A stretch of DNA of 64,000 nucleotides from Hyphomicrobiales bacterium. GTDB taxonomy: Bacteria > Pseudomonadota > Alphaproteobacteria > Rhizobiales > Rhizobiaceae. Positions 1 through 64,000 of the stretch are shown one piece after another. Numbering within the stretch: position 1 is the stretch's first letter; every line of letters starts with the position of its first letter. Made by a program: the position numbers and the translations under genes. Location: the NCBI GenBank assembly GCA_900472175.1, contig UCHD01000025.1:1-64000 (forward strand), read 5' to 3'. The notes under the pieces are model-generated. The model saw nothing but the letters and a program-made list of their open reading frames with translations. It did not search any database and was not told the DNA's origin.

Positions 1-28
1 ACGATACGGTCAGAACGTAGCTCTTCAT
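1..28 (-). CDS. purU: Start of a gene running off the left edge, probably formyltetrahydrofolate deformylase
   Basis: Only the first nine codons are inside the window; they read MKSYVLTVS from an ATG at 28-26. As I recall the family, rhizobial PurU proteins begin almost exactly this way. PurU hydrolyses 10-formyl-tetrahydrofolate to formate and tetrahydrofolate, so it would recycle the folate loaded with C1 units by the oxidase encoded at 6515-11566. The gene lies 161 bases downstream of, and in the same direction as, the glnT-type gene, so it may be in the same transcript. The match is nine residues long and the call is tentative. Confidence 0.4.
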
Positions 29-189
29 CGGTCTCAGTCTCTCGGTTTGGGTCTAGGCTGGCCCTCCCGGCCCAGCATCGTGGAACGGAAGCTAGCGCGG
101 CGCTGGCCTGCCCGTCCATCCGTTTCGCGACATCGGATAGCAGGAACAGGCCATGCCGTCTCTTCTGATCTTGGAACTTGGCCTGAGGC

Positions 190-1497
190 TCAGATATCGA
201 GCGTCGTCTGCCGTTCCCAGTCGGTGAAATGCGAGGCGTAGGCATTCCACTCCTGATGCTTGAGCTTCAGGTAGGCGCTGGAGAAACTCTTGCCAAGCGC
301 GGCCTTCAGCTCCTCGTCCTTGTCGTATTCCCTGAGTGCATCGAGCAGGTTCAGCGGCAGGAGCGGTGCGCCGGTAACGGTGTGGCCTTCCTTATACATG
401 TCGATGTCCCAATGGCGGCCCGGATCGGCATTCTTCCGGATACCGTTCAAGCCCGCTGCGATGATGATCGCCTGCAGAAGGTACGGGTTGACCGCGCCAT
501 CCGGCAGACGCAATTCGAACCGGCCAGGGCCTGGAACGCGGACCATGTGCGTGCGGTTGTTACCCGTCCATGTCACCGTATTCGGTGCCCAGGTGGCACC
601 GGAAATGGTGCGCGGCGCGTTGATACGCTTGTAGGAATTGACGGTCGGATTGGTGACTGCGGCAAGTGCCGACGCGTGCTTCATGATACCACCAAGGAAA
701 GTCCTGCCCTGGGCGGACAGGCCGAACGGCATTTCCTTGTCGGCAAAGGCGTTGGTCTTGCCGTCCAGATCCCACACGGAGATATGGGCGTGGCAGCCAT
801 TACCGGTCAGCCCCTTGAAGGGCTTTGGCATGAAGGTGGCGCGAAGGCCGTGTTTTTCGGCGATCGTCTTGACCATGAACTTGAAGAACGAATGCTTGTC
901 GGCAGTCTGCAGAGCGTCGTCATATTCCCAGTTCATCTCAAACTGGCCGTTCGCATCCTCATGGTCGTTCTGGTAGGGCTTCCAGCCGAGTTCAAGCATG
1001 TAGTCGCAGATTTCGGCAATCACGTCATAGCGGCGCATGATAGCCTGCTGGTCGTAGCAGGGCTTTTCGGCATTATCGAACTCGTCGGAAATCTTGCCGC
1101 CATCCGGTGAAATCAGGAAGAATTCCGGCTCGACGCCGGTCTTGACACGAAGGCCCTCCTTGGCGGCTTCGGCGATCAGGCGTTTCAGCATGACGCGCGG
1201 TGCCTGGTCCACCGGCTGGTCTTCCATGACGCAATCGGCGGCGACCCAGGCCACATCCTTCTTCCAGGGGAGCTGGATGACCGAGGACGGATCGGGAAGC
1301 GCAAACAGGTCTGGGTGGGCGGGCGTAAGGTCGAGCCAGGTGGCAAACCCGGCAAAACCCGCACCATTCTTCTGCATGTCGGCAATCGCCTCGGCCGGGA
1401 CGAGCTTCGCCCGCTGGCCACCGAACAGGTCGGTATAACTGATCATGAAATATTTGATGCCACGGTCTTTGGCAAAGCTGGCAAGATCGAGTGTCAC
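190..1497 (-). CDS. glnT: Glutamine synthetase-like ligase (GlnT / gamma-glutamylmethylamide synthetase type)
   Basis: A 435-residue member of the glutamine synthetase superfamily. The metal and glutamate-binding motif GVEPEFF is at residues 121-127, NGCHAHIS at 233-240, and the Arg-rich RVPGPGRFELRLPDG segment lies in the C-terminal third. It is last in glxB-glxC-glxD-glnT, 91 bases after glxD. In rhizobia this gene is called glnT; in methylotrophs the same family with the same neighbours is gmaS, which makes gamma-glutamylmethylamide from methylamine, glutamate and ATP. The adjacent synthase subunits and the soxBDAG-type oxidase favour the GmaS role, but sequence alone cannot exclude ordinary glutamine synthesis. 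Length is normal for the family. Confidence 0.85.
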   Translation of the reverse strand: MTLDLASFAKDRGIKYFMISYTDLFGGQRAKLVPAEAIADMQKNGAGFAGFATWLDLTPAHPDLFALPDPSSVIQLPWKKDVAWVAADCVMEDQPVDQAPRVMLKRLIAEAAKEGLRVKTGVEPEFFLISPDGGKISDEFDNAEKPCYDQQAIMRRYDVIAEICDYMLELGWKPYQNDHEDANGQFEMNWEYDDALQTADKHSFFKFMVKTIAEKHGLRATFMPKPFKGLTGNGCHAHISVWDLDGKTNAFADKEMPFGLSAQGRTFLGGIMKHASALAAVTNPTVNSYKRINAPRTISGATWAPNTVTWTGNNRTHMVRVPGPGRFELRLPDGAVNPYLLQAIIIAAGLNGIRKNADPGRHWDIDMYKEGHTVTGAPLLPLNLLDALREYDKDEELKAALGKSFSSAYLKLKHQEWNAYASHFTDWERQTTLDI

Positions 1498-1588
1498 TGC
1501 GTTCCCCTTTGGATTATTCAGACACTTTTTCGTAAAAAGGCCGCTGCCTGACTTTTAAGATCGGGCAACGGCCGAAGGTATGTTTGGG

Positions 1589-2917
1589 TCAGAAGCCTCC
1601 CTTGCCTGGGATCCAGCTGGTACCTGCCAGCGGCACCTGCGCCATGGCCGATGCCTCGAGCGTCAGTGCGACAAGATCCTCCGGCTCCAGATTGTGCAGA
1701 TGGTTCTTGCCGCAGGCCCTGGCGATGGTCTGGGCCTCCAGCGTCATCACCTTGAGGTAATTGGCGAGACGGCGCCCGGCAGCGACCGGATCGAGGCGCT
1801 TGGAAAGCTCCGGGTCCTGCGTCGTGATGCCGGCCGGATCCTTGCCTTCGTGCCAGTCGTCATAGGCACCGGCCGTTGTTCCGAGCTTCTGGTATTCCTC
1901 TTCCCAGTGCGGATCATTATCGCCGATGGCAACGAGTGCAGCCGTACCGATTGCGACCGCGTCAGCGCCGAGCGCCAGGGCTTTGGCGACGTCTGCGCCG
2001 GAACGGATACCGCCCGAGACGATCAGCTGAACCTTGCGGTGCATGCCGAGATCCTGAAGCGCCTGAACGGCCGGGCGGATGCAGGCAAGGATTGGCATGC
2101 CGACATTCTCGATGAACACGTCCTGCGTCGCCGCCGTGCCGCCCTGCATGCCGTCGAGCACGACGACGTCGGCACCGGCCTTCACGGCAAGCGCCGTGTC
2201 GTAATAGGGACGCGCACCGCCGACCTTCACATAGATCGGCTTTTCCCAGTCGGTGATTTCACGCAGTTCCATGATCTTGATTTCGAGATCGTCCGGGCCG
2301 GTCCAGTCGGGATGGCGGCAGGCAGAGCGCTGGTCTATGCCCTTGGGCAGATTGCGCATGTTGGCGACGCGGTCGGAAATCTTCTGGCCGAGCAGCATGC
2401 CGCCGCCACCGGGCTTGGCGCCCTGGCCGACGACGATCTCGATCGCATCGGCGCGGCGCAGATCCCGCGGGTTCATGCCGTAGCGCGACGGAAGATACTG
2501 ATAGACCAGCGTCTGCGAATGACCCCGCTCCTCGTCCGTCATGCCGCCGTCACCGGTGGTTGTCGATGTCCCGGCGATGGTGGCACCGCGGCCGAGCGCT
2601 TCCTTGGCATTGCCCGAAAGCGCGCCAAAACTCATGCCGGCAATGGTGATCGGCGTCTTCAGGACGATCGGCTTCTTGGCATGTCGCGCGCCGAGCACGA
2701 CGGAGGTGTCGCATTTCTCGCGGTAGCCTTCGAGCGGATAGCGCGAGATCGAAGCGCCGAGAAACAGGAGGTCGTCGAAATGCGGAACCTTGCGCTTGGT
2801 GCCGGCGCCTCTGATATCATAGATGCCGGTCGCCGCCGCACGGCGGATTTCGGCGAGCGTGTAATCGTCGAAGGTCGCTGACTTGCGCGGCGGGGTATAG
2901 GGGTTGTGATAGCTCAT
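1589..2917 (-). CDS. glxD: FMN-binding glutamate synthase-like subunit (GlxD / MgsC)
   Basis: A 442-residue protein matching the central FMN-binding and iron-sulphur region of glutamate synthase, as a stand-alone subunit. Typical features are PITIAGMSFGALSGNAKEALG near residues 90-110, GDGGM, GQGAKPGGGG and a TIM-barrel phosphate-binding segment, SGGIRSGADVAKALALGAD, around residue 300. In the N-methylglutamate pathway this subunit (MgsC) combines with MgsA and MgsB to transfer methylamine to a glutamate-derived acceptor. The start is 15 bases from the glxC stop, so the genes are co-transcribed. A glutamate-synthase-like role in nitrogen assimilation is the alternative reading. Confidence 0.88.
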   Translation of the reverse strand: MSYHNPYTPPRKSATFDDYTLAEIRRAAATGIYDIRGAGTKRKVPHFDDLLFLGASISRYPLEGYREKCDTSVVLGARHAKKPIVLKTPITIAGMSFGALSGNAKEALGRGATIAGTSTTTGDGGMTDEERGHSQTLVYQYLPSRYGMNPRDLRRADAIEIVVGQGAKPGGGGMLLGQKISDRVANMRNLPKGIDQRSACRHPDWTGPDDLEIKIMELREITDWEKPIYVKVGGARPYYDTALAVKAGADVVVLDGMQGGTAATQDVFIENVGMPILACIRPAVQALQDLGMHRKVQLIVSGGIRSGADVAKALALGADAVAIGTAALVAIGDNDPHWEEEYQKLGTTAGAYDDWHEGKDPAGITTQDPELSKRLDPVAAGRRLANYLKVMTLEAQTIARACGKNHLHNLEPEDLVALTLEASAMAQVPLAGTSWIPGKGGF

Positions 2918-2932
2918 GAACGGGTCCCTGCC

Positions 2933-3655
2933 TTAGTACGCATCAGCGTTGTCGATGTTGAAGTTGTAGAGCGTGCGGGCCGAGCCGTAGCGCTTGAATT
3001 CTTCCGGCGCGACACCCGTGATGCCGGCTCTTTCCAGAAGCTCGGCAAGCAGCTTCAGATGCTTTGGCTTCATTTCCTTCTGGATGCAGTCGGCGCCGAG
3101 GCTCTTGACCTCGCCGCGCACGAACAGCTTGGCCTCGTAGAGGGAATCGCCGAGCGCATCACCGGCATTGCCGAGCACCACGAGGTGACCCGACTGGCCC
3201 ATGAAGGCCGACATGTGGCCGATATTGCCCTGGACGACGATATCGATGCCCTTCATCGAGATGCCGCAGCGCGACGCCGCATTGCCCTTGATGACCAGCA
3301 GACCGCCGCGACCGGTCGCACCGGCATACTGGCTGGCATCCCCCTCGATGACGACCGCTCCCGACATCATGTTTTCCGCGACACCAGGCCCGGCCGACCC
3401 ATGCACGGTCACGGTACCGCCATCGTTCATGCCGGCGCAATAGTAGCCGACGCTACCGCGCACCTCGACGGTGACCGGCTGGTCGATACCGACGGCGACG
3501 GCATGGCTGCCGCGCGGATTGACGACCTCGAAATTCGTATCATTGGTACCGGGGGCGATGGCGTGCAGCGCGCTGTTCAATTCGCGCAGCGGCGTTTTGG
3601 CAAGGTCGAATACGCGCATTGCTTCCAGACTTTCTCGTTTGACGCTGACATCCAC
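2933..3655 (-). CDS. glxC: GXGXG-domain subunit (GlxC / MgsB)
   Basis: A 240-residue protein made almost entirely of the right-handed beta-helix found at the C-terminus of large glutamate synthase subunits. The repeating glycine pattern is visible as GSVGYYCAGMNDGGTVTVHG, GRGGLLVIKGNAASRCG and GNAGDALGDSLYEAKLFVRG. In glutamate synthase this domain holds the catalytic domains in place; here it is a separate structural subunit. It begins two bases after the glxB stop and ends 15 bases before glxD, so translation is probably coupled. No catalytic residues are expected. Confidence 0.88.
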   Translation of the reverse strand: MDVSVKRESLEAMRVFDLAKTPLRELNSALHAIAPGTNDTNFEVVNPRGSHAVAVGIDQPVTVEVRGSVGYYCAGMNDGGTVTVHGSAGPGVAENMMSGAVVIEGDASQYAGATGRGGLLVIKGNAASRCGISMKGIDIVVQGNIGHMSAFMGQSGHLVVLGNAGDALGDSLYEAKLFVRGEVKSLGADCIQKEMKPKHLKLLAELLERAGITGVAPEEFKRYGSARTLYNFNIDNADAY

Positions 3656-3657
3656 GG

Positions 3658-4563
3658 TTAGGCCGCCTTCTCATGATCCCAGAAATAGACAGTCGCCGGC
3701 TCCGGCTCCCAGACGCGCGCATTTTCGATGCCCGGCAGGTTGACGAGCGCGCGGTATTCCGAGCCGAAGGCGATATATTGGTCCGTTTCGGCCATCACGG
3801 CCGGCTTGCAGGCGATCGGATCGCGCACCACCCCGAAGCCGGACTTGGTGCCGACGACGAAGGTGAAGAAGCCATCGAGGTCATCGAGCGCGCTGGTCAG
3901 CGCCTGCCCCAGATCCTTGCCCTTGGCCATCTCGGCCGACAGATAGGCGGCGGCGACTTCGGTATCGTTCTGCGTCTCGAAGGTCATGCCTTCGCGCACC
4001 AGTTCGCGGCGCAGGTTGTTGTGGTTGGAAAGCGAGCCGTTGTGCACCAGGCACTGGTCGGCGCCGGTCGAGAACGGATGAGCGCCGAGCGTGGTCACGG
4101 CCGATTCCGTTGCCATGCGGGTATGGCCGATGCCATGCGTGCCGGCCATCTGGCGAATACCGAAGCGGGACACCACGTCCTTCGGCAACCCGACTTCCTT
4201 GTAGATCTCGACGCTGTCGCCTGAGCCCATGACACGGATACCGGTCCGTTCCTGGGAAAGCAGATCGCGCACGGCCGAAGCCTTGTCAGCGTCGGTTTCG
4301 ATGACCGCATGGGTGCTTTTCAGCTCCACGGAGATGCTGGAATCGACAGGCTTCAGCAGCGCATCGAGACCGGCGAAATCCTGCTTCGGGTCCGATGATT
4401 GAACAGTGATTTTGGCCCGGCCCTTGGAGGGCGATCCGTAAATGGCGATGCCCGCGCTATCCGGTCCGCGGTCGGTCATGGTGACCAGCATATCGGACAG
4501 CATGGCACCCAATTGCGGCTCCAGGCTCTTGTCCTTCAAAAACAATCCGACAATTCCGCACAT
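3658..4563 (-). CDS. glxB: Class II glutamine amidotransferase subunit (GlxB / MgsA)
   Basis: A 301-residue protein beginning MCGIVGLF, with the N-terminal nucleophile Cys2 of class II amidotransferases. GIGHTRMATESAVT near residue 140 and HNGSLSNHNNLRREL near 180 are the usual glutamine-binding segments. It provides the glutaminase activity for the split synthase made with GlxC and GlxD. It is first in glxB-glxC-glxD-glnT. The 112-base gap upstream is AT-rich and holds an 11-base palindrome (4614-4624, TTGAA-T-TTCAA), a possible site for the cupin regulator encoded next; that link is a guess. Confidence 0.88.
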   Translation of the reverse strand: MCGIVGLFLKDKSLEPQLGAMLSDMLVTMTDRGPDSAGIAIYGSPSKGRAKITVQSSDPKQDFAGLDALLKPVDSSISVELKSTHAVIETDADKASAVRDLLSQERTGIRVMGSGDSVEIYKEVGLPKDVVSRFGIRQMAGTHGIGHTRMATESAVTTLGAHPFSTGADQCLVHNGSLSNHNNLRRELVREGMTFETQNDTEVAAAYLSAEMAKGKDLGQALTSALDDLDGFFTFVVGTKSGFGVVRDPIACKPAVMAETDQYIAFGSEYRALVNLPGIENARVWEPEPATVYFWDHEKAA

Positions 4564-4675
4564 GGGGACAATCCTTCGTTTCGTTGATGAAAAGATGGAT
4601 ATCAGCTGCCGTTTTGAATTTCAACTGAGAAGAAAGTTATTTTCTTATCAGGCAATATTTTTGAGCATGAAAGGC

Positions 4676-5371
4676 TTAGATATTGCTGCGCGTCTGCGGA
4701 TAGGAAATGATCGACAGATAGCGGATCGGCAACTTCACCAGCTCCTCCGGCCCGTGGCGGGCGTCGGCGTCGAAAAACAAGCTATCGCCGGGCTGCATGG
4801 TAAAAAGCCGGTCGCCATGGCGATAGACCACTTCACCGACCAGCATGTAGAGAAACTCCATGCCTTCATGCTGGAAAGCCGGGAACGTATCGGAATCTGC
4901 CGTCAGCGTGATCAGATAGGGCTCGACCACTACGCCGGCTGTGTTGTTGTCGATATGACCGAGCAGATTGTACTGATGCCCCGCCCGCGTACCCCGGCGC
5001 TCCAGTTCGACACCTTCGCCGGCCTTGACGAACACCGCGTTGCGCGGTTCCTCATAACGGCGGAAGAAAGCGGTGACCGGGACGCCAAGCGCCCGCGAAA
5101 GAGATTGCAGCGTCGTCAGCGACGGCGAGATATTGCCATTCTCGATCTTCGACAGCATGCCAAGCGAAATGCCGGTGGCGGTCGCAAGGTCGGTCACGGT
5201 GATGCCGAGTTTCTTGCGGAAAGCGCGAACCTCGTGGCCGATCGCGATTTCGAGGTTGTTTTCCTTCGGCTCACGCAGCGCGTGCGGATCCTGCAGAAAA
5301 GCAGCCTTCAGAGCCGGATGCTCGTCGTCTGTGATCCGGCCAATATCGGTGACTGGCTGCTTTTTCGCCAT
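4676..5371 (-). CDS. XRE-family regulator with C-terminal cupin sensor domain
   Basis: A 231-residue protein with an XRE helix-turn-helix at about residues 42-96 (IGHEVRAFRKKLGITVTDLA, then GMLSKIENGNISPSL) followed by a cupin barrel at about 150-225 (HEGMEFLYMLVGEVVYRHGD, GDSLFFDADARHGPEEL). Such cupin regulators often control genes for amine and amino acid metabolism. It lies between glxA and glxB in the same direction and probably regulates the glx operon in response to a small nitrogenous ligand. Its own upstream region has a spaced inverted repeat, TGAGA-9-TCTCA, at 5411-5429, a possible autoregulatory site. The ligand cannot be read from sequence. Confidence 0.85.
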   Translation of the reverse strand: MAKKQPVTDIGRITDDEHPALKAAFLQDPHALREPKENNLEIAIGHEVRAFRKKLGITVTDLATATGISLGMLSKIENGNISPSLTTLQSLSRALGVPVTAFFRRYEEPRNAVFVKAGEGVELERRGTRAGHQYNLLGHIDNNTAGVVVEPYLITLTADSDTFPAFQHEGMEFLYMLVGEVVYRHGDRLFTMQPGDSLFFDADARHGPEELVKLPIRYLSIISYPQTRSNI

Positions 5372-5446
5372 GCGGTTTCGCCCCCTGCTTGCAAGTCAAT
5401 CAATCTATCCTGAGAGTGAAATTTTCTCAACCCGGAAGAATATCGC

Positions 5447-6424
5447 TCAACGGACTGCGGTACCACTAATTTGCCTCTGGGATCGCGGTGGCTCGCCGAA
5501 CGCGGCGCGGTAGCTGCGGGAAAAATGACCGGCGCTGGAAAATCCGGTCGCAAAAGCGATTTCCGAGATCGAAAGCGGGCTCTGTTGCAGCAGGCGGCGG
5601 GCATGATCGAGCCGTAGCTTGCGGTATTCCAGAAGAAAGGACGATCCCATCTGGCTCGAGAACAACCGGTCAAGATGACGCGGCGACAGGCCCGCCAAAG
5701 CCGCCATGGTCTGGCGATCGAGCGGGGCCTCGATTGTCGCTTCCATCTTTTCAAGCACTGCGAGCAAACCCGGGTGATTGACACGGTAGCGCTCTGCCAG
5801 CGATGCCCGCTGCGGCGCGCCGGAGCTTTCCACGTGGGTGTGCAGATACCAGTCGCTGACCCGGCGGGCGAAATCCGATCCCATGCGCTCCGCGATGAGT
5901 GCATGCATCATGTCGAGCGGCGCTACGCCGCCGCCGCAGGTGATACGGTTGCCGTCAAGCACATACCGCGCCTGACGTGGCGCAAGCGCCGGAAAGGCCT
6001 CCATCAATGCGGGGGCATGCTCCCAGTGGATCGTAAAATCCCGATCCTCCAGCAAGCCGGCTTCTGCCATCAGGTATGGACCGCCGGAAATCCCGCCGAT
6101 GCGCACGCCGTCGCGGGCAAGCTGGCGCAGGCAGGCCAGCACCGGTGGCACATCCCAGTCAACCGGTGTACCGCCCGCGCAGACAAAGACAGTATGGAAA
6201 CCCGAACCCCGTGACGGCAGGAGCGTTGCAGGAACCGGAATGCCCGATGAGGTCATGCCGGCGCTGCCTTCAGCAACATGCGCCGAAAGCGCATAAATAT
6301 CCCGGCCGGCCAAAAGGTTTGCGGCACGCAGCGGCTCGACCGCCGAGGCATAGGACATTAGCGCAAATCCCGGAATGAGGATAAAGCCGATCTTTTGAAC
6401 GTTTTTCAGGTCATCAGTCACCAT
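5447..6424 (-). CDS. glxA: GlxA-type AraC-family transcriptional regulator with DJ-1/PfpI-like domain
   Basis: The N-terminal two thirds is a DJ-1/PfpI (class I amidotransferase-like) fold, and the C-terminal 100 residues are an AraC helix-turn-helix pair ending GFSSAGHFSRSYRAAFGEPP. At the nucleophile elbow, where an enzyme of this fold has Cys, the sequence is GGISGG, so this is a ligand-sensing rather than catalytic domain. I choose the ATG at 6424 (325 residues) over an upstream in-frame start because alignable sequence begins at DDLKNVQKIGFILIPGF and this leaves a 90-base divergent promoter region with soxB. It probably controls the divergent sox operon, the glx operon or both. Confidence 0.85.
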   Translation of the reverse strand: MVTDDLKNVQKIGFILIPGFALMSYASAVEPLRAANLLAGRDIYALSAHVAEGSAGMTSSGIPVPATLLPSRGSGFHTVFVCAGGTPVDWDVPPVLACLRQLARDGVRIGGISGGPYLMAEAGLLEDRDFTIHWEHAPALMEAFPALAPRQARYVLDGNRITCGGGVAPLDMMHALIAERMGSDFARRVSDWYLHTHVESSGAPQRASLAERYRVNHPGLLAVLEKMEATIEAPLDRQTMAALAGLSPRHLDRLFSSQMGSSFLLEYRKLRLDHARRLLQQSPLSISEIAFATGFSSAGHFSRSYRAAFGEPPRSQRQISGTAVR

Positions 6425-6514
6425 GTCCGAATTATGACTGAAAACGTCTCTTTCCTGCAAGTGCCCAGATGCAATCCTGTCATGATCGGCGCGGTTCACC
6501 GGGATTCATTTGCC
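6425..6514. promoter_or_regulatory. Divergent promoter region between glxA and soxB
   Basis: The 90 bases separating the chosen starts of glxA (minus) and soxB (plus) must hold both promoters if those starts are right. I see no convincing -35/-10 pair or perfect palindrome. The assignment rests on gene orientation alone. Confidence 0.4.
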
Positions 6515-7765
6515 ATGCGCTATTCTGCCTTTTCCGTTTTTCTGAACGCCCTGCGCGGCAACAAGGGGTGGAAGCCTGCATGGCGCAGTCCGGTTCCGAA
6601 AAACCACTATGACGTCATCATCATTGGCGGCGGCGGGCATGGCCTTGCAACGGCGTATTATCTCGCCAAGGAATTCGGCGTCACCAATGTGGCGGTACTG
6701 GAAAAGGGCTATATCGGCTCCGGCAATGTCGGCCGCAACACGACGATCATCCGTTCCAACTACCTGCTTCAGGGCAATAACCCGTTCTACGAACTGTCGA
6801 TGAAGCTCTGGGAAGGGCTGGAGCAGGATTTCAACTTCAACGCCATGGTCTCGCAGCGCGGCGTGCTCAATCTCTTTCACTCAGACGCCCAGCGCGACGC
6901 CTACACCCGGCGCGGCAATGCAATGCGGCTGCACGGCGTCGATGCCGACCTGCTCGATCGAAACGCCGTGCGCCAGATGCTGCCGTTCCTCGATTTCGAC
7001 AATGCCCGCTTCCCGATCCAGGGTGCGCTGATGCAAAAACGTGGCGGCACCGTGCGCCATGATGCTGTTGCCTGGGGCTATGCCCGTGGCGCGGATATGC
7101 GCGGCGTCGATATCATCCAGAATTGCGAAGTCACCGGCATCCGCCGCGAAAACGGCCGTGTCGTGGGCGTAGAGACCAGCCAGGGCTTCATCGGCTGCGG
7201 TAAACTGGCACTCGCAGCGGCCGGCAACTCCACCACTGTCGCTGATATGGTCGACATGAAGCTGCCAATCGAAAGTCACGTGCTGCAGGCCTTCGTCTCG
7301 GAGGGACTGAAGCCCTTCATCGACAATGTCGTCACCTTTGGCGCCGGGCATTTCTATGTCTCGCAGTCCGACAAGGGCGGTCTGGTCTTCGGCGGCGATA
7401 TCGATGGCTACAATTCCTATGCCCAGCGCGGCAATCTGGCGACGGTCGAGCATGTCGCCGAGGCCGGTGTTGCGATGATCCCGGCCCTGTCGCGTGTCCG
7501 GGTGCTGCGCTCCTGGGGTGGCGTCATGGACATGAGCATGGACGGCTCGCCGATCATCGACCGCACCCATATCGATAATCTCTATCTGAACGCCGGCTGG
7601 TGTTACGGCGGCTTCAAGGCCACGCCCGCCTCCGGCTTCTGCTACGCCCATCTGATCGCCAGGAACGAGCCGCATGAAACAGGACGCGCCTTCCGGCTCG
7701 ACCGGTTCGCACGCGGCCGGATGATCGATGAAAAGGGCGTCGGCTCGCAACCCAATCTGCATTGA
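6515..7765 (+). CDS. soxB: Heterotetrameric oxidase beta subunit (SoxB, or MgdA of N-methylglutamate dehydrogenase)
   Basis: A 416-residue FAD flavoprotein. The dinucleotide-binding motif IIGGGGHG is at about residues 36-43, and GGTVRHDAVAW at about 178-187 contains the His expected to carry covalent FMN. The start is the ATG at 6515, because the family begins MRYS followed by RGNKGWKPAWRSP; an upstream in-frame ATG would run into glxA. SoxBDAG oxidises N-methyl groups and passes the carbon to tetrahydrofolate. Homologues next to mgsABC-gmaS are N-methylglutamate dehydrogenase, and the divergent glx operon makes that role likely. soxD follows after nine bases. Confidence 0.9.
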   Translation: MRYSAFSVFLNALRGNKGWKPAWRSPVPKNHYDVIIIGGGGHGLATAYYLAKEFGVTNVAVLEKGYIGSGNVGRNTTIIRSNYLLQGNNPFYELSMKLWEGLEQDFNFNAMVSQRGVLNLFHSDAQRDAYTRRGNAMRLHGVDADLLDRNAVRQMLPFLDFDNARFPIQGALMQKRGGTVRHDAVAWGYARGADMRGVDIIQNCEVTGIRRENGRVVGVETSQGFIGCGKLALAAAGNSTTVADMVDMKLPIESHVLQAFVSEGLKPFIDNVVTFGAGHFYVSQSDKGGLVFGGDIDGYNSYAQRGNLATVEHVAEAGVAMIPALSRVRVLRSWGGVMDMSMDGSPIIDRTHIDNLYLNAGWCYGGFKATPASGFCYAHLIARNEPHETGRAFRLDRFARGRMIDEKGVGSQPNLH

Positions 7766-7774
7766 GGACTTCAC

Positions 7775-8047
7775 ATGGCCAGCCTGATCGCCTGCCCCCA
7801 TTGCGGGCCGCGTCCCAAGGAAGAATTCACCGTCCGCGGCGACGCCGGCATAACTCGCCCGGCACCCGATGCCGGTGAGGATGCTTGGCACGCCTATGTC
7901 TACCTGCGTGACAATCCGCGCGGCCGTCACAAAGAACATTGGCACCACACCTCCGGCTGTCGCCGTTGGCTGGTTGTCGAGCGCGATACGATGACCCACG
8001 CGGTCTATACTGTTACCGATGCCAGCGCTCCGGGAGAGACCGCATGA
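7775..8047 (+). CDS. soxD: Heterotetrameric oxidase delta subunit (SoxD / MgdB)
   Basis: A 90-residue subunit with the family's N-terminal zinc motif CPHCGPRP (residues 7-14), RDNPRG and HWHHTSGCRRWLVVERDT near residues 55-72. It supplies a zinc-binding bridge within the SoxBDAG complex. Its stop overlaps the soxA start as ATGA (8044-8047), indicating translational coupling. Length is standard for the family. Confidence 0.9.
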   Translation: MASLIACPHCGPRPKEEFTVRGDAGITRPAPDAGEDAWHAYVYLRDNPRGRHKEHWHHTSGCRRWLVVERDTMTHAVYTVTDASAPGETA

Positions 8048-11001
8048 GTTCCTATCGTCTCCCCAAGGGCGGCCGCGTCGACCGCGCCAAGCCACTCGAT
8101 TTTACCTTCGACGGCAAACCGATGCAGGGTTTTGCTGGTGACACGCTGGCCTCGGCGTTGCTGGCCAATGGCCGCCAGCTTGTCGGGCGCAGTTTCAAAT
8201 ATCACCGTCCGCGCGGTATCCTGACCGCGGGTGCCGCCGAACCGAATGCCCTGGTGACGATCGGCGAAGGCGGGCGTACCGAAGCCAATACCCGCGCCAC
8301 GCTGGTTGAGCTCTATCGCGGCCTGACGGCGAAAAGCCAGAACCGCTGGCCCTCGGTCGATTTCGATCTCGGCGCCGTCAACAGCCTGCTCTCGCCTTTT
8401 CTGGGCGCCGGCTTCTACTACAAGACCTTCATGTGGCCGGCGGCTTTCTGGGAAAAGGTCTATGAGCCGATCATCCGCAAAGCGGCAGGCCTGGGACGCG
8501 CCACCTATCAGCCGGATCCCGATTCCTACGAAAAATGCTGGGCGCATTGCGACCTGCTGGTGATTGGTGCAGGCTCCGCCGGCCTCGCCGCTGCGCTGAC
8601 GGCAGGCCGGGCCGGTACCCGTGTCATTCTCGCCGATGAAGGCTTTGAGCCCGGCGGTTCGCTTCTGTCCGAAACGGCACCGGTCGGCGGAAAACCAACT
8701 GCCGATCTGCTGGCAAATATTGTTGCCGAACTGACGGACATGCCCAATGTCCGTATCTTCTCCCGCACCACCGCCTTTGGCTGGTATGACGGCAATGTTT
8801 TTGGCGCTGTAGAAAGCGTGCAGAAGAACACCGCCACGGTGAACCCAAACCAGCCGGTCGAACGCATCTGGCGCATCGCCGCCAAGCAGGCGATTCTCGC
8901 TTCCGGCGCGGAAGAGCGTCCGCTGGTTTTCGGCGGCAACGACATTCCCGGCGTGATGATGGCGGGCGCCATGCGCTCCTATCTCAATCGCCAAGCCATC
9001 GCACCCGGAAAAAGCACAGTCATCTTCACCAACGACGCCTCCGGTTACGCGACCGCCGCCGATCTGGAAGCCGTCGGCTTGAACATCGCAGCTATTGTTG
9101 ACAGCCGCCAGGATGCAGCGCGTACATGGTCCGGCAAGGCACGTATCCTCGCAGGCGCCGTGGTTGTCGATGCCAATGGCGGCAAGAGCCTCAAGGGCGT
9201 GACCGTCCTCAACAGCGGCCGGACCGAAACCATCGAAGCAGACGCACTCGGCATGTCCGGCGGCTGGAGCCCGATCATTCACCTCGCCTGCCATCGCGGC
9301 GCAAAGCCGGTCTGGTCGGATGACAAGGCCGCATTTCTTGCGCCGGAGAAGCAAGAGGGCCTGACCATCGCCGGTGCTGCTGCGGGCATCGGCAGTGTCG
9401 AAGCCTGCCTTGCAGATGGTGCCGGAAAAGCGGTGGCTGCCCTGCAATCCCTTGGCTTCTCGAATGCAACGACCGCTTTCGCAGCGAAAGCCGACACGGC
9501 AACCGTTTCGAAACCGCTCTGGCGGATCCATGGATCGAAAGGCAAAGCCTTCGTCGATTACCAGAACGACGTGCATCTGAAGGATCTGGGCCTGGCCGTC
9601 AGCGAAGGCTATGGCCATGTCGAGCTTGCCAAGCGCTACACCACCAACGGCATGGCGACCGATCAGGGCAAGCTGTCGAACATCAACGCCATCGGAATTC
9701 TTGCCGAAGCGCGCAAGGTTTCTCCAGCAGACGTCGGCACCACAACGTTCCGCCCCTTCTACACGCCGCTCTCCTTTGGGGCGCTGACCGGCGCCTCCAA
9801 GGGCAAGCACTTCCAGCCGGTGCGAAAATCGCCTCTGCACGACTGGGCCAAAAAGAACGGCGCGGTCTTCGTCGAAACCGGCCTCTGGTATCGCTCCTCC
9901 TGGTTCCCGAAATCAGGCGAAACGACCTGGCGCGAGAGCGTCGATCGCGAAGTGCTGAATATTCGTAAGAATGCGGGCATCTGCGATGTCTCGACCCTCG
10001 GCAAAATCGAAATCTTCGGCAAGGACGCCGCCGAATTCCTCAATCGGGTCTATTGCAACGCTTTCCTCAAGCTGCCGGTCGGCAAGGCGCGTTACGGCCT
10101 GATGTTGCGCGAAGATGGCATGATCTACGACGACGGCACGACGAGCCGCCTTGGCGAAACCCATTTCTTCATGACGACGACCACGGCTTACGCGGCGGGC
10201 GTCATGAACCATCTGGAATTCTGCGCGCAGGCGCTATGGCCCGATCTCGACGTGCAGTTCTCGTCTTCGACCGATCAATGGGCGCAGATTGCCGTTGCCG
10301 GACCGAAGTCTCGCCTGATCCTGCAGACACTGGTGGATGAGGATATTTCCGATGCAGCCTTCCCGTTCCTCGGCGCCAAGGAGGTGTCACTCTGCGGCGG
10401 CAAGCTGACCGGCCGCCTGTTCCGCATCTCCTTCTCCGGCGAACTGGCCTACGAACTGGCGGTTCCTGCCGGCTATGGCGAGGCGATTGCCGATGCGATC
10501 ATGGAAGCCGGCAAGCCGCACGGCATCTGCCCCTATGGGGTCGAGGCGCTCGGCGTCATGCGCATCGAGAAGGGCCATGTCACCCATTCCGAAATCAACG
10601 GCACGGTCATCCCGTCCGATCTCGGCTTTGCCAAGATGGTCTCCACAACCAAGCCGGACTTCATCGGCAAAGCGATGCTGTCACGCGAAGGCATGACCGC
10701 GGATGACCGGCTCTCGCTCGTCGGCGTCAAGCCGCTCGATCCTTCAACCACGTTCAAGACCGGTTCGCATATCCTCGCGGATGGCGCCACACCATCGCTC
10801 GACAATGACCAAGGTTACGTCTCTTCAAGTTGCTACTCGCCGAATCTCGGCTCGACCATCGGGCTAGCCCTGGTCAAGCACGGTCCGAAGCGCCACGGCG
10901 AACATGTCACCGTCTGGAACGACCTGAAAAACGAATACACCAAGGCCGTGCTCTGCAGCCCGGTCTTCTTCGATCCGGAAAACGGAAAACTCCATGGCTG
11001 A
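8044..11001 (+). CDS. soxA: Heterotetrameric oxidase alpha subunit with folate-binding domain (SoxA / MgdC)
   Basis: A 985-residue protein. It has an N-terminal 2Fe-2S-like or small domain (DFTFDGKPMQGFAGDTLASA), then a nucleotide-binding domain with VIGAGSAGLAAALTAGRAG at about residue 175, and a C-terminal half homologous to the glycine cleavage T protein, which binds tetrahydrofolate. The start at 8044 overlaps the soxD stop by four bases; an upstream in-frame start at 7939 lies inside soxD and is not credible. The alpha subunit accepts the methyl carbon as 5,10-methylene-tetrahydrofolate. It overlaps soxG by eight bases. An antisense open frame of 611 codons (8005-9840) is a codon-bias shadow. 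Confidence 0.92.
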   Translation: MSSYRLPKGGRVDRAKPLDFTFDGKPMQGFAGDTLASALLANGRQLVGRSFKYHRPRGILTAGAAEPNALVTIGEGGRTEANTRATLVELYRGLTAKSQNRWPSVDFDLGAVNSLLSPFLGAGFYYKTFMWPAAFWEKVYEPIIRKAAGLGRATYQPDPDSYEKCWAHCDLLVIGAGSAGLAAALTAGRAGTRVILADEGFEPGGSLLSETAPVGGKPTADLLANIVAELTDMPNVRIFSRTTAFGWYDGNVFGAVESVQKNTATVNPNQPVERIWRIAAKQAILASGAEERPLVFGGNDIPGVMMAGAMRSYLNRQAIAPGKSTVIFTNDASGYATAADLEAVGLNIAAIVDSRQDAARTWSGKARILAGAVVVDANGGKSLKGVTVLNSGRTETIEADALGMSGGWSPIIHLACHRGAKPVWSDDKAAFLAPEKQEGLTIAGAAAGIGSVEACLADGAGKAVAALQSLGFSNATTAFAAKADTATVSKPLWRIHGSKGKAFVDYQNDVHLKDLGLAVSEGYGHVELAKRYTTNGMATDQGKLSNINAIGILAEARKVSPADVGTTTFRPFYTPLSFGALTGASKGKHFQPVRKSPLHDWAKKNGAVFVETGLWYRSSWFPKSGETTWRESVDREVLNIRKNAGICDVSTLGKIEIFGKDAAEFLNRVYCNAFLKLPVGKARYGLMLREDGMIYDDGTTSRLGETHFFMTTTTAYAAGVMNHLEFCAQALWPDLDVQFSSSTDQWAQIAVAGPKSRLILQTLVDEDISDAAFPFLGAKEVSLCGGKLTGRLFRISFSGELAYELAVPAGYGEAIADAIMEAGKPHGICPYGVEALGVMRIEKGHVTHSEINGTVIPSDLGFAKMVSTTKPDFIGKAMLSREGMTADDRLSLVGVKPLDPSTTFKTGSHILADGATPSLDNDQGYVSSSCYSPNLGSTIGLALVKHGPKRHGEHVTVWNDLKNEYTKAVLCSPVFFDPENGKLHG

Positions 11002-11566
11002 TTTTGCGCTCCTCCACCGCCCCGCCCTCGCCACTGCCAAGTCCGGCTCGTTTGGCGCAGCATTCTCCAACGAGCGGATCACGCTGACAGCCCTGCCGGA
11101 AGGGCATGTCCTGCATGTTCTGGCCGCGCGCGGCAGCGGTGATCTGACGGGCCTCATTCCCCGGATTGGCGACGGTAGCGCGCATGCCGTGCGCGCCTAT
11201 GGCCCTGGACAATGGTTCGTCATCGGTGACGCCTCTCTTTCGGCCGCGGAGATTTTCGGCAAAACACCGGTCCTGGATGGCAAGGCGTCCATTTCCGATC
11301 AAGGCCACGGCCGCGTCCTGATCGGTATCAGCGGTGCAGCGGTCGAGGCAGTGCTTGCCAAGGGTACGGCGGTCGATCTCGCTTTGTCGAATTTCCCGGT
11401 TGGCCATTCGGCAATGACGCTGATCGGTCATATTTCAGCGCTCATTTCCCGGACGGGACCAGAAAACTTCGAGCTTCTTGTGCTGCGCGGCTTCGCCGAA
11501 AGCCTCTGGGATGAACTCATCGAGATGGGCCTTGAATTCGGCGTGGATGCAAAAACGGCACGTTAG
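10994..11566 (+). CDS. soxG: Heterotetrameric oxidase gamma subunit (SoxG / MgdD)
   Basis: A 190-residue protein with weak GcvT-like character and the family pattern GQWFVIGD near residue 71 and SDQGHGRVLIGISG near 97. It is the fourth subunit of the SoxBDAG complex and overlaps soxA by eight bases, so it is translated from the same message. The last residues (GLEFGVDAKTA) are typical of the family. No purU or glyA follows on this strand; the gene ends the operon. Confidence 0.88.
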   Translation: MADFALLHRPALATAKSGSFGAAFSNERITLTALPEGHVLHVLAARGSGDLTGLIPRIGDGSAHAVRAYGPGQWFVIGDASLSAAEIFGKTPVLDGKASISDQGHGRVLIGISGAAVEAVLAKGTAVDLALSNFPVGHSAMTLIGHISALISRTGPENFELLVLRGFAESLWDELIEMGLEFGVDAKTAR

Positions 11567-11719
11567 AGCAACTGTCTCGTAAAGCAGCACTTTCCGTCCA
11601 ATTTTCCGATTGTCTCAGCGCAAAGCATCGTCCATGCTTGTCGTGTTCGTGAAGCAAGACGCAGGCGGCCCGCCGTGCATTCCATTCGCGGATTTTGATT
11701 TTTGCAGGAGGATAGCGCC

Positions 11720-11860
11720 ATGGCCAAAGGACAAGTAAAAAGCAACAAGGAAGTCAGGAAGCCGAAGAAGGACAAGGTTGCAGCCAAGGCAGCCACCCCG
11801 TTCGCCGCAACGACATCCAAGGAAGTACCCAAGCTCTCTGGCGCAAAGCCAAAGAAGTAA
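11720..11860 (+). CDS. Small Lys/Ala-rich protein, 46 residues
   Basis: A short frame starting at an ATG eight bases after a strong ribosome site (AGGAGG at about 11706-11711), ending TAA just before a hairpin terminator. The product begins MAKGQVKSNKEVRKPKK and is very basic, with about a quarter of residues Lys. It has no membrane segment or cysteine. It resembles small conserved hypothetical proteins of rhizobia that I recall only vaguely. The good ribosome site, sensible stop and adjoining terminator support a real gene, possibly nucleic-acid binding because of its charge. Function unknown. Confidence 0.6.
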   Translation: MAKGQVKSNKEVRKPKKDKVAAKAATPFAATTSKEVPKLSGAKPKK

Positions 11861-11871
11861 GGATGAAAGAG

Positions 11872-11903
11872 AAGGGCGGCGCTGGCGATCTGGCGCCGCC
11901 CTT
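11872..11903. terminator. Bidirectional hairpin terminator between the small basic gene and hutC
   Basis: A perfect 11-base inverted repeat, AAGGGCGGCGC at 11872-11882 and its complement at 11893-11903, with a 10-base loop. It sits between convergent genes, 11 bases past the plus-strand stop and 2 bases past the hutC stop. The T-run after the stem is weak on both strands. Confidence 0.6.
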
Positions 11904-11905
11904 GT

Positions 11906-12676
11906 CTATTTCGGCTGCGATGGCGTAAAGTTGGCAATCAGCGCGTGGCGTTCGCCCGGATAGATGAGGCGCACATGGGTGACATAGGAGCCGTTGCTCC
12001 ATGTCCGCCGCTCGACCATCAAACACGGTGTTCCACTGGGGATTGCCAAGGCCGCCGCAATCGTCTCATCGGCCGCGATGGCCCGGATCGTATGTTCGGC
12101 CGCACTCCAGGGGACACGGTTCAGGAGCCATGGCCCCGGAGCTTCAACCTCAAAGCTCTCCGCCGCCGCATCCGGTACCGCCGTCAGATTGATCAGGCGC
12201 TGCTCGAAGCAAAATGGCCTCGCACCTCCGAAATGCGTACAGTTTATCTCCAGAATCGAAGCCGTGGCATTGAGGTCGAGCCTGTTTTTATCATCAGCCG
12301 TGCTGCGGCGCCGGGTCTTGCTCAGCAACCGGTAGTCATAGGCTAGCCCAAGCGACTGGACTTCCAGCTTGATGTCGCGAATTTCCAATACGGCCGATTG
12401 CGCCCGTGGCTGGGTGACATAACTTCCCGACTTGCGCCGCCGCTCGATCAAGCCGGTCTTTGCCAGCTGCGTCAGCGCCTTGTTCACGGTCATCCGCGAA
12501 CATTTGTATTGCTCGGCCAGATCCACTTCGAACGGAATGCGGAAGCCCGGCTGCCATTCGCCCGAGAGAATGCGATCCTCGATATCGCCGAGAATACGCT
12601 GATGCAGAGACAGGTCGCCTACACTTTCGGCAAGCGGCCCATCAACAGCCTGATCGATATCCTGCAATTTCACCAA
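11906..12676 (-). CDS. hutC: Histidine utilisation repressor HutC (GntR family)
   Basis: A 256-residue GntR/HutC-family repressor. The winged helix lies at about residues 24-92 (LHQRILGDIEDRILSGEW, CSRMTVNKALTQLAKTGLIERRRKSGSYV) and a UTRA effector domain covers about 105-250, ending VRLIYPGERHALIANF. HutC binds operators in hut promoters and is released by urocanate. It lies 88 bases downstream of hutF on the same strand and is probably co-transcribed with it. A matching operator is at 14161-14176. Confidence 0.93.
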   Translation of the reverse strand: MVKLQDIDQAVDGPLAESVGDLSLHQRILGDIEDRILSGEWQPGFRIPFEVDLAEQYKCSRMTVNKALTQLAKTGLIERRRKSGSYVTQPRAQSAVLEIRDIKLEVQSLGLAYDYRLLSKTRRRSTADDKNRLDLNATASILEINCTHFGGARPFCFEQRLINLTAVPDAAAESFEVEAPGPWLLNRVPWSAAEHTIRAIAADETIAAALAIPSGTPCLMVERRTWSNGSYVTHVRLIYPGERHALIANFTPSQPK

Positions 12677-12764
12677 GGTCTCACCTTCCGCACATCCGGT
12701 TCGGTACTAGCAGCAACTGTGTATCGCCGCTTGCCTGGAAAGACGTGGTAGCGAACCCCGCCGC

Positions 12765-14105
12765 TCAGGCCAACAGTTCACGCATAACGGCACGGAATTT
12801 CGCCGATATTTCATCCCGTTTGTGATGACGCCCGCCTTCGACCTGCTTGCGGCCTGCCACCCAGACAGTGTCAGGTTTCGTGCCATTGGCAAACAGCCAG
12901 GAATCCAGAGCCGCATCCTCCGTGAGATCGCCATCCGGCGCCCGCAGGCTGACGAAATCGGCCGGGTTGCCAATGACTATCCCGGTTTGGCTGCCCATGG
13001 CGATACCGCCGCCATCCACCGCGCCATCAAACAGTGCGCGGCCGGTCGACTCACCGGGGGCCGCCAAAACATTGCGTGAGCGATGCGCCAGACGCTGCGA
13101 GTATTCCAGCTGGCGTAGTTCGTCCGGCAGGCCGATCAGCACGTTCGAATCCGAGCCGATGCCGAATTTGCCACCCGCTTCGCCGAACACGACCGCATTG
13201 AAGGTGCCGTCGCCGAGATTGGCCTCCGTGATCGGGCAAAGGCCGGCAATCGCCTGGCTTTTGGCCATGCGGCGGGTCTCGTCGTCGGTCATGTGAGTGG
13301 CATGGATCAGGCACCAGCGGCCATCGAGCCCGGCATTGTCGAGCAACCATTCGACCGGCCTCGCGCCGGACCATGCGATGCAGTCCTCGACTTCCTTGAC
13401 CTGTTCGGCAACATGAATGTGGATAGGACCCTCCTTTGCCATCGCGACAACGGCCGAAAGCTCATCCGGCGTGACCGCCCGCAGCGAATGCGGCGCAACT
13501 CCAACGCGGCCATCCGGCAGATTCTTGACGGCAGAACGGCAGCCATCCAGCAGCCGCTCGAAGCTCTCGACCGTATTGATGAACCGGCGTTGGCCCTCGT
13601 TTGGTGCCGCGCCGCCAAAGGTCGAGTGCGCGTAGAAAACAGGAAGCAGCGTCAGGCCGATACCTGTGCGCGAAGCTGCCGAAGCGATGCGCTGCGCCAT
13701 TTCGGAGATATCGGCATAGGCATGCCCATTAATATCATGATGCAGATAATGAAACTCGCCGACCCGCGAGAAGCCAGCCTCCAGCATTTCCATATAGAGC
13801 TGGCTGGCAACGGCCTCGGCATGATCCGGCGTCATCGTCAGGGCGAAACGGTACATGACATTGCGCCAGCTCCAGAAGCTGTCGGCGCCGGGGCCGCGCG
13901 TCTCAGCAAGACCAGCCATGCCGCGCTGGAAGGCATGGCTGTGCAGGTTCGACATACCCGGAACAAGAATATCGTGCCGCTCGTCACCCGTTCGCACCGC
14001 GGTGCCCGCCTCGACGGTAGCAATCTGGCCGCCCTCGATCGTCAGCCGTACATCCTTCTGCCATCCCGCCGGCGTCAGAGCCGATTTCACATGAATGCTG
14101 GTCAA
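12765..14105 (-). CDS. hutF: Formimidoylglutamate deiminase
   Basis: A 446-residue amidohydrolase-superfamily enzyme. The metal-binding HSHAFQRGMAGL motif follows PGMSNL at about residues 50-65, and later metal ligands lie in HIHVAEQ and LIHATHM with GIGSDSNVL near residue 320. HutF converts N-formimidoyl-L-glutamate to N-formyl-L-glutamate plus ammonia, the step that defines the five-enzyme histidine pathway with HutG. It is divergent from hutI, sharing a 99-base control region with the putative HutC operator. Length is normal. Confidence 0.94.
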   Translation of the reverse strand: MTSIHVKSALTPAGWQKDVRLTIEGGQIATVEAGTAVRTGDERHDILVPGMSNLHSHAFQRGMAGLAETRGPGADSFWSWRNVMYRFALTMTPDHAEAVASQLYMEMLEAGFSRVGEFHYLHHDINGHAYADISEMAQRIASAASRTGIGLTLLPVFYAHSTFGGAAPNEGQRRFINTVESFERLLDGCRSAVKNLPDGRVGVAPHSLRAVTPDELSAVVAMAKEGPIHIHVAEQVKEVEDCIAWSGARPVEWLLDNAGLDGRWCLIHATHMTDDETRRMAKSQAIAGLCPITEANLGDGTFNAVVFGEAGGKFGIGSDSNVLIGLPDELRQLEYSQRLAHRSRNVLAAPGESTGRALFDGAVDGGGIAMGSQTGIVIGNPADFVSLRAPDGDLTEDAALDSWLFANGTKPDTVWVAGRKQVEGGRHHKRDEISAKFRAVMRELLA

Positions 14106-14160
14106 GGCCTCATCCCTTCCTGACTGCGTTTCTCAAAAAAACCACTTGCGCTCATTTTCT

Positions 14161-14176
14161 TTATGTCTATACATAA
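14161..14176. promoter_or_regulatory. Probable HutC operator
   Basis: An inverted repeat, TTATGT-CTAT-ACATAA, in the hutF-hutI divergent spacer, 29 bases upstream of the hutI ATG. It resembles published HutC sites, which centre on a TGTATATACA-type palindrome. It is well placed to control both hutF-hutC and hutIHGU. Confidence 0.6.
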
Positions 14177-14204
14177 TAGTACGAAAAGGAAAGGCTAGAA
14201 AACC

Positions 14205-15455
14205 ATGTCTTCCATAAAATCGCCGCCAGACAGCTCCCGGCGAACCACCTGTGATCGCCTGTGGCGAAACGCACGGCTTGCCACGCTCAATCCTTCCCTG
14301 CCGGGTCTTGGCCTTGTTGAAGACGGCGTCATTGCGGCTCAGGACGGCCGCATCCTTTTTGCTGGTAATGCGGCAGAACTGCCTTTCCCGATCGAAAGCG
14401 CCGCCGAGATCATCGATTGCGGCGGCCGCTGGATCACGCCGGGCCTGATCGACTGCCACACACATCTGGTTCATGCCGGTGACCGCGCCAACGAATTCGA
14501 AATGCGGCTTGCAGGCGCAACCTATGAAGAAGTCGCCCGTGCCGGTGGCGGCATCGTGTCCTCGGTCCGGTCGCTACGTAAAGCGAGCGAAGATGAGCTT
14601 GTCGCCCAGTCGCTTCCCCGTCTCGACGCCTTGATGGCTGAAGGTGTGACCACCGTCGAAATCAAATCCGGCTACGGTCTCGATCTCGAAAACGAAGCCA
14701 AGGCGCTACGCGCCGCGCGCCGTCTTGGTGAAGAACGCGACGTGGCTGTTCGCACCACCTTTCTTGGTGCACATGCGTTGCCGCCGGAATTCAAGGGCGA
14801 CAAGGCCGGTTACGTGGCCAAGGTCGTTGGCGAAATGCTGCCTGCCATTGCAGCCGAGGGTCTGGCCGATGCGGTTGATGGCTTCTGCGAAGGCATCGCC
14901 TTCTCGACCGATGAGATGCGGCTGGTCTTCGATGCAGCCAAGGCCCATGGCCTGCCGGTCAAGCTGCACGCCGATCAGCTCTCCAACCTGCATGGCGCAG
15001 CACTTGCGGCCGAGTATGGTGCGCTGTCGGCCGACCATCTTGAATATACCGATGAAGCCGGGGCAGAGGCGATGGCAAAAAGCGGCACCGTCGCTGTCAT
15101 TCTGCCCGGTGCCTTCTATTTCATCCGCGAAACCAAGAAGCCGCCAATTGATCTTTTCCGCAAGGCAGGCGTCGCGATGGCCATCGCCACCGATAACAAT
15201 CCTGGCACCTCGCCGCTGACATCGCTGCTTTTGACGATGAACATGGCCGCGACACTGTTTGGCATGACGGTCACCGAGTGCATCGCCGGCGTGACCCGCG
15301 AAGCAGCAAGAGCGCTCGGCCTCGTCGACGAAGTGGGGACTCTGGAACCCGGAAAATGGGCCGATTTCGCCATCTGGAACATCGAGCGACCGGCCGAACT
15401 CGTCTATCGCATGGGCTTCAATCCGCTCCATGCACGCGTCCGCAACGGACATTGA
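14205..15455 (+). CDS. hutI: Imidazolonepropionase
   Basis: A 416-residue amidohydrolase. [19 protein letters not shown] at about residues 85-103 carries the metal-binding HxH pair, EIKSGYGLD is the substrate-binding segment, and LHADQLSN and ATDNNPGT supply further ligands. It hydrolyses 4-imidazolone-5-propanoate to N-formimidoylglutamate. A ribosome site (AAGGAAAGG) precedes the ATG. It is first in the plus-strand hut operon hutI-hutH-hutG-hutU, with hutH 47 bases downstream. Confidence 0.95.
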
Positions 15456-15502
15456 TTTTAAAGCACGCGGTTGGGAGACCCGTGCATTGGTGAGGACTGC
15501 AC

Positions 15503-17038
15503 ATGACCCTTATTCTGCAACCGGGCTCCGTCCCGCTTTCGACCCTCGAAACCATCTACTGGACCGGAGAGCCCGCCCGTCTCGATCCGTCCTTCGACAA
15601 GGGCATCGAGAAGGCCGCCGCCCGCATCGCCGAGATCGCCGCTGGCAACGCGCCGGTCTACGGTATCAATACCGGCTTCGGTAAACTCGCATCGATCAAG
15701 ATCGATGCCGCCGATGTCGCCACCCTGCAGCGCAATCTGATCCTGTCGCATTGCTGCGGCGTCGGGCAGCCGCTGGCTGAAAACGTTGTCCGGCTGATCA
15801 TGGCGCTGAAGCTCGTTTCGCTCGGCCGCGGCGCCTCCGGTGTCCGGCTCGAACTCGTCCGGCTGATCGAAGGCATGCTCGAAAATGGCGTCATCCCGGT
15901 CATCCCGGAAAAGGGCTCCGTCGGTGCTTCCGGCGATCTGGCACCACTCGCCCATATGGCAGCGGTGATGATGGGTGAAGGCGAAGCCTTCTTCAACGGC
16001 GAACGACTGGACGGCCGCACCGCGCTTGAGCGTGCCGGCCTGACGCCGGTCGTCCTTGCCGCCAAGGAAGGTCTGGCGCTGATCAACGGCACCCAGACAT
16101 CGACTGCGCTGGCGCTCGCCGGCCTGTTCCGCGCCCACCGCGCCGCCCAGTCCGCTCTGATTACCGGTGCGCTTTCGACCGACGCCGCCATGGGCTCGTC
16201 GGCACCGTTCCATCCGGATATCCATACGCTGCGCGGCCACAAAGGCCAGATCGACGCCGCTGCGGCCCTGCGCGGCCTGCTCAAGGGCTCGGTCATCCGC
16301 GAAAGCCACATCGAAGGCGACGAGCGCGTCCAGGACCCCTACTGCATCCGCTGCCAGCCGCAGGTCGACGGCGCCTGCCTTGATCTCTTGCGCTCGGTTG
16401 CCCGCACGCTTGAAATCGAAGCCAACGCCGTCACCGACAATCCGCTGGTACTCTCGGACAATTCCGTCGTTTCAGGCGGCAATTTCCATGCCGAGCCGGT
16501 GGCCTTCGCCGCTGACCAGATTGCCCTTGCTATTTGCGAAATCGGCGCGATCTCGCAGCGCCGTATTGCGCTTCTGGTCGATCCGGCCCTCTCCTACGGC
16601 CTGCCGGCGTTCCTCGCTAAAAAGCCAGGCCTCAACTCGGGCCTGATGATTGCCGAAGTCACCTCGGCAGCCCTGATGTCGGAAAACAAGCAGATGTCGC
16701 ACCCGGCCTCGGTCGATTCGACACCGACCTCGGCCAACCAGGAAGACCATGTCTCGATGGCCTGCCACGGTGCCCGCCGCCTGCTGCAGATGACCGACAA
16801 CCTCTTCGCCATCGTCGGCATCGAGGCGCTGACCGCCGCCCAAGGCATCGACTTCCGCGCTCCGCTCGTGACCAGCCCGGAGCTGACAAATGCCATCGCG
16901 GCAATCCGCAAGGTCGTCCCGACGCTGGACGTCGATCGCTATATGGCAACCGACCTCAAGGCAGCCAGCGACCTTATTGCCACCGGCGCGCTGAACGCCG
17001 CCGTGTCGACTGGCATTCTCCCGGTTTTGGAGGCCTGA
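15503..17038 (+). CDS. hutH: Histidine ammonia-lyase
   Basis: A 511-residue enzyme with all the usual catalytic features: Tyr53 in YGINTGFG, His83 in LILSHCCG, the Ala-Ser-Gly triad at residues 142-144 that cyclises into the MIO cofactor, [16 protein letters not shown] and the ANQEDHVSM glutamate. It deaminates L-histidine to trans-urocanate. It is followed by hutG after a single base. It is the functional contrast for the MIO-less paralogue at 22953-24446. Confidence 0.96.
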
Positions 17039-17039
17039 C

Positions 17040-17854
17040 ATGAGCGTTTTTGAAGTCAAGCAGGGCACATCGCCGATCATTCTCGGCTTTCCGCATACCG
17101 GTACCGATGTCCCGCCCGCCATCTGGGAGCGACTGAACGACACCGGACGGCTGCTGACCGATACCGACTGGCACATCCATCATCTCTATGAAGGCCTGTT
17201 GCCGGATGTAACGACGGTTCGCGCCACCTTCCATCGCTATGTTCTCGATGCCAACCGCGATCCGGAAGGCGTCAGCCTTTATCCCGGCCAGAACACTACC
17301 GGGCTTATTCCGGAAACCGACTTCGACGGCGTTGCAATCTGGAATGACGGCGAAGAGCCGACCGAAGCCGATATCGCCGCCCGCCTCGCCGATTTCCACG
17401 CGCCCTATCATGCGGCACTCTTGGCCGAAATCGAACGGGTGAAGGCGATCCACGGCATCGCCGTACTCTATGATTGCCATTCGATCCGGTCGGATATCCC
17501 GTTCCTGTTTGAAGGCACATTGCCCGATTTCAACGTCGGCACCGATATGGGCAAGACGTGCAATCCGGCCATTCAGGATGCTACTGTCGATGTCGTTCTG
17601 AACGCCGACGGCTATACCAGCATCCTCAACGGCCGCTTCAAGGGCGGATGGACGACCCGTCATTATAGTGATCAGGAAAACGGCGTTCACACGATCCAGA
17701 TGGAGTTGGCACAGTCGACGCATCTGAGCACCGAAGCCCCGCCCTTTGCCTATGACGAGACCAAGGCAGCCAAGCTTCGCATTCACCTCAAAGAGATTCT
17801 AACGCGCATCGAAACAACGGCGCTGACATTGGCACACACCAAAAGGGGAACAAA

Positions 17855-17858
<4 letters not shown>
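17040..17858 (+). CDS. hutG: N-formylglutamate deformylase
   Basis: A 272-residue member of the N-formylglutamate amidohydrolase family. It has [10 protein letters not shown] at residues 16-25, [10 protein letters not shown] near 42, DANRDPEG near 71 and [17 protein letters not shown] near 142. It converts N-formyl-L-glutamate to glutamate and formate, completing the HutF branch. It starts one base after hutH and its stop overlaps the hutU start as ATGA, so all three are translationally linked. Confidence 0.93.
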
Positions 17859-19528
<1,670 letters not shown>

Positions 19529-19532
19529 GGTT

Positions 19533-19925
19533 TTAGGTCAGCTGATATTTCGGAAGCCCGGGATAGCGCAGGACCATATCGTCAACCGATATGAGAGGAA
19601 CCCCTTCGATAATCGCCTGAGCAATCAGGATGCGATCGAAGGGGTCCTTGTGAAGCAACGGCAACCCGGCAATTGCGATTGCGTGTTCGCTGTTGATCGG
19701 CAATTCGATGTATCCATTTTCGAGAAGACGATAACGCAGAACGAAAGGATCGGTGCGAAAGTCATCACGTGCCAGGCCGTGCTTGATCGCTGTTTCCCAG
19801 ATGCTGGCCGGACTGAACAGAAGCTCATTGCTCGTATCTTCGATGAGTAGCCTGACGTCAGCTGGCAGCAGATCGATATCGCCCGCCGCCCAGATCAGGA
19901 TATGTGTATCGAGGAGAAATCTCAT
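19533..19925 (-). CDS. PIN-domain ribonuclease toxin (VapC family)
   Basis: A 130-residue PIN-domain protein. The first acidic residue is in MRFLLDTHILIW (Asp6), Glu43 in ASIWETAIK is the second, Asp94 in KDPFDRILIAQA the third, and SVDD near residue 114 completes the metal site. Such toxins cleave RNA until neutralised. The start overlaps the antitoxin stop as ATGA. The pair is inserted, in reverse orientation, between hutU and hutD. Confidence 0.88.
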   Translation of the reverse strand: MRFLLDTHILIWAAGDIDLLPADVRLLIEDTSNELLFSPASIWETAIKHGLARDDFRTDPFVLRYRLLENGYIELPINSEHAIAIAGLPLLHKDPFDRILIAQAIIEGVPLISVDDMVLRYPGLPKYQLT

Positions 19926-20185
19926 CGATCTTTGAACTTGTCGGGATTGCCATAAAACATCTCTTCGATTTCATCGGCCATCATCCTATCGAAATTATCA
20001 GGCACGATGACTTCACCCTTCATGAAACCGATCCGGCGTTTTTTCGGCATTTCGGTTTCATCCAGTGGCACGAGCTTTCCAATCGGCTTGCCGGCCTTGG
20101 CAATGATGAAGGACTCGCCCTTCGACACTTTCTCCATCAAGCGTGACAAATGCGTCTTTGCCTCGTGAATATTGACCGTTTCCAT
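19922..20185 (-). CDS. Phd/YefM-family antitoxin
   Basis: An 87-residue protein beginning METVNIHEAKTHLSRLMEKV, the DNA-binding N-terminus of Phd/YefM antitoxins, followed by GKPIGKLVPL and an acidic C-terminus that should wrap the toxin. A second ATG one codon upstream (20188) is possible, but the ribosome site GGAGG is better spaced for 20185. It is co-transcribed with the PIN toxin and probably represses its own promoter. Confidence 0.87.
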   Translation of the reverse strand: METVNIHEAKTHLSRLMEKVSKGESFIIAKAGKPIGKLVPLDETEMPKKRRIGFMKGEVIVPDNFDRMMADEIEEMFYGNPDKFKDR

Positions 20186-20203
20186 CATCGCCCTCCTTCG
20201 GAC

Positions 20204-20215
20204 TTAGTCTACTAA
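20204..20215. promoter_or_regulatory. Candidate operator of the toxin-antitoxin pair
   Basis: TTAGT-CT-ACTAA, a 12-base palindrome 19 bases upstream of the antitoxin ATG, embedded in two direct copies of ACTTAGTC (20202-20209 and 20216-20223). Repeats of this kind upstream of a Phd-type antitoxin are usual autoregulatory sites. It also lies just ahead of hutD on the other strand. Confidence 0.5.
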
Positions 20216-20242
20216 ACTTAGTCCACGCCATAGAGGTTTACA

Positions 20243-20842
20243 ATGCGCGACGAACAGACATCCTTTCCCAGCCAACTTCACGTGCTGAAGGCCACCAATC
20301 ATCGCCGCATGCCGTGGAAAAATGGTGGCGGTGAGACTGTCGAGATTGCTATTTTCCCGCCGGAGGCCGATCTCTCTGCGTTCGGCTGGCGCGTCAGCAT
20401 GGCAACAGTTGCCAGCGATGGCCCGTTTTCAGTGTTTCCCGGTATAGACCGCACCCTGTCGATCCTTGAGGGCGAAGGTATGGAACTGGATATTGCCGGT
20501 CGAAAGCCAGTCGTATTGACCCGGGCGTCCGAACCACTCGCGTTTCCGGCCGATGCAGCAACCTCGGCACGGCTGGTATCTGGCACCATCGTCGATCTCA
20601 ACGTGATGACCCGCCGGGGGCAGTGGACACATCAGGTGGAGCGGCGCGTGTTTGAAGGCGACCATCCTCTCGATGCCGAAGGCGGCGTAACGATGGTTCT
20701 GTCGCTTGGCAATCTGCGGATCGACAGCGCTGAGCACGCCGAGGAACTGACCCGGCTCGACTGCGCCATCATCGAAGGCCCTTGCCGCATCAGCTCGGAT
20801 ATGCCGGTTGAAGCTTATCTGATCCGCATCAGCTCCGTTTAA
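20243..20842 (+). CDS. hutD: HutD family protein
   Basis: A 199-residue cupin-like protein with the HutD signature RMPWKNGGGET at residues 22-32, then WRVSMATVASDGPFSVFPGIDR and LEGEGMELDI. HutD proteins accompany hut genes and have been proposed to set an upper limit on hut expression, perhaps by binding urocanate; their chemistry is not settled. The gene is separated from hutU by the reversed toxin-antitoxin pair, so it probably needs its own promoter in 20186-20242. It ends tail-to-tail with the ureohydrolase gene, overlapping by four bases. Confidence 0.88.
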   Translation: MRDEQTSFPSQLHVLKATNHRRMPWKNGGGETVEIAIFPPEADLSAFGWRVSMATVASDGPFSVFPGIDRTLSILEGEGMELDIAGRKPVVLTRASEPLAFPADAATSARLVSGTIVDLNVMTRRGQWTHQVERRVFEGDHPLDAEGGVTMVLSLGNLRIDSAEHAEELTRLDCAIIEGPCRISSDMPVEAYLIRISSV

Positions 20843-21777
20843 CGGCCATTCTTACGGGCCAGATTGCCCAGCACGTGGCAGATCAAGCGGCCGACCACAG
20901 TCGCGGTCATTCCGTTGACATCGGCCTTCGGTTGAAACTCGACGATCGAAAAGCCAGCGAGTGTGCGGCCCGTCATTGCCGAGGCGATGAGATCGGTAAC
21001 TTCCTCAAGCCATAGACCTCCGGGTGACATTGCGTTGACGCCCGGGCAGATCGACGGGTCCAGCGCATCGACATCGATATGGATGAGCAATGCACCATCA
21101 CGCGGAATGGCGTCGGCGATCTCCACAACGCCGTTTGCCCGAACCTGGCGCACCGTAACCAACCGCGAACCCCAGCGTTTCGCCGTCTCGACCTCTTCGC
21201 GGCGCGCACTGCCGACGGCGCGAAGGCCGACCTGGGTCATGGAACGCACGAACGGAAGCTCGGAGGCGCGCCGCATCGTGCTGGAATAGCCGAGCGTTTC
21301 ATCGCCAATCCGGTCGCGCCAGTCGATATGGGCATCGATCTGCAGGATATGAAGCGTTTCAGCATCCGAGAAACCGCGCATGAAGGGAATGGCGGCGGAA
21401 TCATCGCCACCGATCAGAAGCGGGATGGCGCCCGCTGCCCGGATGTTTCGCGTGACAGCCTCGATCGCCGTTCGATTGCCGACATTGTCATTATGGCGAG
21501 TAACGACGTCGCCCAAGTCCACGACATCCAAAGCGCCATCGTTCAACAACGGCCCATCGAAATCGAAGTCCCAATGGTCGACATGCACGGATGCCTCCGT
21601 GATCGCCCGGCGGACTGCATCCGGACCTCTCACGCCTGAAAGGTCTTGAATGGCATGGGGATAGGTCGTTCCGTGTTCCGCTCCAAAAATCGCAATGGAA
21701 CCTGGCTGGGGCTCCGTTGCGGCGGGCAGGCCAAGGAAGGTTTCGGCTGCAGGCTCAAGTGTGTAGGTCATGCTCAT
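20839..21777 (-). CDS. Ureohydrolase (arginase/agmatinase family), substrate unknown
   Basis: A 312-residue metalloenzyme of the arginase fold. Metal-site motifs are GGDDS at residues 123-127, DAHIDWRD at 148-155 and DVDALDP at 235-241. In arginases and agmatinases the first motif is normally GGDHS, so a metal-binding His is Asp here; I recall the same variant in some rhizobial agmatinase-like proteins. Family members hydrolyse C-N bonds in guanidino or formimidoyl groups. Its ATG overlaps the stop of the solA-like gene by four bases, making it last in an operon with a transporter, a lyase paralogue and an N-methyl amino acid oxidase. A formimidoyl- or guanidino-acid substrate is likely, unproven. 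Confidence 0.85.
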   Translation of the reverse strand: MSMTYTLEPAAETFLGLPAATEPQPGSIAIFGAEHGTTYPHAIQDLSGVRGPDAVRRAITEASVHVDHWDFDFDGPLLNDGALDVVDLGDVVTRHNDNVGNRTAIEAVTRNIRAAGAIPLLIGGDDSAAIPFMRGFSDAETLHILQIDAHIDWRDRIGDETLGYSSTMRRASELPFVRSMTQVGLRAVGSARREEVETAKRWGSRLVTVRQVRANGVVEIADAIPRDGALLIHIDVDALDPSICPGVNAMSPGGLWLEEVTDLIASAMTGRTLAGFSIVEFQPKADVNGMTATVVGRLICHVLGNLARKNGR

Positions 21778-22931
21778 GCAGCCCGCGCTGCCAGAAATCG
21801 GTCCATTGCCGCGAACGAAAACGCTCCAATCGGCAGATCGGTGCCGCCATCCAGAGCCAAATCAGCCAGGATTTCGCCGACGACGCTGGTGAACTTGAAC
21901 CCGTGGCCGGAGCAGGGCGATGCTACGACGATGCGATTATCACCCGGCAACAGGTCGAGCAGGAAATCCTCGCTCGGCAGCATCGTGTAGCGGCAGGTGG
22001 TGGAGCGCACGCGCAATCCGGCGGCGGACGGCAGCCGGCGCTTGATGAAACTGTCGAGCAGATCCGTATCCTTGTCGTTGACAGCCGGATTGGGCTGGTT
22101 CGGATCGATCGGTTCGCGGAAATGCGCGTGACGGCCAACCTTGACACCATCTACGCCGATTGCTGGGAAACCAAAGAACGAGCCATTCTCGCCCTCGTCG
22201 CGAATAAACACCGGCATGCGCTGCGGCATCGTGACGAAACCATCCGTCGGCTGGTACCAGGAGACCACCTGCTTGATCGGCACTGCATGATCGCGCAAGT
22301 CAGGTACCAGTTCGCCGATCCAGGAGCCCGTTGCCACGATCACCTTGCTGGCGGCGTAACGTCCGGTATCAGATACGATGACTACGCCACCCTCGCCCGG
22401 CTCGATCGCTGTCACCTTCTCGCCGAAATGCAACACCGCACCGTCGGCGGCGGCCAGCTTGAGATGCCCCATGACCGCCGCTTCTGGCCGCAGATAGCCG
22501 CCCTGCGGGTCGAGCAATGCAATCTCGTCACCATCCAGCGAAAACACCGGAAAACGGCGGCGCATCTCGTTTGGATCCAGCGTTTCCAGCGGCAGGTTGT
22601 GCAGCGCGCAGCTCTTCTTCGTACCGCTGACAATCTTGCTGTCGGGCTTGCCGATCTGCAGGACGCCGGTGATCGTGAGGATATCCTCGCGCAGCCGCGC
22701 TTCCAGCGCCCGCCAATTGGCATAGGCGCGCTGCAGCAGCGGCACGTACGATGGATCCTCGAAATAGCCGAGCCGGATCAAACGGCTATCGCCATGCGAC
22801 GAACTCAGCGCATGGGCCGGATAGTAGGCATCGATGCCGATTGCCTTGACGCCGCGCGCTGCCAGATGCGCGATGGCGGCACTCCCCATGGCGCCAAGGC
22901 CGACAACAGCAACGTCGAAATGGGCGGTCAT
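21774..22931 (-). CDS. FAD-dependent N-methyl amino acid oxidase (SolA / monomeric sarcosine oxidase family)
   Basis: A 385-residue flavoprotein. The FAD motif VVGLGAMGSAA is at about residues 9-19, SSHGDSRLIRLGYFEDPSYVPL follows at 48-70, CRYTMLPSEDF near residue 325 contains the Cys that anchors FAD covalently in MSOX and MTOX, and CSGHGFKF is near the end. Such enzymes oxidise secondary amines such as sarcosine or N-methyltryptophan, releasing formaldehyde and peroxide. It lies 21 bases after the lyase paralogue and overlaps the ureohydrolase start. The operon context suggests an N-methylated imported compound, but the natural substrate cannot be read. Confidence 0.87.
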   Translation of the reverse strand: MTAHFDVAVVGLGAMGSAAIAHLAARGVKAIGIDAYYPAHALSSSHGDSRLIRLGYFEDPSYVPLLQRAYANWRALEARLREDILTITGVLQIGKPDSKIVSGTKKSCALHNLPLETLDPNEMRRRFPVFSLDGDEIALLDPQGGYLRPEAAVMGHLKLAAADGAVLHFGEKVTAIEPGEGGVVIVSDTGRYAASKVIVATGSWIGELVPDLRDHAVPIKQVVSWYQPTDGFVTMPQRMPVFIRDEGENGSFFGFPAIGVDGVKVGRHAHFREPIDPNQPNPAVNDKDTDLLDSFIKRRLPSAAGLRVRSTTCRYTMLPSEDFLLDLLPGDNRIVVASPCSGHGFKFTSVVGEILADLALDGGTDLPIGAFSFAAMDRFLAARAA

Positions 22932-22952
22932 GGCAGTATCCTTCCGGGAATT

Positions 22953-24446
22953 TCAGATGTGTGGAGGCGGTGACCTGCGCAGGAGATCGCGGGCCTTTTC
23001 CAAATCCCAGCCGAGCGGCCGGTCGTCGGCATAGGTTGGCACATCGGCGCGGATATGGCGATAGAGCACATCGGTTCCCTTAGCCCGCGGCGCAACGCCG
23101 GATTTGAAATCCTGTGCCTGTGCGGCGGCGGCAAACTCGATGCCGAATATCTGTTCGGCATTGTCGATGACCGCGAGCAGCTTGTTGGCGGCCGCCGTCG
23201 GATGCCCGAGAAAGTCCTCCTGCAATGCCGACGTAATGCCACCATCAAGGCTGGCCGGGGCGCCAAGACGCCGGTTTTCCGCAGCAAGCGCCGCTGCCGT
23301 ATATTGCGCGATCATGAAGCCGGAACCGGCACCCGGATCGGCGGCAAGAAATGCGGGCAGGCCGCTGACCAGCGGATTGACGAGACGGTCGATCCGGCGC
23401 TCGCTCATCATCGAAATCTGGACAATCGAGATGGCGAGGCTATCCAGAGCCTGGCCAAGCGCCGGGGCGACGGCATGTGCCTCGGAGGACACTACCGGTG
23501 CTTCCGGCGTGCCCGAGACAGCCGGATTGTCGGTGACGGACGCCAGTTCCCGATTCATGACGGCACTTGCAAAATCGAACACATCCCGCCCGGCACCATG
23601 GGCATGCGGGACGGAACGTATGCTCAGGGCATCCTGTGTGCGCGCGCCCTTGGCGGCATCGATCAATCCGCTCCCAGCCAGCCGCTCGCGCAAGATCCTG
23701 CCGACCTTCTCGATCCCCAGAGACTTGCGAAGCGCGAGCACATCAGCGTCAAAGGCTACCATCTGGCAGCCAAGTGCTTCCATCGTCAGTGCGGCAATGG
23801 CGTCGGCCCAATCCAGCAGCCGCTCCGCCCGCAGTAAGGCGACCGCTCCAAGCCCCATGGAGCAGGCCGTGCCATTGACGAGGCTCAGGCCTTCCTTCGC
23901 CTGCAAAACAAGTGGCGCAACGCCAAGCGTCTTCAACGCCTCGGCACCAGTCACCGGATTCCCCTTCAACCGGGCCCTGCCCTCGCCGATCAGCGCCAGC
24001 GCGATATGCGCATTATGGCTGAGATATCCCGCCGACCCTTTGGATGGCACTTCCGGGATGCAGTCTTTGCGCAGAAACACCTGCAGCAGTTCAACGATCG
24101 CGGGACGCACGCCCGAATGGCCATGAGAAAAATTGGCGATCTGGGCTGCGATGATCGCGCGGACTTCGCGCGCCTCCAGTAACGGCCCGACACCACAGGC
24201 GTGGCTAAGGATGATATTGCGCGACAAGCGGCTCTGCGACGGGCGATCCACCACGGTATCGGCGAGAGCGCCAACACCCGTGTTGACCCCATATGCCCGC
24301 ACGCCGCTTTCGACGATCGCCGAGACGATGCGGCTGGCCGTTTCAACCCGCTGTCTGGCAGCATTGGAAAGAGCAAGCGTTGCGCCACCCGCAACCGCCG
24401 CCACGGCGCGCCAGTCGAGCGCGCTCTCAAGCACGATGTCCTGCAC
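22953..24446 (-). CDS. Histidine ammonia-lyase paralogue lacking the MIO triad
   Basis: A 497-residue HAL/PAL-family protein that aligns along the full length of HutH but has Tyr-Leu-Ser at residues 141-143 (bases 24018-24026) where HutH has Ala-Ser-Gly, after an intact KGSAG lead-in. The triad normally cyclises to the MIO electrophile, so standard lyase chemistry is not expected. Other active-site positions are kept: Tyr52 in YGVNTG, His82 in LSHACG, Asn191 in LVNGT, Gln271, Arg277 and Glu410. The active-site Tyr of QDPYCIR is Leu274. The GTG start follows the hisP-type stop closely with a GGAGG ribosome site. Retention of the pocket suggests ligand binding, an altered reaction or a regulatory role. 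Confidence 0.85.
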   Translation of the reverse strand: MQDIVLESALDWRAVAAVAGGATLALSNAARQRVETASRIVSAIVESGVRAYGVNTGVGALADTVVDRPSQSRLSRNIILSHACGVGPLLEAREVRAIIAAQIANFSHGHSGVRPAIVELLQVFLRKDCIPEVPSKGSAGYLSHNAHIALALIGEGRARLKGNPVTGAEALKTLGVAPLVLQAKEGLSLVNGTACSMGLGAVALLRAERLLDWADAIAALTMEALGCQMVAFDADVLALRKSLGIEKVGRILRERLAGSGLIDAAKGARTQDALSIRSVPHAHGAGRDVFDFASAVMNRELASVTDNPAVSGTPEAPVVSSEAHAVAPALGQALDSLAISIVQISMMSERRIDRLVNPLVSGLPAFLAADPGAGSGFMIAQYTAAALAAENRRLGAPASLDGGITSALQEDFLGHPTAAANKLLAVIDNAEQIFGIEFAAAAQAQDFKSGVAPRAKGTDVLYRHIRADVPTYADDRPLGWDLEKARDLLRRSPPPHI

Positions 24447-24448
24447 GA

Positions 24449-25255
24449 TCAGCCTCCGAAATTGCCGATAAACTGGCGGAAGCTGGGCGAACCGCCGGAA
24501 CCGAACAATTCGTCCGGCGCGCCGTCACTGTCGATCTCGCCGGACTTCATGAAGATCACCCGGTTGGAAACGTTTCGGGCAAAGCTCATTTCGTGGGTGA
24601 CGACCAGCATGGTCATGCCCTCTTCGGCCAGCGAGCGCATGACACGCAACACTTCGCCGACCAACTCCGGATCGAGCGCCGAGGTCGGCTCGTCAAACAG
24701 CATGACCTTCGGTTTCATCGCCAGCGAGCGGGCGATCGCTGCGCGCTGCTGCTGGCCACCGGACAGATGCGCCGGATAGGCGTGGCGCTTTTCCGCGATA
24801 CCGACCTTTTCCAAGAGCGCTTCGGCTTCAGCGATACATTCGGCGCGGGGGCGCTTCAGCACATGCACCGGCCCCTCGATGACATTCTCGAGGATGGTCA
24901 TGTGGGACCAGAGATTGAACGACTGGAAAACCATGCCGAGTTCGGAACGGATCCGGTCCACCTGCTTGCGGTTCGCCGGCACGTTCTTGCCGCCCCGCTG
25001 CTGCATCTGAATCAGTTCGCCATCGACGGAAATCTCGCCGTGATCGGCGATTTCCAACAGATTGATACAGCGCAGGAAGGTCGATTTGCCCGAGCCACTG
25101 GCGCCGAGCAGTGAAATGACGTCGCCGTCGCGAGCCTCGAGCGAGATGCCGCGCAACACTTCATGCGTGCCAAAACTCTTGCGGATATTGCGGACGGAAA
25201 GCCGGGTCGTGCCTGCCATGGTCGTTCCAGTCTGGTTGAGGGTCGCGGAAGTCAT
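24449..25255 (-). CDS. Polar amino acid ABC transporter ATP-binding protein (HisP type)
   Basis: A 268-residue ATPase with Walker [10 protein letters not shown] near residue 52, signature [16 protein letters not shown] near 164, Walker [15 protein letters not shown] and the switch His in [10 protein letters not shown]. It energises uptake by the two permeases and binding protein encoded upstream. Its ATG overlaps the permease stop as ATGA, which decides the start over an internal Met13. It is followed three bases later by the MIO-less lyase paralogue, tying transport to that catabolic set. Confidence 0.92.
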
Positions 25256-25962
25256 CGTTGCGGAACCGGAAAAAGCGGTGCCGCGCGGCGATGCGGGGTC
25301 AGCTTGTATTCAAGCAGCGCCATGGCCTGCAGGATGATGAAGTTGAGAATGAGATAGATCGCGGCGGCACAGAGGAAGACTTCCATCGTGCGGTATGTCT
25401 GCGAGATCAACCGTTGGGCGACGCCGGTCACTTCCCAGACGGTGACAAGGCTGGCAAGCGCCGTCGATTTCACCATCATCACCACTTCCGTGGAGTAAGC
25501 GGGCAGGGCGTGGCGGAATGCGATCGGCGCCAAGATACGGCGGGTCAAAAGGAAGCCCGACATGCCAACGGACCGCGCCGCCTCGATTTCCTTGGCCGGG
25601 ATGGCACGCAGGCCGAAGCGGAAGATTTCTGCCGAATAACCGGCCGTGCAAAGCGCCAGCGACAGGACGGCACAAACGAAGGGCTCGCGCAACGCCGGCC
25701 ACAGGAAGCTGTAGCGGATGAAACCGAACTGGCCGAGACCGTAGAAGATCAGGAACATCTGGATCAGAAGCGGCGAGCCGCGAAAGATGAAGATGTAGCC
25801 CTTGGCAAAGTTGCGGGCTGCGGCATTGCCGCTGACGCGCATCCAGACGATCAGAAGCGCCAGGATGCCGCCAAAGAAGACGGAAAGGGAAAACAGCGCC
25901 AGCGTCATCGGCAGAGCGGCCAGCAGCGTTTTCATGGTCTCGAACATGAAGGCGATGTCCAT
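25252..25962 (-). CDS. Polar amino acid ABC transporter permease (HisM type)
   Basis: A 236-residue inner-membrane protein with about five hydrophobic segments. The family EAA loop appears as [24 protein letters not shown] near residue 135. It pairs with the HisQ-type permease as the membrane channel of the transporter. It starts 15 bases after the HisQ-type stop and overlaps the ATPase start. Confidence 0.92.
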
Positions 25963-25977
25963 CGCGCGTCTCCTTGA

Positions 25978-26700
25978 TCAGGCCTGGCCGACACTGGTCG
26001 GCATGCTGCGATTGGCGCGCTTTTCAGCACTGTTGAAAATCCGGTCGGAGAAGCTGGTCATGACCAGATAGAGGCAGCCGCCGACAATGAAGAACAGGAA
26101 ATGCTGCCGCGTCGATCCGGCCGCGACCTGACTGGTGCGCATCAGGTCGGCAAGCCCGGTCACCGAAACCAGTGCCGAGTCCTTGAGGCTGAGCTGCCAG
26201 ACATTGCCGATGCCCGGAATGGCGAACCGGAACACCTGCGGCCCGATGATGCGGCGGAAGCGCAAGCCCCGGTTCATGCCGATCGCCTGCGCCGCCTCCA
26301 GCTCCCCCTTGGGGATGGCCAGATACGCACCGCGAAACACCTCGGCCTGATAGGCACCGGAGATGATGCCGACGGCAAGCGCACCGGCTGCAAAGGACGG
26401 AAGGCCGAGAAAGCCCTCATAACCCATCGCCGTGCCGATGGCGGTGACCGCACTCGATCCACCGAAATAGACGAGATAAATGATCAGCAACTCGGGAACA
26501 CCACGGAAGACGGTGGTGTAGGTTCCGCCGATCACCTTCAGGATCCGGCTGCCCGAGAGCTTCGCCCAGGCAATCAGCGAGCCGAGAATAGCCCCGATCA
26601 CCAATGCGACACCCGTGACGCACAGTGTCATCAACGCTGCCACGAGCAGCAGTCCGCCCCACCCGGTGGGGCCAAATCCTATCATTTGAAGTAAAGACAT
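25978..26700 (-). CDS. Polar amino acid ABC transporter permease (HisQ type)
   Basis: A 240-residue membrane protein with several hydrophobic helices, the sequence GTYTTVFRGVPELLIIY near residue 63 and an EAA loop, AIPKGELEAAQAIGMNRGLRFRRI, near residue 129. These place it with histidine, lysine-arginine-ornithine and octopine permeases. It follows the binding-protein gene after a 145-base gap, a spacing common where the binding protein is made in excess. No clear attenuating hairpin was confirmed there. Confidence 0.91.
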   Translation of the reverse strand: MSLLQMIGFGPTGWGGLLLVAALMTLCVTGVALVIGAILGSLIAWAKLSGSRILKVIGGTYTTVFRGVPELLIIYLVYFGGSSAVTAIGTAMGYEGFLGLPSFAAGALAVGIISGAYQAEVFRGAYLAIPKGELEAAQAIGMNRGLRFRRIIGPQVFRFAIPGIGNVWQLSLKDSALVSVTGLADLMRTSQVAAGSTRQHFLFFIVGGCLYLVMTSFSDRIFNSAEKRANRSMPTSVGQA

Positions 26701-26845
26701 GCCGCAGGCGTCCCGTCGTTCCCGGCCAGGCCGGCTTCCCGATCTTCAAGTGGATGTGGAAGGCCGCGCCTCATGTGAGAAAGCAGCCCACCGCAGCAAG
26801 TGTGCCCGCCGCCAGCAAAATAGCAAGCGGCAGGAAAACCTGAAA

Positions 26846-27691
26846 TCAGGGAGTAACGTCGGTCTTGAACCACTTCATCGACAAGGTCTTGATCGTGCCG
26901 TCGGCAAGTGCCGCCTCGATCGCCTTGTTGAGCATGTCGCGCAGATCGGTATCGGCCTGACGGATGCCAAGGCCTTCACCGCTGCCGAAGATCGTGCCGC
27001 CGATTTCAGGACCGGTGAAGCCGAGCGAACCATTAGCCTTCTCGAATGCCGAGATCAGATAGACGGCATCGTCGAATACCAGGTCGATACGGCCGCTCTC
27101 GAGATCGAGGTCGCGCTCAGCGCCGGTCTTGTATTCGCGAACCGTGGCGATATCGCCGAAATTGTCATAGACGAACTTGGAATAGACGGTCGCAGCCTGG
27201 ATACCGATGGTCTTGCCGGCAAACGCCGCCTTCATCGCCTCGACTTCCTTGACGCCGGTCGCACCCGGATCGAGCTTGATGACCGTTCCGGTTCCGGCAG
27301 CATTGGCCAGCGGGCTATCCTTCAGCGTCGCAAAGGCTGCGTGCGTATGGGCATAGGGGATGGTGAAGTCGATGATCTTCTTGCGCTCTTCGGTGATCGA
27401 CAAAGCGTCCATGATGACATCGAACTTGCCGGCATTGAGCGCCGGGATCATGCCGTCCCAATCGGAAGCAACCAGCGTGCACTCGACCTTCATGTGCTCG
27501 CAGAGATACTTGGCCAGCTCCGGCTCGAAACCGCCGAGCGTGCCGTCCGGATTGGTGAGGTTCCAGGGCGCATAGGCGCCTTCAAGCGTAATGGTTACAG
27601 TCTTCCAGTCCTTGGCCTGCGCCAACGGAGCGGAAAGCGTTGCAAATGCGACGGCGCCAGCCATCAGAAATTTTGACAGGTTCATGTTCAC
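26846..27691 (-). CDS. Periplasmic polar amino acid-binding protein (HisJ/LAO type)
   Basis: A 281-residue solute-binding protein. The N-terminus has a signal peptide ending SAPLAQA, with cleavage before KDWKTVTI. Mature features are LEGAYAPWNLTNPDGTLGGFEPEL, DWDGMIPALNAGKFDVIMDALSIT and ERKKIIDFTIPY, typical of cluster-3 amino acid-binding proteins. The first ATG has an AGAGGA ribosome site at good spacing. It is first in the operon and divergent from the HutC-like repressor. The family binds basic amino acids, opines or histidine; the neighbours hint at a modified histidine or a guanidino amino acid. Confidence 0.92.
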   Translation of the reverse strand: MNMNLSKFLMAGAVAFATLSAPLAQAKDWKTVTITLEGAYAPWNLTNPDGTLGGFEPELAKYLCEHMKVECTLVASDWDGMIPALNAGKFDVIMDALSITEERKKIIDFTIPYAHTHAAFATLKDSPLANAAGTGTVIKLDPGATGVKEVEAMKAAFAGKTIGIQAATVYSKFVYDNFGDIATVREYKTGAERDLDLESGRIDLVFDDAVYLISAFEKANGSLGFTGPEIGGTIFGSGEGLGIRQADTDLRDMLNKAIEAALADGTIKTLSMKWFKTDVTP

Positions 27692-27795
27692 GTTCCTCTG
27701 AGGTTTATCTTCAACAACGTCCGCCGATCTGCGCCGGCTTCACAAATATCTTGATGGATAACGCGGCAAAAAATGCCTCTGAACATCCATGTTGT

Positions 27796-27809
27796 ATATG
27801 GTACCATAT
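27796..27809. promoter_or_regulatory. Probable operator for the HutC-like repressor
   Basis: A perfect 14-base palindrome, ATATGG-TA-CCATAT, in the 190-base divergent spacer between the binding-protein gene and the GntR gene. A related half site, ATGGTAT, follows at 27820-27826. Its sequence differs from the hutF-hutI operator (14161-14176), suggesting the two HutC-family repressors are insulated from each other. Confidence 0.55.
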
Positions 27810-27881
27810 GCTAATTTTTATGGTATGCAAGTAGGCGGCCGCATTTGAATGCAAAATTAATTCCGCCCAGGGAATGAGCAT

Positions 27882-28649
27882 ATGAAACGAAGCAATACCC
27901 CGAAAGCTCCGTTAAAATGGGACGCCAACGACAACGACGGCTGGCCGCTTTATGCCGGCGTCAAGCAGATGATCCTTGACCGCATCCAGAGCGGCGAATG
28001 GCCACCAAAACACCGGGTGCCATCGGAGAACGAACTGGTTGCGGAACTCGGCGTCAGCAAGATGACGGCCAACCGGGCCTTGAGGGAACTGGCGAGCGAG
28101 GGCGAGCTCGTGCGCATCCAGGGGGTCGGCTCTTTCGTTGCCGAGCGTAAAGGCTACTCCGAACTGTTCGAAGTCCGCAATATCGCCGAGGAGATCGACG
28201 AGAGAGGCCATACGCATCAGGCATCCGTGGTGGTTTTAGCGCAGGAAACTGCCGCGCCGGATGTTGCCGATGCCCTCGGGCTACCGATCGGCGCACCGGT
28301 GTTTCATTCACTGATCGTCCACAGCGAAAACGGCGTTCCGGTCCAGATCGAAGACCGCTTCGTCAACCCCGAAGCGGCGCCAGGCTACCTGGAACAGGAC
28401 TTTACGGCGCAAACGCCGAATGCCTATTTGACAGCAGAAGCCCCCTTGAGCGGGTCCGAACATATTGTCGAAGCCACCATGCCACAACCATGGGAATGCA
28501 AGCTGCTGGTCATCCTGCGCACCGAACCCTGCCTGCTGATTCGCCGCCGCACATGGTCATCGAAGCGGGCCGTGTCCTTTGCACGGCTAGTTTATCCCGG
28601 CAACCGGTATCGTCTGGAATCACGCAACGGAAAGATGAGCGACGAGTAG
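27882..28649 (+). CDS. HutC-like GntR-family repressor of the adjacent operon
   Basis: A 255-residue GntR protein of the HutC subfamily. The winged helix lies at about residues 25-90 (VKQMILDRIQSGEWPPKHRVP, VSKMTANRALRELASEGELVR) and a UTRA domain at about 100-248, ending VSFARLVYPGNRYRLES. It is a paralogue of the hutC product at 11906-12676. It probably represses the divergent transporter-lyase-oxidase-ureohydrolase operon through the palindrome at 27796-27809; the inducer is presumably a pathway intermediate. Confidence 0.88.
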   Translation: MKRSNTPKAPLKWDANDNDGWPLYAGVKQMILDRIQSGEWPPKHRVPSENELVAELGVSKMTANRALRELASEGELVRIQGVGSFVAERKGYSELFEVRNIAEEIDERGHTHQASVVVLAQETAAPDVADALGLPIGAPVFHSLIVHSENGVPVQIEDRFVNPEAAPGYLEQDFTAQTPNAYLTAEAPLSGSEHIVEATMPQPWECKLLVILRTEPCLLIRRRTWSSKRAVSFARLVYPGNRYRLESRNGKMSDE

Positions 28650-28666
28650 CTGAATCAGCCAAACGC

Positions 28667-28685
28667 TCCCTATGTTGTATAGGGA
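28667..28685. repeat. Inverted repeat between convergent GntR and TetR genes
   Basis: Seven-base arms, TCCCTAT and ATAGGGA, around a 5-base loop, in the 55-base spacer between two convergent stops. It could form a weak terminator hairpin; there is no strong T-run on either side. Confidence 0.35.
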
Positions 28686-28704
28686 ACCTGGGCGACCGAT
28701 TGAG

Positions 28705-29304
28705 TCAACCTTGCGCGACGACGGTTTCGGGCCAGAACTGAAGCGCCATATCGATGACGCGGTAAAGTGCAGAGCGATCCGCACCGGATGCGGCCTGAAT
28801 GGCGGTTCCCTGCGAGATGGTCATGATATAGCGGGCCAGATCATAAGGTTCATGCCCAGCAGGCAAATCCCCTTCGCTCGCCGCGCGCTCGAACCGCCGG
28901 CCCAGATCCCGCTCGCCACGCTGGCGATTTTCGATCAGGCATTTCTGAATTTCGGCAGCCGCCTCACTGCAGGCAAGCGCGCCATTGATGCCAAGACACC
29001 CGCTTGGACCGGTTTCCGCGGTCTGGGAATCGGCAAAGCCCCTCAGGATCTTCTCGGCCACATCGCGCGCCTTCGGTTCCTTCAGCGCCTCATGGAAGAA
29101 GTTCATCTTGGTGCGCTCGTAGCGCTCCAGAGCCTTGAGGAAGAGGCCTTCCTTGTTGCCGAAAACGCCATAGAGGCTCGGCTTGGTAATGCCCATCCCT
29201 TCCGTCAGATCCGTCAGAGACGTGCCTTCGTAGCCCTTTCGCCAGAACAACTCCATCGCCGTTTCCAGGGCATCATCGACATCGAACTCTCTTGGCCGTC
29301 CCAT
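28705..29304 (-). CDS. TetR-family repressor of the adjacent RND efflux operon
   Basis: A 199-residue TetR/AcrR protein. The DNA-binding domain is at about residues 8-55 (ALETAMELFWRKGYEGTSL, GITKPSLYGVFGNKEGLF), followed by a variable helical ligand domain with GCLGINGAL near 103. It is divergent from an efflux pump operon and the spacer carries two matching palindromes at 29329-29344 and 29383-29398. The natural reading is a local repressor relieved by a pump substrate. Confidence 0.88.
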   Translation of the reverse strand: MGRPREFDVDDALETAMELFWRKGYEGTSLTDLTEGMGITKPSLYGVFGNKEGLFLKALERYERTKMNFFHEALKEPKARDVAEKILRGFADSQTAETGPSGCLGINGALACSEAAAEIQKCLIENRQRGERDLGRRFERAASEGDLPAGHEPYDLARYIMTISQGTAIQAASGADRSALYRVIDMALQFWPETVVAQG

Positions 29305-29328
29305 GGGGTGGGCCCTCCCGAATTTTTT

Positions 29329-29344
29329 TATACCGATCGGTATA
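29329..29344. promoter_or_regulatory. TetR operator 1
   Basis: A perfect 16-base palindrome, TATACCGATCGGTATA, 25 bases upstream of the tetR start. It shares the core ATACCG-NN-CGGTAT with the second site, and the centres are 54 bases apart, about five helical turns. A TTGACA hexamer at 29353-29358 lies between them and is a candidate -35 for the pump operon. Confidence 0.7.
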
Positions 29345-29382
29345 CAATTCGATTGACATCGATCGGCTTCAGAACTTATTTC

Positions 29383-29398
29383 TATACCGAACGGTATT
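29383..29398. promoter_or_regulatory. TetR operator 2
   Basis: TATACCGAACGGTATT, a near-perfect palindrome with the same ATACCG-NN-CGGTAT core as site 1. Lying downstream of the candidate -35, it would block polymerase at or near the pump promoter's start site. Confidence 0.7.
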
Positions 29399-29490
29399 GA
29401 ACGTCAATGCAACCCTCGCCCAAATCCTCCGCCTCCCACGAAGGACAAAAGGCAGCCCTCCTCCGAGGGCAGAAATTCAGGATAACCGCC

Positions 29491-30711
29491 ATGTCATTCG
29501 GAACTTTCAGAGCCAAGCTTCTTACCACTGGCCTCGTCCTCGCGGTCGCGACCATTGCGCCGACTGTCTATTTCGATCTCCTGGGCAGCCCCGCCGGCAG
29601 CGGCAATGCGGCCGATGCCTCCACGGCAGCACCCGTCGCCATCCCCGTCTCCGTCGCGGTGGTCGAAGCAAAGTCCGTGACCCAATGGAGCGAATTCTCT
29701 GGCCGCCTCGAAGCGGTCGATCATGTCGAACTGCGCTCCCGCGTCGCTGGCGCCATCCAGTCGGTCCACTTCCAGGAAGGCGCGATCGTTGAGAAGGGTG
29801 ACCTGCTCGTCACCATCGACCCCGCTCCCTACCAGGCCGAAGTCGCCCGTGCGCAAGCAAGCGTGACGGCTGCCGAAGCGCGGGCTTCGCTTGCCCGCAT
29901 CGAATTGAAGCGCGGCAATCAATTGCTGGCGTCCAATGCCGTGTCGCAGAGCGAAGTCGATCAGCGTCAGAACGGCTTGGCCAGTGCCGAGGCCGATGTC
30001 GGCGCGGCCCGCGCGGTTCTCGAATCCGCAGCTCTCAATCTTGGCTATACCGAAATCCGCGCGCCGATCACCGGCCGGGTTGGCAAGATCGAGATCACCG
30101 CCGGCAACCTGATTGCCGCCGGTCCCTCTTCGCCGATTCTCACCCGGCTGGTCTCGCTGAGCCCGATTTACGCCAGCTTCGAAGCCGACGAGCGGATCGT
30201 CTCCAGTATTCTCGCCGAACTGCCGGAAGGCGTTAACGCCCGCAATTTCATCGACCGCGTGCCGGTCCGCATGGATGTTGCCGGATCGTCAGACGTCAGC
30301 GGCAAGCTGCAACTCGTCGATAACAGCGTCAATCCCGATAGCGGCACGATCCGCGTCCGCGCCGTGTTCGACAACGCCAATGGCGCCTTGATGCCGGGGC
30401 AGTTTGCCCGGCTCAGCATGGGTCAGGCAAAGTCCGAAGATGCAGTGCTGATCCATGAACGGGCCATCGGCACCGACCAGAACAAGAAATACGTCATGGT
30501 CGTCAAGCCGGACAACACCACGGAATACCGCGAGATCACGGTCGGCATGAAGTCCGATGGCCTGCGGGTGGTCACGGCCGGGTTGAAAGCTGAGGAGCGC
30601 ATCGTCGTCAATGGCCTGCAACGCATCCGTCCCGGCGCGCTCGTGGCACCGGAAATGGTCTCCATGAATCCGGCTGTCGATCCCCAGCAGCAAGCCTCGA
30701 TAACCAATTAA
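29491..30711 (+). CDS. RND efflux periplasmic adaptor (membrane fusion protein)
   Basis: A 406-residue HlyD/AcrA-family adaptor. It has an N-terminal hydrophobic anchor (LLTTGLVLAVATIAPTVYF) and a first barrel strand with SEFSGRLEAVDHVELRSRVAGA, followed by a lipoyl half (FQEGAIVEKGDLLVTIDP), a helical hairpin and the second lipoyl half, YTEIRAPITGRVGKIEIT. I prefer the ATG at 29491 to the longer frame from 29407, since the added 28 residues are not family-like and 29407 has no ribosome site. It links the pump at 30751-33978 to an outer-membrane channel encoded elsewhere. It resembles BepF/MexE. Confidence 0.9.
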   Translation: MSFGTFRAKLLTTGLVLAVATIAPTVYFDLLGSPAGSGNAADASTAAPVAIPVSVAVVEAKSVTQWSEFSGRLEAVDHVELRSRVAGAIQSVHFQEGAIVEKGDLLVTIDPAPYQAEVARAQASVTAAEARASLARIELKRGNQLLASNAVSQSEVDQRQNGLASAEADVGAARAVLESAALNLGYTEIRAPITGRVGKIEITAGNLIAAGPSSPILTRLVSLSPIYASFEADERIVSSILAELPEGVNARNFIDRVPVRMDVAGSSDVSGKLQLVDNSVNPDSGTIRVRAVFDNANGALMPGQFARLSMGQAKSEDAVLIHERAIGTDQNKKYVMVVKPDNTTEYREITVGMKSDGLRVVTAGLKAEERIVVNGLQRIRPGALVAPEMVSMNPAVDPQQQASITN

Positions 30712-30750
30712 GCCTTTCTCCGGCATTTTAGCACAAGGGCGGATTTCGCC

Positions 30751-33700
30751 ATGAATATCTCCAGGTTCTTTATCGATCGCCCGGTCTTCGCGGGCGTTCT
30801 GTCCTTCATCATCTTTCTGGGCGGCCTGATCGCAATGACGATCCTGCCGATCTCGGAATATCCCGATGTCGTGCCGCCGCAGATCGTCGTTCGCGCCAAC
30901 TACCCGGGCGCAAACCCGAAAGTCATCGCCGAGACCGTGGCGACTCCACTGGAGGAATCGATCAATGGCGTCGAGGACATGCTCTATATGAGCAGCCAGG
31001 CGACCACTGACGGCTTGATGACACTGACCGTCACCTTCAAGCTCGGCACCGACCCGGACCAGGCGCAACAGCTTGTTCAGAACCGCGTCGGCCAAGCCGA
31101 GCCACGCCTGCCGGAAGAGGTGCGCCGCCTCGGCATCACCACCATCAAAAGCTCCCCGGACCTGATGATGGTGGTGCACCTGACTTCCCCTGAAGGCCGC
31201 TACGACATGACCTATCTGCGCAACTATGCGCTGATCAACGTCAAGGACAGGCTGGCCCGTATCGACGGTGTCGGCCAGGTCCAGCTGTTCGGCTCCGGCG
31301 ACTATTCGATGCGCATCTGGCTCGACCCGCAAAAGATGGCCCAGCTCGGCCTGTCCGCCTCGGATATTGTCAATGAAATCCGCGCTCAGAACGTCCAGGC
31401 TGCTGCCGGTGTCATTGGTTCATCGCCAAACGCGCAGGGCGTCGACCTGCAATTGTCGGTGAACGCGCAGGGACGCCTGCAAAGCGAGGAAGAGTTCGGC
31501 GAGATCATCATTAAGACGAGCCCCACCGGCGCAATCACCCGCCTGCGCGACGTCTCGCGCATCGAGCTTGGCTCGGCCGAATATTCGCTGCGCTCGCTGC
31601 TCAACAACAAGCAGGCCGTTGCCATCCCCGTCTTCCAGGCTCCCGGTTCGAACGCGATCGAGATCGCCGACCAGGTCCGCACCACCATGGAAGAAATCAA
31701 GGCGTCGATGCCGCAGGATGTCGATTACGAGATCGTCTATGACACGACCCAGTTCGTCCGTGCCTCGATCGAGGCTGTTATCCACACCCTGCTTGAAGCC
31801 ATCGCGCTGGTCGTCATCGTCGTCATCATCTTCCTGCAGACGTGGCGCGCCTCGATCATTCCGTTGATTGCCGTTCCCGTGTCGATCATCGGCACCTTCG
31901 CCGTCATGCAGATGCTCGGCTTCTCGATCAATGCGCTCAGTCTCTTTGGCCTCGTTCTGGCCATCGGTATCGTCGTCGATGACGCGATCGTCGTCGTCGA
32001 AAACGTCGAACGTAACATCGAGGACGGGCTTTCACCGCGCGAAGCGACCTACAAGGCAATGACCGAAGTCTCTGGCCCGATCATCGCGATTGCGCTGGTG
32101 CTGGTCGCCGTCTTCGTGCCGCTCGCGTTCATCTCCGGCCTGACCGGCCAGTTCTACAAGCAGTTCGCCCTGACGATCGCCATTTCGACCGTCATCTCGG
32201 CCTTCAATTCGCTGACGCTGTCCCCGGCGCTTGCTGCCCTGCTTCTGCGTGGCCATGATGCGCCGAAGGACCGGTTGACCCGGGTGATGGACTTCCTGTT
32301 TGGCTGGTTCTTCCGCGGGTTCAACGCCGTGTTTTCGCGCGGCTCGCGGGCCTATAGCTCCGGCGTCCGGGGCGTGATTTCGCGCAAGACGCTGATGATG
32401 GGCGTCTATCTGCTGCTCGTCGGCGCAACCGTGTTCTTCTTCAAGGCGGTCCCGCCCGGCTTCGTACCGCCGCAGGACAAGCAGTATCTGGTCGGCTTCA
32501 CCCAGCTGCCGGACGGTGCTTCGCTCGACCGCACGGAAGAAGTCATCCGCCGCATCAGCGACATCTCCTTGAAGGTTCCCGGCGTCGAAAGCGCCATCGC
32601 CTTCCCAGGCCTATCGATCAACGGCTTCACCAACTCCTCCAATGCCGGCATCGTCTTCCTGTCGCTGAAACCTTTCGAGGAACGCACCACGCCTGACCTG
32701 TCTGCCGGTGCGATTGCCGGGCGGTTGAACCAGGAACTCAGCGTTATCCAGGAATCCTTCAGCGCCATTTTCCCACCGCCGCCTGTCCAGGGTCTCGGTG
32801 CCATCGGTGGCTTCAAGCTGCAGCTGGAAGACAAGGCGGGGCTTGGCTACGAAGCGCTCGACGCAGCCGTTAAGGGTTTCATGGCCAAGGCCTACGTAAC
32901 GCCTGAACTGGTCGGCATGTTCTCCAGCTATCAGGTCAACGTTCCGCAGCTCTATGCCGACGTCGATCGGGCAAAGGCCCGCCAGCTGAATGTTCCGCTG
33001 ACGGAGATCTTCAACACCCTGCAGATCTATCTCGGCTCGGTCTATGTCAACGACTTCAACAAGTTCGGACGAACCTATTCCGTGCGTGTGCAGGCCGACG
33101 CAAACTACCGCGCTCAGGCGGAAGACATCGGCAAGCTGGAAGTCCGCTCCAACTCAGGCGAAATGATCCCGTTGTCGGCCGTGCTCAACGTCACTTCGAG
33201 TGCCGGTCCGGAACGCGCCATGCGCTATAACGGCTTCCTTTCGGCCGATATCAACGGCAATACGGCACCCGGCTATTCATCCGGCCAGGCCCGCGCCGCC
33301 GTCGAGCGCATTGCGGCGGAAACGCTGCCTGCAGGCGTGACCTTCGAATGGACGGAACTGACCTATCAGGAGATTATTGCCGGCAACACCGGTATCCTGA
33401 TCTTCCCGCTGTCAATCCTGCTGGTCTTCCTGGTGCTGGCGGCCCAGTACGAAAGCCTGACGTTGCCGCTGTCGATCATCATGATCATCCCAATGGCGCT
33501 TCTGGCCGCACTGGGCGGAGTCTGGCTGACAGCAGGTGACAACAATGTCTTCACCCAGATCGGTCTGATCGTTCTGGTGGGGCTATCGGCGAAGAACGCT
33601 ATCCTGATCGTCGAATTTGCGCGAGAGCTTGAATTCGAGGGGGCGACGCCGTTCGACGCCGTCATCAAGGCCAGCCGCCTGCGTCTGCGCCCGATCCTCA

Positions 33701-33978
33701 TGACCTCGATGGCCTTCATCATGGGTGTCGTGCCGCTTGTCATGTCCACCGGCGCCGGTGCTGAAATGCGCCACGCCATGGGTGTCGCGGTATTCTCCGG
33801 CATGATCGGCGTGACGCTGTTCGGTCTGTTCCTGACGCCAGTGTTCTACACACTGGTGCGTGCGATGACCGGAAACCGGCCATTGAAGAAGAGCGGACAT
33901 ACCGTCCCTCACGAAACGGCCTCGGTAACGCAACTGCATACCCAGCCGCTCCTGCCCGGGCTTGAAGCCGCCGAATAG
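30751..33978 (+). CDS. RND multidrug efflux transporter (BepG/MexF-like)
   Basis: A 1075-residue hydrophobe/amphiphile efflux-1 transporter. It starts NISRFFIDRPVFAGVLSFII, as the family does, and has the transmembrane proton-relay segment GIVVDDAIVVVENVERN near residue 405 and the second-half helices GLSAKNAILIVEFARELE near 950. Two large periplasmic loops make up about half the protein. It is a proton-driven exporter of drugs or amphiphilic compounds, 39 bases after its adaptor gene. No outer-membrane factor gene is present, so it presumably uses a shared TolC-like channel. A strong terminator follows. Confidence 0.93.
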   Translation: MNISRFFIDRPVFAGVLSFIIFLGGLIAMTILPISEYPDVVPPQIVVRANYPGANPKVIAETVATPLEESINGVEDMLYMSSQATTDGLMTLTVTFKLGTDPDQAQQLVQNRVGQAEPRLPEEVRRLGITTIKSSPDLMMVVHLTSPEGRYDMTYLRNYALINVKDRLARIDGVGQVQLFGSGDYSMRIWLDPQKMAQLGLSASDIVNEIRAQNVQAAAGVIGSSPNAQGVDLQLSVNAQGRLQSEEEFGEIIIKTSPTGAITRLRDVSRIELGSAEYSLRSLLNNKQAVAIPVFQAPGSNAIEIADQVRTTMEEIKASMPQDVDYEIVYDTTQFVRASIEAVIHTLLEAIALVVIVVIIFLQTWRASIIPLIAVPVSIIGTFAVMQMLGFSINALSLFGLVLAIGIVVDDAIVVVENVERNIEDGLSPREATYKAMTEVSGPIIAIALVLVAVFVPLAFISGLTGQFYKQFALTIAISTVISAFNSLTLSPALAALLLRGHDAPKDRLTRVMDFLFGWFFRGFNAVFSRGSRAYSSGVRGVISRKTLMMGVYLLLVGATVFFFKAVPPGFVPPQDKQYLVGFTQLPDGASLDRTEEVIRRISDISLKVPGVESAIAFPGLSINGFTNSSNAGIVFLSLKPFEERTTPDLSAGAIAGRLNQELSVIQESFSAIFPPPPVQGLGAIGGFKLQLEDKAGLGYEALDAAVKGFMAKAYVTPELVGMFSSYQVNVPQLYADVDRAKARQLNVPLTEIFNTLQIYLGSVYVNDFNKFGRTYSVRVQADANYRAQAEDIGKLEVRSNSGEMIPLSAVLNVTSSAGPERAMRYNGFLSADINGNTAPGYSSGQARAAVERIAAETLPAGVTFEWTELTYQEIIAGNTGILIFPLSILLVFLVLAAQYESLTLPLSIIMIIPMALLAALGGVWLTAGDNNVFTQIGLIVLVGLSAKNAILIVEFARELEFEGATPFDAVIKASRLRLRPILMTSMAFIMGVVPLVMSTGAGAEMRHAMGVAVFSGMIGVTLFGLFLTPVFYTLVRAMTGNRPLKKSGHTVPHETASVTQLHTQPLLPGLEAAE

Positions 33979-33997
33979 GCGGTCGGGCAATTCAAAA

Positions 33998-34028
33998 AAA
34001 ACGGCGCCGCAACCAGCGGCGCCGTTTT
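33998..34028. terminator. Strong bidirectional intrinsic terminator
   Basis: A perfect 13-base stem (AAAACGGCGCCGC at 33998-34010 with its complement at 34016-34028) around a 5-base AACCA loop. An A-run at 33994-34001 on one side and a T-run on the other give a U-tract in both directions. It separates the convergent efflux and chemoreceptor genes. Confidence 0.9.
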
Positions 34029-34050
34029 CGTATCAACCGGGATTGGTGGT

Positions 34051-35838
34051 TTAAAACTCTTCCCAGTTCTCCTGCGCAGGCGCTGCACTGCCGGAAAAGG
34101 TGCGGATCACCTGCCCAGCCAGCTTGCGCGCCGGCGACGCGGCCGGCCGGGAATGATGCCCGGCATCCACCGCCCGGGGTGCACTCGCCCGTTGCCCGAC
34201 CCGGAACTGACCGAGCAACGAGAACAATGCTTCCGCCTCACGGGCCAGACTGTGGCTGGCCGCGGTCGACTGCTCGACCATCGCCGCGTTCTGTTGCGTA
34301 CCCTGATCCATGGCGTTGACCGCGTGGTTGATCTCCTTCAGGCCCGTTGCCTGTTCCCGTGCGCCTTCAACGATGGCGACGACGTTGGTGTTGATCTCCT
34401 GAACCTGCTTGACGATTTCTTCCAGCGCCTTGCCGGTTTCGCCGACCAGCGAAACACCGCTTTTCACCTGTTCGCCCGACGTGTTGATCAGCGCCTTGAT
34501 TTCCTTGGCCGCCTTGGCAGAGCGTTGCGCCAGTTCGCGCACCTCCTGGGCGACGACCGCAAACCCCTTGCCAGCATCGCCAGCACGCGCAGCCTCCACG
34601 CCGGCATTCAAGGCCAGCAAGTTGGTCTGGAAGGCGATATCGTCGATGACGCCAATGATGTTGGAGATTTCGCGCGACGAGTTCTCGATCTCCCCCATCG
34701 CCGTGATCGCGTTGCGAACCACAGCACCGGATCGCTCTGCATTCGTGCGAGTCGCTGCAACGAGATTGCCGGCCTCTTCCGCCCTGCGGCTTGAATCCGC
34801 GACGGTCGTGGTGATCTGCTCAAGCGCAGCCGCCGTTTCCTCGACAGAAGCCGCCTGCTGCTCCGTCCGCTTCGACAGGTCGTCGGCTGCGGACCGGATT
34901 TCTGTCGAGCCGGCGGCAATGGCCTCCGCATTCGAACCGACCGATTGCATCGCCGAGCAAAGCTTGCCAACGGCATCGTTGAAATCGTGACGCACCTTTT
35001 CCATCGTCGGAACGAAAGGGGTGTCGAGTTTTTGTGTCAGGTCGCCATCCGCCAGGTTTTTCAGAGCCTTAGCCAGCATCCCGACTGCGCCCATGCGCTC
35101 GGTCACATCTGTCGCAAGCTTCACGACCTTGTAGACCTTACCCTTGTCATCAGCGATCGGGTTATAGGCTGCCTGGATCCAGATTTCCTTGCCGCCTTTG
35201 CCGAAACGGAGGAATTCATTGGCGGTAAATTCGCCGCGGCCGAGCCGCTCCCAGAACTGCCGGTACTCCTCCGTCTGCACATAGGCAGGATCGCAGAACA
35301 TCCGATGATGCCGGCCTTGAATTTCCTGCAGTTGATATCCCAGCGCACCGCAGAAGTTTTCATTGGCAGTGATGATTTCGCCGGTCGGGGTAAACTCGAT
35401 CACCGCCTGCGAGCGGGAAACGGCATTCAGCTTGCTGGAATCCTCCATGGCTTTCTGCCGGACGACGGTGATATCGGTTGCGAACTTCACCACCTTGTAA
35501 GGCTTGCCGCCACGGGAAACCGGGTTGTACGAGGCCTCGATCCAGATCTCCCGGCCGCTTTTGGTGATACGCTTATATTGCTGCCGGTCGAACTCGCCGC
35601 GGCCGAGCCGCGCCCAGAATTCGCGATACTCCAAACTGTTTGCTTCCGCTGGATCAACGAAAATCCGGTGGTGTTTGCCTTTGATTTCCGCCAGTTCATA
35701 GCCCAGCGCCGCGCAGAAATTCGGGTTCGCGCTGAGAATGTTGCCGCTGAGATCGAATTCGATAACCGCCTGTGACTTGTGCATCGCAGCCAGAACAGCT
35801 GCGGCGTCGCCACCAAAACGTGGGAAAAGCCTACTCAT
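34051..35838 (-). CDS. Soluble double-PAS methyl-accepting chemotaxis protein
   Basis: A 595-residue chemoreceptor without membrane segments. Two PAS domains repeat the pattern SQAVIEF, FCGALGY and GRGEF at about residues 20-125 and 140-245, each with a PAC-like tail ([20 protein letters not shown]). A HAMP-like linker precedes the signalling domain, whose hairpin tip reads [21 protein letters not shown]. The C-terminus is ENWEEF, matching the pentapeptide tether for CheR/CheB. The ATG at 35838 has an AAGGAGG ribosome site, so I reject the longer frame from 35931. The PAS pair suggests sensing of redox or an intracellular ligand. Confidence 0.9.
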
Positions 35839-36065
35839 ACAACGCCTCCTTCGGCATCTGATCATTTTCCATGCGCCACTTGGGCGCAACAATAGGTGCA
35901 CGCGCTGGCCGGTCCGGGCCGCGAGTGTCAATGATTTTCAAATCTCTTATGGCCATTGAGTCTGGCTCAGGCGATCGCCGGACATCCAAAGGACGCCGGC
36001 GAACCGGTCAGGCTTCTTGGAAAAAGGTCATGCCGGTCTTCCCGGCTTGTGCATCAGCGTCATGC

Positions 36066-36085
36066 TCGAATATTCGAATATTCGA
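36066..36085. repeat. Tandem TTCGAATA palindrome
   Basis: A perfect 20-base palindrome made of overlapping ATTCGAAT units, TCGAATATTCGAATATTCGA, continuing to TTCGAAT at 36087. It lies in AT-rich non-coding DNA about 230 bases upstream of the chemoreceptor start. It could be a repressor operator or a fold-back element; nothing nearby identifies the binding protein. Confidence 0.45.
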
Positions 36086-36401
36086 ATGCACAACACAACT
36101 ATTGGTATAATAGTTAAAAGAATGATTAATAAACCGGGCAATTTTTAAGCACCTGACGTACTCGATACCGCCAGTGCTGGAGACTGAACCTCCTACCCAA
36201 TGAAAATCCAACACTATGTTATATAACAATATTATTCGAAAGTTTGACTGCTCAAATCCGCCGCTTGTTGCAATCCCCGGGGCGTAATTAGGCGGAACGA
36301 AAATGCGGCGCAACACCCCCCAAATACACAACCTATAATTGATTTTGTGACTTCGCCATTTCTTTCACACCCGACCACATTCGTTTTTGCAATCGTGAGG
36401 T

Positions 36402-36432
36402 AGGAGCGCGTGCAGACACCGCCCGCGCTCCT
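36402..36432 (-). terminator. Hairpin downstream of the GH20 gene
   Basis: Nine-base arms, AGGAGCGCG at 36402-36410 and its complement at 36424-36432, with a 13-base loop, beginning eight bases past the GH20 stop. No strong U-tract follows in the minus direction, so termination by this stem alone is uncertain. Confidence 0.45.
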
Positions 36433-36439
36433 GTCTGGA

Positions 36440-38464
36440 TCAATGTTCCGCGTAAATGCCGTAGAGGATCGGCATCAGGCCGACCAGTGCTTCAAATCGT
36501 GCAAAGGACTTCCGCTCCGGCAACGTCCAGCCTGTTTCGGCAAGTGCCGACAGGCGCGGAAAGACCAGCCGGTCGAAGACGCCGCGATCAGTCATCGGTT
36601 CCGACCAGATACAGCATTGCACGCCGGACAGATGCTTCTTCTGTTCGTCATTCCACCCTTCGATCGGATCGAACGTGTAGAGCTTTTCCGGATCCGACCA
36701 GCCGGCCCAACTGGCGCCTGGCTCTGACCACGCCTGGCTATTGGCCATGTCGAGGTAATAAACCTGGCCGGGGCAGACGACCATATCGTAGCCCTCGCCC
36801 GCCAAGGCCGCAGACGCCTCGACCGTCCGCCAGCCGAACAGCAGCGACCGCCCCTTGTCGATGACGTTACCGTGCGCCGCTTCCTGCCAGCCGCCGGTGA
36901 CGCACCCGCGCGAGGCGAGGAAAGCCTGCACACGCGCCAGGAACTCTGCCTGCAGCACCGCTGCGCCCGATCCGTCGATCTCGTCAGCACCGTGCGTGTT
37001 GGTGATAACGTTCAGCCGCGCGGCATGCGCGGTCGCCATCGCCTCGCCGCTGACCTCGCGCAGACGGGCAAGCGCCTCCGGCGAGCCCGACCACGCGCCG
37101 AGCGGCACTTCGTCGGCGCCGATATGGATGATCTTCGATGGAAACAGTTCGATCAGTTCATCGAAGATCGTTTCGAGAACCCGGTAGGTTTCTTCCCGCG
37201 CCGGATTGATGCAATTGTCCGGGAACCCTTGGACAGAGAAATAGCTACCCTTTTCCTGCGGATCGCGCAGTTCGGGGATCGCTTGCTGCATGGCGTAGCA
37301 ATGGCCCGGCACATCGATCTCGGGCACCACCTCGATGCCGAGCCCACCGGCCAAGGCGACGATCTGCCGGATGGCCGCCTTGGTATAATAGCCGCCGGTC
37401 ACCTGTGGGCCGGACCCCAGCAGCGGTGGGATTTTCAAACCATGGCCGCGCCAGGCGCCGATCTCCGTCAACGCCGGATAGGCGTCGATCTCGACACGCC
37501 ACGCTTCATCGTCGGAGAGATGCCAATGAAAGCGGTTCAGCTTGTTCCAGGCCATGATGCGCAGGAACTGTTCGATTTCCGCCGTGGCATAAAACTGCCG
37601 GGCGACATCCAGATGCACCCCGCGCCAGCCAAGCGCCGGCGCATCGGTGATCTCGCCGGACGCGGGAAACAGGAAGGTCTCGGGATGAAGCCGTGCGCCA
37701 CGCAAGATCTGCCCCAGCGTGATCAACCCGTAAAGGAAACCGGCACGCCCAGTCGCCGATACCGTCACGCCAGATGCGGAAAATTTGAGGCCATATGCCT
37801 CTGGCGCAAACCCATCGGCCGACACAAACGAAATCAGTAAACCGCCTTCCGCGACAGGACGGACGATCCCTTCGACGGGAAACAGGCTGTCCGCGAGCGC
37901 CTTGAAAGCCTGCGCAGCAGCAGCAGCCTCGCCGCCTTCAGCCTGCAGCGCAAGCCCGGCAGGCGGCGCCAAGCGGCCGGAGACCGAGACGGCGCTTGGC
38001 CACGGCACCACGGAAACCGTCACCGGCGCCACCTTTGGAATCGGATAAACAACGGCACCGCGCGTCAGTGTTGCGTTATCGCCCTTCGCCCGCGTCGGGG
38101 CAACGCTGACCGGCACCGTATTGTTGTCGGTGAGCACGACGTAACCGGCATTGGCACCATCGGTCCAATGCTTGGGATGATAGCTCATGCCATGCGCCTT
38201 GATGGTCCAGGTCTCGCCCGGCTTGAGCACAAAACCTTCCGGCGGCGCGAACTCCGAATGGTTCGACAGCCGCTTCAACAATCTGCCGCCTTCGACGGTC
38301 GCCTCAGGATCGATGCGCGCCGGACCGGACACGCAAAGCTTGAAATCGGCAAGCGGCTGATCGGTATTGTTGGTCAAGGTCAGTGTATAGACGGGATTTT
38401 CGTCCTGCCCCACTGGCACCCAGAAGGTTTCCAGCTGGTATTTGATCTTGGTCGCAATCGTCAT
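36440..38464 (-). CDS. Beta-N-acetylhexosaminidase (glycoside hydrolase family 20)
   Basis: A 674-residue GH20 enzyme. The N-terminal part contains a carbohydrate-binding-like beta domain (about 1-150) and a GH20b-type domain, then the catalytic barrel with GWRGVHLDVARQFY near 270 and HIGADEVPLGAW near 445 carrying the catalytic Asp-Glu pair. The second ATG (38464) has GGAGG five bases upstream and fits better than 38467 or the longer frame. There is no obvious signal peptide, so it probably acts in the cytoplasm on imported chito-oligosaccharides, removing terminal GlcNAc or GalNAc. It lies 19 bases after a GNAT gene. Confidence 0.9.
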   Translation of the reverse strand: MTIATKIKYQLETFWVPVGQDENPVYTLTLTNNTDQPLADFKLCVSGPARIDPEATVEGGRLLKRLSNHSEFAPPEGFVLKPGETWTIKAHGMSYHPKHWTDGANAGYVVLTDNNTVPVSVAPTRAKGDNATLTRGAVVYPIPKVAPVTVSVVPWPSAVSVSGRLAPPAGLALQAEGGEAAAAAQAFKALADSLFPVEGIVRPVAEGGLLISFVSADGFAPEAYGLKFSASGVTVSATGRAGFLYGLITLGQILRGARLHPETFLFPASGEITDAPALGWRGVHLDVARQFYATAEIEQFLRIMAWNKLNRFHWHLSDDEAWRVEIDAYPALTEIGAWRGHGLKIPPLLGSGPQVTGGYYTKAAIRQIVALAGGLGIEVVPEIDVPGHCYAMQQAIPELRDPQEKGSYFSVQGFPDNCINPAREETYRVLETIFDELIELFPSKIIHIGADEVPLGAWSGSPEALARLREVSGEAMATAHAARLNVITNTHGADEIDGSGAAVLQAEFLARVQAFLASRGCVTGGWQEAAHGNVIDKGRSLLFGWRTVEASAALAGEGYDMVVCPGQVYYLDMANSQAWSEPGASWAGWSDPEKLYTFDPIEGWNDEQKKHLSGVQCCIWSEPMTDRGVFDRLVFPRLSALAETGWTLPERKSFARFEALVGLMPILYGIYAEH

Positions 38465-38483
38465 CATGTCCTCCAGAGAACTG

Positions 38484-38960
38484 TCAATCGGCGCTGTTAA
38501 GCAGTCCGGCATAGACGCCGGGCTTTGAATTCGGGATCGGCGTTGCGCCCACGGTCCGCTCGTAAAAGGCCGATGGGCCGACATCGCCGATAATGGCGTA
38601 GCCGTAACCCATCACTTTCAAATCCAGCAGGCTGGCGAGAAGCAGGGCATGACCGATGCCTTCGCCGCGCGCCGCTTCATCGACCCCGGTTGGTCCGAAG
38701 AACCCGCGGGCGATCGATTCATGGCAGGCAAAACCGATCAGTTTTTGCGTCCGCGTTGCCAGGAAACAAGCCGGCGGCTGGCGGGCGAAGGACACCGCCA
38801 TTTCGCTCGCCCAGCCGGATCCGAATTTTTCCCGCACCCAACCGGTGACCAGCTCAAATTCCGGCGCAAGCGCCCGGCGGATGGTGACACCGGCCCTTTC
38901 CATGCGCGCATCGAGTTCCGGGACAGGTTTGACCAGTGAAAGATTGACCAGATAATCCAT
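38484..38960 (-). CDS. GNAT-family N-acetyltransferase
   Basis: A 158-residue protein. The acetyl-CoA motif appears as DEAARGEGIGHALLLASLLDLKVMGYGYAIIGDVG, and the end has the AFYERTVGATPIP pattern of small GNAT enzymes. I place the start at 38960 (MDYLVNLSLV), as the 39 residues before it in the longer frame are not family-like. It is probably co-transcribed with the downstream hexosaminidase. An amino-sugar substrate is plausible from context only. Confidence 0.8.
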   Translation of the reverse strand: MDYLVNLSLVKPVPELDARMERAGVTIRRALAPEFELVTGWVREKFGSGWASEMAVSFARQPPACFLATRTQKLIGFACHESIARGFFGPTGVDEAARGEGIGHALLLASLLDLKVMGYGYAIIGDVGPSAFYERTVGATPIPNSKPGVYAGLLNSAD

Positions 38961-39129
38961 AGTGAACCCTGTATCATTATGTTGGGGATGGGCCGAACGT
39001 GCGGGCACAGTATCTTGCAAATCCATGCGGCCGCCGGTTCGATAAGCTGCGGCAATATTGCACGAGTGCTTGCACATTGAACAATGGCGGCACGGAAAGC
39101 CATATCAAGGCATCAAAACCCTTCGCTCT

Positions 39130-39210
39130 TTAAGGCACATCGGCAATGCCGTTGCCCCCAAGCCTGTCCGGCCACACCACAACGAACCGCCGCACTTCAA
39201 TCTCAGCCAT
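39130..39210 (-). CDS. 26-residue frame with strong ribosome site, possible leader or gene remnant
   Basis: An ATG at 39210 preceded by GGGGAGG at good spacing, encoding MAEIEVRRFVVVW and 13 more residues before TAA at 39130. It lies 36 bases downstream of an operator-like palindrome on the same strand. It may be a leader peptide or the surviving N-terminus of a deleted gene. I do not recognise a family. Confidence 0.3.
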   Translation of the reverse strand: MAEIEVRRFVVVWPDRLGGNGIADVP

Positions 39211-39245
39211 GACGAACGCCTCCCCAGACTTCGTTGATCTGACCA

Positions 39246-39296
39246 TTAAGTCAACATATTGGACTTAACCTAAGGCGAGGGGTGAATATCTGTCAA
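39246..39296 (-). promoter_or_regulatory. Putative promoter and operator upstream of the GNAT-GH20 genes
   Basis: Reading on minus: TTGACA (39291-39296), a 17-base spacer, TTAGGT (39268-39273) as a weak -10, overlapping the inverted repeat TTAAGTC-9-GACTTAA (39246-39268). A repressor bound there would block the promoter. The likely transcript runs through the 26-codon frame into the GNAT and GH20 genes. Confidence 0.45.
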
Positions 39297-39496
39297 TCAT
39301 CCGGCTAGCCTGATGATCAAAATCACCGCCACTGCAAAGACCAGCGATCACAACAGGTACGATCGCGTTCCCACGTGCCAGAGAGCCACATTTACCTTAA
39401 GTTAAGAAACCCTTAACATCCCTCATTCCGATAATGACTTACGTCTAACTTTCGCGCAGATTGTACGTAGAGGAGAACAAAGAGGAGCGCTGCATC

Positions 39497-39757
39497 ATGT
39501 CGAACCTGCTGATCGCAGCACTGGCTTATGGCGCCGCCACCCTGCTCTATCTGGTGCCGACCTATATCGAGGGGGAAAGAACCGGCGGCCAATGGTCGGG
39601 GCACCGCATAGCCGGCCTGGTTTTCTGCTTCTTCTGGCCGTTGCTGACCGTTGTTTTGATCTGCAAGGCCGCAACAGCCACATCCAAACCAACATTCATT
39701 TTTGTTGATTACCCAGTTCCCCTGCAACCCAAACCCGCAGGCCGGCCTCGTGATTAA
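39497..39757 (+). CDS. Small membrane protein, function unknown
   Basis: An 86-residue protein with two hydrophobic segments, LLIAALAYGAATLLYLVPTY near residue 5 and AGLVFCFFWPLLTVVLICKA near 40, and a proline-rich tail. The ATG at 39497 has an AGAGGAG ribosome site ten bases upstream; 12 further upstream codons are open but not needed. I do not recognise a family. A hairpin of helices in the inner membrane is the simplest topology. Confidence 0.55.
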   Translation: MSNLLIAALAYGAATLLYLVPTYIEGERTGGQWSGHRIAGLVFCFFWPLLTVVLICKAATATSKPTFIFVDYPVPLQPKPAGRPRD

Positions 39758-40133
39758 GCCATCGCATAACGGCTGCCATCGATTCACGATTGAGTAACCA
39801 TATGCGTCACGACCGCGGCTGGCGAAGGCCCGTGCCGATTTTCGCGAAAATCCACCAAAGATTGCATAAGCTTGGGATTGGCGGCGCCCAATCGGCGATC
39901 CAATGTTGCCTTGAAAGAACCGCGAAAGCGCATAAAAATACAGCCGAGAAGAGAAAACCATCACTCCATGCAATACTTTTAGTTTTAGTAAAAAGCCGAA
40001 ATTCTTCTTAAATGAATTTTTACCCTGAGACGAAATATCGAAATTCACTTCTGAATTGCGGCCCAGTTTAACACATCGCGGACGCTTTTCGGGCATTATC
40101 AGGCCTCTCAGGGCAAGTCGGGGATTTTGCTGC
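39758..40133. other. AT-rich spacer upstream of the polysaccharide locus
   Basis: About 375 bases with no credible gene. It probably carries the promoter of the asnB operon. It contains a perfect 16-base palindrome, GATTTTCGCGAAAATC (39837-39852), and A/T-rich tracts from 39945 to 40020. Confidence 0.5.
39837..39852. repeat. 16-base perfect palindrome
   Basis: GATTTTCGCGAAAATC, about 280 bases upstream of asnB. It could be a regulator site or a small hairpin; no known operator class was recognised. Confidence 0.4.
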
Positions 40134-42083
40134 ATGTGTGGATTTGGCGGTTACTTCGGAGATGGCGTCGCGCTCCATGATGCGCAGCCGTTGCTGCAGC
40201 GCATGGTTGCCGCGATTGCACACCGCGGGCCAGATGAGCAGGGTATCTTTACCGTGCCCTCTGTCGGACTTGGCCATGCCCGCCTTTCAATCGTCGGCCT
40301 GGGCGACGGCCAGCAGCCGATGACGCATTCCAGCGGCGATTTCACCATCGTCTTCAACGGCGAGATTTTCAACTATGTCGAACTGCGCGAGACGCTGAAG
40401 GCGCAGGGCCATGTGTTCCGCACCGGCAGCGACACTGAGGTGATACTACATCTCTATGAACGCATGGGGCTGGATTGCGTCTCCCTGCTCAATGGCGATT
40501 TTGCCTTTGCGATCTGGGACGCATCCACGCAACGCATGGTCATTGCCCGCGACCGGATGGGTGTCCGCCCGCTCTTCTATACAACGGTCGGGAAAACCCT
40601 CTATTTCGCCTCGGAAGTAAAGGCCCTGCTGCAGGTGCCGGGCGTTCGCGCTGAGATGGACCCCTTCGCGCTGGATCAGATCTTCACGCTCTGGGCGCCG
40701 ATTGCACCCCGCACCGCCTTTCGCGACATCTTTGAACTCGAGCCAGCGCATCTGCTGATTGCGGAGAAGAGCGGGATATCGATCAAGCCCTATTGGCAGA
40801 TGCAATATACGGATATGGGCGAGCCTGCCGTCTACAACACGGACGAACGCGCCGCCGCCGAAGAACTGCGCGACCTGCTGACCGATGCGACACGGATCCG
40901 GATGCGAGCCGATGTTCCGGTCGGCTCCTACCTCTCCGGCGGCCTCGATTCCTCGGTCGTCTCGGCACTGGCCGCTCCCATGGCATCAGGCGGCCTCTCG
41001 ACGTTTTCGGTCACCTTCGGAAGTGCCGAACATGACGAGAGTGCTTTCCAGCACCAGATGGCGCAGGCTCTTGGTACGCATCATCACGCAGTTGCCTGCG
41101 GCGACGGCGATATCGCTCGCGCGTTTCCCGATGTGATCCGCTTCACCGAGCGCCCGATCCTGCGCACCGCCCCGGCACCGCTTTATCAACTATCCGGTCT
41201 TGTTCGTGAAAAGGGCCTGAAGGTCGTCCTGACCGGCGAAGGTGCCGACGAGGTATTTGCCGGCTATGATATCTTCAAGGAGGCTCGCGTCCGCCGCTTC
41301 TGCGCCCGCCAGCCGGGTTCGCGGATCAGGCCGCATCTGTTCCGCAAGCTCTACGCTTATCTGCCCGGGCTGAAGCAGCAATCGGCCGAATATCTCGCCG
41401 CCTTCTTCGGCGCCGGCGCCGACAGCCCTGATGATCCGCTGTTTTCGCACCGGCCGCGTTTGCGCGGGACCGCCGCCGCCAAGCTGTTCTTCTCAGGCGA
41501 TCTGCGCCAGACGCTTGGCGGCTATGACGCCGCCGCAGAAATGGTTTCGCGGTTGCCGCAAGACTTTGGCCGCTGGCACCCGTTGCACCAGGCGCAATAT
41601 CTCGAAAGCCGTTTCCTCTTGCCGGGCTATATCCTCTCAAGCCAGGGTGACCGCATGGCGATGGCGCATGGCATCGAAGGGCGTTTCCCCTTCCTCGACC
41701 ATCGCCTCGTCGAATTCGCCACCCGCTTGCCGCCCGAGATGAAACTCAAGGGACTGGTCGAAAAACATATCCTGCGGGAAGCGACCAAGGACCTTCTCCC
41801 GGAGACCATCGGGCGCCGGACCAAGCAGCCCTACCGGGCACCGGACAGCCAATCCTTCGTCGGCGCCAACGAACGGGACTATGTCCACGACGCCTTCAGC
41901 GAGCGCAGCATCACCGATACCGGCCTTTTCAACCCGAAGGCGGTTTCGAAGCTTTACGAGAAATGCAGCGACAAGCCGGCCTCCGGCTATCGCGACAATG
42001 TCGCCTTCGTCGGCATCCTATCAACCCAACTCTGGCAAAACACATTTTCAGCCACCAAGGCGCTTAGCACCAAGGCGGCCTGA
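40134..42083 (+). CDS. Asparagine synthetase-like glutamine amidotransferase (AsnB family)
   Basis: A 649-residue two-domain enzyme. The class II glutaminase begins MCGFGGYF with Cys2 as nucleophile (IAHRGPDEQG, NGEIFNY), which fixes the start at 40134. The synthetase domain has the PP-loop SGGLDSS at residues 268-274, LTGEGADEVFAGYD near 380 and EGRFPFLDHRLVEFA near 520. The family transfers glutamine-derived ammonia to an adenylated carboxylate. It is followed closely by an acyl carrier protein and an AMP-forming ligase, as in exosortase-associated asnB polysaccharide clusters, so it probably amidates a polysaccharide substituent rather than free aspartate. Free asparagine synthesis is not excluded. 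Confidence 0.88.
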   Translation: MCGFGGYFGDGVALHDAQPLLQRMVAAIAHRGPDEQGIFTVPSVGLGHARLSIVGLGDGQQPMTHSSGDFTIVFNGEIFNYVELRETLKAQGHVFRTGSDTEVILHLYERMGLDCVSLLNGDFAFAIWDASTQRMVIARDRMGVRPLFYTTVGKTLYFASEVKALLQVPGVRAEMDPFALDQIFTLWAPIAPRTAFRDIFELEPAHLLIAEKSGISIKPYWQMQYTDMGEPAVYNTDERAAAEELRDLLTDATRIRMRADVPVGSYLSGGLDSSVVSALAAPMASGGLSTFSVTFGSAEHDESAFQHQMAQALGTHHHAVACGDGDIARAFPDVIRFTERPILRTAPAPLYQLSGLVREKGLKVVLTGEGADEVFAGYDIFKEARVRRFCARQPGSRIRPHLFRKLYAYLPGLKQQSAEYLAAFFGAGADSPDDPLFSHRPRLRGTAAAKLFFSGDLRQTLGGYDAAAEMVSRLPQDFGRWHPLHQAQYLESRFLLPGYILSSQGDRMAMAHGIEGRFPFLDHRLVEFATRLPPEMKLKGLVEKHILREATKDLLPETIGRRTKQPYRAPDSQSFVGANERDYVHDAFSERSITDTGLFNPKAVSKLYEKCSDKPASGYRDNVAFVGILSTQLWQNTFSATKALSTKAA

Positions 42084-42104
42084 TCTTTATCTGAGGAAAA
42101 ACAT

Positions 42105-42383
42105 ATGACCCAACCTATCAAGGACAGCATCAAGGCCTTCATCATCGAGAACTTCCTGTTTGGCGACACGTCCTACGACCTTCAAGACGAGGCATCGCTG
42201 ATCGAAAACGAAGTCATCGATTCCACCGGTGTTCTCGAACTCGTCGCCTTCATCGAAGATCAGTTCGGTTTCGTCATGGCCGACGCAGATATCGTGCCTG
42301 CCAATCTCGATTCCGTGGCACGCATCACAGCCTTTGTTGCCAAGCACGCCCAGCAACCCGCACTCAACAAGATGTCGGCCTGA
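42105..42383 (+). CDS. Acyl carrier protein
   Basis: A 92-residue carrier protein. Ser40 in VIDSTGVLEL is the expected phosphopantetheine site; the usual DSL is DST here. It has the acidic helices FIEDQFGFVMADAD and LDSVARITAFV. It lies 21 bases after asnB and 26 before the AMP-forming ligase, which probably loads it. It is specific to this locus rather than the fatty-acid ACP. Confidence 0.88.
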   Translation: MTQPIKDSIKAFIIENFLFGDTSYDLQDEASLIENEVIDSTGVLELVAFIEDQFGFVMADADIVPANLDSVARITAFVAKHAQQPALNKMSA

Positions 42384-42409
42384 CACGATCAGGCGACGGG
42401 AGACAGACG

Positions 42410-43954
42410 ATGCGCGTCGAAGAGTTTCTGCAGAACAGCGCCCGCATGAACGGCGCGAAGACAGCGTTGGTGGCCGGCGACAAGCGCTTTACCTATGCGG
42501 AATTCGACGCGGCAGCCGGACGGCTGGCTTCGTCGCTTGCCGCGGACGGAATCGTGCGCGGCGACCGCATCCTCGTCTTCATGAACAATTGCTGGGAAGC
42601 AGCGGTCTCGCTTTTTGCCATCCTGAAAGCTGGCGCCACTGCGGTGCCGGTCAATCCATCGACCAAGGCCGACAAGCTCGCCTACATGATTGGAAACTGC
42701 GAGGCGGCAGGTATTCTGACCCAAGGTAAACTGCTGCCCATCGTCTCTGAAGCGCGGGCGATCGAACCACGGCCGCTGTTCGTCGCATCGACGAAATTCA
42801 GAGGCGCTGGCCCCGGTGACGGCATTGCTGACTTCGAGGCCTGTCTTGTAGCCACCGAAACCGATGTCAAACATCACGGTATCGACGTCGATCTGGCGCT
42901 CCTGATCTACACCTCAGGCTCGACCGGCCGCCCGAAGGGCGTGATGATGACGCACCGAAATGTCGAGGCAGCGGCAAGCTCTATCACCACCTATCTGGAA
43001 AATACGGCTGACGACATCATCCTGAATGTCCTGCCGCTGGCCTTTGACTATGGCCTCTACCAGCTGCTGATGGCCGTCAAACTAGGTGCGACCATCGTGC
43101 TGGAAGCCTCATTCGCTTTCCCGCAGGCCATCTTCGATCGTATCCGCGAAGAAAACGTCACCGGCTTCCCGCTGGTGCCGACCATGGCGGCGATGATCCT
43201 GCAGATGCGCGATCTGGAGCCGGATTTCCTGCCGAGCCTGCGCTACATCACCAATACCGCAGCTGCCCTGCCCCCGGCCCATATCGCCCGCCTGCGCGAA
43301 CTGTTTCCGCGCGCGACGGTCTATTCGATGTACGGCCTGACGGAATGCAAGCGCTGCACCTACCTGCCGCCGGCAGAACTCGACCGCCGCCCCGGATCTG
43401 TCGGAATTGCCATCCCTAATACCGAAGCTTTCGTGGTCGATGATAGCGGCCAACGCGTCGCACCTGGCGTCCCCGGTGAGCTGGTGATCCGCGGTCCGCA
43501 TGTCATGCAGGGTTATTGGCGCAATGACGAGGCGACCAGCAAGATGCTCCGTCCCGGCCCCAACCCTTGGGAAAAGGTGCTCTACACCGGCGATCTCTTC
43601 CGCACCGATGAGGAGGGCTTCCTCTACTTCGTCGGCCGCAAGGACGACATCATCAAGACCCGTGGCGAGAAAGTTGCGCCGAAGGAAGTCGAGACGGTGC
43701 TGCATGCCCATCCGGGCATCGCCGAAGCGGTCGTCATCGGCCTGCCTGATCCGGTCCTTGGCCAAGCGATCGCAGCCATTGTCGTTCTCTCCGATCCGGC
43801 GTTGACGGACCGCGAGATCATCAAGCATTGCGCCGCCCATCTGGAAGACTTCATGGTTCCGCGTCTCATCGAGTTCCGCAACGAACTGCCAAAGACAGAT
43901 ACCGGCAAGGTCAGCCGCAGGCTCGCCGCAGAAACACTGGAGGCTGCCGAATGA
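42410..43954 (+). CDS. AMP-forming acyl/amino-acid ligase
   Basis: A 514-residue ANL-superfamily adenylating enzyme. The P-loop motif YTSGSTGRPKGVMMTHRN is near residue 166, YGLTECKRC near 307, YTGDLFRTDEEGFLYFVGRKDD near 390 and the catalytic Lys in TDTGKVSRR near the end. It activates a carboxylate as acyl-AMP and probably passes it to the ACP encoded immediately upstream. Its stop overlaps the next gene as ATGA. The substrate is unknown. Confidence 0.9.
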   Translation: MRVEEFLQNSARMNGAKTALVAGDKRFTYAEFDAAAGRLASSLAADGIVRGDRILVFMNNCWEAAVSLFAILKAGATAVPVNPSTKADKLAYMIGNCEAAGILTQGKLLPIVSEARAIEPRPLFVASTKFRGAGPGDGIADFEACLVATETDVKHHGIDVDLALLIYTSGSTGRPKGVMMTHRNVEAAASSITTYLENTADDIILNVLPLAFDYGLYQLLMAVKLGATIVLEASFAFPQAIFDRIREENVTGFPLVPTMAAMILQMRDLEPDFLPSLRYITNTAAALPPAHIARLRELFPRATVYSMYGLTECKRCTYLPPAELDRRPGSVGIAIPNTEAFVVDDSGQRVAPGVPGELVIRGPHVMQGYWRNDEATSKMLRPGPNPWEKVLYTGDLFRTDEEGFLYFVGRKDDIIKTRGEKVAPKEVETVLHAHPGIAEAVVIGLPDPVLGQAIAAIVVLSDPALTDREIIKHCAAHLEDFMVPRLIEFRNELPKTDTGKVSRRLAAETLEAAE

Positions 43955-44964
43955 ACATGCACAATGCCGAAACCACCGCCGCATTCTCGGCAGCAACGCT
44001 GGCCCTCGACCCGGCCAAGGAAACCGACAAGATCGTCGCAGCGCTGCGCGAACAGCTGCGTGGCCCCTTGCGCAAGCGTGGCCTCGTTCTTGGTCTTTCG
44101 GGCGGCATCGACAGCAGCGTCTGCGCGGCCCTCGCCGCCCGCGCGGTCGGTGCCAAGAACGTCTATGCGCTGTTCATGCCGGAAAACGATTCCGATCCGG
44201 AAAGCCTGCGCCTCGGCCGCAAGATCGCCGAGACCTTCGGCATTGACAGTGTCGTCGAAGATATCGGCCCGTCACTACAGGCCATGGGCTGCTACGATCG
44301 TCGCGACGCCTTCATCCGTGAACTGGTTCCGGAATACACCAGCGCCTGGGCCTCGAAGATCGTCATTTCCAGCGCACTCGAAGGCGATGGCTACAACATC
44401 TCCTACCTCGTGGTACAGGATCCCGATGGCAAGCAGACGAAGCTGCGGATGACACCATCCGTCTATCTCGGCATCGTCGCCGCCACCAACATGAAACAGC
44501 GCACCCGCAAGCAGCTTGAATATTTCCATGCCGACCGGCTGAACTTTGCCGTCATCGGCACACCGAACCGGCTGGAATATGACCAGGGCTTCTTCGTCAA
44601 GAACGGCGACGGCGCCGCCGACGTCAAGCCGATCGCCCATCTCTACAAGACCCAAGTCTATCAGCTCGCCGCCTATCTCGGTGTGCCGGAGGAAATCTGC
44701 AAGCGTCCGCCGACAACCGACACCTATTCGCTGCAGCAGACGCAGGAGGAGTTCTACTTCTCCCTGCCCTACGACCGGATGGATCTCTGCCTCTACGGCC
44801 TCAACAATAATCTGCCAGCAGAAACTGTTGCCGCCGCCGCCGGCCTCACCGCCGATCAGATGTCGCGCGTCTGGGCCGACATCGCCGCCAAGCGCAAGGC
44901 GACGCGTTACCTGCATCTTGCGCCGCAACTGGTCGAGCCGGTCAGCGAGATCGCACCGAAATAA
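43951..44964 (+). CDS. NAD synthase-like ammonia ligase (NadE family)
   Basis: A 337-residue protein of the NadE fold without the glutaminase domain of long NAD synthases. The PP-loop SGGIDSS is at residues 50-56, and GTPNRLEYDQGFFVKNGDGAADVKPIAHLYKTQVYQLA near residue 205 matches the NadE deamido-NAD and metal region, with RPPTTD in place of the usual KPPTAD. The start overlaps the ligase stop as ATGA. Its position in an asnB-ACP-ligase operon suggests amidation of a carboxylate in polysaccharide precursor synthesis, though true NAD synthase activity is possible. Confidence 0.8.
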   Translation: MNMHNAETTAAFSAATLALDPAKETDKIVAALREQLRGPLRKRGLVLGLSGGIDSSVCAALAARAVGAKNVYALFMPENDSDPESLRLGRKIAETFGIDSVVEDIGPSLQAMGCYDRRDAFIRELVPEYTSAWASKIVISSALEGDGYNISYLVVQDPDGKQTKLRMTPSVYLGIVAATNMKQRTRKQLEYFHADRLNFAVIGTPNRLEYDQGFFVKNGDGAADVKPIAHLYKTQVYQLAAYLGVPEEICKRPPTTDTYSLQQTQEEFYFSLPYDRMDLCLYGLNNNLPAETVAAAAGLTADQMSRVWADIAAKRKATRYLHLAPQLVEPVSEIAPK

Positions 44965-44994
44965 TCCGCGACAGGATAAGCGGCGGCGAGCGTG

Positions 44995-46110
44995 TCAGTC
45001 GATATCGCCCGCTGCCAGCCGGCTCCAATGTTCACCGGCCAGCCCGTTGAAAAACCCCTCGCCATTATGGAAGGCCTGAAGGATTTCGGGATCCTTGGCA
45101 TGGATGACACTTGAGGCGATATGGGTGAAGGAGATGCGGCGACCGAGCATGGCTTCAAGAAGCGCCGGCTGGGTACGGCCGCGCAGCGCAACGAGACCTC
45201 GCGCTGCGGCATGCGCGATCAGGCAGTCGATAACCTGGCGTTCCTGGCCGGGGATCGACAGGATCTGCAGAACCCTGCCGATACGCCCTGCATCTCCGTG
45301 ATAGACGAAAGCCCCAATTACGGCACCGGTCCGCGCCTCGACCTTGCAGAAATTGGCCTCGCCTTCCGCTCTTGCGTGCTTTGTATCCTGCACAATGTAG
45401 GCGAGTTGCTCGCTGGAAAAATCAGGCCGCAACAGGTACCGCGCTGTCAGTCGCACAAACAGTTCGGCAAAATCGTCAGCAGGCACATCGCTTGTCTTGA
45501 AGCTGCCCTGCCCGTTCCAGGTTGCCGGAATACCGGACCACCGCAGATCGTCTGAACGCATGCGCCCAAGCAGGACATCATCAGTCTTGCGCGCCAGCGG
45601 CCGCAGGAAACGGGCGGCGCTGATGCGACTCATACCGAGTTCCGTAAAGAAACCGGCCGGCCGGATGATGCGCAGCCAGTCGAGACTGTATTGCGGCAAG
45701 GAGAGCCCGCGCAGCTTCATCCACATTGCGGCCGACACCTCGCTCGCCGTCTCGCTGAACGACAGGTCCTGCGGGCCGGCGAGAAACGCCTTGAGCAGCC
45801 GCGCACCCGCCAGCGGATCGGCGTCCCGGCCCTCAACCATAAGGGAACCGCAAATCGCGGCGCGCAATTGCCTGCTCTGAAACGTCATCGGCAGACCTGT
45901 GGCGCCGACGAAACCGGTCATCTCACCGCCGTCATTGAGATGGACGAGCGACGTAATGCCAATGTCCTGGCCTGGCGCATCGAGATAAAAATGCCGGAGA
46001 TAGTCTGCCAGACCCTTGCCGGGCGGAGCCTTTGGATCGCGGAAGACGCGTTGAAACATCCCTGCCAGGGCCGGGATATCGGAGCTTTGCAACGCGCGGA
46101 TTTCACTCAT
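44995..46110 (-). CDS. GNAT-like protein, paralogue of the product of 48540-49712
   Basis: A 371-residue protein. It begins MSEIRALQSSDIPALAGMF, a GNAT-type start, has TSLVHLNDGGEMTGFVGA near residue 53 and ends FFNGLAGEHWSRLAAGD. The gene at 48540 encodes the same architecture (SLVHLNE, GEGFYAGGLASESWSRL), so the two are diverged paralogues. The fold suggests two tandem GNAT modules, as in acyl- or aminoacyl-transferases. It lies in a two-gene minus operon with a HemK-like methyltransferase, convergent with the nadE-like gene. Role in substituent transfer to the polysaccharide is inference. Confidence 0.7.
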   Translation of the reverse strand: MSEIRALQSSDIPALAGMFQRVFRDPKAPPGKGLADYLRHFYLDAPGQDIGITSLVHLNDGGEMTGFVGATGLPMTFQSRQLRAAICGSLMVEGRDADPLAGARLLKAFLAGPQDLSFSETASEVSAAMWMKLRGLSLPQYSLDWLRIIRPAGFFTELGMSRISAARFLRPLARKTDDVLLGRMRSDDLRWSGIPATWNGQGSFKTSDVPADDFAELFVRLTARYLLRPDFSSEQLAYIVQDTKHARAEGEANFCKVEARTGAVIGAFVYHGDAGRIGRVLQILSIPGQERQVIDCLIAHAAARGLVALRGRTQPALLEAMLGRRISFTHIASSVIHAKDPEILQAFHNGEGFFNGLAGEHWSRLAAGDID

Positions 46111-46163
46111 CGGCTTTTCGGGTTCCGGCAGAAGGTTTTGCAGGCAGGCTCAGTGCAGACGCG

Positions 46164-46850
46164 TCAAGCATCGGACCGTTTCTGGACGAAAGCGACACGC
46201 GGAAGACCAGTCGCATCCTCGGCAAAAGCCGCAGGCTCATAACCGCGCGCGCGCGCCAGCAGTGCTGCGGCCTGGCGATGCTGCCCCTCACCGAATTCGA
46301 AGGCAAGCCAGCCTCCAGGCTTCAGGAATGCCAGCGCATCACGGACAAGGCGTTGATGGATGGAGATACCGTAGGGGCCACCGTCGAAAGCCTCGCGCGG
46401 CTCATTGTCGAGAAGATGCGCGCTATCGCCTTCGAGGCGCTGGGTGGAGATATAGGGAGGGTTGCAGACGATCAGATCGATCTTGCCCTCAAGGTCCTCG
46501 CCCGAAAGGCCACCAAACAGGTCGCCCTGGATAACCCTTAAGCGATCGGAAACCCCGCAGCGTTCGGCATTTCGCTTCGCAAGGCTCACAGTCTCGTCGG
46601 TCAGATCGCATGCCCAGAGCTGGGCGGAAGGACTGTGTGTGGCAATTGCCAGGGCGAGGTTGCCGGAACCGCAACACATGTCGATCACCAGTGGATTTTC
46701 GGCCTTTCCGTCGATCAAGCCGATCGACGTGCGGCCCAGAAGCTCGGTTTCCTCTCTTGGAACGAGCACACCGGGAGCCAGTTCCAGGTCAACTCCCATG
46801 AAACGATGCAGTGGCGCTCCGTTCCGGTCCTCAACGCGTGCCTTGTCCAT
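46164..46850 (-). CDS. HemK/PrmC-like methyltransferase
   Basis: A 228-residue class I SAM-dependent methyltransferase. VIDMCCGSGNLALAIA is the SAM motif, NPPYIS the catalytic NPPY, and DGGPYGISIHQRLVRDAL and GGWLAFEFGEGQ are as in PrmC. True PrmC has an extra N-terminal helical domain that docks release factors; this protein lacks most of it. That and its place in a polysaccharide locus suggest an amide N-methyltransferase for another substrate. I use the ATG at 46850; a TTG at 46874 is a longer alternative. Confidence 0.75.
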   Translation of the reverse strand: MDKARVEDRNGAPLHRFMGVDLELAPGVLVPREETELLGRTSIGLIDGKAENPLVIDMCCGSGNLALAIATHSPSAQLWACDLTDETVSLAKRNAERCGVSDRLRVIQGDLFGGLSGEDLEGKIDLIVCNPPYISTQRLEGDSAHLLDNEPREAFDGGPYGISIHQRLVRDALAFLKPGGWLAFEFGEGQHRQAAALLARARGYEPAAFAEDATGLPRVAFVQKRSDA

Positions 46851-47154
46851 CACCAGCGCAACCCCAACCTGCAATCCCCAAAACCTTCTGCAATCAATAC
46901 CGTAGCGAAGTAAACATAAACTGAAATCAATTCAGCAATGGCAAGCGTTAACCTCAATATGAATTCTTGGCCGGTTCAGGCGCAAATTCACGGTGAAATT
47001 AACGACCTTTGCAGTGAATGAACGTATTGTTGGACAACCGGAAATCTAATGAAATTGACGCACCTGCAACTTTGACGCTTCCGCTCAATTTGCCGTGGTT
47101 GTTACCGCTGCACCCAAACGGAACCTCATTGACTGCAAGAGGAGAACATCAACG
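46851..47154. promoter_or_regulatory. Divergent control region of the two halves of the polysaccharide locus
   Basis: About 300 AT-rich bases between the minus-strand methyltransferase operon and the plus-strand wzx operon. It should contain both promoters. I found only a weak hairpin, CTGAA-5-TTCAG, near 46920-46935, and no recognised operator. Confidence 0.4.
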
Positions 47155-48456
47155 GTGACAGCGGACGCTTTTCACGCGCCCAAGCAGCGGACGCTTCTGT
47201 CGATGGTCATGTCCTATATGGCCTCCGGCGGCAGCCTCATCTTGAGTTCGGCCGCCCAGTTGCTCACCTTCGCCATTCTCGCCCGCTCACTCGGCGTCAA
47301 CGAGTTCAGCGTCTTCGTCGCCGTTACCGCGGTTTGCAACATTGCCGTTCATCTCTGCGGGCTCGGCGGCATGGAATGCCTGGTCCGGCGGGTCGCCCGC
47401 GATCCTACGATGTACCCGGTCATGCTCGGCCACAACATTATCCTGACGGCCATCAGCGGCGTAGCACTCGTCCTGCTCGGCGTCGCTATCCTGCCGTTCT
47501 TCTTCGCGCTTTCGCCCGATCCGTCGTTCAACCTCCTCGACATGACGCTGATGTTGATCACCAACATCATTTTCGTACGCATCATTGTCCTGACCGAGCA
47601 AATCTTCATCGGTCACTCCAATTTCGTCTCGGCCAACATGACCGTCGTCGGCTTTGCGATTGCGCGCACCATCACTGCAGCGCTTGCCTGCCTTGCATTT
47701 GGTGTCTCGACAGTCGCCGAATGGGCAGTCTGGCAATTTGCCTGCCACGTTCTGGTTGCCGCCTTCTGTATCCGGGCATTGGCAAAACTGGGTCGGCCCA
47801 AATACGAGATCGTTCGGGAAGAACTGCCGCTCGGCATGTATTTCAGCATTCCCTTCATTTTGCGTGCGATCCGCCAGAATGCCGACCTTTTGACGCTGAG
47901 CCTTGTCACGACGGCCGAAATCGTTGCCAGTTACAGCGTCGCCCGCCGGATTCTCGAAAGCAGCTATCTCTCCGTCGAAGCCTTGAACCGGTTGATGTAT
48001 CCCGGCTCTGCACGGGCAGCCGCCAATGGTCTTCACAAGGCGATGGATCGCATTCGCAAAGTGCTTTTTGCTGCAACAGGCATCAGCCTGGCAGCGGCGG
48101 CAACCGTATTCCTCCTGGCGCCGTTGCTGCCGTATCTGTTCGGCCACGAATATCTGACGCTCGTGTCCTTCGTCCGCAATCTCTGCTGGGTCGTCATACC
48201 GCTTGGCATGTGGTCGATTGCCGTCGAGGCCCTCGGTGCCGCCGGATATCATGCAGCGCGCGCAAGTGTCATGGGTCTTGGCAGCATTCTGGGCGCAGCC
48301 CTTGCCGCCTGGGCGACCTGGTACGCCCCCCCGATGGGAACTGTCGTTTCATTCTATGTGATCGAGATTTCAATGGTGGCCGTCGCCTGGACGGTCTTCT
48401 TCCGGCACGCGAAGAAGGATGAGCTAAAAAATAGTGCCGGGGCAGTTCTTATATAA
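47155..48456 (+). CDS. Polysaccharide flippase (Wzx/RfbX-like, MOP superfamily)
   Basis: A 433-residue integral membrane protein with about 12 hydrophobic segments, starting after a short basic tail (APKQRTLLSMVMSYMASGGSL). FAILARSLGVNEFSVFVAVTA and the central ADLLTLSLVTTAEIVASYSVARRI are typical of Wzx and polysaccharide exporters. The GTG at 47155 has an AAGAGGAGA ribosome site and is preferred to a GTG at 47095 without one. It flips lipid-linked repeat units across the inner membrane. Confidence 0.87.
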   Translation: MTADAFHAPKQRTLLSMVMSYMASGGSLILSSAAQLLTFAILARSLGVNEFSVFVAVTAVCNIAVHLCGLGGMECLVRRVARDPTMYPVMLGHNIILTAISGVALVLLGVAILPFFFALSPDPSFNLLDMTLMLITNIIFVRIIVLTEQIFIGHSNFVSANMTVVGFAIARTITAALACLAFGVSTVAEWAVWQFACHVLVAAFCIRALAKLGRPKYEIVREELPLGMYFSIPFILRAIRQNADLLTLSLVTTAEIVASYSVARRILESSYLSVEALNRLMYPGSARAAANGLHKAMDRIRKVLFAATGISLAAAATVFLLAPLLPYLFGHEYLTLVSFVRNLCWVVIPLGMWSIAVEALGAAGYHAARASVMGLGSILGAALAAWATWYAPPMGTVVSFYVIEISMVAVAWTVFFRHAKKDELKNSAGAVLI

Positions 48457-48539
48457 TTACGCTTTATGCAATTAGAGAATATTGACCGATATCCCGTAAA
48501 TAAACTGGCGTAATGGAGCCGGATATAAAAGAGTGCGAC

Positions 48540-49712
48540 ATGACACCCGCTGCGGAAAATGCTTTGAGACAACCCACCGAACTCTCCGCCTCGCCCTCCG
48601 GAGAGGGACGATCGAGGCCCATTACAGGTGCGGTTCGCGCAATGGAGCGCTCGGATCTTCCGGCGGTCGCCGATCTGTTCACCCGGACCTTCCGCAAGAA
48701 CAACCAGGCGACGGACAGTCAATTGGCTGGCTATCTCGAAACGGTTTTCTTCAGCAGCCCTCTCTACACGCCGGATGTCGGCAGCCTCGTCCACCTGAAC
48801 GAGACATCGACGATCGACAGCGCTATCCTGGCAATGCCGGTGGAATTCATCGTTCATGGCCGGCCGGTAACCGCTAGAGTACTGTGTGCCTTCATGGCCG
48901 AAGGAAAATCCGGCGCGGCCGGGGCTGCCCGCCTTGCCCGCATGTTGCGCGCAGCACGCCAGGATTTCTGCTTTACCGACAACGCATCACCCGTCAGCGC
49001 CGACCACTGGGTTGCCGGCGGCGGGCTGGTCCTGCCTGTTCAAAGTCTCGAATGGCACCGCACATTCCGCCCGGCCGCAGCCGCGCTCGACATGGCGCGC
49101 CGCAGGGTGAAACTGCTTGCCAAGCTACCCCTTCAGGGGCTTGCCCGAATTGCGGACCGTCTCGTGCGCCGCTCGAAGACGTCTTTCGCCGCCACCTCAC
49201 AGGACGGGGTCACCAGCACCTCGATCTCGCTGACGCAGTTCATAGAACAGGCCCAGGTGATGATGGAGCGCTTCTCCGTCCATCCGGTCTTTTCCAAACC
49301 GGAATTCGATTGGCTGGTCGCTGCCGCGAAACTGAATACCTCGCTTGGCGAACTTCAATGCCGCAGCATCGCGGATGCGCAGGGCAAGATCATCGGCTGC
49401 TATCTGTATTTTGGCGCGAATAGTCGCAACGCCGTGGTCATGAACATCTTTTGCCACGAGCGTCAGGAAGCGATCGTGGTCGCTCAAATTTTCGCGGATC
49501 TCGACAACCTGGGATATGCAAGCGCGCAAGGAATGGCGCAGCCCTTCCTGACACAGGCGGTGCTGCGGCAACGCCATCTGGTCCACAAGCACACCGGGTA
49601 TTTCTGCCTGGTGACGCGCCACGCAGACCTGAAGGAAGCGGCCATCGGCGAAGGGTTTTATGCCGGTGGCCTGGCCTCGGAAAGCTGGAGCCGGCTGCTG
49701 CACGATTTCTAG
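48540..49712 (+). CDS. GNAT-like protein, paralogue of the product of 44995-46110
   Basis: A 390-residue protein sharing the paralogue's layout: VRAMERSDLPAVADLFTRTFR near residue 32, GSLVHLNETS near 80, a central basic segment (RRRVKLLAKLPLQG) and a C-terminal GEGFYAGGLASESWSRL. The last third (IADAQGKIIGCYLYFG) resembles a second GNAT module. I choose the ATG at 48540 with a weak AAGAG site; 48513 is an alternative. It sits between the flippase and the chain-length regulator, so a role in decorating the polysaccharide is likely but unproven. Confidence 0.68.
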   Translation: MTPAAENALRQPTELSASPSGEGRSRPITGAVRAMERSDLPAVADLFTRTFRKNNQATDSQLAGYLETVFFSSPLYTPDVGSLVHLNETSTIDSAILAMPVEFIVHGRPVTARVLCAFMAEGKSGAAGAARLARMLRAARQDFCFTDNASPVSADHWVAGGGLVLPVQSLEWHRTFRPAAAALDMARRRVKLLAKLPLQGLARIADRLVRRSKTSFAATSQDGVTSTSISLTQFIEQAQVMMERFSVHPVFSKPEFDWLVAAAKLNTSLGELQCRSIADAQGKIIGCYLYFGANSRNAVVMNIFCHERQEAIVVAQIFADLDNLGYASAQGMAQPFLTQAVLRQRHLVHKHTGYFCLVTRHADLKEAAIGEGFYAGGLASESWSRLLHDF

Positions 49713-49848
49713 TCTGCACTACTCCGTATGCGGGTGCTCGCGCCCGGCATTTTAACGTCCGGTTTACCATAAGCGGCTATTCATGATGTTCACCTAGAGC
49801 ACGGCGATAGTCTGTACGGGCTTGAAGCACGCCGCGGAGGCAGAACGG

Positions 49849-51477
49849 ATGTATACGCCGAAGGAGCCGGATCTGCGGCAAGCGATGAAGCGCCCGGAAC
49901 CGGCCGTTCGATCGCGTCCGCGCGCCGGTTCCCTGCTGGATCTGGTTTCCGACGACGAAGACGATTTCCACCCCGCCCGCCATGCCTCGGCCGCGGCGGA
50001 GACCGCCCGCGCGACATTTTCTCCGACCCGGCAACAGGCGGCCATCGCCGAACAGATCAACGCGCCATCGACGCCCGTTAAGGGGCAGATCATGGGCTAT
50101 GTCGCGGCCCTTCGCGCCATCGGTCCTGACGACATTCTCCTCTGGCTCAAGGACGGTCTCCTCTGGATCGTCGGCGCAACCGCCCTGTGCGTAGCCGCCG
50201 CACTGATCTATGCGATGACAGCCCAGCCGCGGTACACCGTCTACACCGATCTCGTCATCGATCCATCCAACCTTCAGGTGGTCAATGACGATGTGTTCGG
50301 CTCCAATCCGCAGCGCGATTCGCAATTGCTCGAGGTCGAAAGCAAACTGCGTATCCTGACGTCGCGCAATGTTCTGACCCGCGTCATCGACAGCATGAAC
50401 CTGACGCAGGACCCGGAATTCGTAAAGCCCGGTCTCCTTGGGGGCATCAAGGAACTCTTCTCCAGCGCCAGCAAGGACGAAACCCAGCAGGCAAAGTTGC
50501 TGGGCGCCACCCGCGCGCTTTCCGAACGTGTCGAAGCACGGCGCGAAGAGCGTTCATTCGTCGTTTCCCTTGGCGTCTATACCGACAATCCGGAGAAATC
50601 GGTGACACTCTCCGACGCGATCGTCGATGCTTTCGAAAAGGAAATCTTCGAATCCGCCGCGCAAAGTGCCGGCAGGGTTGCAACAACGCTCAATGATCGC
50701 CTGGAAGAGCTTCGCCGCAACGTCACCGACGCCGAAGCAAAGGTGGAGGAGTTCAAGCGCCAAAAGGGACTGCAATCCTCGAATGGCGAGCTGGTCAGTT
50801 CGCAGTTGGTTGCCGAGTTGAACACGCAGGTCCTGACGGCACAACAGCGCTATATCGAGCTGGAAACGCGCTACAAGCAGATGCAGGAAGCGATATCGAC
50901 AGGCCGGACCGGCACGGCATCGGTTTTTGTTTCACCGTCAATGACGTCGCTCCGGCAGGATTACGACCAGGCTCTGCTGCAACTCAACTCGCTGAAACTT
51001 ACCTACGGCACCCGCCACCCGCGGATCACAGCGGCCAATTCCGATCTGGCGACCTTGAAGGCATCCATCAACAATGAAGCCCGGCGGATTGCCGATGCGG
51101 CGTTGGGAGACATGAACCAGGCCAAGTCGGCGCTCGCCGCCCTCCAGGGCAAGGCAAACGAACAGCAGACGACCGTCTACATGGACAACGACTCCCAGGT
51201 CGAACTGCGGGACCTGGAGCGCGACGCACGCGCCAAGGCGGCCCTTTACGAAACACATCTGACCCGCGCCCAGCAGATCACCGAACAGCAGCAGATCAAC
51301 ACCTCCAATATCCGGGTGATTTCCCGTGCAATGCCGCCGCAATCGCGCAGCTGGCCGCCGCGCACCCTGATCCTGCTTGCCGTAGGAGCGTTTGCCGGTA
51401 TCGCAATCGGCGTCGGGCTTGCCCTTCTGTTTGGCATCCTGCGGGCCTTGCGCCAAGAACAGCCGCGTGCGGGCTGA
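49849..51477 (+). CDS. Polysaccharide chain-length determinant (Wzz/ExoP-like, no kinase domain)
   Basis: A 542-residue membrane protein. A first membrane helix at about 103-124 follows an unusually long cytoplasmic N-terminus of about 100 residues. The Wzz domain (YTVYTDLVIDPSN, VESKLRILTSRNVL) is next, then long coiled coils, the family segment LERDARAKAALYETHL and a second membrane helix near the C-terminus. It lacks the C-terminal tyrosine kinase of ExoP-type proteins. The ATG at 49849 has a GGAGG ribosome site. It sets polymer length together with the next gene's polymerase. Confidence 0.87.
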   Translation: MYTPKEPDLRQAMKRPEPAVRSRPRAGSLLDLVSDDEDDFHPARHASAAAETARATFSPTRQQAAIAEQINAPSTPVKGQIMGYVAALRAIGPDDILLWLKDGLLWIVGATALCVAAALIYAMTAQPRYTVYTDLVIDPSNLQVVNDDVFGSNPQRDSQLLEVESKLRILTSRNVLTRVIDSMNLTQDPEFVKPGLLGGIKELFSSASKDETQQAKLLGATRALSERVEARREERSFVVSLGVYTDNPEKSVTLSDAIVDAFEKEIFESAAQSAGRVATTLNDRLEELRRNVTDAEAKVEEFKRQKGLQSSNGELVSSQLVAELNTQVLTAQQRYIELETRYKQMQEAISTGRTGTASVFVSPSMTSLRQDYDQALLQLNSLKLTYGTRHPRITAANSDLATLKASINNEARRIADAALGDMNQAKSALAALQGKANEQQTTVYMDNDSQVELRDLERDARAKAALYETHLTRAQQITEQQQINTSNIRVISRAMPPQSRSWPPRTLILLAVGAFAGIAIGVGLALLFGILRALRQEQPRAG

Positions 51478-51478
51478 C

Positions 51479-52825
51479 ATGAAGACCGCGTCGCCGGACA
51501 ATCATGCACGACCGGTTGCTGCCGGTGTTGGAAGCGGCGGTATCAGCGCCGGTCCAATCCTGTTCATGGCGATCTTCCTGTTCTTCTGGATTTCCACGAC
51601 GCCGTTCGTCGATCTCACCGGCGAGGGCGTCCTCGACCCGTCCGCCGGCAATTCGAATCGTCTGAACCAGATCGTATCGCTCAGCCTGTTTGCCGGCACG
51701 CTCTGCTACGGTTTGCTTCACCCATTGCGGGCGACAATCCTTCAGCCCCGCGCGCTGCTGCTGCCGATGTTCGGCTGGTTCCTGTTCGTCTCGCTGATTT
51801 CCAACTATCCGATGCTTGGCATCAAAGCGGTCATCCTGACTGTCATGGCGACCATCAATGCCAGCATCTACCTGCTGATGCCGTCATCGGAGAAACAATT
51901 CGCCAAGATGCTGGCGATCGGTACGCTGATCATGCTGGCGACCGCCTATTACGGCATCATCTTCAAACCGGACGTGTCGATCCATCAACTATCGGAACTG
52001 CGCGAACCGATGAATGCAGGCCTGTGGCGCGGCCATTTTCCGCACAAGAACAGCGCCGCCGCCGCCATGGTGGTCGCCACCTTCTTCGGGCTGTTCGTCA
52101 TGAATGCTTTTTCGCGGCTCGCCGGGATCGCCATCGTCGTGCTCTCCATCTTCTTCCTCGTTCACACAGGGGGGAAAACCTCCAGCGCCATGCTGCCCGC
52201 CATCCTGATCCTGGCCTGGGCGTTTGAGCGCATGCGGTTTCTGCGCATTCCCATCGCCGTCGGCGGCATCGCCGTATTCAATCTGTTTGCCGTCGGTTCA
52301 GCCGTCTTCCGGCCACTCGGCGATTTCATCACGTCGCTTGGGATCGACGCCACCTTCACCAACCGTGCCGACATCTGGCGCTTTGCCTTCACGGCACTCG
52401 CCGAAAATCCGATCACCGGCTACGGCATCAAGGCCTTCTGGCAAACGCAGGAGCTGGTCTATGGTGGCGGCGCGGTCGAAACCTGGGCCGTCACCGCCGC
52501 CAACGGGCACAATTCCTATCTCGATATCGCCCTGATGGCAGGTATTCCCGGCCTCCTTCTGACGCTGCTTTGGATTATCTTCCTGCCGTTGCGTGATATC
52601 TCGCGCTTGCCTCCAGCCATCGAACATTCGCACCTGACGCGGCTTTTCATCCGGGTCTGGCTCTATGTCATTTTCAACGCCGGCCTCGAAAGCCTGTTTT
52701 TCGAAGGCGGCAATCTATTGTGGTTCACTTTTCTCTATTGCCTGTATGGCCTGCGCCTCCAATCGTCAGCGACGCTGACGAACGAGCGCTTTACGCCCGC
52801 GGAAAGACCGGCCGCCCATGCCTGA
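51479..52825 (+). CDS. O-antigen ligase/polymerase-like membrane protein (Wzy/ExoQ type)
   Basis: A 448-residue protein with ten or more hydrophobic segments. The large periplasmic loop includes RGHFPHKNSAAAAM near residue 185 and TAANGHNSYLDIALMAGIPG near 345, both features of the ExoQ/WaaL superfamily. It polymerises repeat units on the periplasmic face. It begins one base after the wzz-like stop and overlaps the deacetylase start by eight bases. Confidence 0.87.
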   Translation: MKTASPDNHARPVAAGVGSGGISAGPILFMAIFLFFWISTTPFVDLTGEGVLDPSAGNSNRLNQIVSLSLFAGTLCYGLLHPLRATILQPRALLLPMFGWFLFVSLISNYPMLGIKAVILTVMATINASIYLLMPSSEKQFAKMLAIGTLIMLATAYYGIIFKPDVSIHQLSELREPMNAGLWRGHFPHKNSAAAAMVVATFFGLFVMNAFSRLAGIAIVVLSIFFLVHTGGKTSSAMLPAILILAWAFERMRFLRIPIAVGGIAVFNLFAVGSAVFRPLGDFITSLGIDATFTNRADIWRFAFTALAENPITGYGIKAFWQTQELVYGGGAVETWAVTAANGHNSYLDIALMAGIPGLLLTLLWIIFLPLRDISRLPPAIEHSHLTRLFIRVWLYVIFNAGLESLFFEGGNLLWFTFLYCLYGLRLQSSATLTNERFTPAERPAAHA

Positions 52826-53594
52826 GATTTTCACCACGCTTACCAATATCGCCGACCGGGTGAACAACCGGCTCGTCTGGCAGTTCGCCAGAACACGGCG
52901 GCCGATCGCGACAGAGCGGCCGATCATTTCCTTCACCTTCGACGACGTTCCCGATACGGCCCTGACCAACGGCGCCGCCATTCTGGAGAAATACGGCGCA
53001 CGCGGCACGTTCTACATCGCCGGCGGCCTGGAAGGACGTATTGAGCCGGACCGGCGCTTGATCTCGGCCGACGGCTGCCGCGAACTGTTTGCGCGAGGGC
53101 ACGAAATCGGCTGCCACACATTTTCTCACCGCAAGGTCAGCACCCTCGGCAGCCGGACATTTGCGCGTGACCTCGCCCGCAACGAAGCCTTCCTGACCGA
53201 TGCCGGGATCTCCCGTAAACCCAGCAACTTTGCGTTCCCCTACAATGCGGCGTCACCTCGCCTTCGGCGCGTTTTGAAAAAACGCTACACGACCTGCCGG
53301 GCAGCCGGCGAAGCGATCAACCGGGGAGCGGTCGATCCTTTCATGCTGAAAGCCGTTGAAATTCGTCAGCCGGAAGACCACGCTGCAGGATTGACGCGGT
53401 GGATCGACGATGTTGCGGCCAACCCGGGCTGGCTGATCTTCTTCACCCACGATATCGCTGCAACTCCGACGCCCTACGGCTGCCGGCCAGAAACGCTGGA
53501 GCGGCTGGTGTCGCACGCCCGCGAACGCCAGTGCGACATACTCCCTGTCTGTGAGGCGGTACAGTGCTTCGGCTGGAAGGAGGCCCACCCTTGA
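52818..53594 (+). CDS. Polysaccharide deacetylase family protein (NodB homology domain)
   Basis: A 258-residue carbohydrate esterase family 4 protein. The catalytic Asp pair is in SFTFDDVP (residues 38-45) and the metal-binding His pair is His100 and His104 in CHTFSHRK. FAFPYNAASPRLRR and LIFFTHDIAATPTPYG are the third and fifth conserved regions. No signal peptide is visible, so it may act on cytoplasmic precursors. It probably removes N- or O-acetyl groups from the polymer or its repeat unit. Confidence 0.88.
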   Translation: MPEIFTTLTNIADRVNNRLVWQFARTRRPIATERPIISFTFDDVPDTALTNGAAILEKYGARGTFYIAGGLEGRIEPDRRLISADGCRELFARGHEIGCHTFSHRKVSTLGSRTFARDLARNEAFLTDAGISRKPSNFAFPYNAASPRLRRVLKKRYTTCRAAGEAINRGAVDPFMLKAVEIRQPEDHAAGLTRWIDDVAANPGWLIFFTHDIAATPTPYGCRPETLERLVSHARERQCDILPVCEAVQCFGWKEAHP

Positions 53595-54877
53595 CCATCG
53601 CCAACCAGATAATCGGCAAGACGACATTGCTGAAGATCAATAACTACTTCTACCGGAGAGGCGGCGCCGAGGCCGTGTTTCTCGATCATATCGCCATGTT
53701 CGAAAAGGCCGGCTGGAATGTCGTTCCCTTTGCCATGCAGCACGATCTGAACCCGCCAAGCCCGTGGTCCGACTATTTCGTTTCGGAGATTGAATACGGG
53801 CATGAAACCGGCACGCTGAACAAGATCAAGCAGGTCGCCAACATCATCTATTCCTTCGAGGCACAGCGCAACATCAAGCGGCTGATCGAACGGGTCAACC
53901 CCGCGATTGCGCATGCCCATAACGTCTACCATCACCTTTCGCCGGCGATCTTCTCAACATTGAAATCGGCCGGCATCCCGACGGTCATGACGGTTCACGA
54001 CCTCAAGCTTGCCTGTCCCTCCTACAAGATGCTGCGGGATGCCAAGGTCTGCGAAGACTGCAAGGGCGGCCGTATCCATAATGTGCTGGTGCATCGCTGC
54101 ATCAAGGGATCGACGGTGCTGAGCACCGTTGTCCTGGCTGAAACCGCGCTGCATCGCAGCCTCGGGCTGTACCGCAACAATCTCGACCGCCTCGTCGTCC
54201 CCAGCCGGTTCTACATCGACAAGCTGGTCGAGTGGGGCTGGCCACGGGAGAAGATGGTCTACATTCCCAATTTCGTCGATGTGGGCGCTTTCGAAACGCA
54301 GTGGGCCGAGGGCGACTACTTTGCTTTCGCCGGACGCCTTGCGCCGGAGAAAGGCATTGACACCTTGATCCGCGCTGCCGCGCTATCGAAGCAGAAGCTT
54401 GTGATCGCGGGAACCGGGCCGGAGGAAGCTGCGCTGAAAGCGTTGGCCGAGACGCTAAACGCAGACGTCGTATTCGCCGGCTATCTTTCCGGAGACGGGC
54501 TGCATCGGTTGATCGGTGAAGCCAAGGCTCTGGTGCTGCCGTCCGAGTGGTACGAAAACGCCCCCATCAGCGTGCTCGAAGCCTATGCGCTCGAAACGCC
54601 GGTCATCGGCGCCAGGATTGGCGGCATTCCCGAAATGATCCTCGAAGGCGAAACCGGGTTGATGGCCATGCCTGGAGATGCCGAAAACCTGGCGGCAGAA
54701 CTCTCAGCGATGAATGCACGATCACCAGAGGAACGGCGCGAGATGGGCAGCAAAGCACGGCAATGGATATCGACCGAATTCTCCTCTGCGGCCTACCTGC
54801 GGCGAACGACGGAACTTTATAGCAGCCTCGGCGCGTCTCTCCCGATCCCTGGCGGTGCGATTGCGCAATCAAATTGA
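53591..54877 (+). CDS. Glycosyltransferase family 4
   Basis: A 428-residue GT-B enzyme. The N-terminal domain has INNYFYRRGGAEAVFLDH and HAHNVYHHLSPAIFSTLK, and the C-terminal domain has FAGRLAPEKGIDTLIRAAA, EWYENAPISVLEAYALETPVIG and GGIPEMI, the nucleotide-sugar site of GT4. The start is a TTG at 53591, overlapping the deacetylase TGA, with a strong GGAAGGAGG ribosome site eight bases upstream. It adds one sugar of the repeat unit; donor and acceptor are unknown. Confidence 0.88.
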   Translation: MTIANQIIGKTTLLKINNYFYRRGGAEAVFLDHIAMFEKAGWNVVPFAMQHDLNPPSPWSDYFVSEIEYGHETGTLNKIKQVANIIYSFEAQRNIKRLIERVNPAIAHAHNVYHHLSPAIFSTLKSAGIPTVMTVHDLKLACPSYKMLRDAKVCEDCKGGRIHNVLVHRCIKGSTVLSTVVLAETALHRSLGLYRNNLDRLVVPSRFYIDKLVEWGWPREKMVYIPNFVDVGAFETQWAEGDYFAFAGRLAPEKGIDTLIRAAALSKQKLVIAGTGPEEAALKALAETLNADVVFAGYLSGDGLHRLIGEAKALVLPSEWYENAPISVLEAYALETPVIGARIGGIPEMILEGETGLMAMPGDAENLAAELSAMNARSPEERREMGSKARQWISTEFSSAAYLRRTTELYSSLGASLPIPGGAIAQSN

Positions 54878-54998
54878 TACACTTTTCGGCTTTTCAACTC
54901 ATAATTTCAGCCGATCCCTACAATTTTAACGGTTATATTTCCGCGATTTCAGCCGTTCGCGCCTAAACCATATCCCAAGGAACCAGGGATGTGGAACG

Positions 54999-57485
54999 AT
55001 GAGCAACGAGCCGCGCGCTTCCAGGACGGCACAACGAGAGCCTGAACAGGCCGACGCTGAACGCAGCCTGCACGATATCAGCGAAAATGTGCGGAACGCG
55101 GGCGCGGACGCACGGCCCGAAATATCGCCGGAAACTGTGGGCGACGCGCAAACTGGGCGCATCACGGTTGTACCCGTTCCTCCGCTGAGCGAAACCTCGC
55201 TTTTCGAACCCCCTGAAACATTCGAGAAAGCCGTTGCCCGCCCCCGCGTCATGATGCTCGGTAGCCGGGGCATTCCTAACGTCCAGGGCGGGGTCGAAAA
55301 ACACATCGAGATGATCGGCACCGAGCTTGTCCGGATGGGCTGGGACGTCGATGTCGTCGGCCGGCGCCGATACCTGCCAGGTGGCTCGGAAAGCGTCTGG
55401 AACGGTATCCGGGTCATTCCGCTATGGGCGCCGAAGAGAATGGTCCTGGAGGCCATCGGGCACAGCATTGCCGGCGTTCTCTTTGCCGCACGTCAAAGAC
55501 CCGACGTGTTGCATATCCATGCAGTCGGTCCGGCGCTGGTCGCGCCGCTGGCCCGTCTTTTCGGCCTCAAGGTCGTCATTACCCACCACGGCTACGATTA
55601 CGAGCGCCAGAAATGGGGCCGCCTTGCAAAGCGCATCCTCAAGATGGGTGAAGCGTTCGGGATGTACACATCCAACGGGCGCATCGCGATATCGCAGGAA
55701 ATCGTTCGCACCATGCGCAAGGAATATGGTGTCGCCGTCGATTTCGTGCCGAACGGCGTTTCTACACAACCGAAGATTACGTCGACCGGCACACTCAAGG
55801 CGTTCGGCCTGACACCCCGCGAATATATCGTCATAATGGCCCGCCTTGTTCCTGAAAAGCGCCAGCACGATCTGATCCTCGCCTTCGCCAAGGCCAACCG
55901 GCCCGAAAAGCTGGTGATCGTCGGCGGCGCCGATCATGAAACCGAGTACTCGGCCTATGTGAAGGCTCTGGCCGCTGAGACGCCCTCCGTCGTCATGACC
56001 GGCTTTCAGACCGGGGCGGCCCTTGCGGAGCTCTATAGTAACGCATCGCTCTTCGTGCTTCCGTCGAGCCACGAGGGAATGCCGATCGCGCTACTGGAAG
56101 CTCTCAGCTACGGCCTTCCGGTTCTTGCCAGCGATATCGTTGCCAATCGGGAATTCAAGCTTGCCCCCACCGATTATTTTCCCGTGGGCGATGTCGATGC
56201 GTTGGCTGCGGCACTCGCGCGCAAACTGTCCAACCCCTTTGACGAGGCGGGAACGGAGCAGTTGAGAAACCAAATCCAAACGGACTACAGCTGGAAGAAG
56301 GTGAGCGAACGAACGGCGCAGGTGTACCGTTCCATACTGCGTCAGCCGAAAAACCGCAGGACCCTCGACCGCAATCAACCGAATTTCAAGCTATCGGACG
56401 ATATCGTCAACGGGCACACCACTGGCATATCCACCGCCGCGCCGGTGTTGCCTCGTTCAAACAGGGAGGTCATTATGGGTGTATCCATCATCATAAAGAC
56501 CCTGAACGAGGAAAAGCGCATCGCTGCGACCATCGAAAGCGCGTTGGCCGGGCTCCCGGATGGCCGGGGCGAGGTCATCGTGGCCGACAGTGGCTCCACA
56601 GATCGTACCGTCGAGATCGCATCGGGCTATCCGGTCACCGTCGTGCAGATCACTCCGCCCGCACAACCGAGCTGTGGGATCGGGCCGCAGCTCGGTTTCC
56701 AATATTCGGCCTTCGATCACATCTGCCTGCTTGACGGCGACATGATCCTCGACGCGGAATTCCTGCCGGACGCGCTGCGCTTCCTGGCCGAGAATCCGCA
56801 TGTCGGCGGCGTCACCGGCCATGTCGAGGAAATGCAGATTGCCAATCTCGAATATGCCCGCCGCGTGCAGCGCAATGGCCCTGAAAACCGTGTCGGCGAT
56901 ATCGACCGGATGAACGGTGGCGGTTTGTATCGGCGTCGCGCCATCGAAGAAGTCGGCTATATCTCCGATCGCAACCTGCATGGCCACGAGGAATTCGATC
57001 TTGGGGTGCGGCTGCGCAGCCAGAACTGGCAGCTCCACCGGCTGGACAGGCGCTTTGTCAGTCATTTTGGCCACACATCCAATTCCTACCGGCTTCTGGT
57101 CCGGCGCTGGAAAAGCAAATATCTGTTCGGTGTTGGTGAGCTTCTGCGCGCCTCGGTCGGCAAGCCCTATTTCGGACGCCTGCTCGCCGAACTTCCTGAG
57201 CTGAAACTCTGGGCTGCAGTTTATAGCTGGTGGGCATTTTCGCTCGCGATGTTGCTGCTCCTGCCTGATAAGGGGCTGGCAATCGGTCTGGTCCTCGCCG
57301 TCCTTGCTGGCATCATAGCGGTGATGAGCCTGCGCAAGCGCGGATTGCGCATGGGGTTCTATACCGTCGTCACCTGGTTCTTTCATGCCGCAGCGTTGCC
57401 TTTGGGTTTCCTGCGGCCGCGGCACCCGCCTGCCGCCCCCATTGAAAGCCGCATCATTCATAAACCGATGAGAACGGCCGCCTGA
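54999..57485 (+). CDS. Fused glycosyltransferase: GT4 domain followed by GT2 domain
   Basis: An 828-residue protein with two complete transferases. After a variable 80-residue tail, a GT4 domain covers about 82-450 (MMLGSRGIPNVQGGVEKHIE, MARLVPEKRQHDLILAF, SSHEGMPIALLEALSYGLPV). After a Pro/Asn-rich linker, a GT2 domain starts near 493 (MGVSIIIKTLNEEKR, GEVIVADSGSTDRT, LLDGDM) and ends with membrane helices at about 735-800. The frame is open throughout, yet AGGGAGG at 56463-56469 precedes Met493, so a separate GT2 protein may also be made. It probably adds two sugars of the repeat unit. Confidence 0.82.
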   Translation: MSNEPRASRTAQREPEQADAERSLHDISENVRNAGADARPEISPETVGDAQTGRITVVPVPPLSETSLFEPPETFEKAVARPRVMMLGSRGIPNVQGGVEKHIEMIGTELVRMGWDVDVVGRRRYLPGGSESVWNGIRVIPLWAPKRMVLEAIGHSIAGVLFAARQRPDVLHIHAVGPALVAPLARLFGLKVVITHHGYDYERQKWGRLAKRILKMGEAFGMYTSNGRIAISQEIVRTMRKEYGVAVDFVPNGVSTQPKITSTGTLKAFGLTPREYIVIMARLVPEKRQHDLILAFAKANRPEKLVIVGGADHETEYSAYVKALAAETPSVVMTGFQTGAALAELYSNASLFVLPSSHEGMPIALLEALSYGLPVLASDIVANREFKLAPTDYFPVGDVDALAAALARKLSNPFDEAGTEQLRNQIQTDYSWKKVSERTAQVYRSILRQPKNRRTLDRNQPNFKLSDDIVNGHTTGISTAAPVLPRSNREVIMGVSIIIKTLNEEKRIAATIESALAGLPDGRGEVIVADSGSTDRTVEIASGYPVTVVQITPPAQPSCGIGPQLGFQYSAFDHICLLDGDMILDAEFLPDALRFLAENPHVGGVTGHVEEMQIANLEYARRVQRNGPENRVGDIDRMNGGGLYRRRAIEEVGYISDRNLHGHEEFDLGVRLRSQNWQLHRLDRRFVSHFGHTSNSYRLLVRRWKSKYLFGVGELLRASVGKPYFGRLLAELPELKLWAAVYSWWAFSLAMLLLLPDKGLAIGLVLAVLAGIIAVMSLRKRGLRMGFYTVVTWFFHAAALPLGFLRPRHPPAAPIESRIIHKPMRTAA
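56463..56477 (+). promoter_or_regulatory. Internal ribosome site and start codon inside the GT4-GT2 fusion
   Basis: AGGGAGG at 56463-56469 lies five bases before an in-frame ATG (56475) exactly at the beginning of the GT2 domain. It looks like the preserved start of a formerly separate gene and could give a stand-alone GT2 product of 336 residues. Confidence 0.55.
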
Positions 57486-57526
57486 CGGGCGTAACCGGGC
57501 CGCAAACCTCTCAGAAAGTTCCTTTC

Positions 57527-58210
57527 ATGATCAACGATACTGTAGAAAAGAATATTTCGCTTTGGGACCGGATCGTGCACTCTTCGTCGGAGTATTTCCG
57601 GAGAAAGCGCGGTGGCCTGTTTCGCGAAACCATCGCCAGTTTTACCTCGCTCAAGGTCTGCGACGTCGGTGGATCGCGGCACTTCTGGGAAAAGCTGGAC
57701 CCTATCGACGTTCCCAAAGATCTGACGCTGGTCAATATCCGCGATGATGGTCAGGCACGTTCGTTCACCGGTTCATTCGGCGACGTCAAGGTCATCGTCT
57801 ATGATGGGGACCGCCTGCCCTTCGAGGACAAATCCTTTGACGTGGTGGTGTGCAATTCGGTGATCGAGCACGTGCCACCGGCCAAACGCGCCAATCTCGT
57901 GCGCGAGATCAACCGTGTCTCGAACTACTATTTCATTCAGACGCCAGCCTTCGTATTCCCCATCGAGCCGCATTTCTTCTGCCCTGCACTCCACTGGCTG
58001 CCGCGCCCGCTCGCCCGCCATGCCGTCAGGATCTCGCCGTGGCGTTTCCTTTCCAAACCATCGGAAGAGCACATCCGGGAATATTTCGAGGAAATTCAGA
58101 TCCTGACCCTGAGGGAGTTTCGCGCCTATGCACCGGAGGCAAAACTGATCCGGGAGAAAGCCGCAGGTCTGACCAAATCCTACATCCTGCACGGTCCGTC
58201 GCGGCCCTGA
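57527..58210 (+). CDS. SAM-dependent methyltransferase (class I)
   Basis: A 227-residue protein. KVCDVGGSRHFWEKLD near residue 43 is motif I, YDGDRLPFEDKSFDVVVCNSVIEHV near 92 is the type 11 methyltransferase core with the acidic loop, and NYYFIQTPAFVFPIEPHFF follows. The gene lies 41 bases after the fused glycosyltransferase in the same direction. It probably methylates a sugar hydroxyl of the repeat unit or caps the chain. Confidence 0.8.
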   Translation: MINDTVEKNISLWDRIVHSSSEYFRRKRGGLFRETIASFTSLKVCDVGGSRHFWEKLDPIDVPKDLTLVNIRDDGQARSFTGSFGDVKVIVYDGDRLPFEDKSFDVVVCNSVIEHVPPAKRANLVREINRVSNYYFIQTPAFVFPIEPHFFCPALHWLPRPLARHAVRISPWRFLSKPSEEHIREYFEEIQILTLREFRAYAPEAKLIREKAAGLTKSYILHGPSRP

Positions 58211-58257
58211 AGGATCGGTCGAGACGTTCAGCGATCCGCGGAAAGGAACAGGCCGCC

Positions 58258-60435
58258 ATGAAAAGGCTGCTTTCATCGATGGCCTTGGCGATGACGTTGG
58301 GCATTGCTGCCCCCTGCAACGCCGCTGACGGCGAATGGCTGCCCGTGCGCGAGGTGTCGATGGAGATCGACACCGGCAGCCCGCTCGATTTTTCCACGCT
58401 CCTACCCAACCACGCCATCGGAGTGGCAGGCGCAGGTGGGCGATTGATAACGCGGCAGGACGGCCGTCTTGCCCTGCCCGATGCGCCCGACACGCCAGCA
58501 CGGCTGCTCTGTGCCTCCCTCGCATGGAGCCCCGCTTCAGGTGGGTTTCCCGATCACGCCGATGCCGATCGCTACGCCCTGCAACTGAAGCGCCACGGCT
58601 ACAATATCGCGCGGCTCACCTTCGTTGATGCGTCGCTGATGTCTGGCCGGACCAGCGATTTCGATTTCGATCCCGATACGCTCGATCGCATCCATTATCT
58701 GCTGGGCGCACTGAAGCGAAACGGCATCTACTGGATCATCGACGGCATGACCTCCTGGCGCGGCGCCTATGGCGGTCATGACGACCGCTGGGATCCGTCG
58801 AGCGGCCTCAAGCTGGCGCTTTATTTCGACGACAACGCATTCGACCACTGGCTGGAATTCCAGCGGCGGTTCCTGACATCCGTCAACCCCTATACCGGCA
58901 TCGCGCCGATCAACGACGCGGCGCTGGCACTGGTCATCCTCGTCAACGAAAACAATATTGAATTCGACAGCATCGTGCGGGAGCGCGAGGGCAAGCCCCA
59001 TTACGACGACCGATTGAAGCAACCTTTCAACGGCTGGCTGAAACAGCGTTACCGTTCGAACGGAACTCTTTCGAAAGTATGGCCAGACCTTCAGCCAGGT
59101 GAGAGTTTGGAGGACGCCTCGATCGAACTTCCGAAGTCGCGCTACGAGGATTCTCCCCGTCTCAAGGACCTGCAGGCCTTCTTCGTTTCAGTCGAAACAG
59201 CCGCCGCAGCCCGTATGTCGGATGCCCTACGCGGCCTTGGCTACAAGGGCGAGATCAGCAGTTTCAACAACTGGCCGACGATCCAGACGACGTTGAGCCG
59301 CAAGGATCTGCCGGTTATCACGATGAACACCTATCAGGATTGGGTCGGCAGCTATTCGCCCGGCGCGACCATGACGCAGAAAAGCTCGATTGACGATAGC
59401 GTCAATTACATGCGCCTGATCGCCGCCGCCCGCTGGCTCGGCAAGCCATTCGTCGTCAGCGAATATGACCATCTCTTCTGGAACCGGTATCGCTACGAGG
59501 CCGGGCTGGTGATGCCGGCCTATGCCGCACAGCAGGGCTGGGACATGCTCTGCCGCCATGCGCATGGCCCGATCATCCTGAAATACAATGAGCCCTTCCC
59601 GCACAAGAAAGCGATGCTGCCCTATGCCATCGCGCTCGACCCGGTCGCACGCGCCGGTGAAACGCTGGCAGCACTGCTGTTCCGGCGCGGAGATGTCGCC
59701 ACATCAAAACTGACCTTTCCTTTTCTTGTGCGTGGTACCGAGGATCTCAGCGACGATATGCAGGCGCGCGAACCGGAGCGGCTTACCGAGTTGGGCCTTG
59801 TCGGCGCGATCGGCGTGGCAAAAACGGCAACCGGCAGCTTGAGCGTCGGCCAGCCCCGCTCGTCCGTCGATCCTCAAGCCATCCTCGATACCGCAAAGGT
59901 CACCGGACTTTTATCGAAGGAAAACCAGACCGATCTGAAGACGGGCCTTTATGAAAGCGATACCGGCGAACTGCTGCTGGATCGCCTGCGGGGCCAATTG
60001 CGGGTGATGACACCAAAAACCGAAGCGATGGCATTTTCGACGCTGCGGGAACCCGTCAATCTGGGCAGCGTCCGTGTCGAGGCATCGGACGGCGATGGTC
60101 TGCTGGCGGTCTCGGTGCTGGATGATGCCGAGAGCATTGCGCAAAGCCGCAAGCTCCTCGTCATCTACGCAACCGATGCGCACAATACGGACATGCAGTT
60201 CAGCGACGACGAGGAGAAAGTGATCGCCGCTTTCGGCCGCCTGCCGGTTTTGATCCGCAAGGGCTATGTCGATCTGTCGCTGACGCTCGCCAAGGGCAAA
60301 TGGCGGCTGACGCCGGTCACCCTGAACGGCGTCGCCACGACGACCGCCGGCCAGGTGGTAACTCCAGACAGCTTCCGGCTCTCCAACGACGCGGCGTCTG
60401 GCCCGACGACATTCTTTCTGCTCGAAAGAAGCTGA
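58258..60435 (+). CDS. Secreted GH5-like (clan GH-A) glycoside hydrolase
   Basis: A 725-residue protein with a signal peptide ending near CNAADGE. The barrel has LKRHGYNIARLTFVD near 110, NEN at residues 230-232 with Glu231 as likely acid/base, and FVVSEYDH at 398-405 with Glu402 as likely nucleophile, the spacing expected of clan GH-A. About 250 C-terminal residues form an unassigned beta-rich region. The ATG at 58258 has a GGAAAGGA ribosome site; a longer frame overlapping the methyltransferase gene is rejected. Being last in the locus, it may trim or release the polymer. Confidence 0.72.
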   Translation: MKRLLSSMALAMTLGIAAPCNAADGEWLPVREVSMEIDTGSPLDFSTLLPNHAIGVAGAGGRLITRQDGRLALPDAPDTPARLLCASLAWSPASGGFPDHADADRYALQLKRHGYNIARLTFVDASLMSGRTSDFDFDPDTLDRIHYLLGALKRNGIYWIIDGMTSWRGAYGGHDDRWDPSSGLKLALYFDDNAFDHWLEFQRRFLTSVNPYTGIAPINDAALALVILVNENNIEFDSIVREREGKPHYDDRLKQPFNGWLKQRYRSNGTLSKVWPDLQPGESLEDASIELPKSRYEDSPRLKDLQAFFVSVETAAAARMSDALRGLGYKGEISSFNNWPTIQTTLSRKDLPVITMNTYQDWVGSYSPGATMTQKSSIDDSVNYMRLIAAARWLGKPFVVSEYDHLFWNRYRYEAGLVMPAYAAQQGWDMLCRHAHGPIILKYNEPFPHKKAMLPYAIALDPVARAGETLAALLFRRGDVATSKLTFPFLVRGTEDLSDDMQAREPERLTELGLVGAIGVAKTATGSLSVGQPRSSVDPQAILDTAKVTGLLSKENQTDLKTGLYESDTGELLLDRLRGQLRVMTPKTEAMAFSTLREPVNLGSVRVEASDGDGLLAVSVLDDAESIAQSRKLLVIYATDAHNTDMQFSDDEEKVIAAFGRLPVLIRKGYVDLSLTLAKGKWRLTPVTLNGVATTTAGQVVTPDSFRLSNDAASGPTTFFLLERS

Positions 60436-60460
60436 ACAGAAGAACCCGAAAGCCCCCGGA

Positions 60461-62083
60461 TCAGCCCCGAAGGCCGGGAGCCTCATGGCCGGTGCGCGCC
60501 ACGTATTCCGTGTAGCCGCCGCCATATTCGTGGATGCCATCCGGGGTCAGTTCCAGAACCCGGTTGGACAAAGCACCGAGGAAGTGCCGGTCGTGGGAAA
60601 CGAACAGCATCGTGCCCTCGTATTCGGACAGTGCCTGAATCAGCATTTCCTTGGTGTCGAGGTCCAAGTGGTTGGTCGGTTCGTCGAGCACCAGCAGGTT
60701 GGGCGGGTCGAACAGCATGATCGCCATGACCAGCCGCGCCTTTTCGCCACCCGACAGAACGCGGCAACGCTTTTCGACATCGTCGCCGGAAAACCCGAAA
60801 CAGCCAGCCAGCGCCCTGAGCGGGCCTTGCCCGGCGCGCGGAAACTCGTGCTCCAGCGTTTCGAATACGGTGCGCTCACCATCGAGCAGATCCATGGCGT
60901 GCTGGGCGAAGTAACCCATCTTGACGCTGGCACCGAGCGCCACCGTTCCCTTGTCCGGGTCCGTCGAGCCGGTCACCAGTTTCAAGAGGGTGGATTTTCC
61001 AGCACCGTTGATGCCCATGATGCACCAGCGTTCCTTGCGGCGGACCATGAAGTCCAGCCCTTCATAGATGCTGCGGCTGCCGTAGCTTTTATGAACATTC
61101 TTCAGGTTGATGACGTCTTCGCCCGAGCGCGGCGCCGGCAGAAATTCGAAGGCGACAACCTGACGGCGCTTCGGCGGCTCAACCCGTTCGATCTTGTCGA
61201 GCTTCTTCACCCGGCTCTGCACCTGGGCTGCATGCGAGGCACGCGCCTTGAAGCGCTCGATGAACTTGATTTCCTTGGCAAGCATCGCCTGCTGCCGCTC
61301 GAACTGGGCGAGCTGGTGCTTTTCGTTGAGCGCCCGCTGCTGCTCGTAGAATTCGTAATCGCCGGAGTAGGTCGTCAACCCGCCGCCGTCGATCTCGATC
61401 AGCTTGGTGACGATCCGGTTCATGAACTCCCGGTCATGCGAGGTCATCAACAGCGCGCCATCGTAATTCTTCAGGAATTCCTCTAGCCAGATCAGGCTTT
61501 CCAGATCCAGATGGTTGCTCGGTTCGTCGAGCAGCATGACATCGGGGCGCATCAATAGGATGCGGGCGAGCGCCACGCGCATCTTCCAGCCGCCGGACAG
61601 CTTGCCGACATCACCGTCCATCATTTCCTGCGTGAAACTCAGGCCCGAGAGGACTTCGCGCGCCCGGCCGTCCAGCGCGTAGCCGTCCAGTTCCTCATAG
61701 CGCGCCTGCACCTCGCCGTAACGCTCGATAATCGCGTCCATCTCGTCAAGCCGGTCAGGATCGACCATCGCAGCTTCGAGCTCGCGCAGTTCGGCGGCAA
61801 CGATGCTGACCGGACCGGCACCGTCCATCACTTCGGCAACGGCGCTGCGGCCTTCCATCTCGCCGACATCCTGGTTGAAATAACCGATGGTGACGCCCTT
61901 CTCGACGGCCACCTGCCCCTCGTCGGGCTGCTCTTCGCCGGTGATCATCCGGAAGACGGTCGTCTTGCCGGCGCCATTCGGACCAACGAGGCCGATCTTC
62001 TCGCCCTTGTTAAGCGCGGCGGAAGCCTCGATGAAGAGAATGCGGTGGCTCAGCTGCTTGCTGATATTTTCGATACGGATCAT
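60461..62083 (-). CDS. ABC-F family ATPase
   Basis: A 540-residue protein with two ABC cassettes and no membrane segment. Walker A motifs are GPNGAGKTT and GINGAGKST, signature motifs LSGGWKMRVALAR and LSGGEKARLVMA, and Walker B LLDEPSNHLDLE and LDEPTNHLDLD. The linker between the cassettes is rich in Lys/Arg, as in proteins that bind the ribosomal E site. It is probably a translation factor of the Uup/YbiT/YheS group. I take the ATG at 62083; a TTG at 62098 is possible. It is convergent with the GH5-like gene and not part of that locus. Confidence 0.9.
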   Translation of the reverse strand: MIRIENISKQLSHRILFIEASAALNKGEKIGLVGPNGAGKTTVFRMITGEEQPDEGQVAVEKGVTIGYFNQDVGEMEGRSAVAEVMDGAGPVSIVAAELRELEAAMVDPDRLDEMDAIIERYGEVQARYEELDGYALDGRAREVLSGLSFTQEMMDGDVGKLSGGWKMRVALARILLMRPDVMLLDEPSNHLDLESLIWLEEFLKNYDGALLMTSHDREFMNRIVTKLIEIDGGGLTTYSGDYEFYEQQRALNEKHQLAQFERQQAMLAKEIKFIERFKARASHAAQVQSRVKKLDKIERVEPPKRRQVVAFEFLPAPRSGEDVINLKNVHKSYGSRSIYEGLDFMVRRKERWCIMGINGAGKSTLLKLVTGSTDPDKGTVALGASVKMGYFAQHAMDLLDGERTVFETLEHEFPRAGQGPLRALAGCFGFSGDDVEKRCRVLSGGEKARLVMAIMLFDPPNLLVLDEPTNHLDLDTKEMLIQALSEYEGTMLFVSHDRHFLGALSNRVLELTPDGIHEYGGGYTEYVARTGHEAPGLRG

Positions 62084-62260
62084 TTGTGCGGTGCCCAAGA
62101 AATGTTGCGGCGCCCTTATGCCACGTGTTTTGCGGAATGTCGCAGGTTTTCGACACGGCGGCTTGGAGCTTTTTGAAGGGTGTTTTTCCCGGAAATGCCT
62201 TCACGCGGCAGAGTGTGAAGGCTACAGAAGAGCATCGACGCAGATGGAGTGGAGTGAGCC

Positions 62261-63493
62261 ATGACCGACACCGTTACCGACCGTTTCCTTCGCTACGTCG
62301 TGATCGACACCCAGTCGGACGCCAAATCGGCAACGCAACCCTCCACCGAAAAGCAGAAAAACCTTGGCCGTTTGCTGGTCGAGGAACTGCTGGCGATCGG
62401 ACTTTCGGACGCGCATCTCGACGAGCACGGCTATATCTATGCGACCATTCCGTCGAACATCGACAAACCGGTACCGGTCATCTGCTTCTGTTCGCACATG
62501 GACACGGCCCCGGATTTTACCGGCACCAACGTCAAGCCGCAGCTGATCCGGGCCTATGCCGGTGGCGACATCCAGCTTCTGGGCGATCCGCAGCAGATCA
62601 TCCGCGTTGCCGAACACCCGGCGCTGCGCGACCAGACCGGCAACGACATCATCACCACGGACGGCACAACCTTGCTCGGCGCCGACGACAAGGCCGGCAT
62701 TGCCGAAATCATGACGGCCGCGCAGTTCCTTGTCGCCAATCCGGATATCAAGCACGGTACGATCAAAATCCTCTTCACCGTGGATGAAGAAATCGGCCGC
62801 GGGGTCGACAAGGTCGACCTGAAGAAGCTTGGCGCACAATTCGCCTATACGATGGACGGCGAGACGGCGGGCCATATCGAGGATGAAACATTCTCCGCCG
62901 ATGGTGTCGAGATCACCATCCAGGGCGTCGCCATCCATCCGGGTTTTGCCAAGGGCAGGATGGAAAACGCCATCAAGATCGCCGGCGCCATCATCGACCG
63001 CCTGCCGAAGCATCTGGCGCCTGAAACCACCGAGGGCCGGGACGGTTTCGTTCATCCCGTTAGCGTCACGGGGGCGATGGAAAAGGCCAGGATCAGCCTG
63101 ATCGTCCGCGACTTTACCGACGAAGGCCTCGCCAGCAAGGAGGCAATGATCGAAGCGATCGTCAAGGACGTCATGCCGGATTATCCTGGCTCTTCCTATA
63201 CGTTCGAGGTCAAGCAGCAGTACCGCAACATGAAGGCAATCCTCGATCGCCATCCGGAAATCGTCGACAACGCCGTCGAGGCCATCCGGCGGGCGGGCAT
63301 GGAGCCGGTGCGCGGCAGCATTCGCGGTGGCACGGATGGTTCGCGCCTGTCGTTCATGGGTTTGCCTTGCCCGAATATCTTCGCAGGTGGCCACGCTTTT
63401 CATTCACCACTCGAATGGGTGAGCCGGCAGGACATGGAAAGGGCGGTCAAGACAATCGTCGAGCTGGCAAAGGTCTGGGAAGAGCGCGCCTGA
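62261..63493 (+). CDS. pepT: Peptidase T (tripeptide aminopeptidase)
   Basis: A 410-residue M20-family zinc peptidase. The first metal motif FCSHMDTAPDF is at about residues 75-85, TLLGADDKAGIAEIM near 138, TVDEEIGRG near 170 with the catalytic Glu pair, YTMDGE near 196 and AGGHAFHSPLEWVS near 378. The N-terminus, VTDRFLRYVVIDTQSD, is typical of PepT. It removes N-terminal residues from tripeptides in the cytoplasm. It is single-gene, with its own terminator at 63509-63539. Confidence 0.94.
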   Translation: MTDTVTDRFLRYVVIDTQSDAKSATQPSTEKQKNLGRLLVEELLAIGLSDAHLDEHGYIYATIPSNIDKPVPVICFCSHMDTAPDFTGTNVKPQLIRAYAGGDIQLLGDPQQIIRVAEHPALRDQTGNDIITTDGTTLLGADDKAGIAEIMTAAQFLVANPDIKHGTIKILFTVDEEIGRGVDKVDLKKLGAQFAYTMDGETAGHIEDETFSADGVEITIQGVAIHPGFAKGRMENAIKIAGAIIDRLPKHLAPETTEGRDGFVHPVSVTGAMEKARISLIVRDFTDEGLASKEAMIEAIVKDVMPDYPGSSYTFEVKQQYRNMKAILDRHPEIVDNAVEAIRRAGMEPVRGSIRGGTDGSRLSFMGLPCPNIFAGGHAFHSPLEWVSRQDMERAVKTIVELAKVWEERA

Positions 63494-63508
63494 TTACGCC
63501 GAATAGAT

Positions 63509-63539
63509 GCGGCCGGGCCTTCCATCCGGCCGCCGTTTT
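63509..63539 (+). terminator. Intrinsic terminator of pepT
   Basis: GCGGCCGG (63509-63516) and CCGGCCGC (63526-63533) form a perfect 8-base stem with a 9-base loop, followed by CGTTTT. It begins 15 bases past the pepT stop. Confidence 0.75.
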
Positions 63540-63571
63540 GGTATGACCCACCTCTTGTCAAAGGAATGAAG

Positions 63572-63826
63572 ATGGCTGCGCGAGATCGCTACTCACGGAA
63601 ACTGGAATGTTCCCAATGCGGGAATGCAGGCTTTGCCGAGGTGTCGGAAGACGATACGCCCAGCCGCAAGACGCGCGGATTTGAAATCGATGCCCTGCCC
63701 AGCGGCTTCGAAACCGAATTTGCCTCGAGCAATCCGCGCCGCCACATGATCCGTTGCCGCTGCGGCTACAAATTCAAGTTCGAGCAGACCACCGCCTATG
63801 CGCCCGGCGGCGAGCCAAGGTATTGA
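63572..63826 (+). CDS. Small zinc-ribbon-like protein, function unknown
   Basis: An 84-residue protein with CSQCG at about residues 13-17 and CRCG at about 62-65, a spaced pair of Cys motifs that could hold one zinc. The middle, RKTRGFEIDALPSGFETEF, and the end, YKFKFEQTTAYAPGGEP, are hydrophilic. The ATG at 63572 is six bases after AAGGA; an ATG two codons upstream (63566) abuts the ribosome site and is less likely. I do not recognise a named family. Confidence 0.65.
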   Translation: MAARDRYSRKLECSQCGNAGFAEVSEDDTPSRKTRGFEIDALPSGFETEFASSNPRRHMIRCRCGYKFKFEQTTAYAPGGEPRY

Positions 63827-63925
63827 GTTTCAAGAACCGCTCCGTGTAGCCCAACCGTGTTGCCAGCGGCAGCATGGTGTTGCGCGCCAAATGAACTGTT
63901 GAGCGTGGCCAGGCATGAAACGGAA

Positions 63926-63959
63926 AAGCCCCATCCTGCAGGTTTGCAGAACGGGGCTT
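63926..63959 (-). terminator. Intrinsic terminator for a gene entering from the right edge
   Basis: A two-part stem: AAGCCCC (63926-63932) with GGGGCTT (63953-63959), and inside it CTGCA (63936-63940) with TGCAG (63945-63949) around a GGTT loop. Read on minus the stem ends GGGGCTTTTCCG, a short U-tract, 28 bases past the TAA at 63988. Confidence 0.65.
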
Positions 63960-63987
63960 GAAATAGTCGTGGCAGGAACAGGCGACG

Positions 63988-64000
63988 TTACTTGTTGGCC
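63988..64000 (-). CDS. C-terminus of a gene running off the right edge
   Basis: A minus-strand TAA at 63988-63990 preceded by codons for Ala-Asn-Lys, followed by the hairpin terminator at 63926-63959. The placement suggests the end of a gene beyond the window; four codons are too few to name it. Confidence 0.3.

Follow-up and report, generated by a model that had tools for sequence, protein, structure and literature searches.

The window analysed here, a stretch of 64,000 nucleotides, raises the question of what a probable seven-gene operon beside ordinary hut genes takes up and degrades, with a central enzyme related to histidine ammonia-lyase (HAL, HutH) that lacks the cofactor MIO. We judge it an even call that the operon serves the uptake and breakdown of an N-methylated histidine, most likely hercynine (N-alpha-trimethylhistidine), by an MIO-free lyase that would yield urocanate and trimethylamine. 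The features are as follows.

190..11001: type III glutamine synthetase-like gene, glutamate-synthase-like set and sarcosine oxidase-like subunits (TIGR03105 681, TIGR01373 724 and TIGR01372 1452 bits, all over cut-off)
11906..20842: ordinary hut genes, hutC (-), hutF (-), hutI, hutH with MIO triad, hutG, hutU, hutD (+); all but hutD over NCBIfam cut-off, hutD over Pfam cut-off
20839..21777, minus: arginase-fold ureohydrolase, GGDDS for GGDHS (PF00491 155 bits)
21774..22931, minus: FAD N-methyl amino acid oxidase, MSOX/MTOX family (PRK11259 418 bits, cut-off 257)
22953..24446, minus: MIO-less HutH-type lyase, proposed hercynine (N-methylhistidine) amine-lyase (PF00221 461 bits; HAL fold)
24449..25255, minus: ABC ATPase, HisP type (332 bits, under cut-off 466)
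25252..25962, minus: ABC permease, ArtM/HisM type (best match 177 bits, under its cut-off 248)
25978..26700, minus: ABC permease, HisQ type (best match 186 bits, under its cut-off 319)
26846..27691, minus: periplasmic binding protein, HisJ/LAO/OccJ type (best PDB match octopine-binding OccJ 5ore, 212 bits)
27791..27810: conserved predicted operator region, CATATGGTACCATATACAAC (minus-strand reading), surrounding a perfect palindrome
27803..27830, minus: possible promoter read from the sequence, TTGCAT 27825-27830, 16 nt spacer, TATGGT 27803-27808; overlaps the operator
27882..28649, plus: HutC-type GntR/UTRA repressor, second copy (TIGR02018 301 bits, cut-off 220)

All eight genes of the original prediction were confirmed in place, the seven on the minus strand spanning 20839-27691. 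The tightly coupled row that it described, divergent from a HutC paralogue, is also what we found. The permease and ATPase genes overlap by 4 bases, as do the oxidase and ureohydrolase genes, and most gaps are 2-21 bases (2 at the transporter/enzyme boundary, 15 between the permeases, 21 between lyase and oxidase), with 145 bases between the binding protein and the first permease. The binding protein begins with GTG, but translation may really start at an in-frame ATG, 27685. The genes for the ureohydrolase and HutD (20243-20842) converge, and their ends overlap by 4 bases. From spacing and synteny the seven genes look like one operon, divergent from the HutC-type repressor gene, and would be carried on a single transcript.

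The lyase shares with HutH its fold, most active-site residues, its gene neighbourhood and 37% identity to the window's own HutH (15503-17038). However, it scores 451 bits in the HutH equivalog test TIGR01225, under the cut-off of 539, against 735 for the true HutH. The MIO-forming Ala-Ser-Gly triad is deleted, the stretch aligned with true HutH reading GSAGY---LSHNAH. A pattern search showed the triad to be absent from 126 of 127 lyase places, and inspection by eye showed the same for the remaining one, from Priestia, so that the predicted MIO-less HutH paralogue is borne out in every close relative read. Tyr280 is replaced by Leu and Phe329 by Ala in all 126 relatives (119 distinct). Tyr52, His82, Asn191 and Glu410 are kept in 125-126 of the 126; their equivalents Tyr53, His83, Asn195 and Glu414 are named as essential to HAL in PMC11432326. 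Loss of the triad with retention of the HAL catalytic residues argues for hercynine: the paralogue would eliminate the amine with HAL residues for binding and acid-base catalysis, and it could do without an electrophilic cofactor, since trimethylamine leaves readily.

Ergothionase (ergothioneine trimethylamine-lyase; Treponema denticola 6s7j) also has the HAL fold without MIO and Leu at the Tyr280 position, and PMC13405746 describes it as an MIO-less HAL relative that releases trimethylamine. The window's lyase would be expected to eliminate its amine without cofactor in the same manner. The two differ in that ergothionase lost the triad through another deletion and in that our lyase is linked to an ordinary HutU, not to thiourocanate hydratase. 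The lyase is closer to HAL in both sequence and fold (structure match 35% to P. putida HAL, 28% to ergothionase), which counts against the hercynine reading.

Uptake would fall to the operon's own ABC importer. The octopine/nopaline importers OccJQMP and NocT contain the closest solved binding proteins, and in R. etli the transporter is annotated as an importer of this type. However, both keto-acid signatures, Ser-Asn-Thr-Ala-Asn of OccJ and Gly-Met-Ser-His-Ser of NocT, are absent from the window's binding protein, which has Ser-Ala-Val-Tyr-Asp there, as do 97-98 of 98 relatives. By comparison with a table in PMC5740067, the site retains the Arg, Ser and Asp with which LAO holds an amino acid and has Ala, Val and Tyr near the ammonium, which supports the hercynine reading. 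Fifteen site positions are fixed in 97-98 of 98 relatives (89 distinct). The acidic side-chain pocket (Glu37, Asp95) would suit a guanidinium too, a point against hercynine.

The best-surviving alternative places another substituent on the alpha nitrogen: N-methyl- or N,N-dimethylhistidine, with release of methylamine or dimethylamine, or a histidine opine such as histopine. We consider this unlikely. The oxidase belongs to a family that acts on N-alkyl amino acids, methylamine would directly feed the genes at 190-11001, and the transporter has the resemblance and R. etli annotation noted above. However, the keto-acid signatures are missing, the lyase clade includes the lyase of an S-methylergothioneine-type operon, whose substrate is trimethylated, and without MIO a primary or secondary amine is harder to expel.

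It is quite unlikely that the paralogue is no lyase at all and instead acts as an isomerase, has a binding or regulatory role or is in decay. The loss of the MIO triad, Tyr280 and Phe329 would fit such a role, but 125-126 of 126 relatives retain the catalytic Tyr, His, Asn, Arg and Glu, the lyase accompanies the transporter in records from alpha-, beta- and gammaproteobacteria, and ergothionase shows that an MIO-less HAL relative can be a lyase.

Returning to hercynine, synteny points to urocanate as the product. In Aureimonas the lyase replaces HutH in the position between hutF and hutI, and in Priestia it is grouped with hutU, hutI and a HutG-like ureohydrolase; neither plasmid carries another PF00221 gene. 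We found hutU in 51 of 51 lyase-positive genomes (in one split over two contigs) compared with 192 of 246 others, the latter count being one not rechecked for split genes. Both observations argue that the lyase makes urocanate, for which the hut genes are the predicted sink and which their enzymes would degrade to glutamate. The hutXWV locus of Sinorhizobium meliloti, read in strain Ak57, shares the HutC-type repressor, hutF, a same-clade lyase and a related operator (16/20); it differs in its transporter family, which is ProU-type, and its lyase gene is not followed by an oxidase gene.

Of the 28 distinct loci that lack the window's transporter, 16 have a ProU-type transporter set ahead of the lyase, a point for the hercynine reading, and the ProU-type ATPase passes the betaine/proline/choline-family cut-off in both cases scanned. 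The two transporter types could also mean different substrates in different branches, which counts against a single hercynine reading. On A. tumefaciens pAt15955 the only PF00221 gene encodes a lyase of the window's clade (54% identical), in an operon-like row of S-methylergothioneine type (NF058531, NF058532) with S-methylthiourocanate hydratase, S-methylthiohydantoin desulfurase, ErtD and ErtE (all over cut-off) and a betaine-type, ProU-type transporter. This row differs from ours in having S-methylthiourocanate enzymes beside the lyase and no hut. No HutC is annotated in the stretches read, where IclR-type and GntR-type regulators are found, the latter without a match to any HutC model. The presence of a same-clade lyase in such an operon, together with the release of trimethylamine by ergothionase, argues for trimethylamine as the leaving group.

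The pAt15955 operon and the MIO-less state of ergothionase would also fit ergothioneine or S-methylergothioneine itself as the lyase substrate, which we regard as very unlikely. The HutU proteins of the window, Aureimonas and Priestia fall under the thiourocanate and S-methylthiourocanate cut-offs; the window's is an ordinary urocanate hydratase, and those of Aureimonas and Priestia pass the urocanate hydratase cut-off. The partners expected in an ergothionase operon (thiourocanate hydratase, thiohydantoin desulfurase, ErtD and ErtE) do not accompany the window's lyase, whose neighbouring HutU scores 687 bits against the thiourocanate hydratase cut-off of 930. In addition, this genome has a separate ergothioneine (Ert) set on contig C23 with its own lyase.

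If hercynine is the substrate, Tmm, Tdm and Dmm would convert the trimethylamine to methylamine, which the genes in the left part of the window would turn into glutamate. This genome carries genes of the Tmm, Tdm and Dmm types, and the genes at 190-11001 look like the N-methylglutamate (methylamine) route; the glutamate-synthase-like genes there match only weakly or not at all. A link to trimethylamine is further suggested by one locus (L063) where genes for a TMAO permease, Tdm and Tmm lie next to the lyase-oxidase genes, and by the presence of Tmm in 23 of 51 lyase-positive genomes versus 34 of 246 others. Within genera the Tmm-lyase link is weak (p 0.03, 0.09 with correction; seven genera, only genomes listed), and of 23 genomes, 4 have Tdm no more than 30 kb from the lyase, three of these 4 belonging to one genus. 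Neither Tmm nor Tdm matched at the thresholds used in 28 of the 51, and trimethylamine would therefore be waste or have another fate there.

Among 92 distinct loci with the window's transporter, a HutC-type repressor gene is found in 91, an oxidase directly behind the lyase in 61, and a ureohydrolase in 12, whose lyases are at least 79% identical to the window's. In 31 loci there is neither an oxidase directly behind the lyase nor a ureohydrolase, so the function of the lyase has to be explained without these two; the operons of R. etli and R. johnstonii end with the lyase. By synteny the conserved core of the locus is repressor, transporter and lyase. Of the predicted co-occurrence of lyase, oxidase and ureohydrolase, the first two recur and all three are confined to the window's own group; outside it, the prediction's own refuting result, no co-occurrence of the three, therefore holds.

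The N-methyl amino acid oxidase was correctly predicted, as judged by its PRK11259 score and intact catalytic residues: Arg, Lys, His and Cys are kept in 65-67 of 67 relatives (61 distinct), and Tyr254 and Met245 vary among the 67. The covalent-FAD Cys and active-site Lys, His and Arg of monomeric sarcosine oxidase and N-methyltryptophan oxidase are kept; the difference is the linkage to the lyase. Its role would be to strip methyl groups from partly methylated histidines, leaving histidine as substrate of the true HutH; with hercynine as sole substrate the oxidase has no easy place, which counts against that reading.

The ureohydrolase falls under the cut-off of every NCBIfam model matched, including formimidoylglutamase (102 versus 229 bits) and agmatinase (105 versus 174 bits). 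Its arginase-fold metal-ligand set is incomplete, one His being Asp in 14 of 14 relatives (11 distinct) with the other ligands kept in 13-14 of 14. It looks like an accessory added in the window's own group, where it may be an amidine hydrolase, perhaps a formimidoylglutamase. As a core member, which the original prediction made it, the ureohydrolase is not supported, nor consequently is the proposed guanidino or formimidoyl relative of arginine or histidine. We regard that substrate as highly improbable: the 4-base overlap with the oxidase gene, the acidic binding pocket and the HutG-like ureohydrolase, though only 26% identical, beside the Priestia lyase speak for it, but the rarity of the gene, the substituted metal ligand, the operons that end with the lyase and an existing HutF for formimidoylglutamate speak against it. 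A histidine relative, also proposed, is supported, and hercynine, one of several compounds suggested for testing, is now the leading candidate, with links to betaines, trimethylamine genes and ergothionase-type chemistry that lay outside that prediction.

Ring-methylated N-tau-methylhistidine, whose bacterial degradation is the subject of a paper cited in PMC11432326, and whose N-methyl leftover the oxidase or ureohydrolase would handle after hut-like enzymes, is a highly improbable substrate as well, since the reaction expels ammonia, for which HAL uses MIO, and HAL itself is reported there to accept the compound, so no MIO-less copy would be needed.

The repressor is distinct from the HutC copy of the hut cluster (11906-12676). 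Upstream lies the perfect palindrome ATATGGTACCATAT at 27796-27809. Such a palindromic site (up to 3 mismatches) appeared in 31 of 100 window-sized shuffles and so is not rare by chance. However, 94 of 95 distinct intergenic regions match the surrounding 20-base site at no fewer than 17 of its 20 positions, therefore the palindrome is not chance. This conservation and the TIGR02018 score confirm the predicted HutC paralogue with its own palindrome. The 8-mer CTTGCATA at the possible promoter is found in 85 of 95 distinct regions; a consensus promoter scan of 19400-28900 listed no promoter. Sharing of the operator with the genome's own hut genes was not detected in 160-base upstream stretches, where the best scores were 12/20 before hutI (29 tested) and 11/20 before hutC (12 tested) and random stretches mostly score 9-12 of 20. 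The repressor presumably binds this site and would respond to the substrate or urocanate.

This operon, conserved in soil bacteria related to rhizobia, probably imports a methylated histidine and splits it to urocanate and a methylated amine. More tentatively, and short of an even call, we propose a dedicated and so far undescribed hercynine pathway, in which the MIO-free HutH homologue would be a hercynine trimethylamine-lyase joining trimethylamine metabolism to hut, from Rhizobiaceae to Burkholderia and Erwinia and perhaps Bacillota, hidden under the name histidine ammonia-lyase. If so, soil and root bacteria would hold an MIO-less HAL branch besides ergothionase, and hercynine, which is made by fungi, would supply them with nitrogen and would give rise to trimethylamine in a way that has gone unrecognised. 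The lyase would also offer a clear test of amine elimination by HAL-fold enzymes without cofactor. Of the 40 plasmid matches listed, 38 are named histidine ammonia-lyase and 2 are unnamed; that name is contradicted by the missing cofactor triad.

As a minor observation, the Priestia relative of the lyase passes the TIGR01225 cut-off for HutH.

All seven minus-strand genes of the original prediction and their divergent regulator were found where it had placed them and belong to the families it had named. The tight coupling it described was also confirmed: the overlaps and gaps are compatible with one transcription unit, save for 145 bases after the binding-protein gene.

190-11001: type III glutamine synthetase-like gene, glutamate-synthase-like set and sarcosine oxidase-like subunits
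20839-27691, minus strand: binding protein, two permeases, ATPase, HutH-type lyase lacking the cofactor MIO, oxidase and ureohydrolase
27882-28649, plus strand: HutC-type repressor

Ordinary hut genes lie directly left of the operon, with the end of hutD abutting the ureohydrolase gene. We take the genes at 190-11001, farther left, as the N-methylglutamate route, by which methylamine would be used; for the sarcosine oxidase-like pair, either enzyme is possible.

We consider the chances about even that this is an operon for hercynine (N-alpha-trimethylhistidine), in which an MIO-free lyase would release trimethylamine and feed the hut pathway. Hercynine occurs in fungi, and the argument for amine elimination without MIO is one from the leaving group. 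No paper about the breakdown of hercynine or a lyase acting on it was recognised among the matches listed from the open-access literature, which does not prove novelty.

The lyase was searched for in 297 Rhizobiaceae genomes, the window's own among them. Close relatives (57-100% identity) were found in 51, and the next-best matches, among those listed, reached at most 42%. An alignment of 28 close relatives, three HutH proteins and an ergothionase-like one showed that a three-residue deletion removes the Ala-Ser-Gly triad that makes MIO in all 28 lyases. The triad site reads GS[A/V]GYL in 126 of 127 lyase places of the fetched loci, and GSLGYL in Priestia. The catalytic Tyr, His, Asn, Gln, Arg and Glu are retained in 125-126 of 126 relatives, while histidine ammonia-lyase (HAL) Tyr280 is replaced by Leu and Phe329 by Ala in 126/126 (119 of these rows are distinct). 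HAL and MSOX residue numbering beyond that given in the cited papers is our assumption. According to PMC11432326, HAL activity drops 100- to 2200-fold when Phe329 becomes Ala, and MIO fails to form when it becomes Gly; in Geobacillus HAL, the essential residues include Tyr, His, Asn and Glu. Taken with these mutants, the residue pattern suggests that the window lyase should not be an ordinary ammonia-lyase yet should retain the requirements of an amine-lyase. Its AlphaFold model (mean pLDDT 87, pTM 0.90; under 50 at residues 402-413, which include Glu410) matched HAL best, with ergothionase at rank 18 (TM 0.89). The window lyase resembles ergothionase in its proposed working but not in genomic context, and it falls outside the HutH equivalog in both cofactor triad and score.

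In a first tree the Priestia lyase grouped with HutH, beside a very long ergothionase-like branch. With the ergothionase-like row removed, all 33 MIO-less rows fell on one side of one branch (100/100). The Priestia branch was still long and the tree held no Bacillota HutH, so MIO loss in Priestia may be independent. The Priestia protein (locus L161, 9905-11443) scores over the curated HutH equivalog cut-off (592 vs 539); since it lacks the triad, that model probably misnames it.

To place the lyase in its neighbourhoods we used 128 loci: the window, eight plasmid loci, 39 of the 40 selected from the Rhizobiaceae search and, out of 577 named-genome relatives, the best 80. The synteny count retained 120 distinct lyase sequences, mostly from Rhizobium, and left out L049 (ordinary HutH only) and the Priestia locus (under the 50% limit). 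The window-type transporter is present in 92 of the 120; 91 of these also have a HutC-like gene, and 43 have two or more hut genes no farther than 10.5 kb away. Compared across genomes as the original prediction had proposed, the neighbourhood is conserved in part: the oxidase immediately follows the lyase in 61 of these 92 loci, but the ureohydrolase is present in only 12, a distribution that rules it out as a core enzyme. The other 28 loci have a HutC-like gene in 20 cases and hut genes in nine, and in 16 a betaine-family (ProU-type) transporter set lies upstream of the lyase. The ProU-type label comes from two of the 16, through their annotation and a ProV-family score that exceeds the cut-off in each; matches to ProX and ProW stay under cut-off there. 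The Sinorhizobium meliloti ProU-type locus is presumably the one named hutXWV. MIO-less relatives with the same kind of transporter were also found on one Burkholderia and one Erwinia plasmid. On the latter (Erwinia sp. E602, a gammaproteobacterium) a cytosine-permease-like gene comes after the transporter genes and lyase (GSVGYL; 536.5 vs the HutH cut-off of 539). Close to the lyase, but on the other strand, R. croatiense (L136, 12999-15560) and R. etli (L154, 15019-17580) have a gene for an 853-aa sarcosine/dimethylglycine dehydrogenase-like protein.

The lyase product is taken as urocanate on the basis of hut contexts. In Aureimonas the lyase lies between hutF and hutI, followed by hutG, hutU and hutD, and the plasmid search found no other PF00221 gene beside it. 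The Priestia lyase, the sole PF00221 gene found on its plasmid, is grouped with hutU, hutI and a gene for a HutG-like ureohydrolase (213 bits against a cut-off of 229). HutU of both organisms scores as urocanate hydratase and under the thiourocanate cut-offs. Furthermore, hutU is present in 51/51 lyase-positive genomes vs 192/246 others, with a recheck for split genes covering the lyase-positive miss only; in lyase-positive genome G011 hutU is divided between two contigs. Since the R. etli and R. johnstonii loci consist of repressor, transporter and lyase only, the product must be usable by the cell without the oxidase.

Among 67 oxidase relatives, 65-67 retain the covalent-FAD Cys and the catalytic Lys, His and Arg, and the enzyme would demethylate partly methylated histidines. 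The ureohydrolase (20839-21777) matches formimidoylglutamase and agmatinase equally weakly and has GGDDS for GGDHS, the His metal ligand being Asp in 14/14 relatives (11 distinct).

Ergothioneine is an unlikely substrate of the window operon, since the same genome has a separate Ert gene set and an ordinary HutU. That ergothioneine-utilisation set (locus L162, 10507-17835; contig C23, about 81.5-88.8 kb) includes an ergothionase-like lyase, with ErtD, ErtE, thiohydantoin desulfurase and thiourocanate hydratase over cut-off and a carnitine dehydrogenase gene nearby. Uptake of octopine or nopaline is ruled out by the binding-site residues. Sixteen ligand-site positions, tabled for the octopine-, nopaline- and LAO-binding proteins (OccJ, NocT, LAO) in PMC5740067, were mapped by alignment, and 15 of them are invariant across 97-98 of 98 relatives (89 distinct). 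Retained are the three LAO residues (Arg, Ser and Asp) binding the ligand's carboxylate and amino group; LAO Ser92, Thr121 and Gln122, which lie close to the latter, are replaced by Ala, Val and Tyr. Judged from these residues, the site would fit a methylated ammonium.

The palindrome assigned to the repressor lies in a 20-base operator-like site, at least 17 bases of which are conserved in 94 of 95 distinct regions. A weaker site (16 or 17 of 20) was found in 8 of 59 hutF upstream regions, all eight at ProU-type loci, and the tested hutI and hutC genes showed none upstream. One operator common to the operon and the hut regulon is thus unsupported, except where hutF belongs to a ProU-type operon. 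A second partial operator-like site, GTTGTATAGGGAACC (28674-28688), lies between the repressor gene and a TetR-type gene facing it.

On another contig of the window genome, genes for a TMAO permease, TMAO demethylase (Tdm) and trimethylamine monooxygenase (Tmm; over cut-off) stand together with dimethylamine monooxygenase-type genes. One related genome (L063) has the lyase and oxidase genes next to those for the permease, demethylase and monooxygenase. Tmm is present in 23/51 lyase-positive vs 34/246 other genomes (p 2e-6, kinship ignored); with genera as strata, and only genomes from the lyase search list, the association is weakly supported (p 0.03; 0.09 after correction). The same 23 lyase-positive genomes have Tdm (vs 43/246 others), which in four of them, three of one genus, lies no more than 30 kb from the lyase. 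At the thresholds used, 28 of the 51 have neither, which counts against the hercynine reading.

On A. tumefaciens pAt15955 a lyase that falls inside the window's clade in the trees is the sole PF00221 gene. Its row of genes also codes for S-methylthiourocanate hydratase, S-methylthiohydantoin desulfurase, ErtD and ErtE, all four over cut-off, and a ProU-type transporter. To judge by these neighbours, the natural substrate of this lyase is probably S-methylated ergothioneine, a trimethylated histidine. This S-methylergothioneine-type operon (L160 and L195, 670-683 kb) further codes for an S/N-oxide reductase of the BisC family (968 bits against a cut-off of 1018) and has a GST-like gene.
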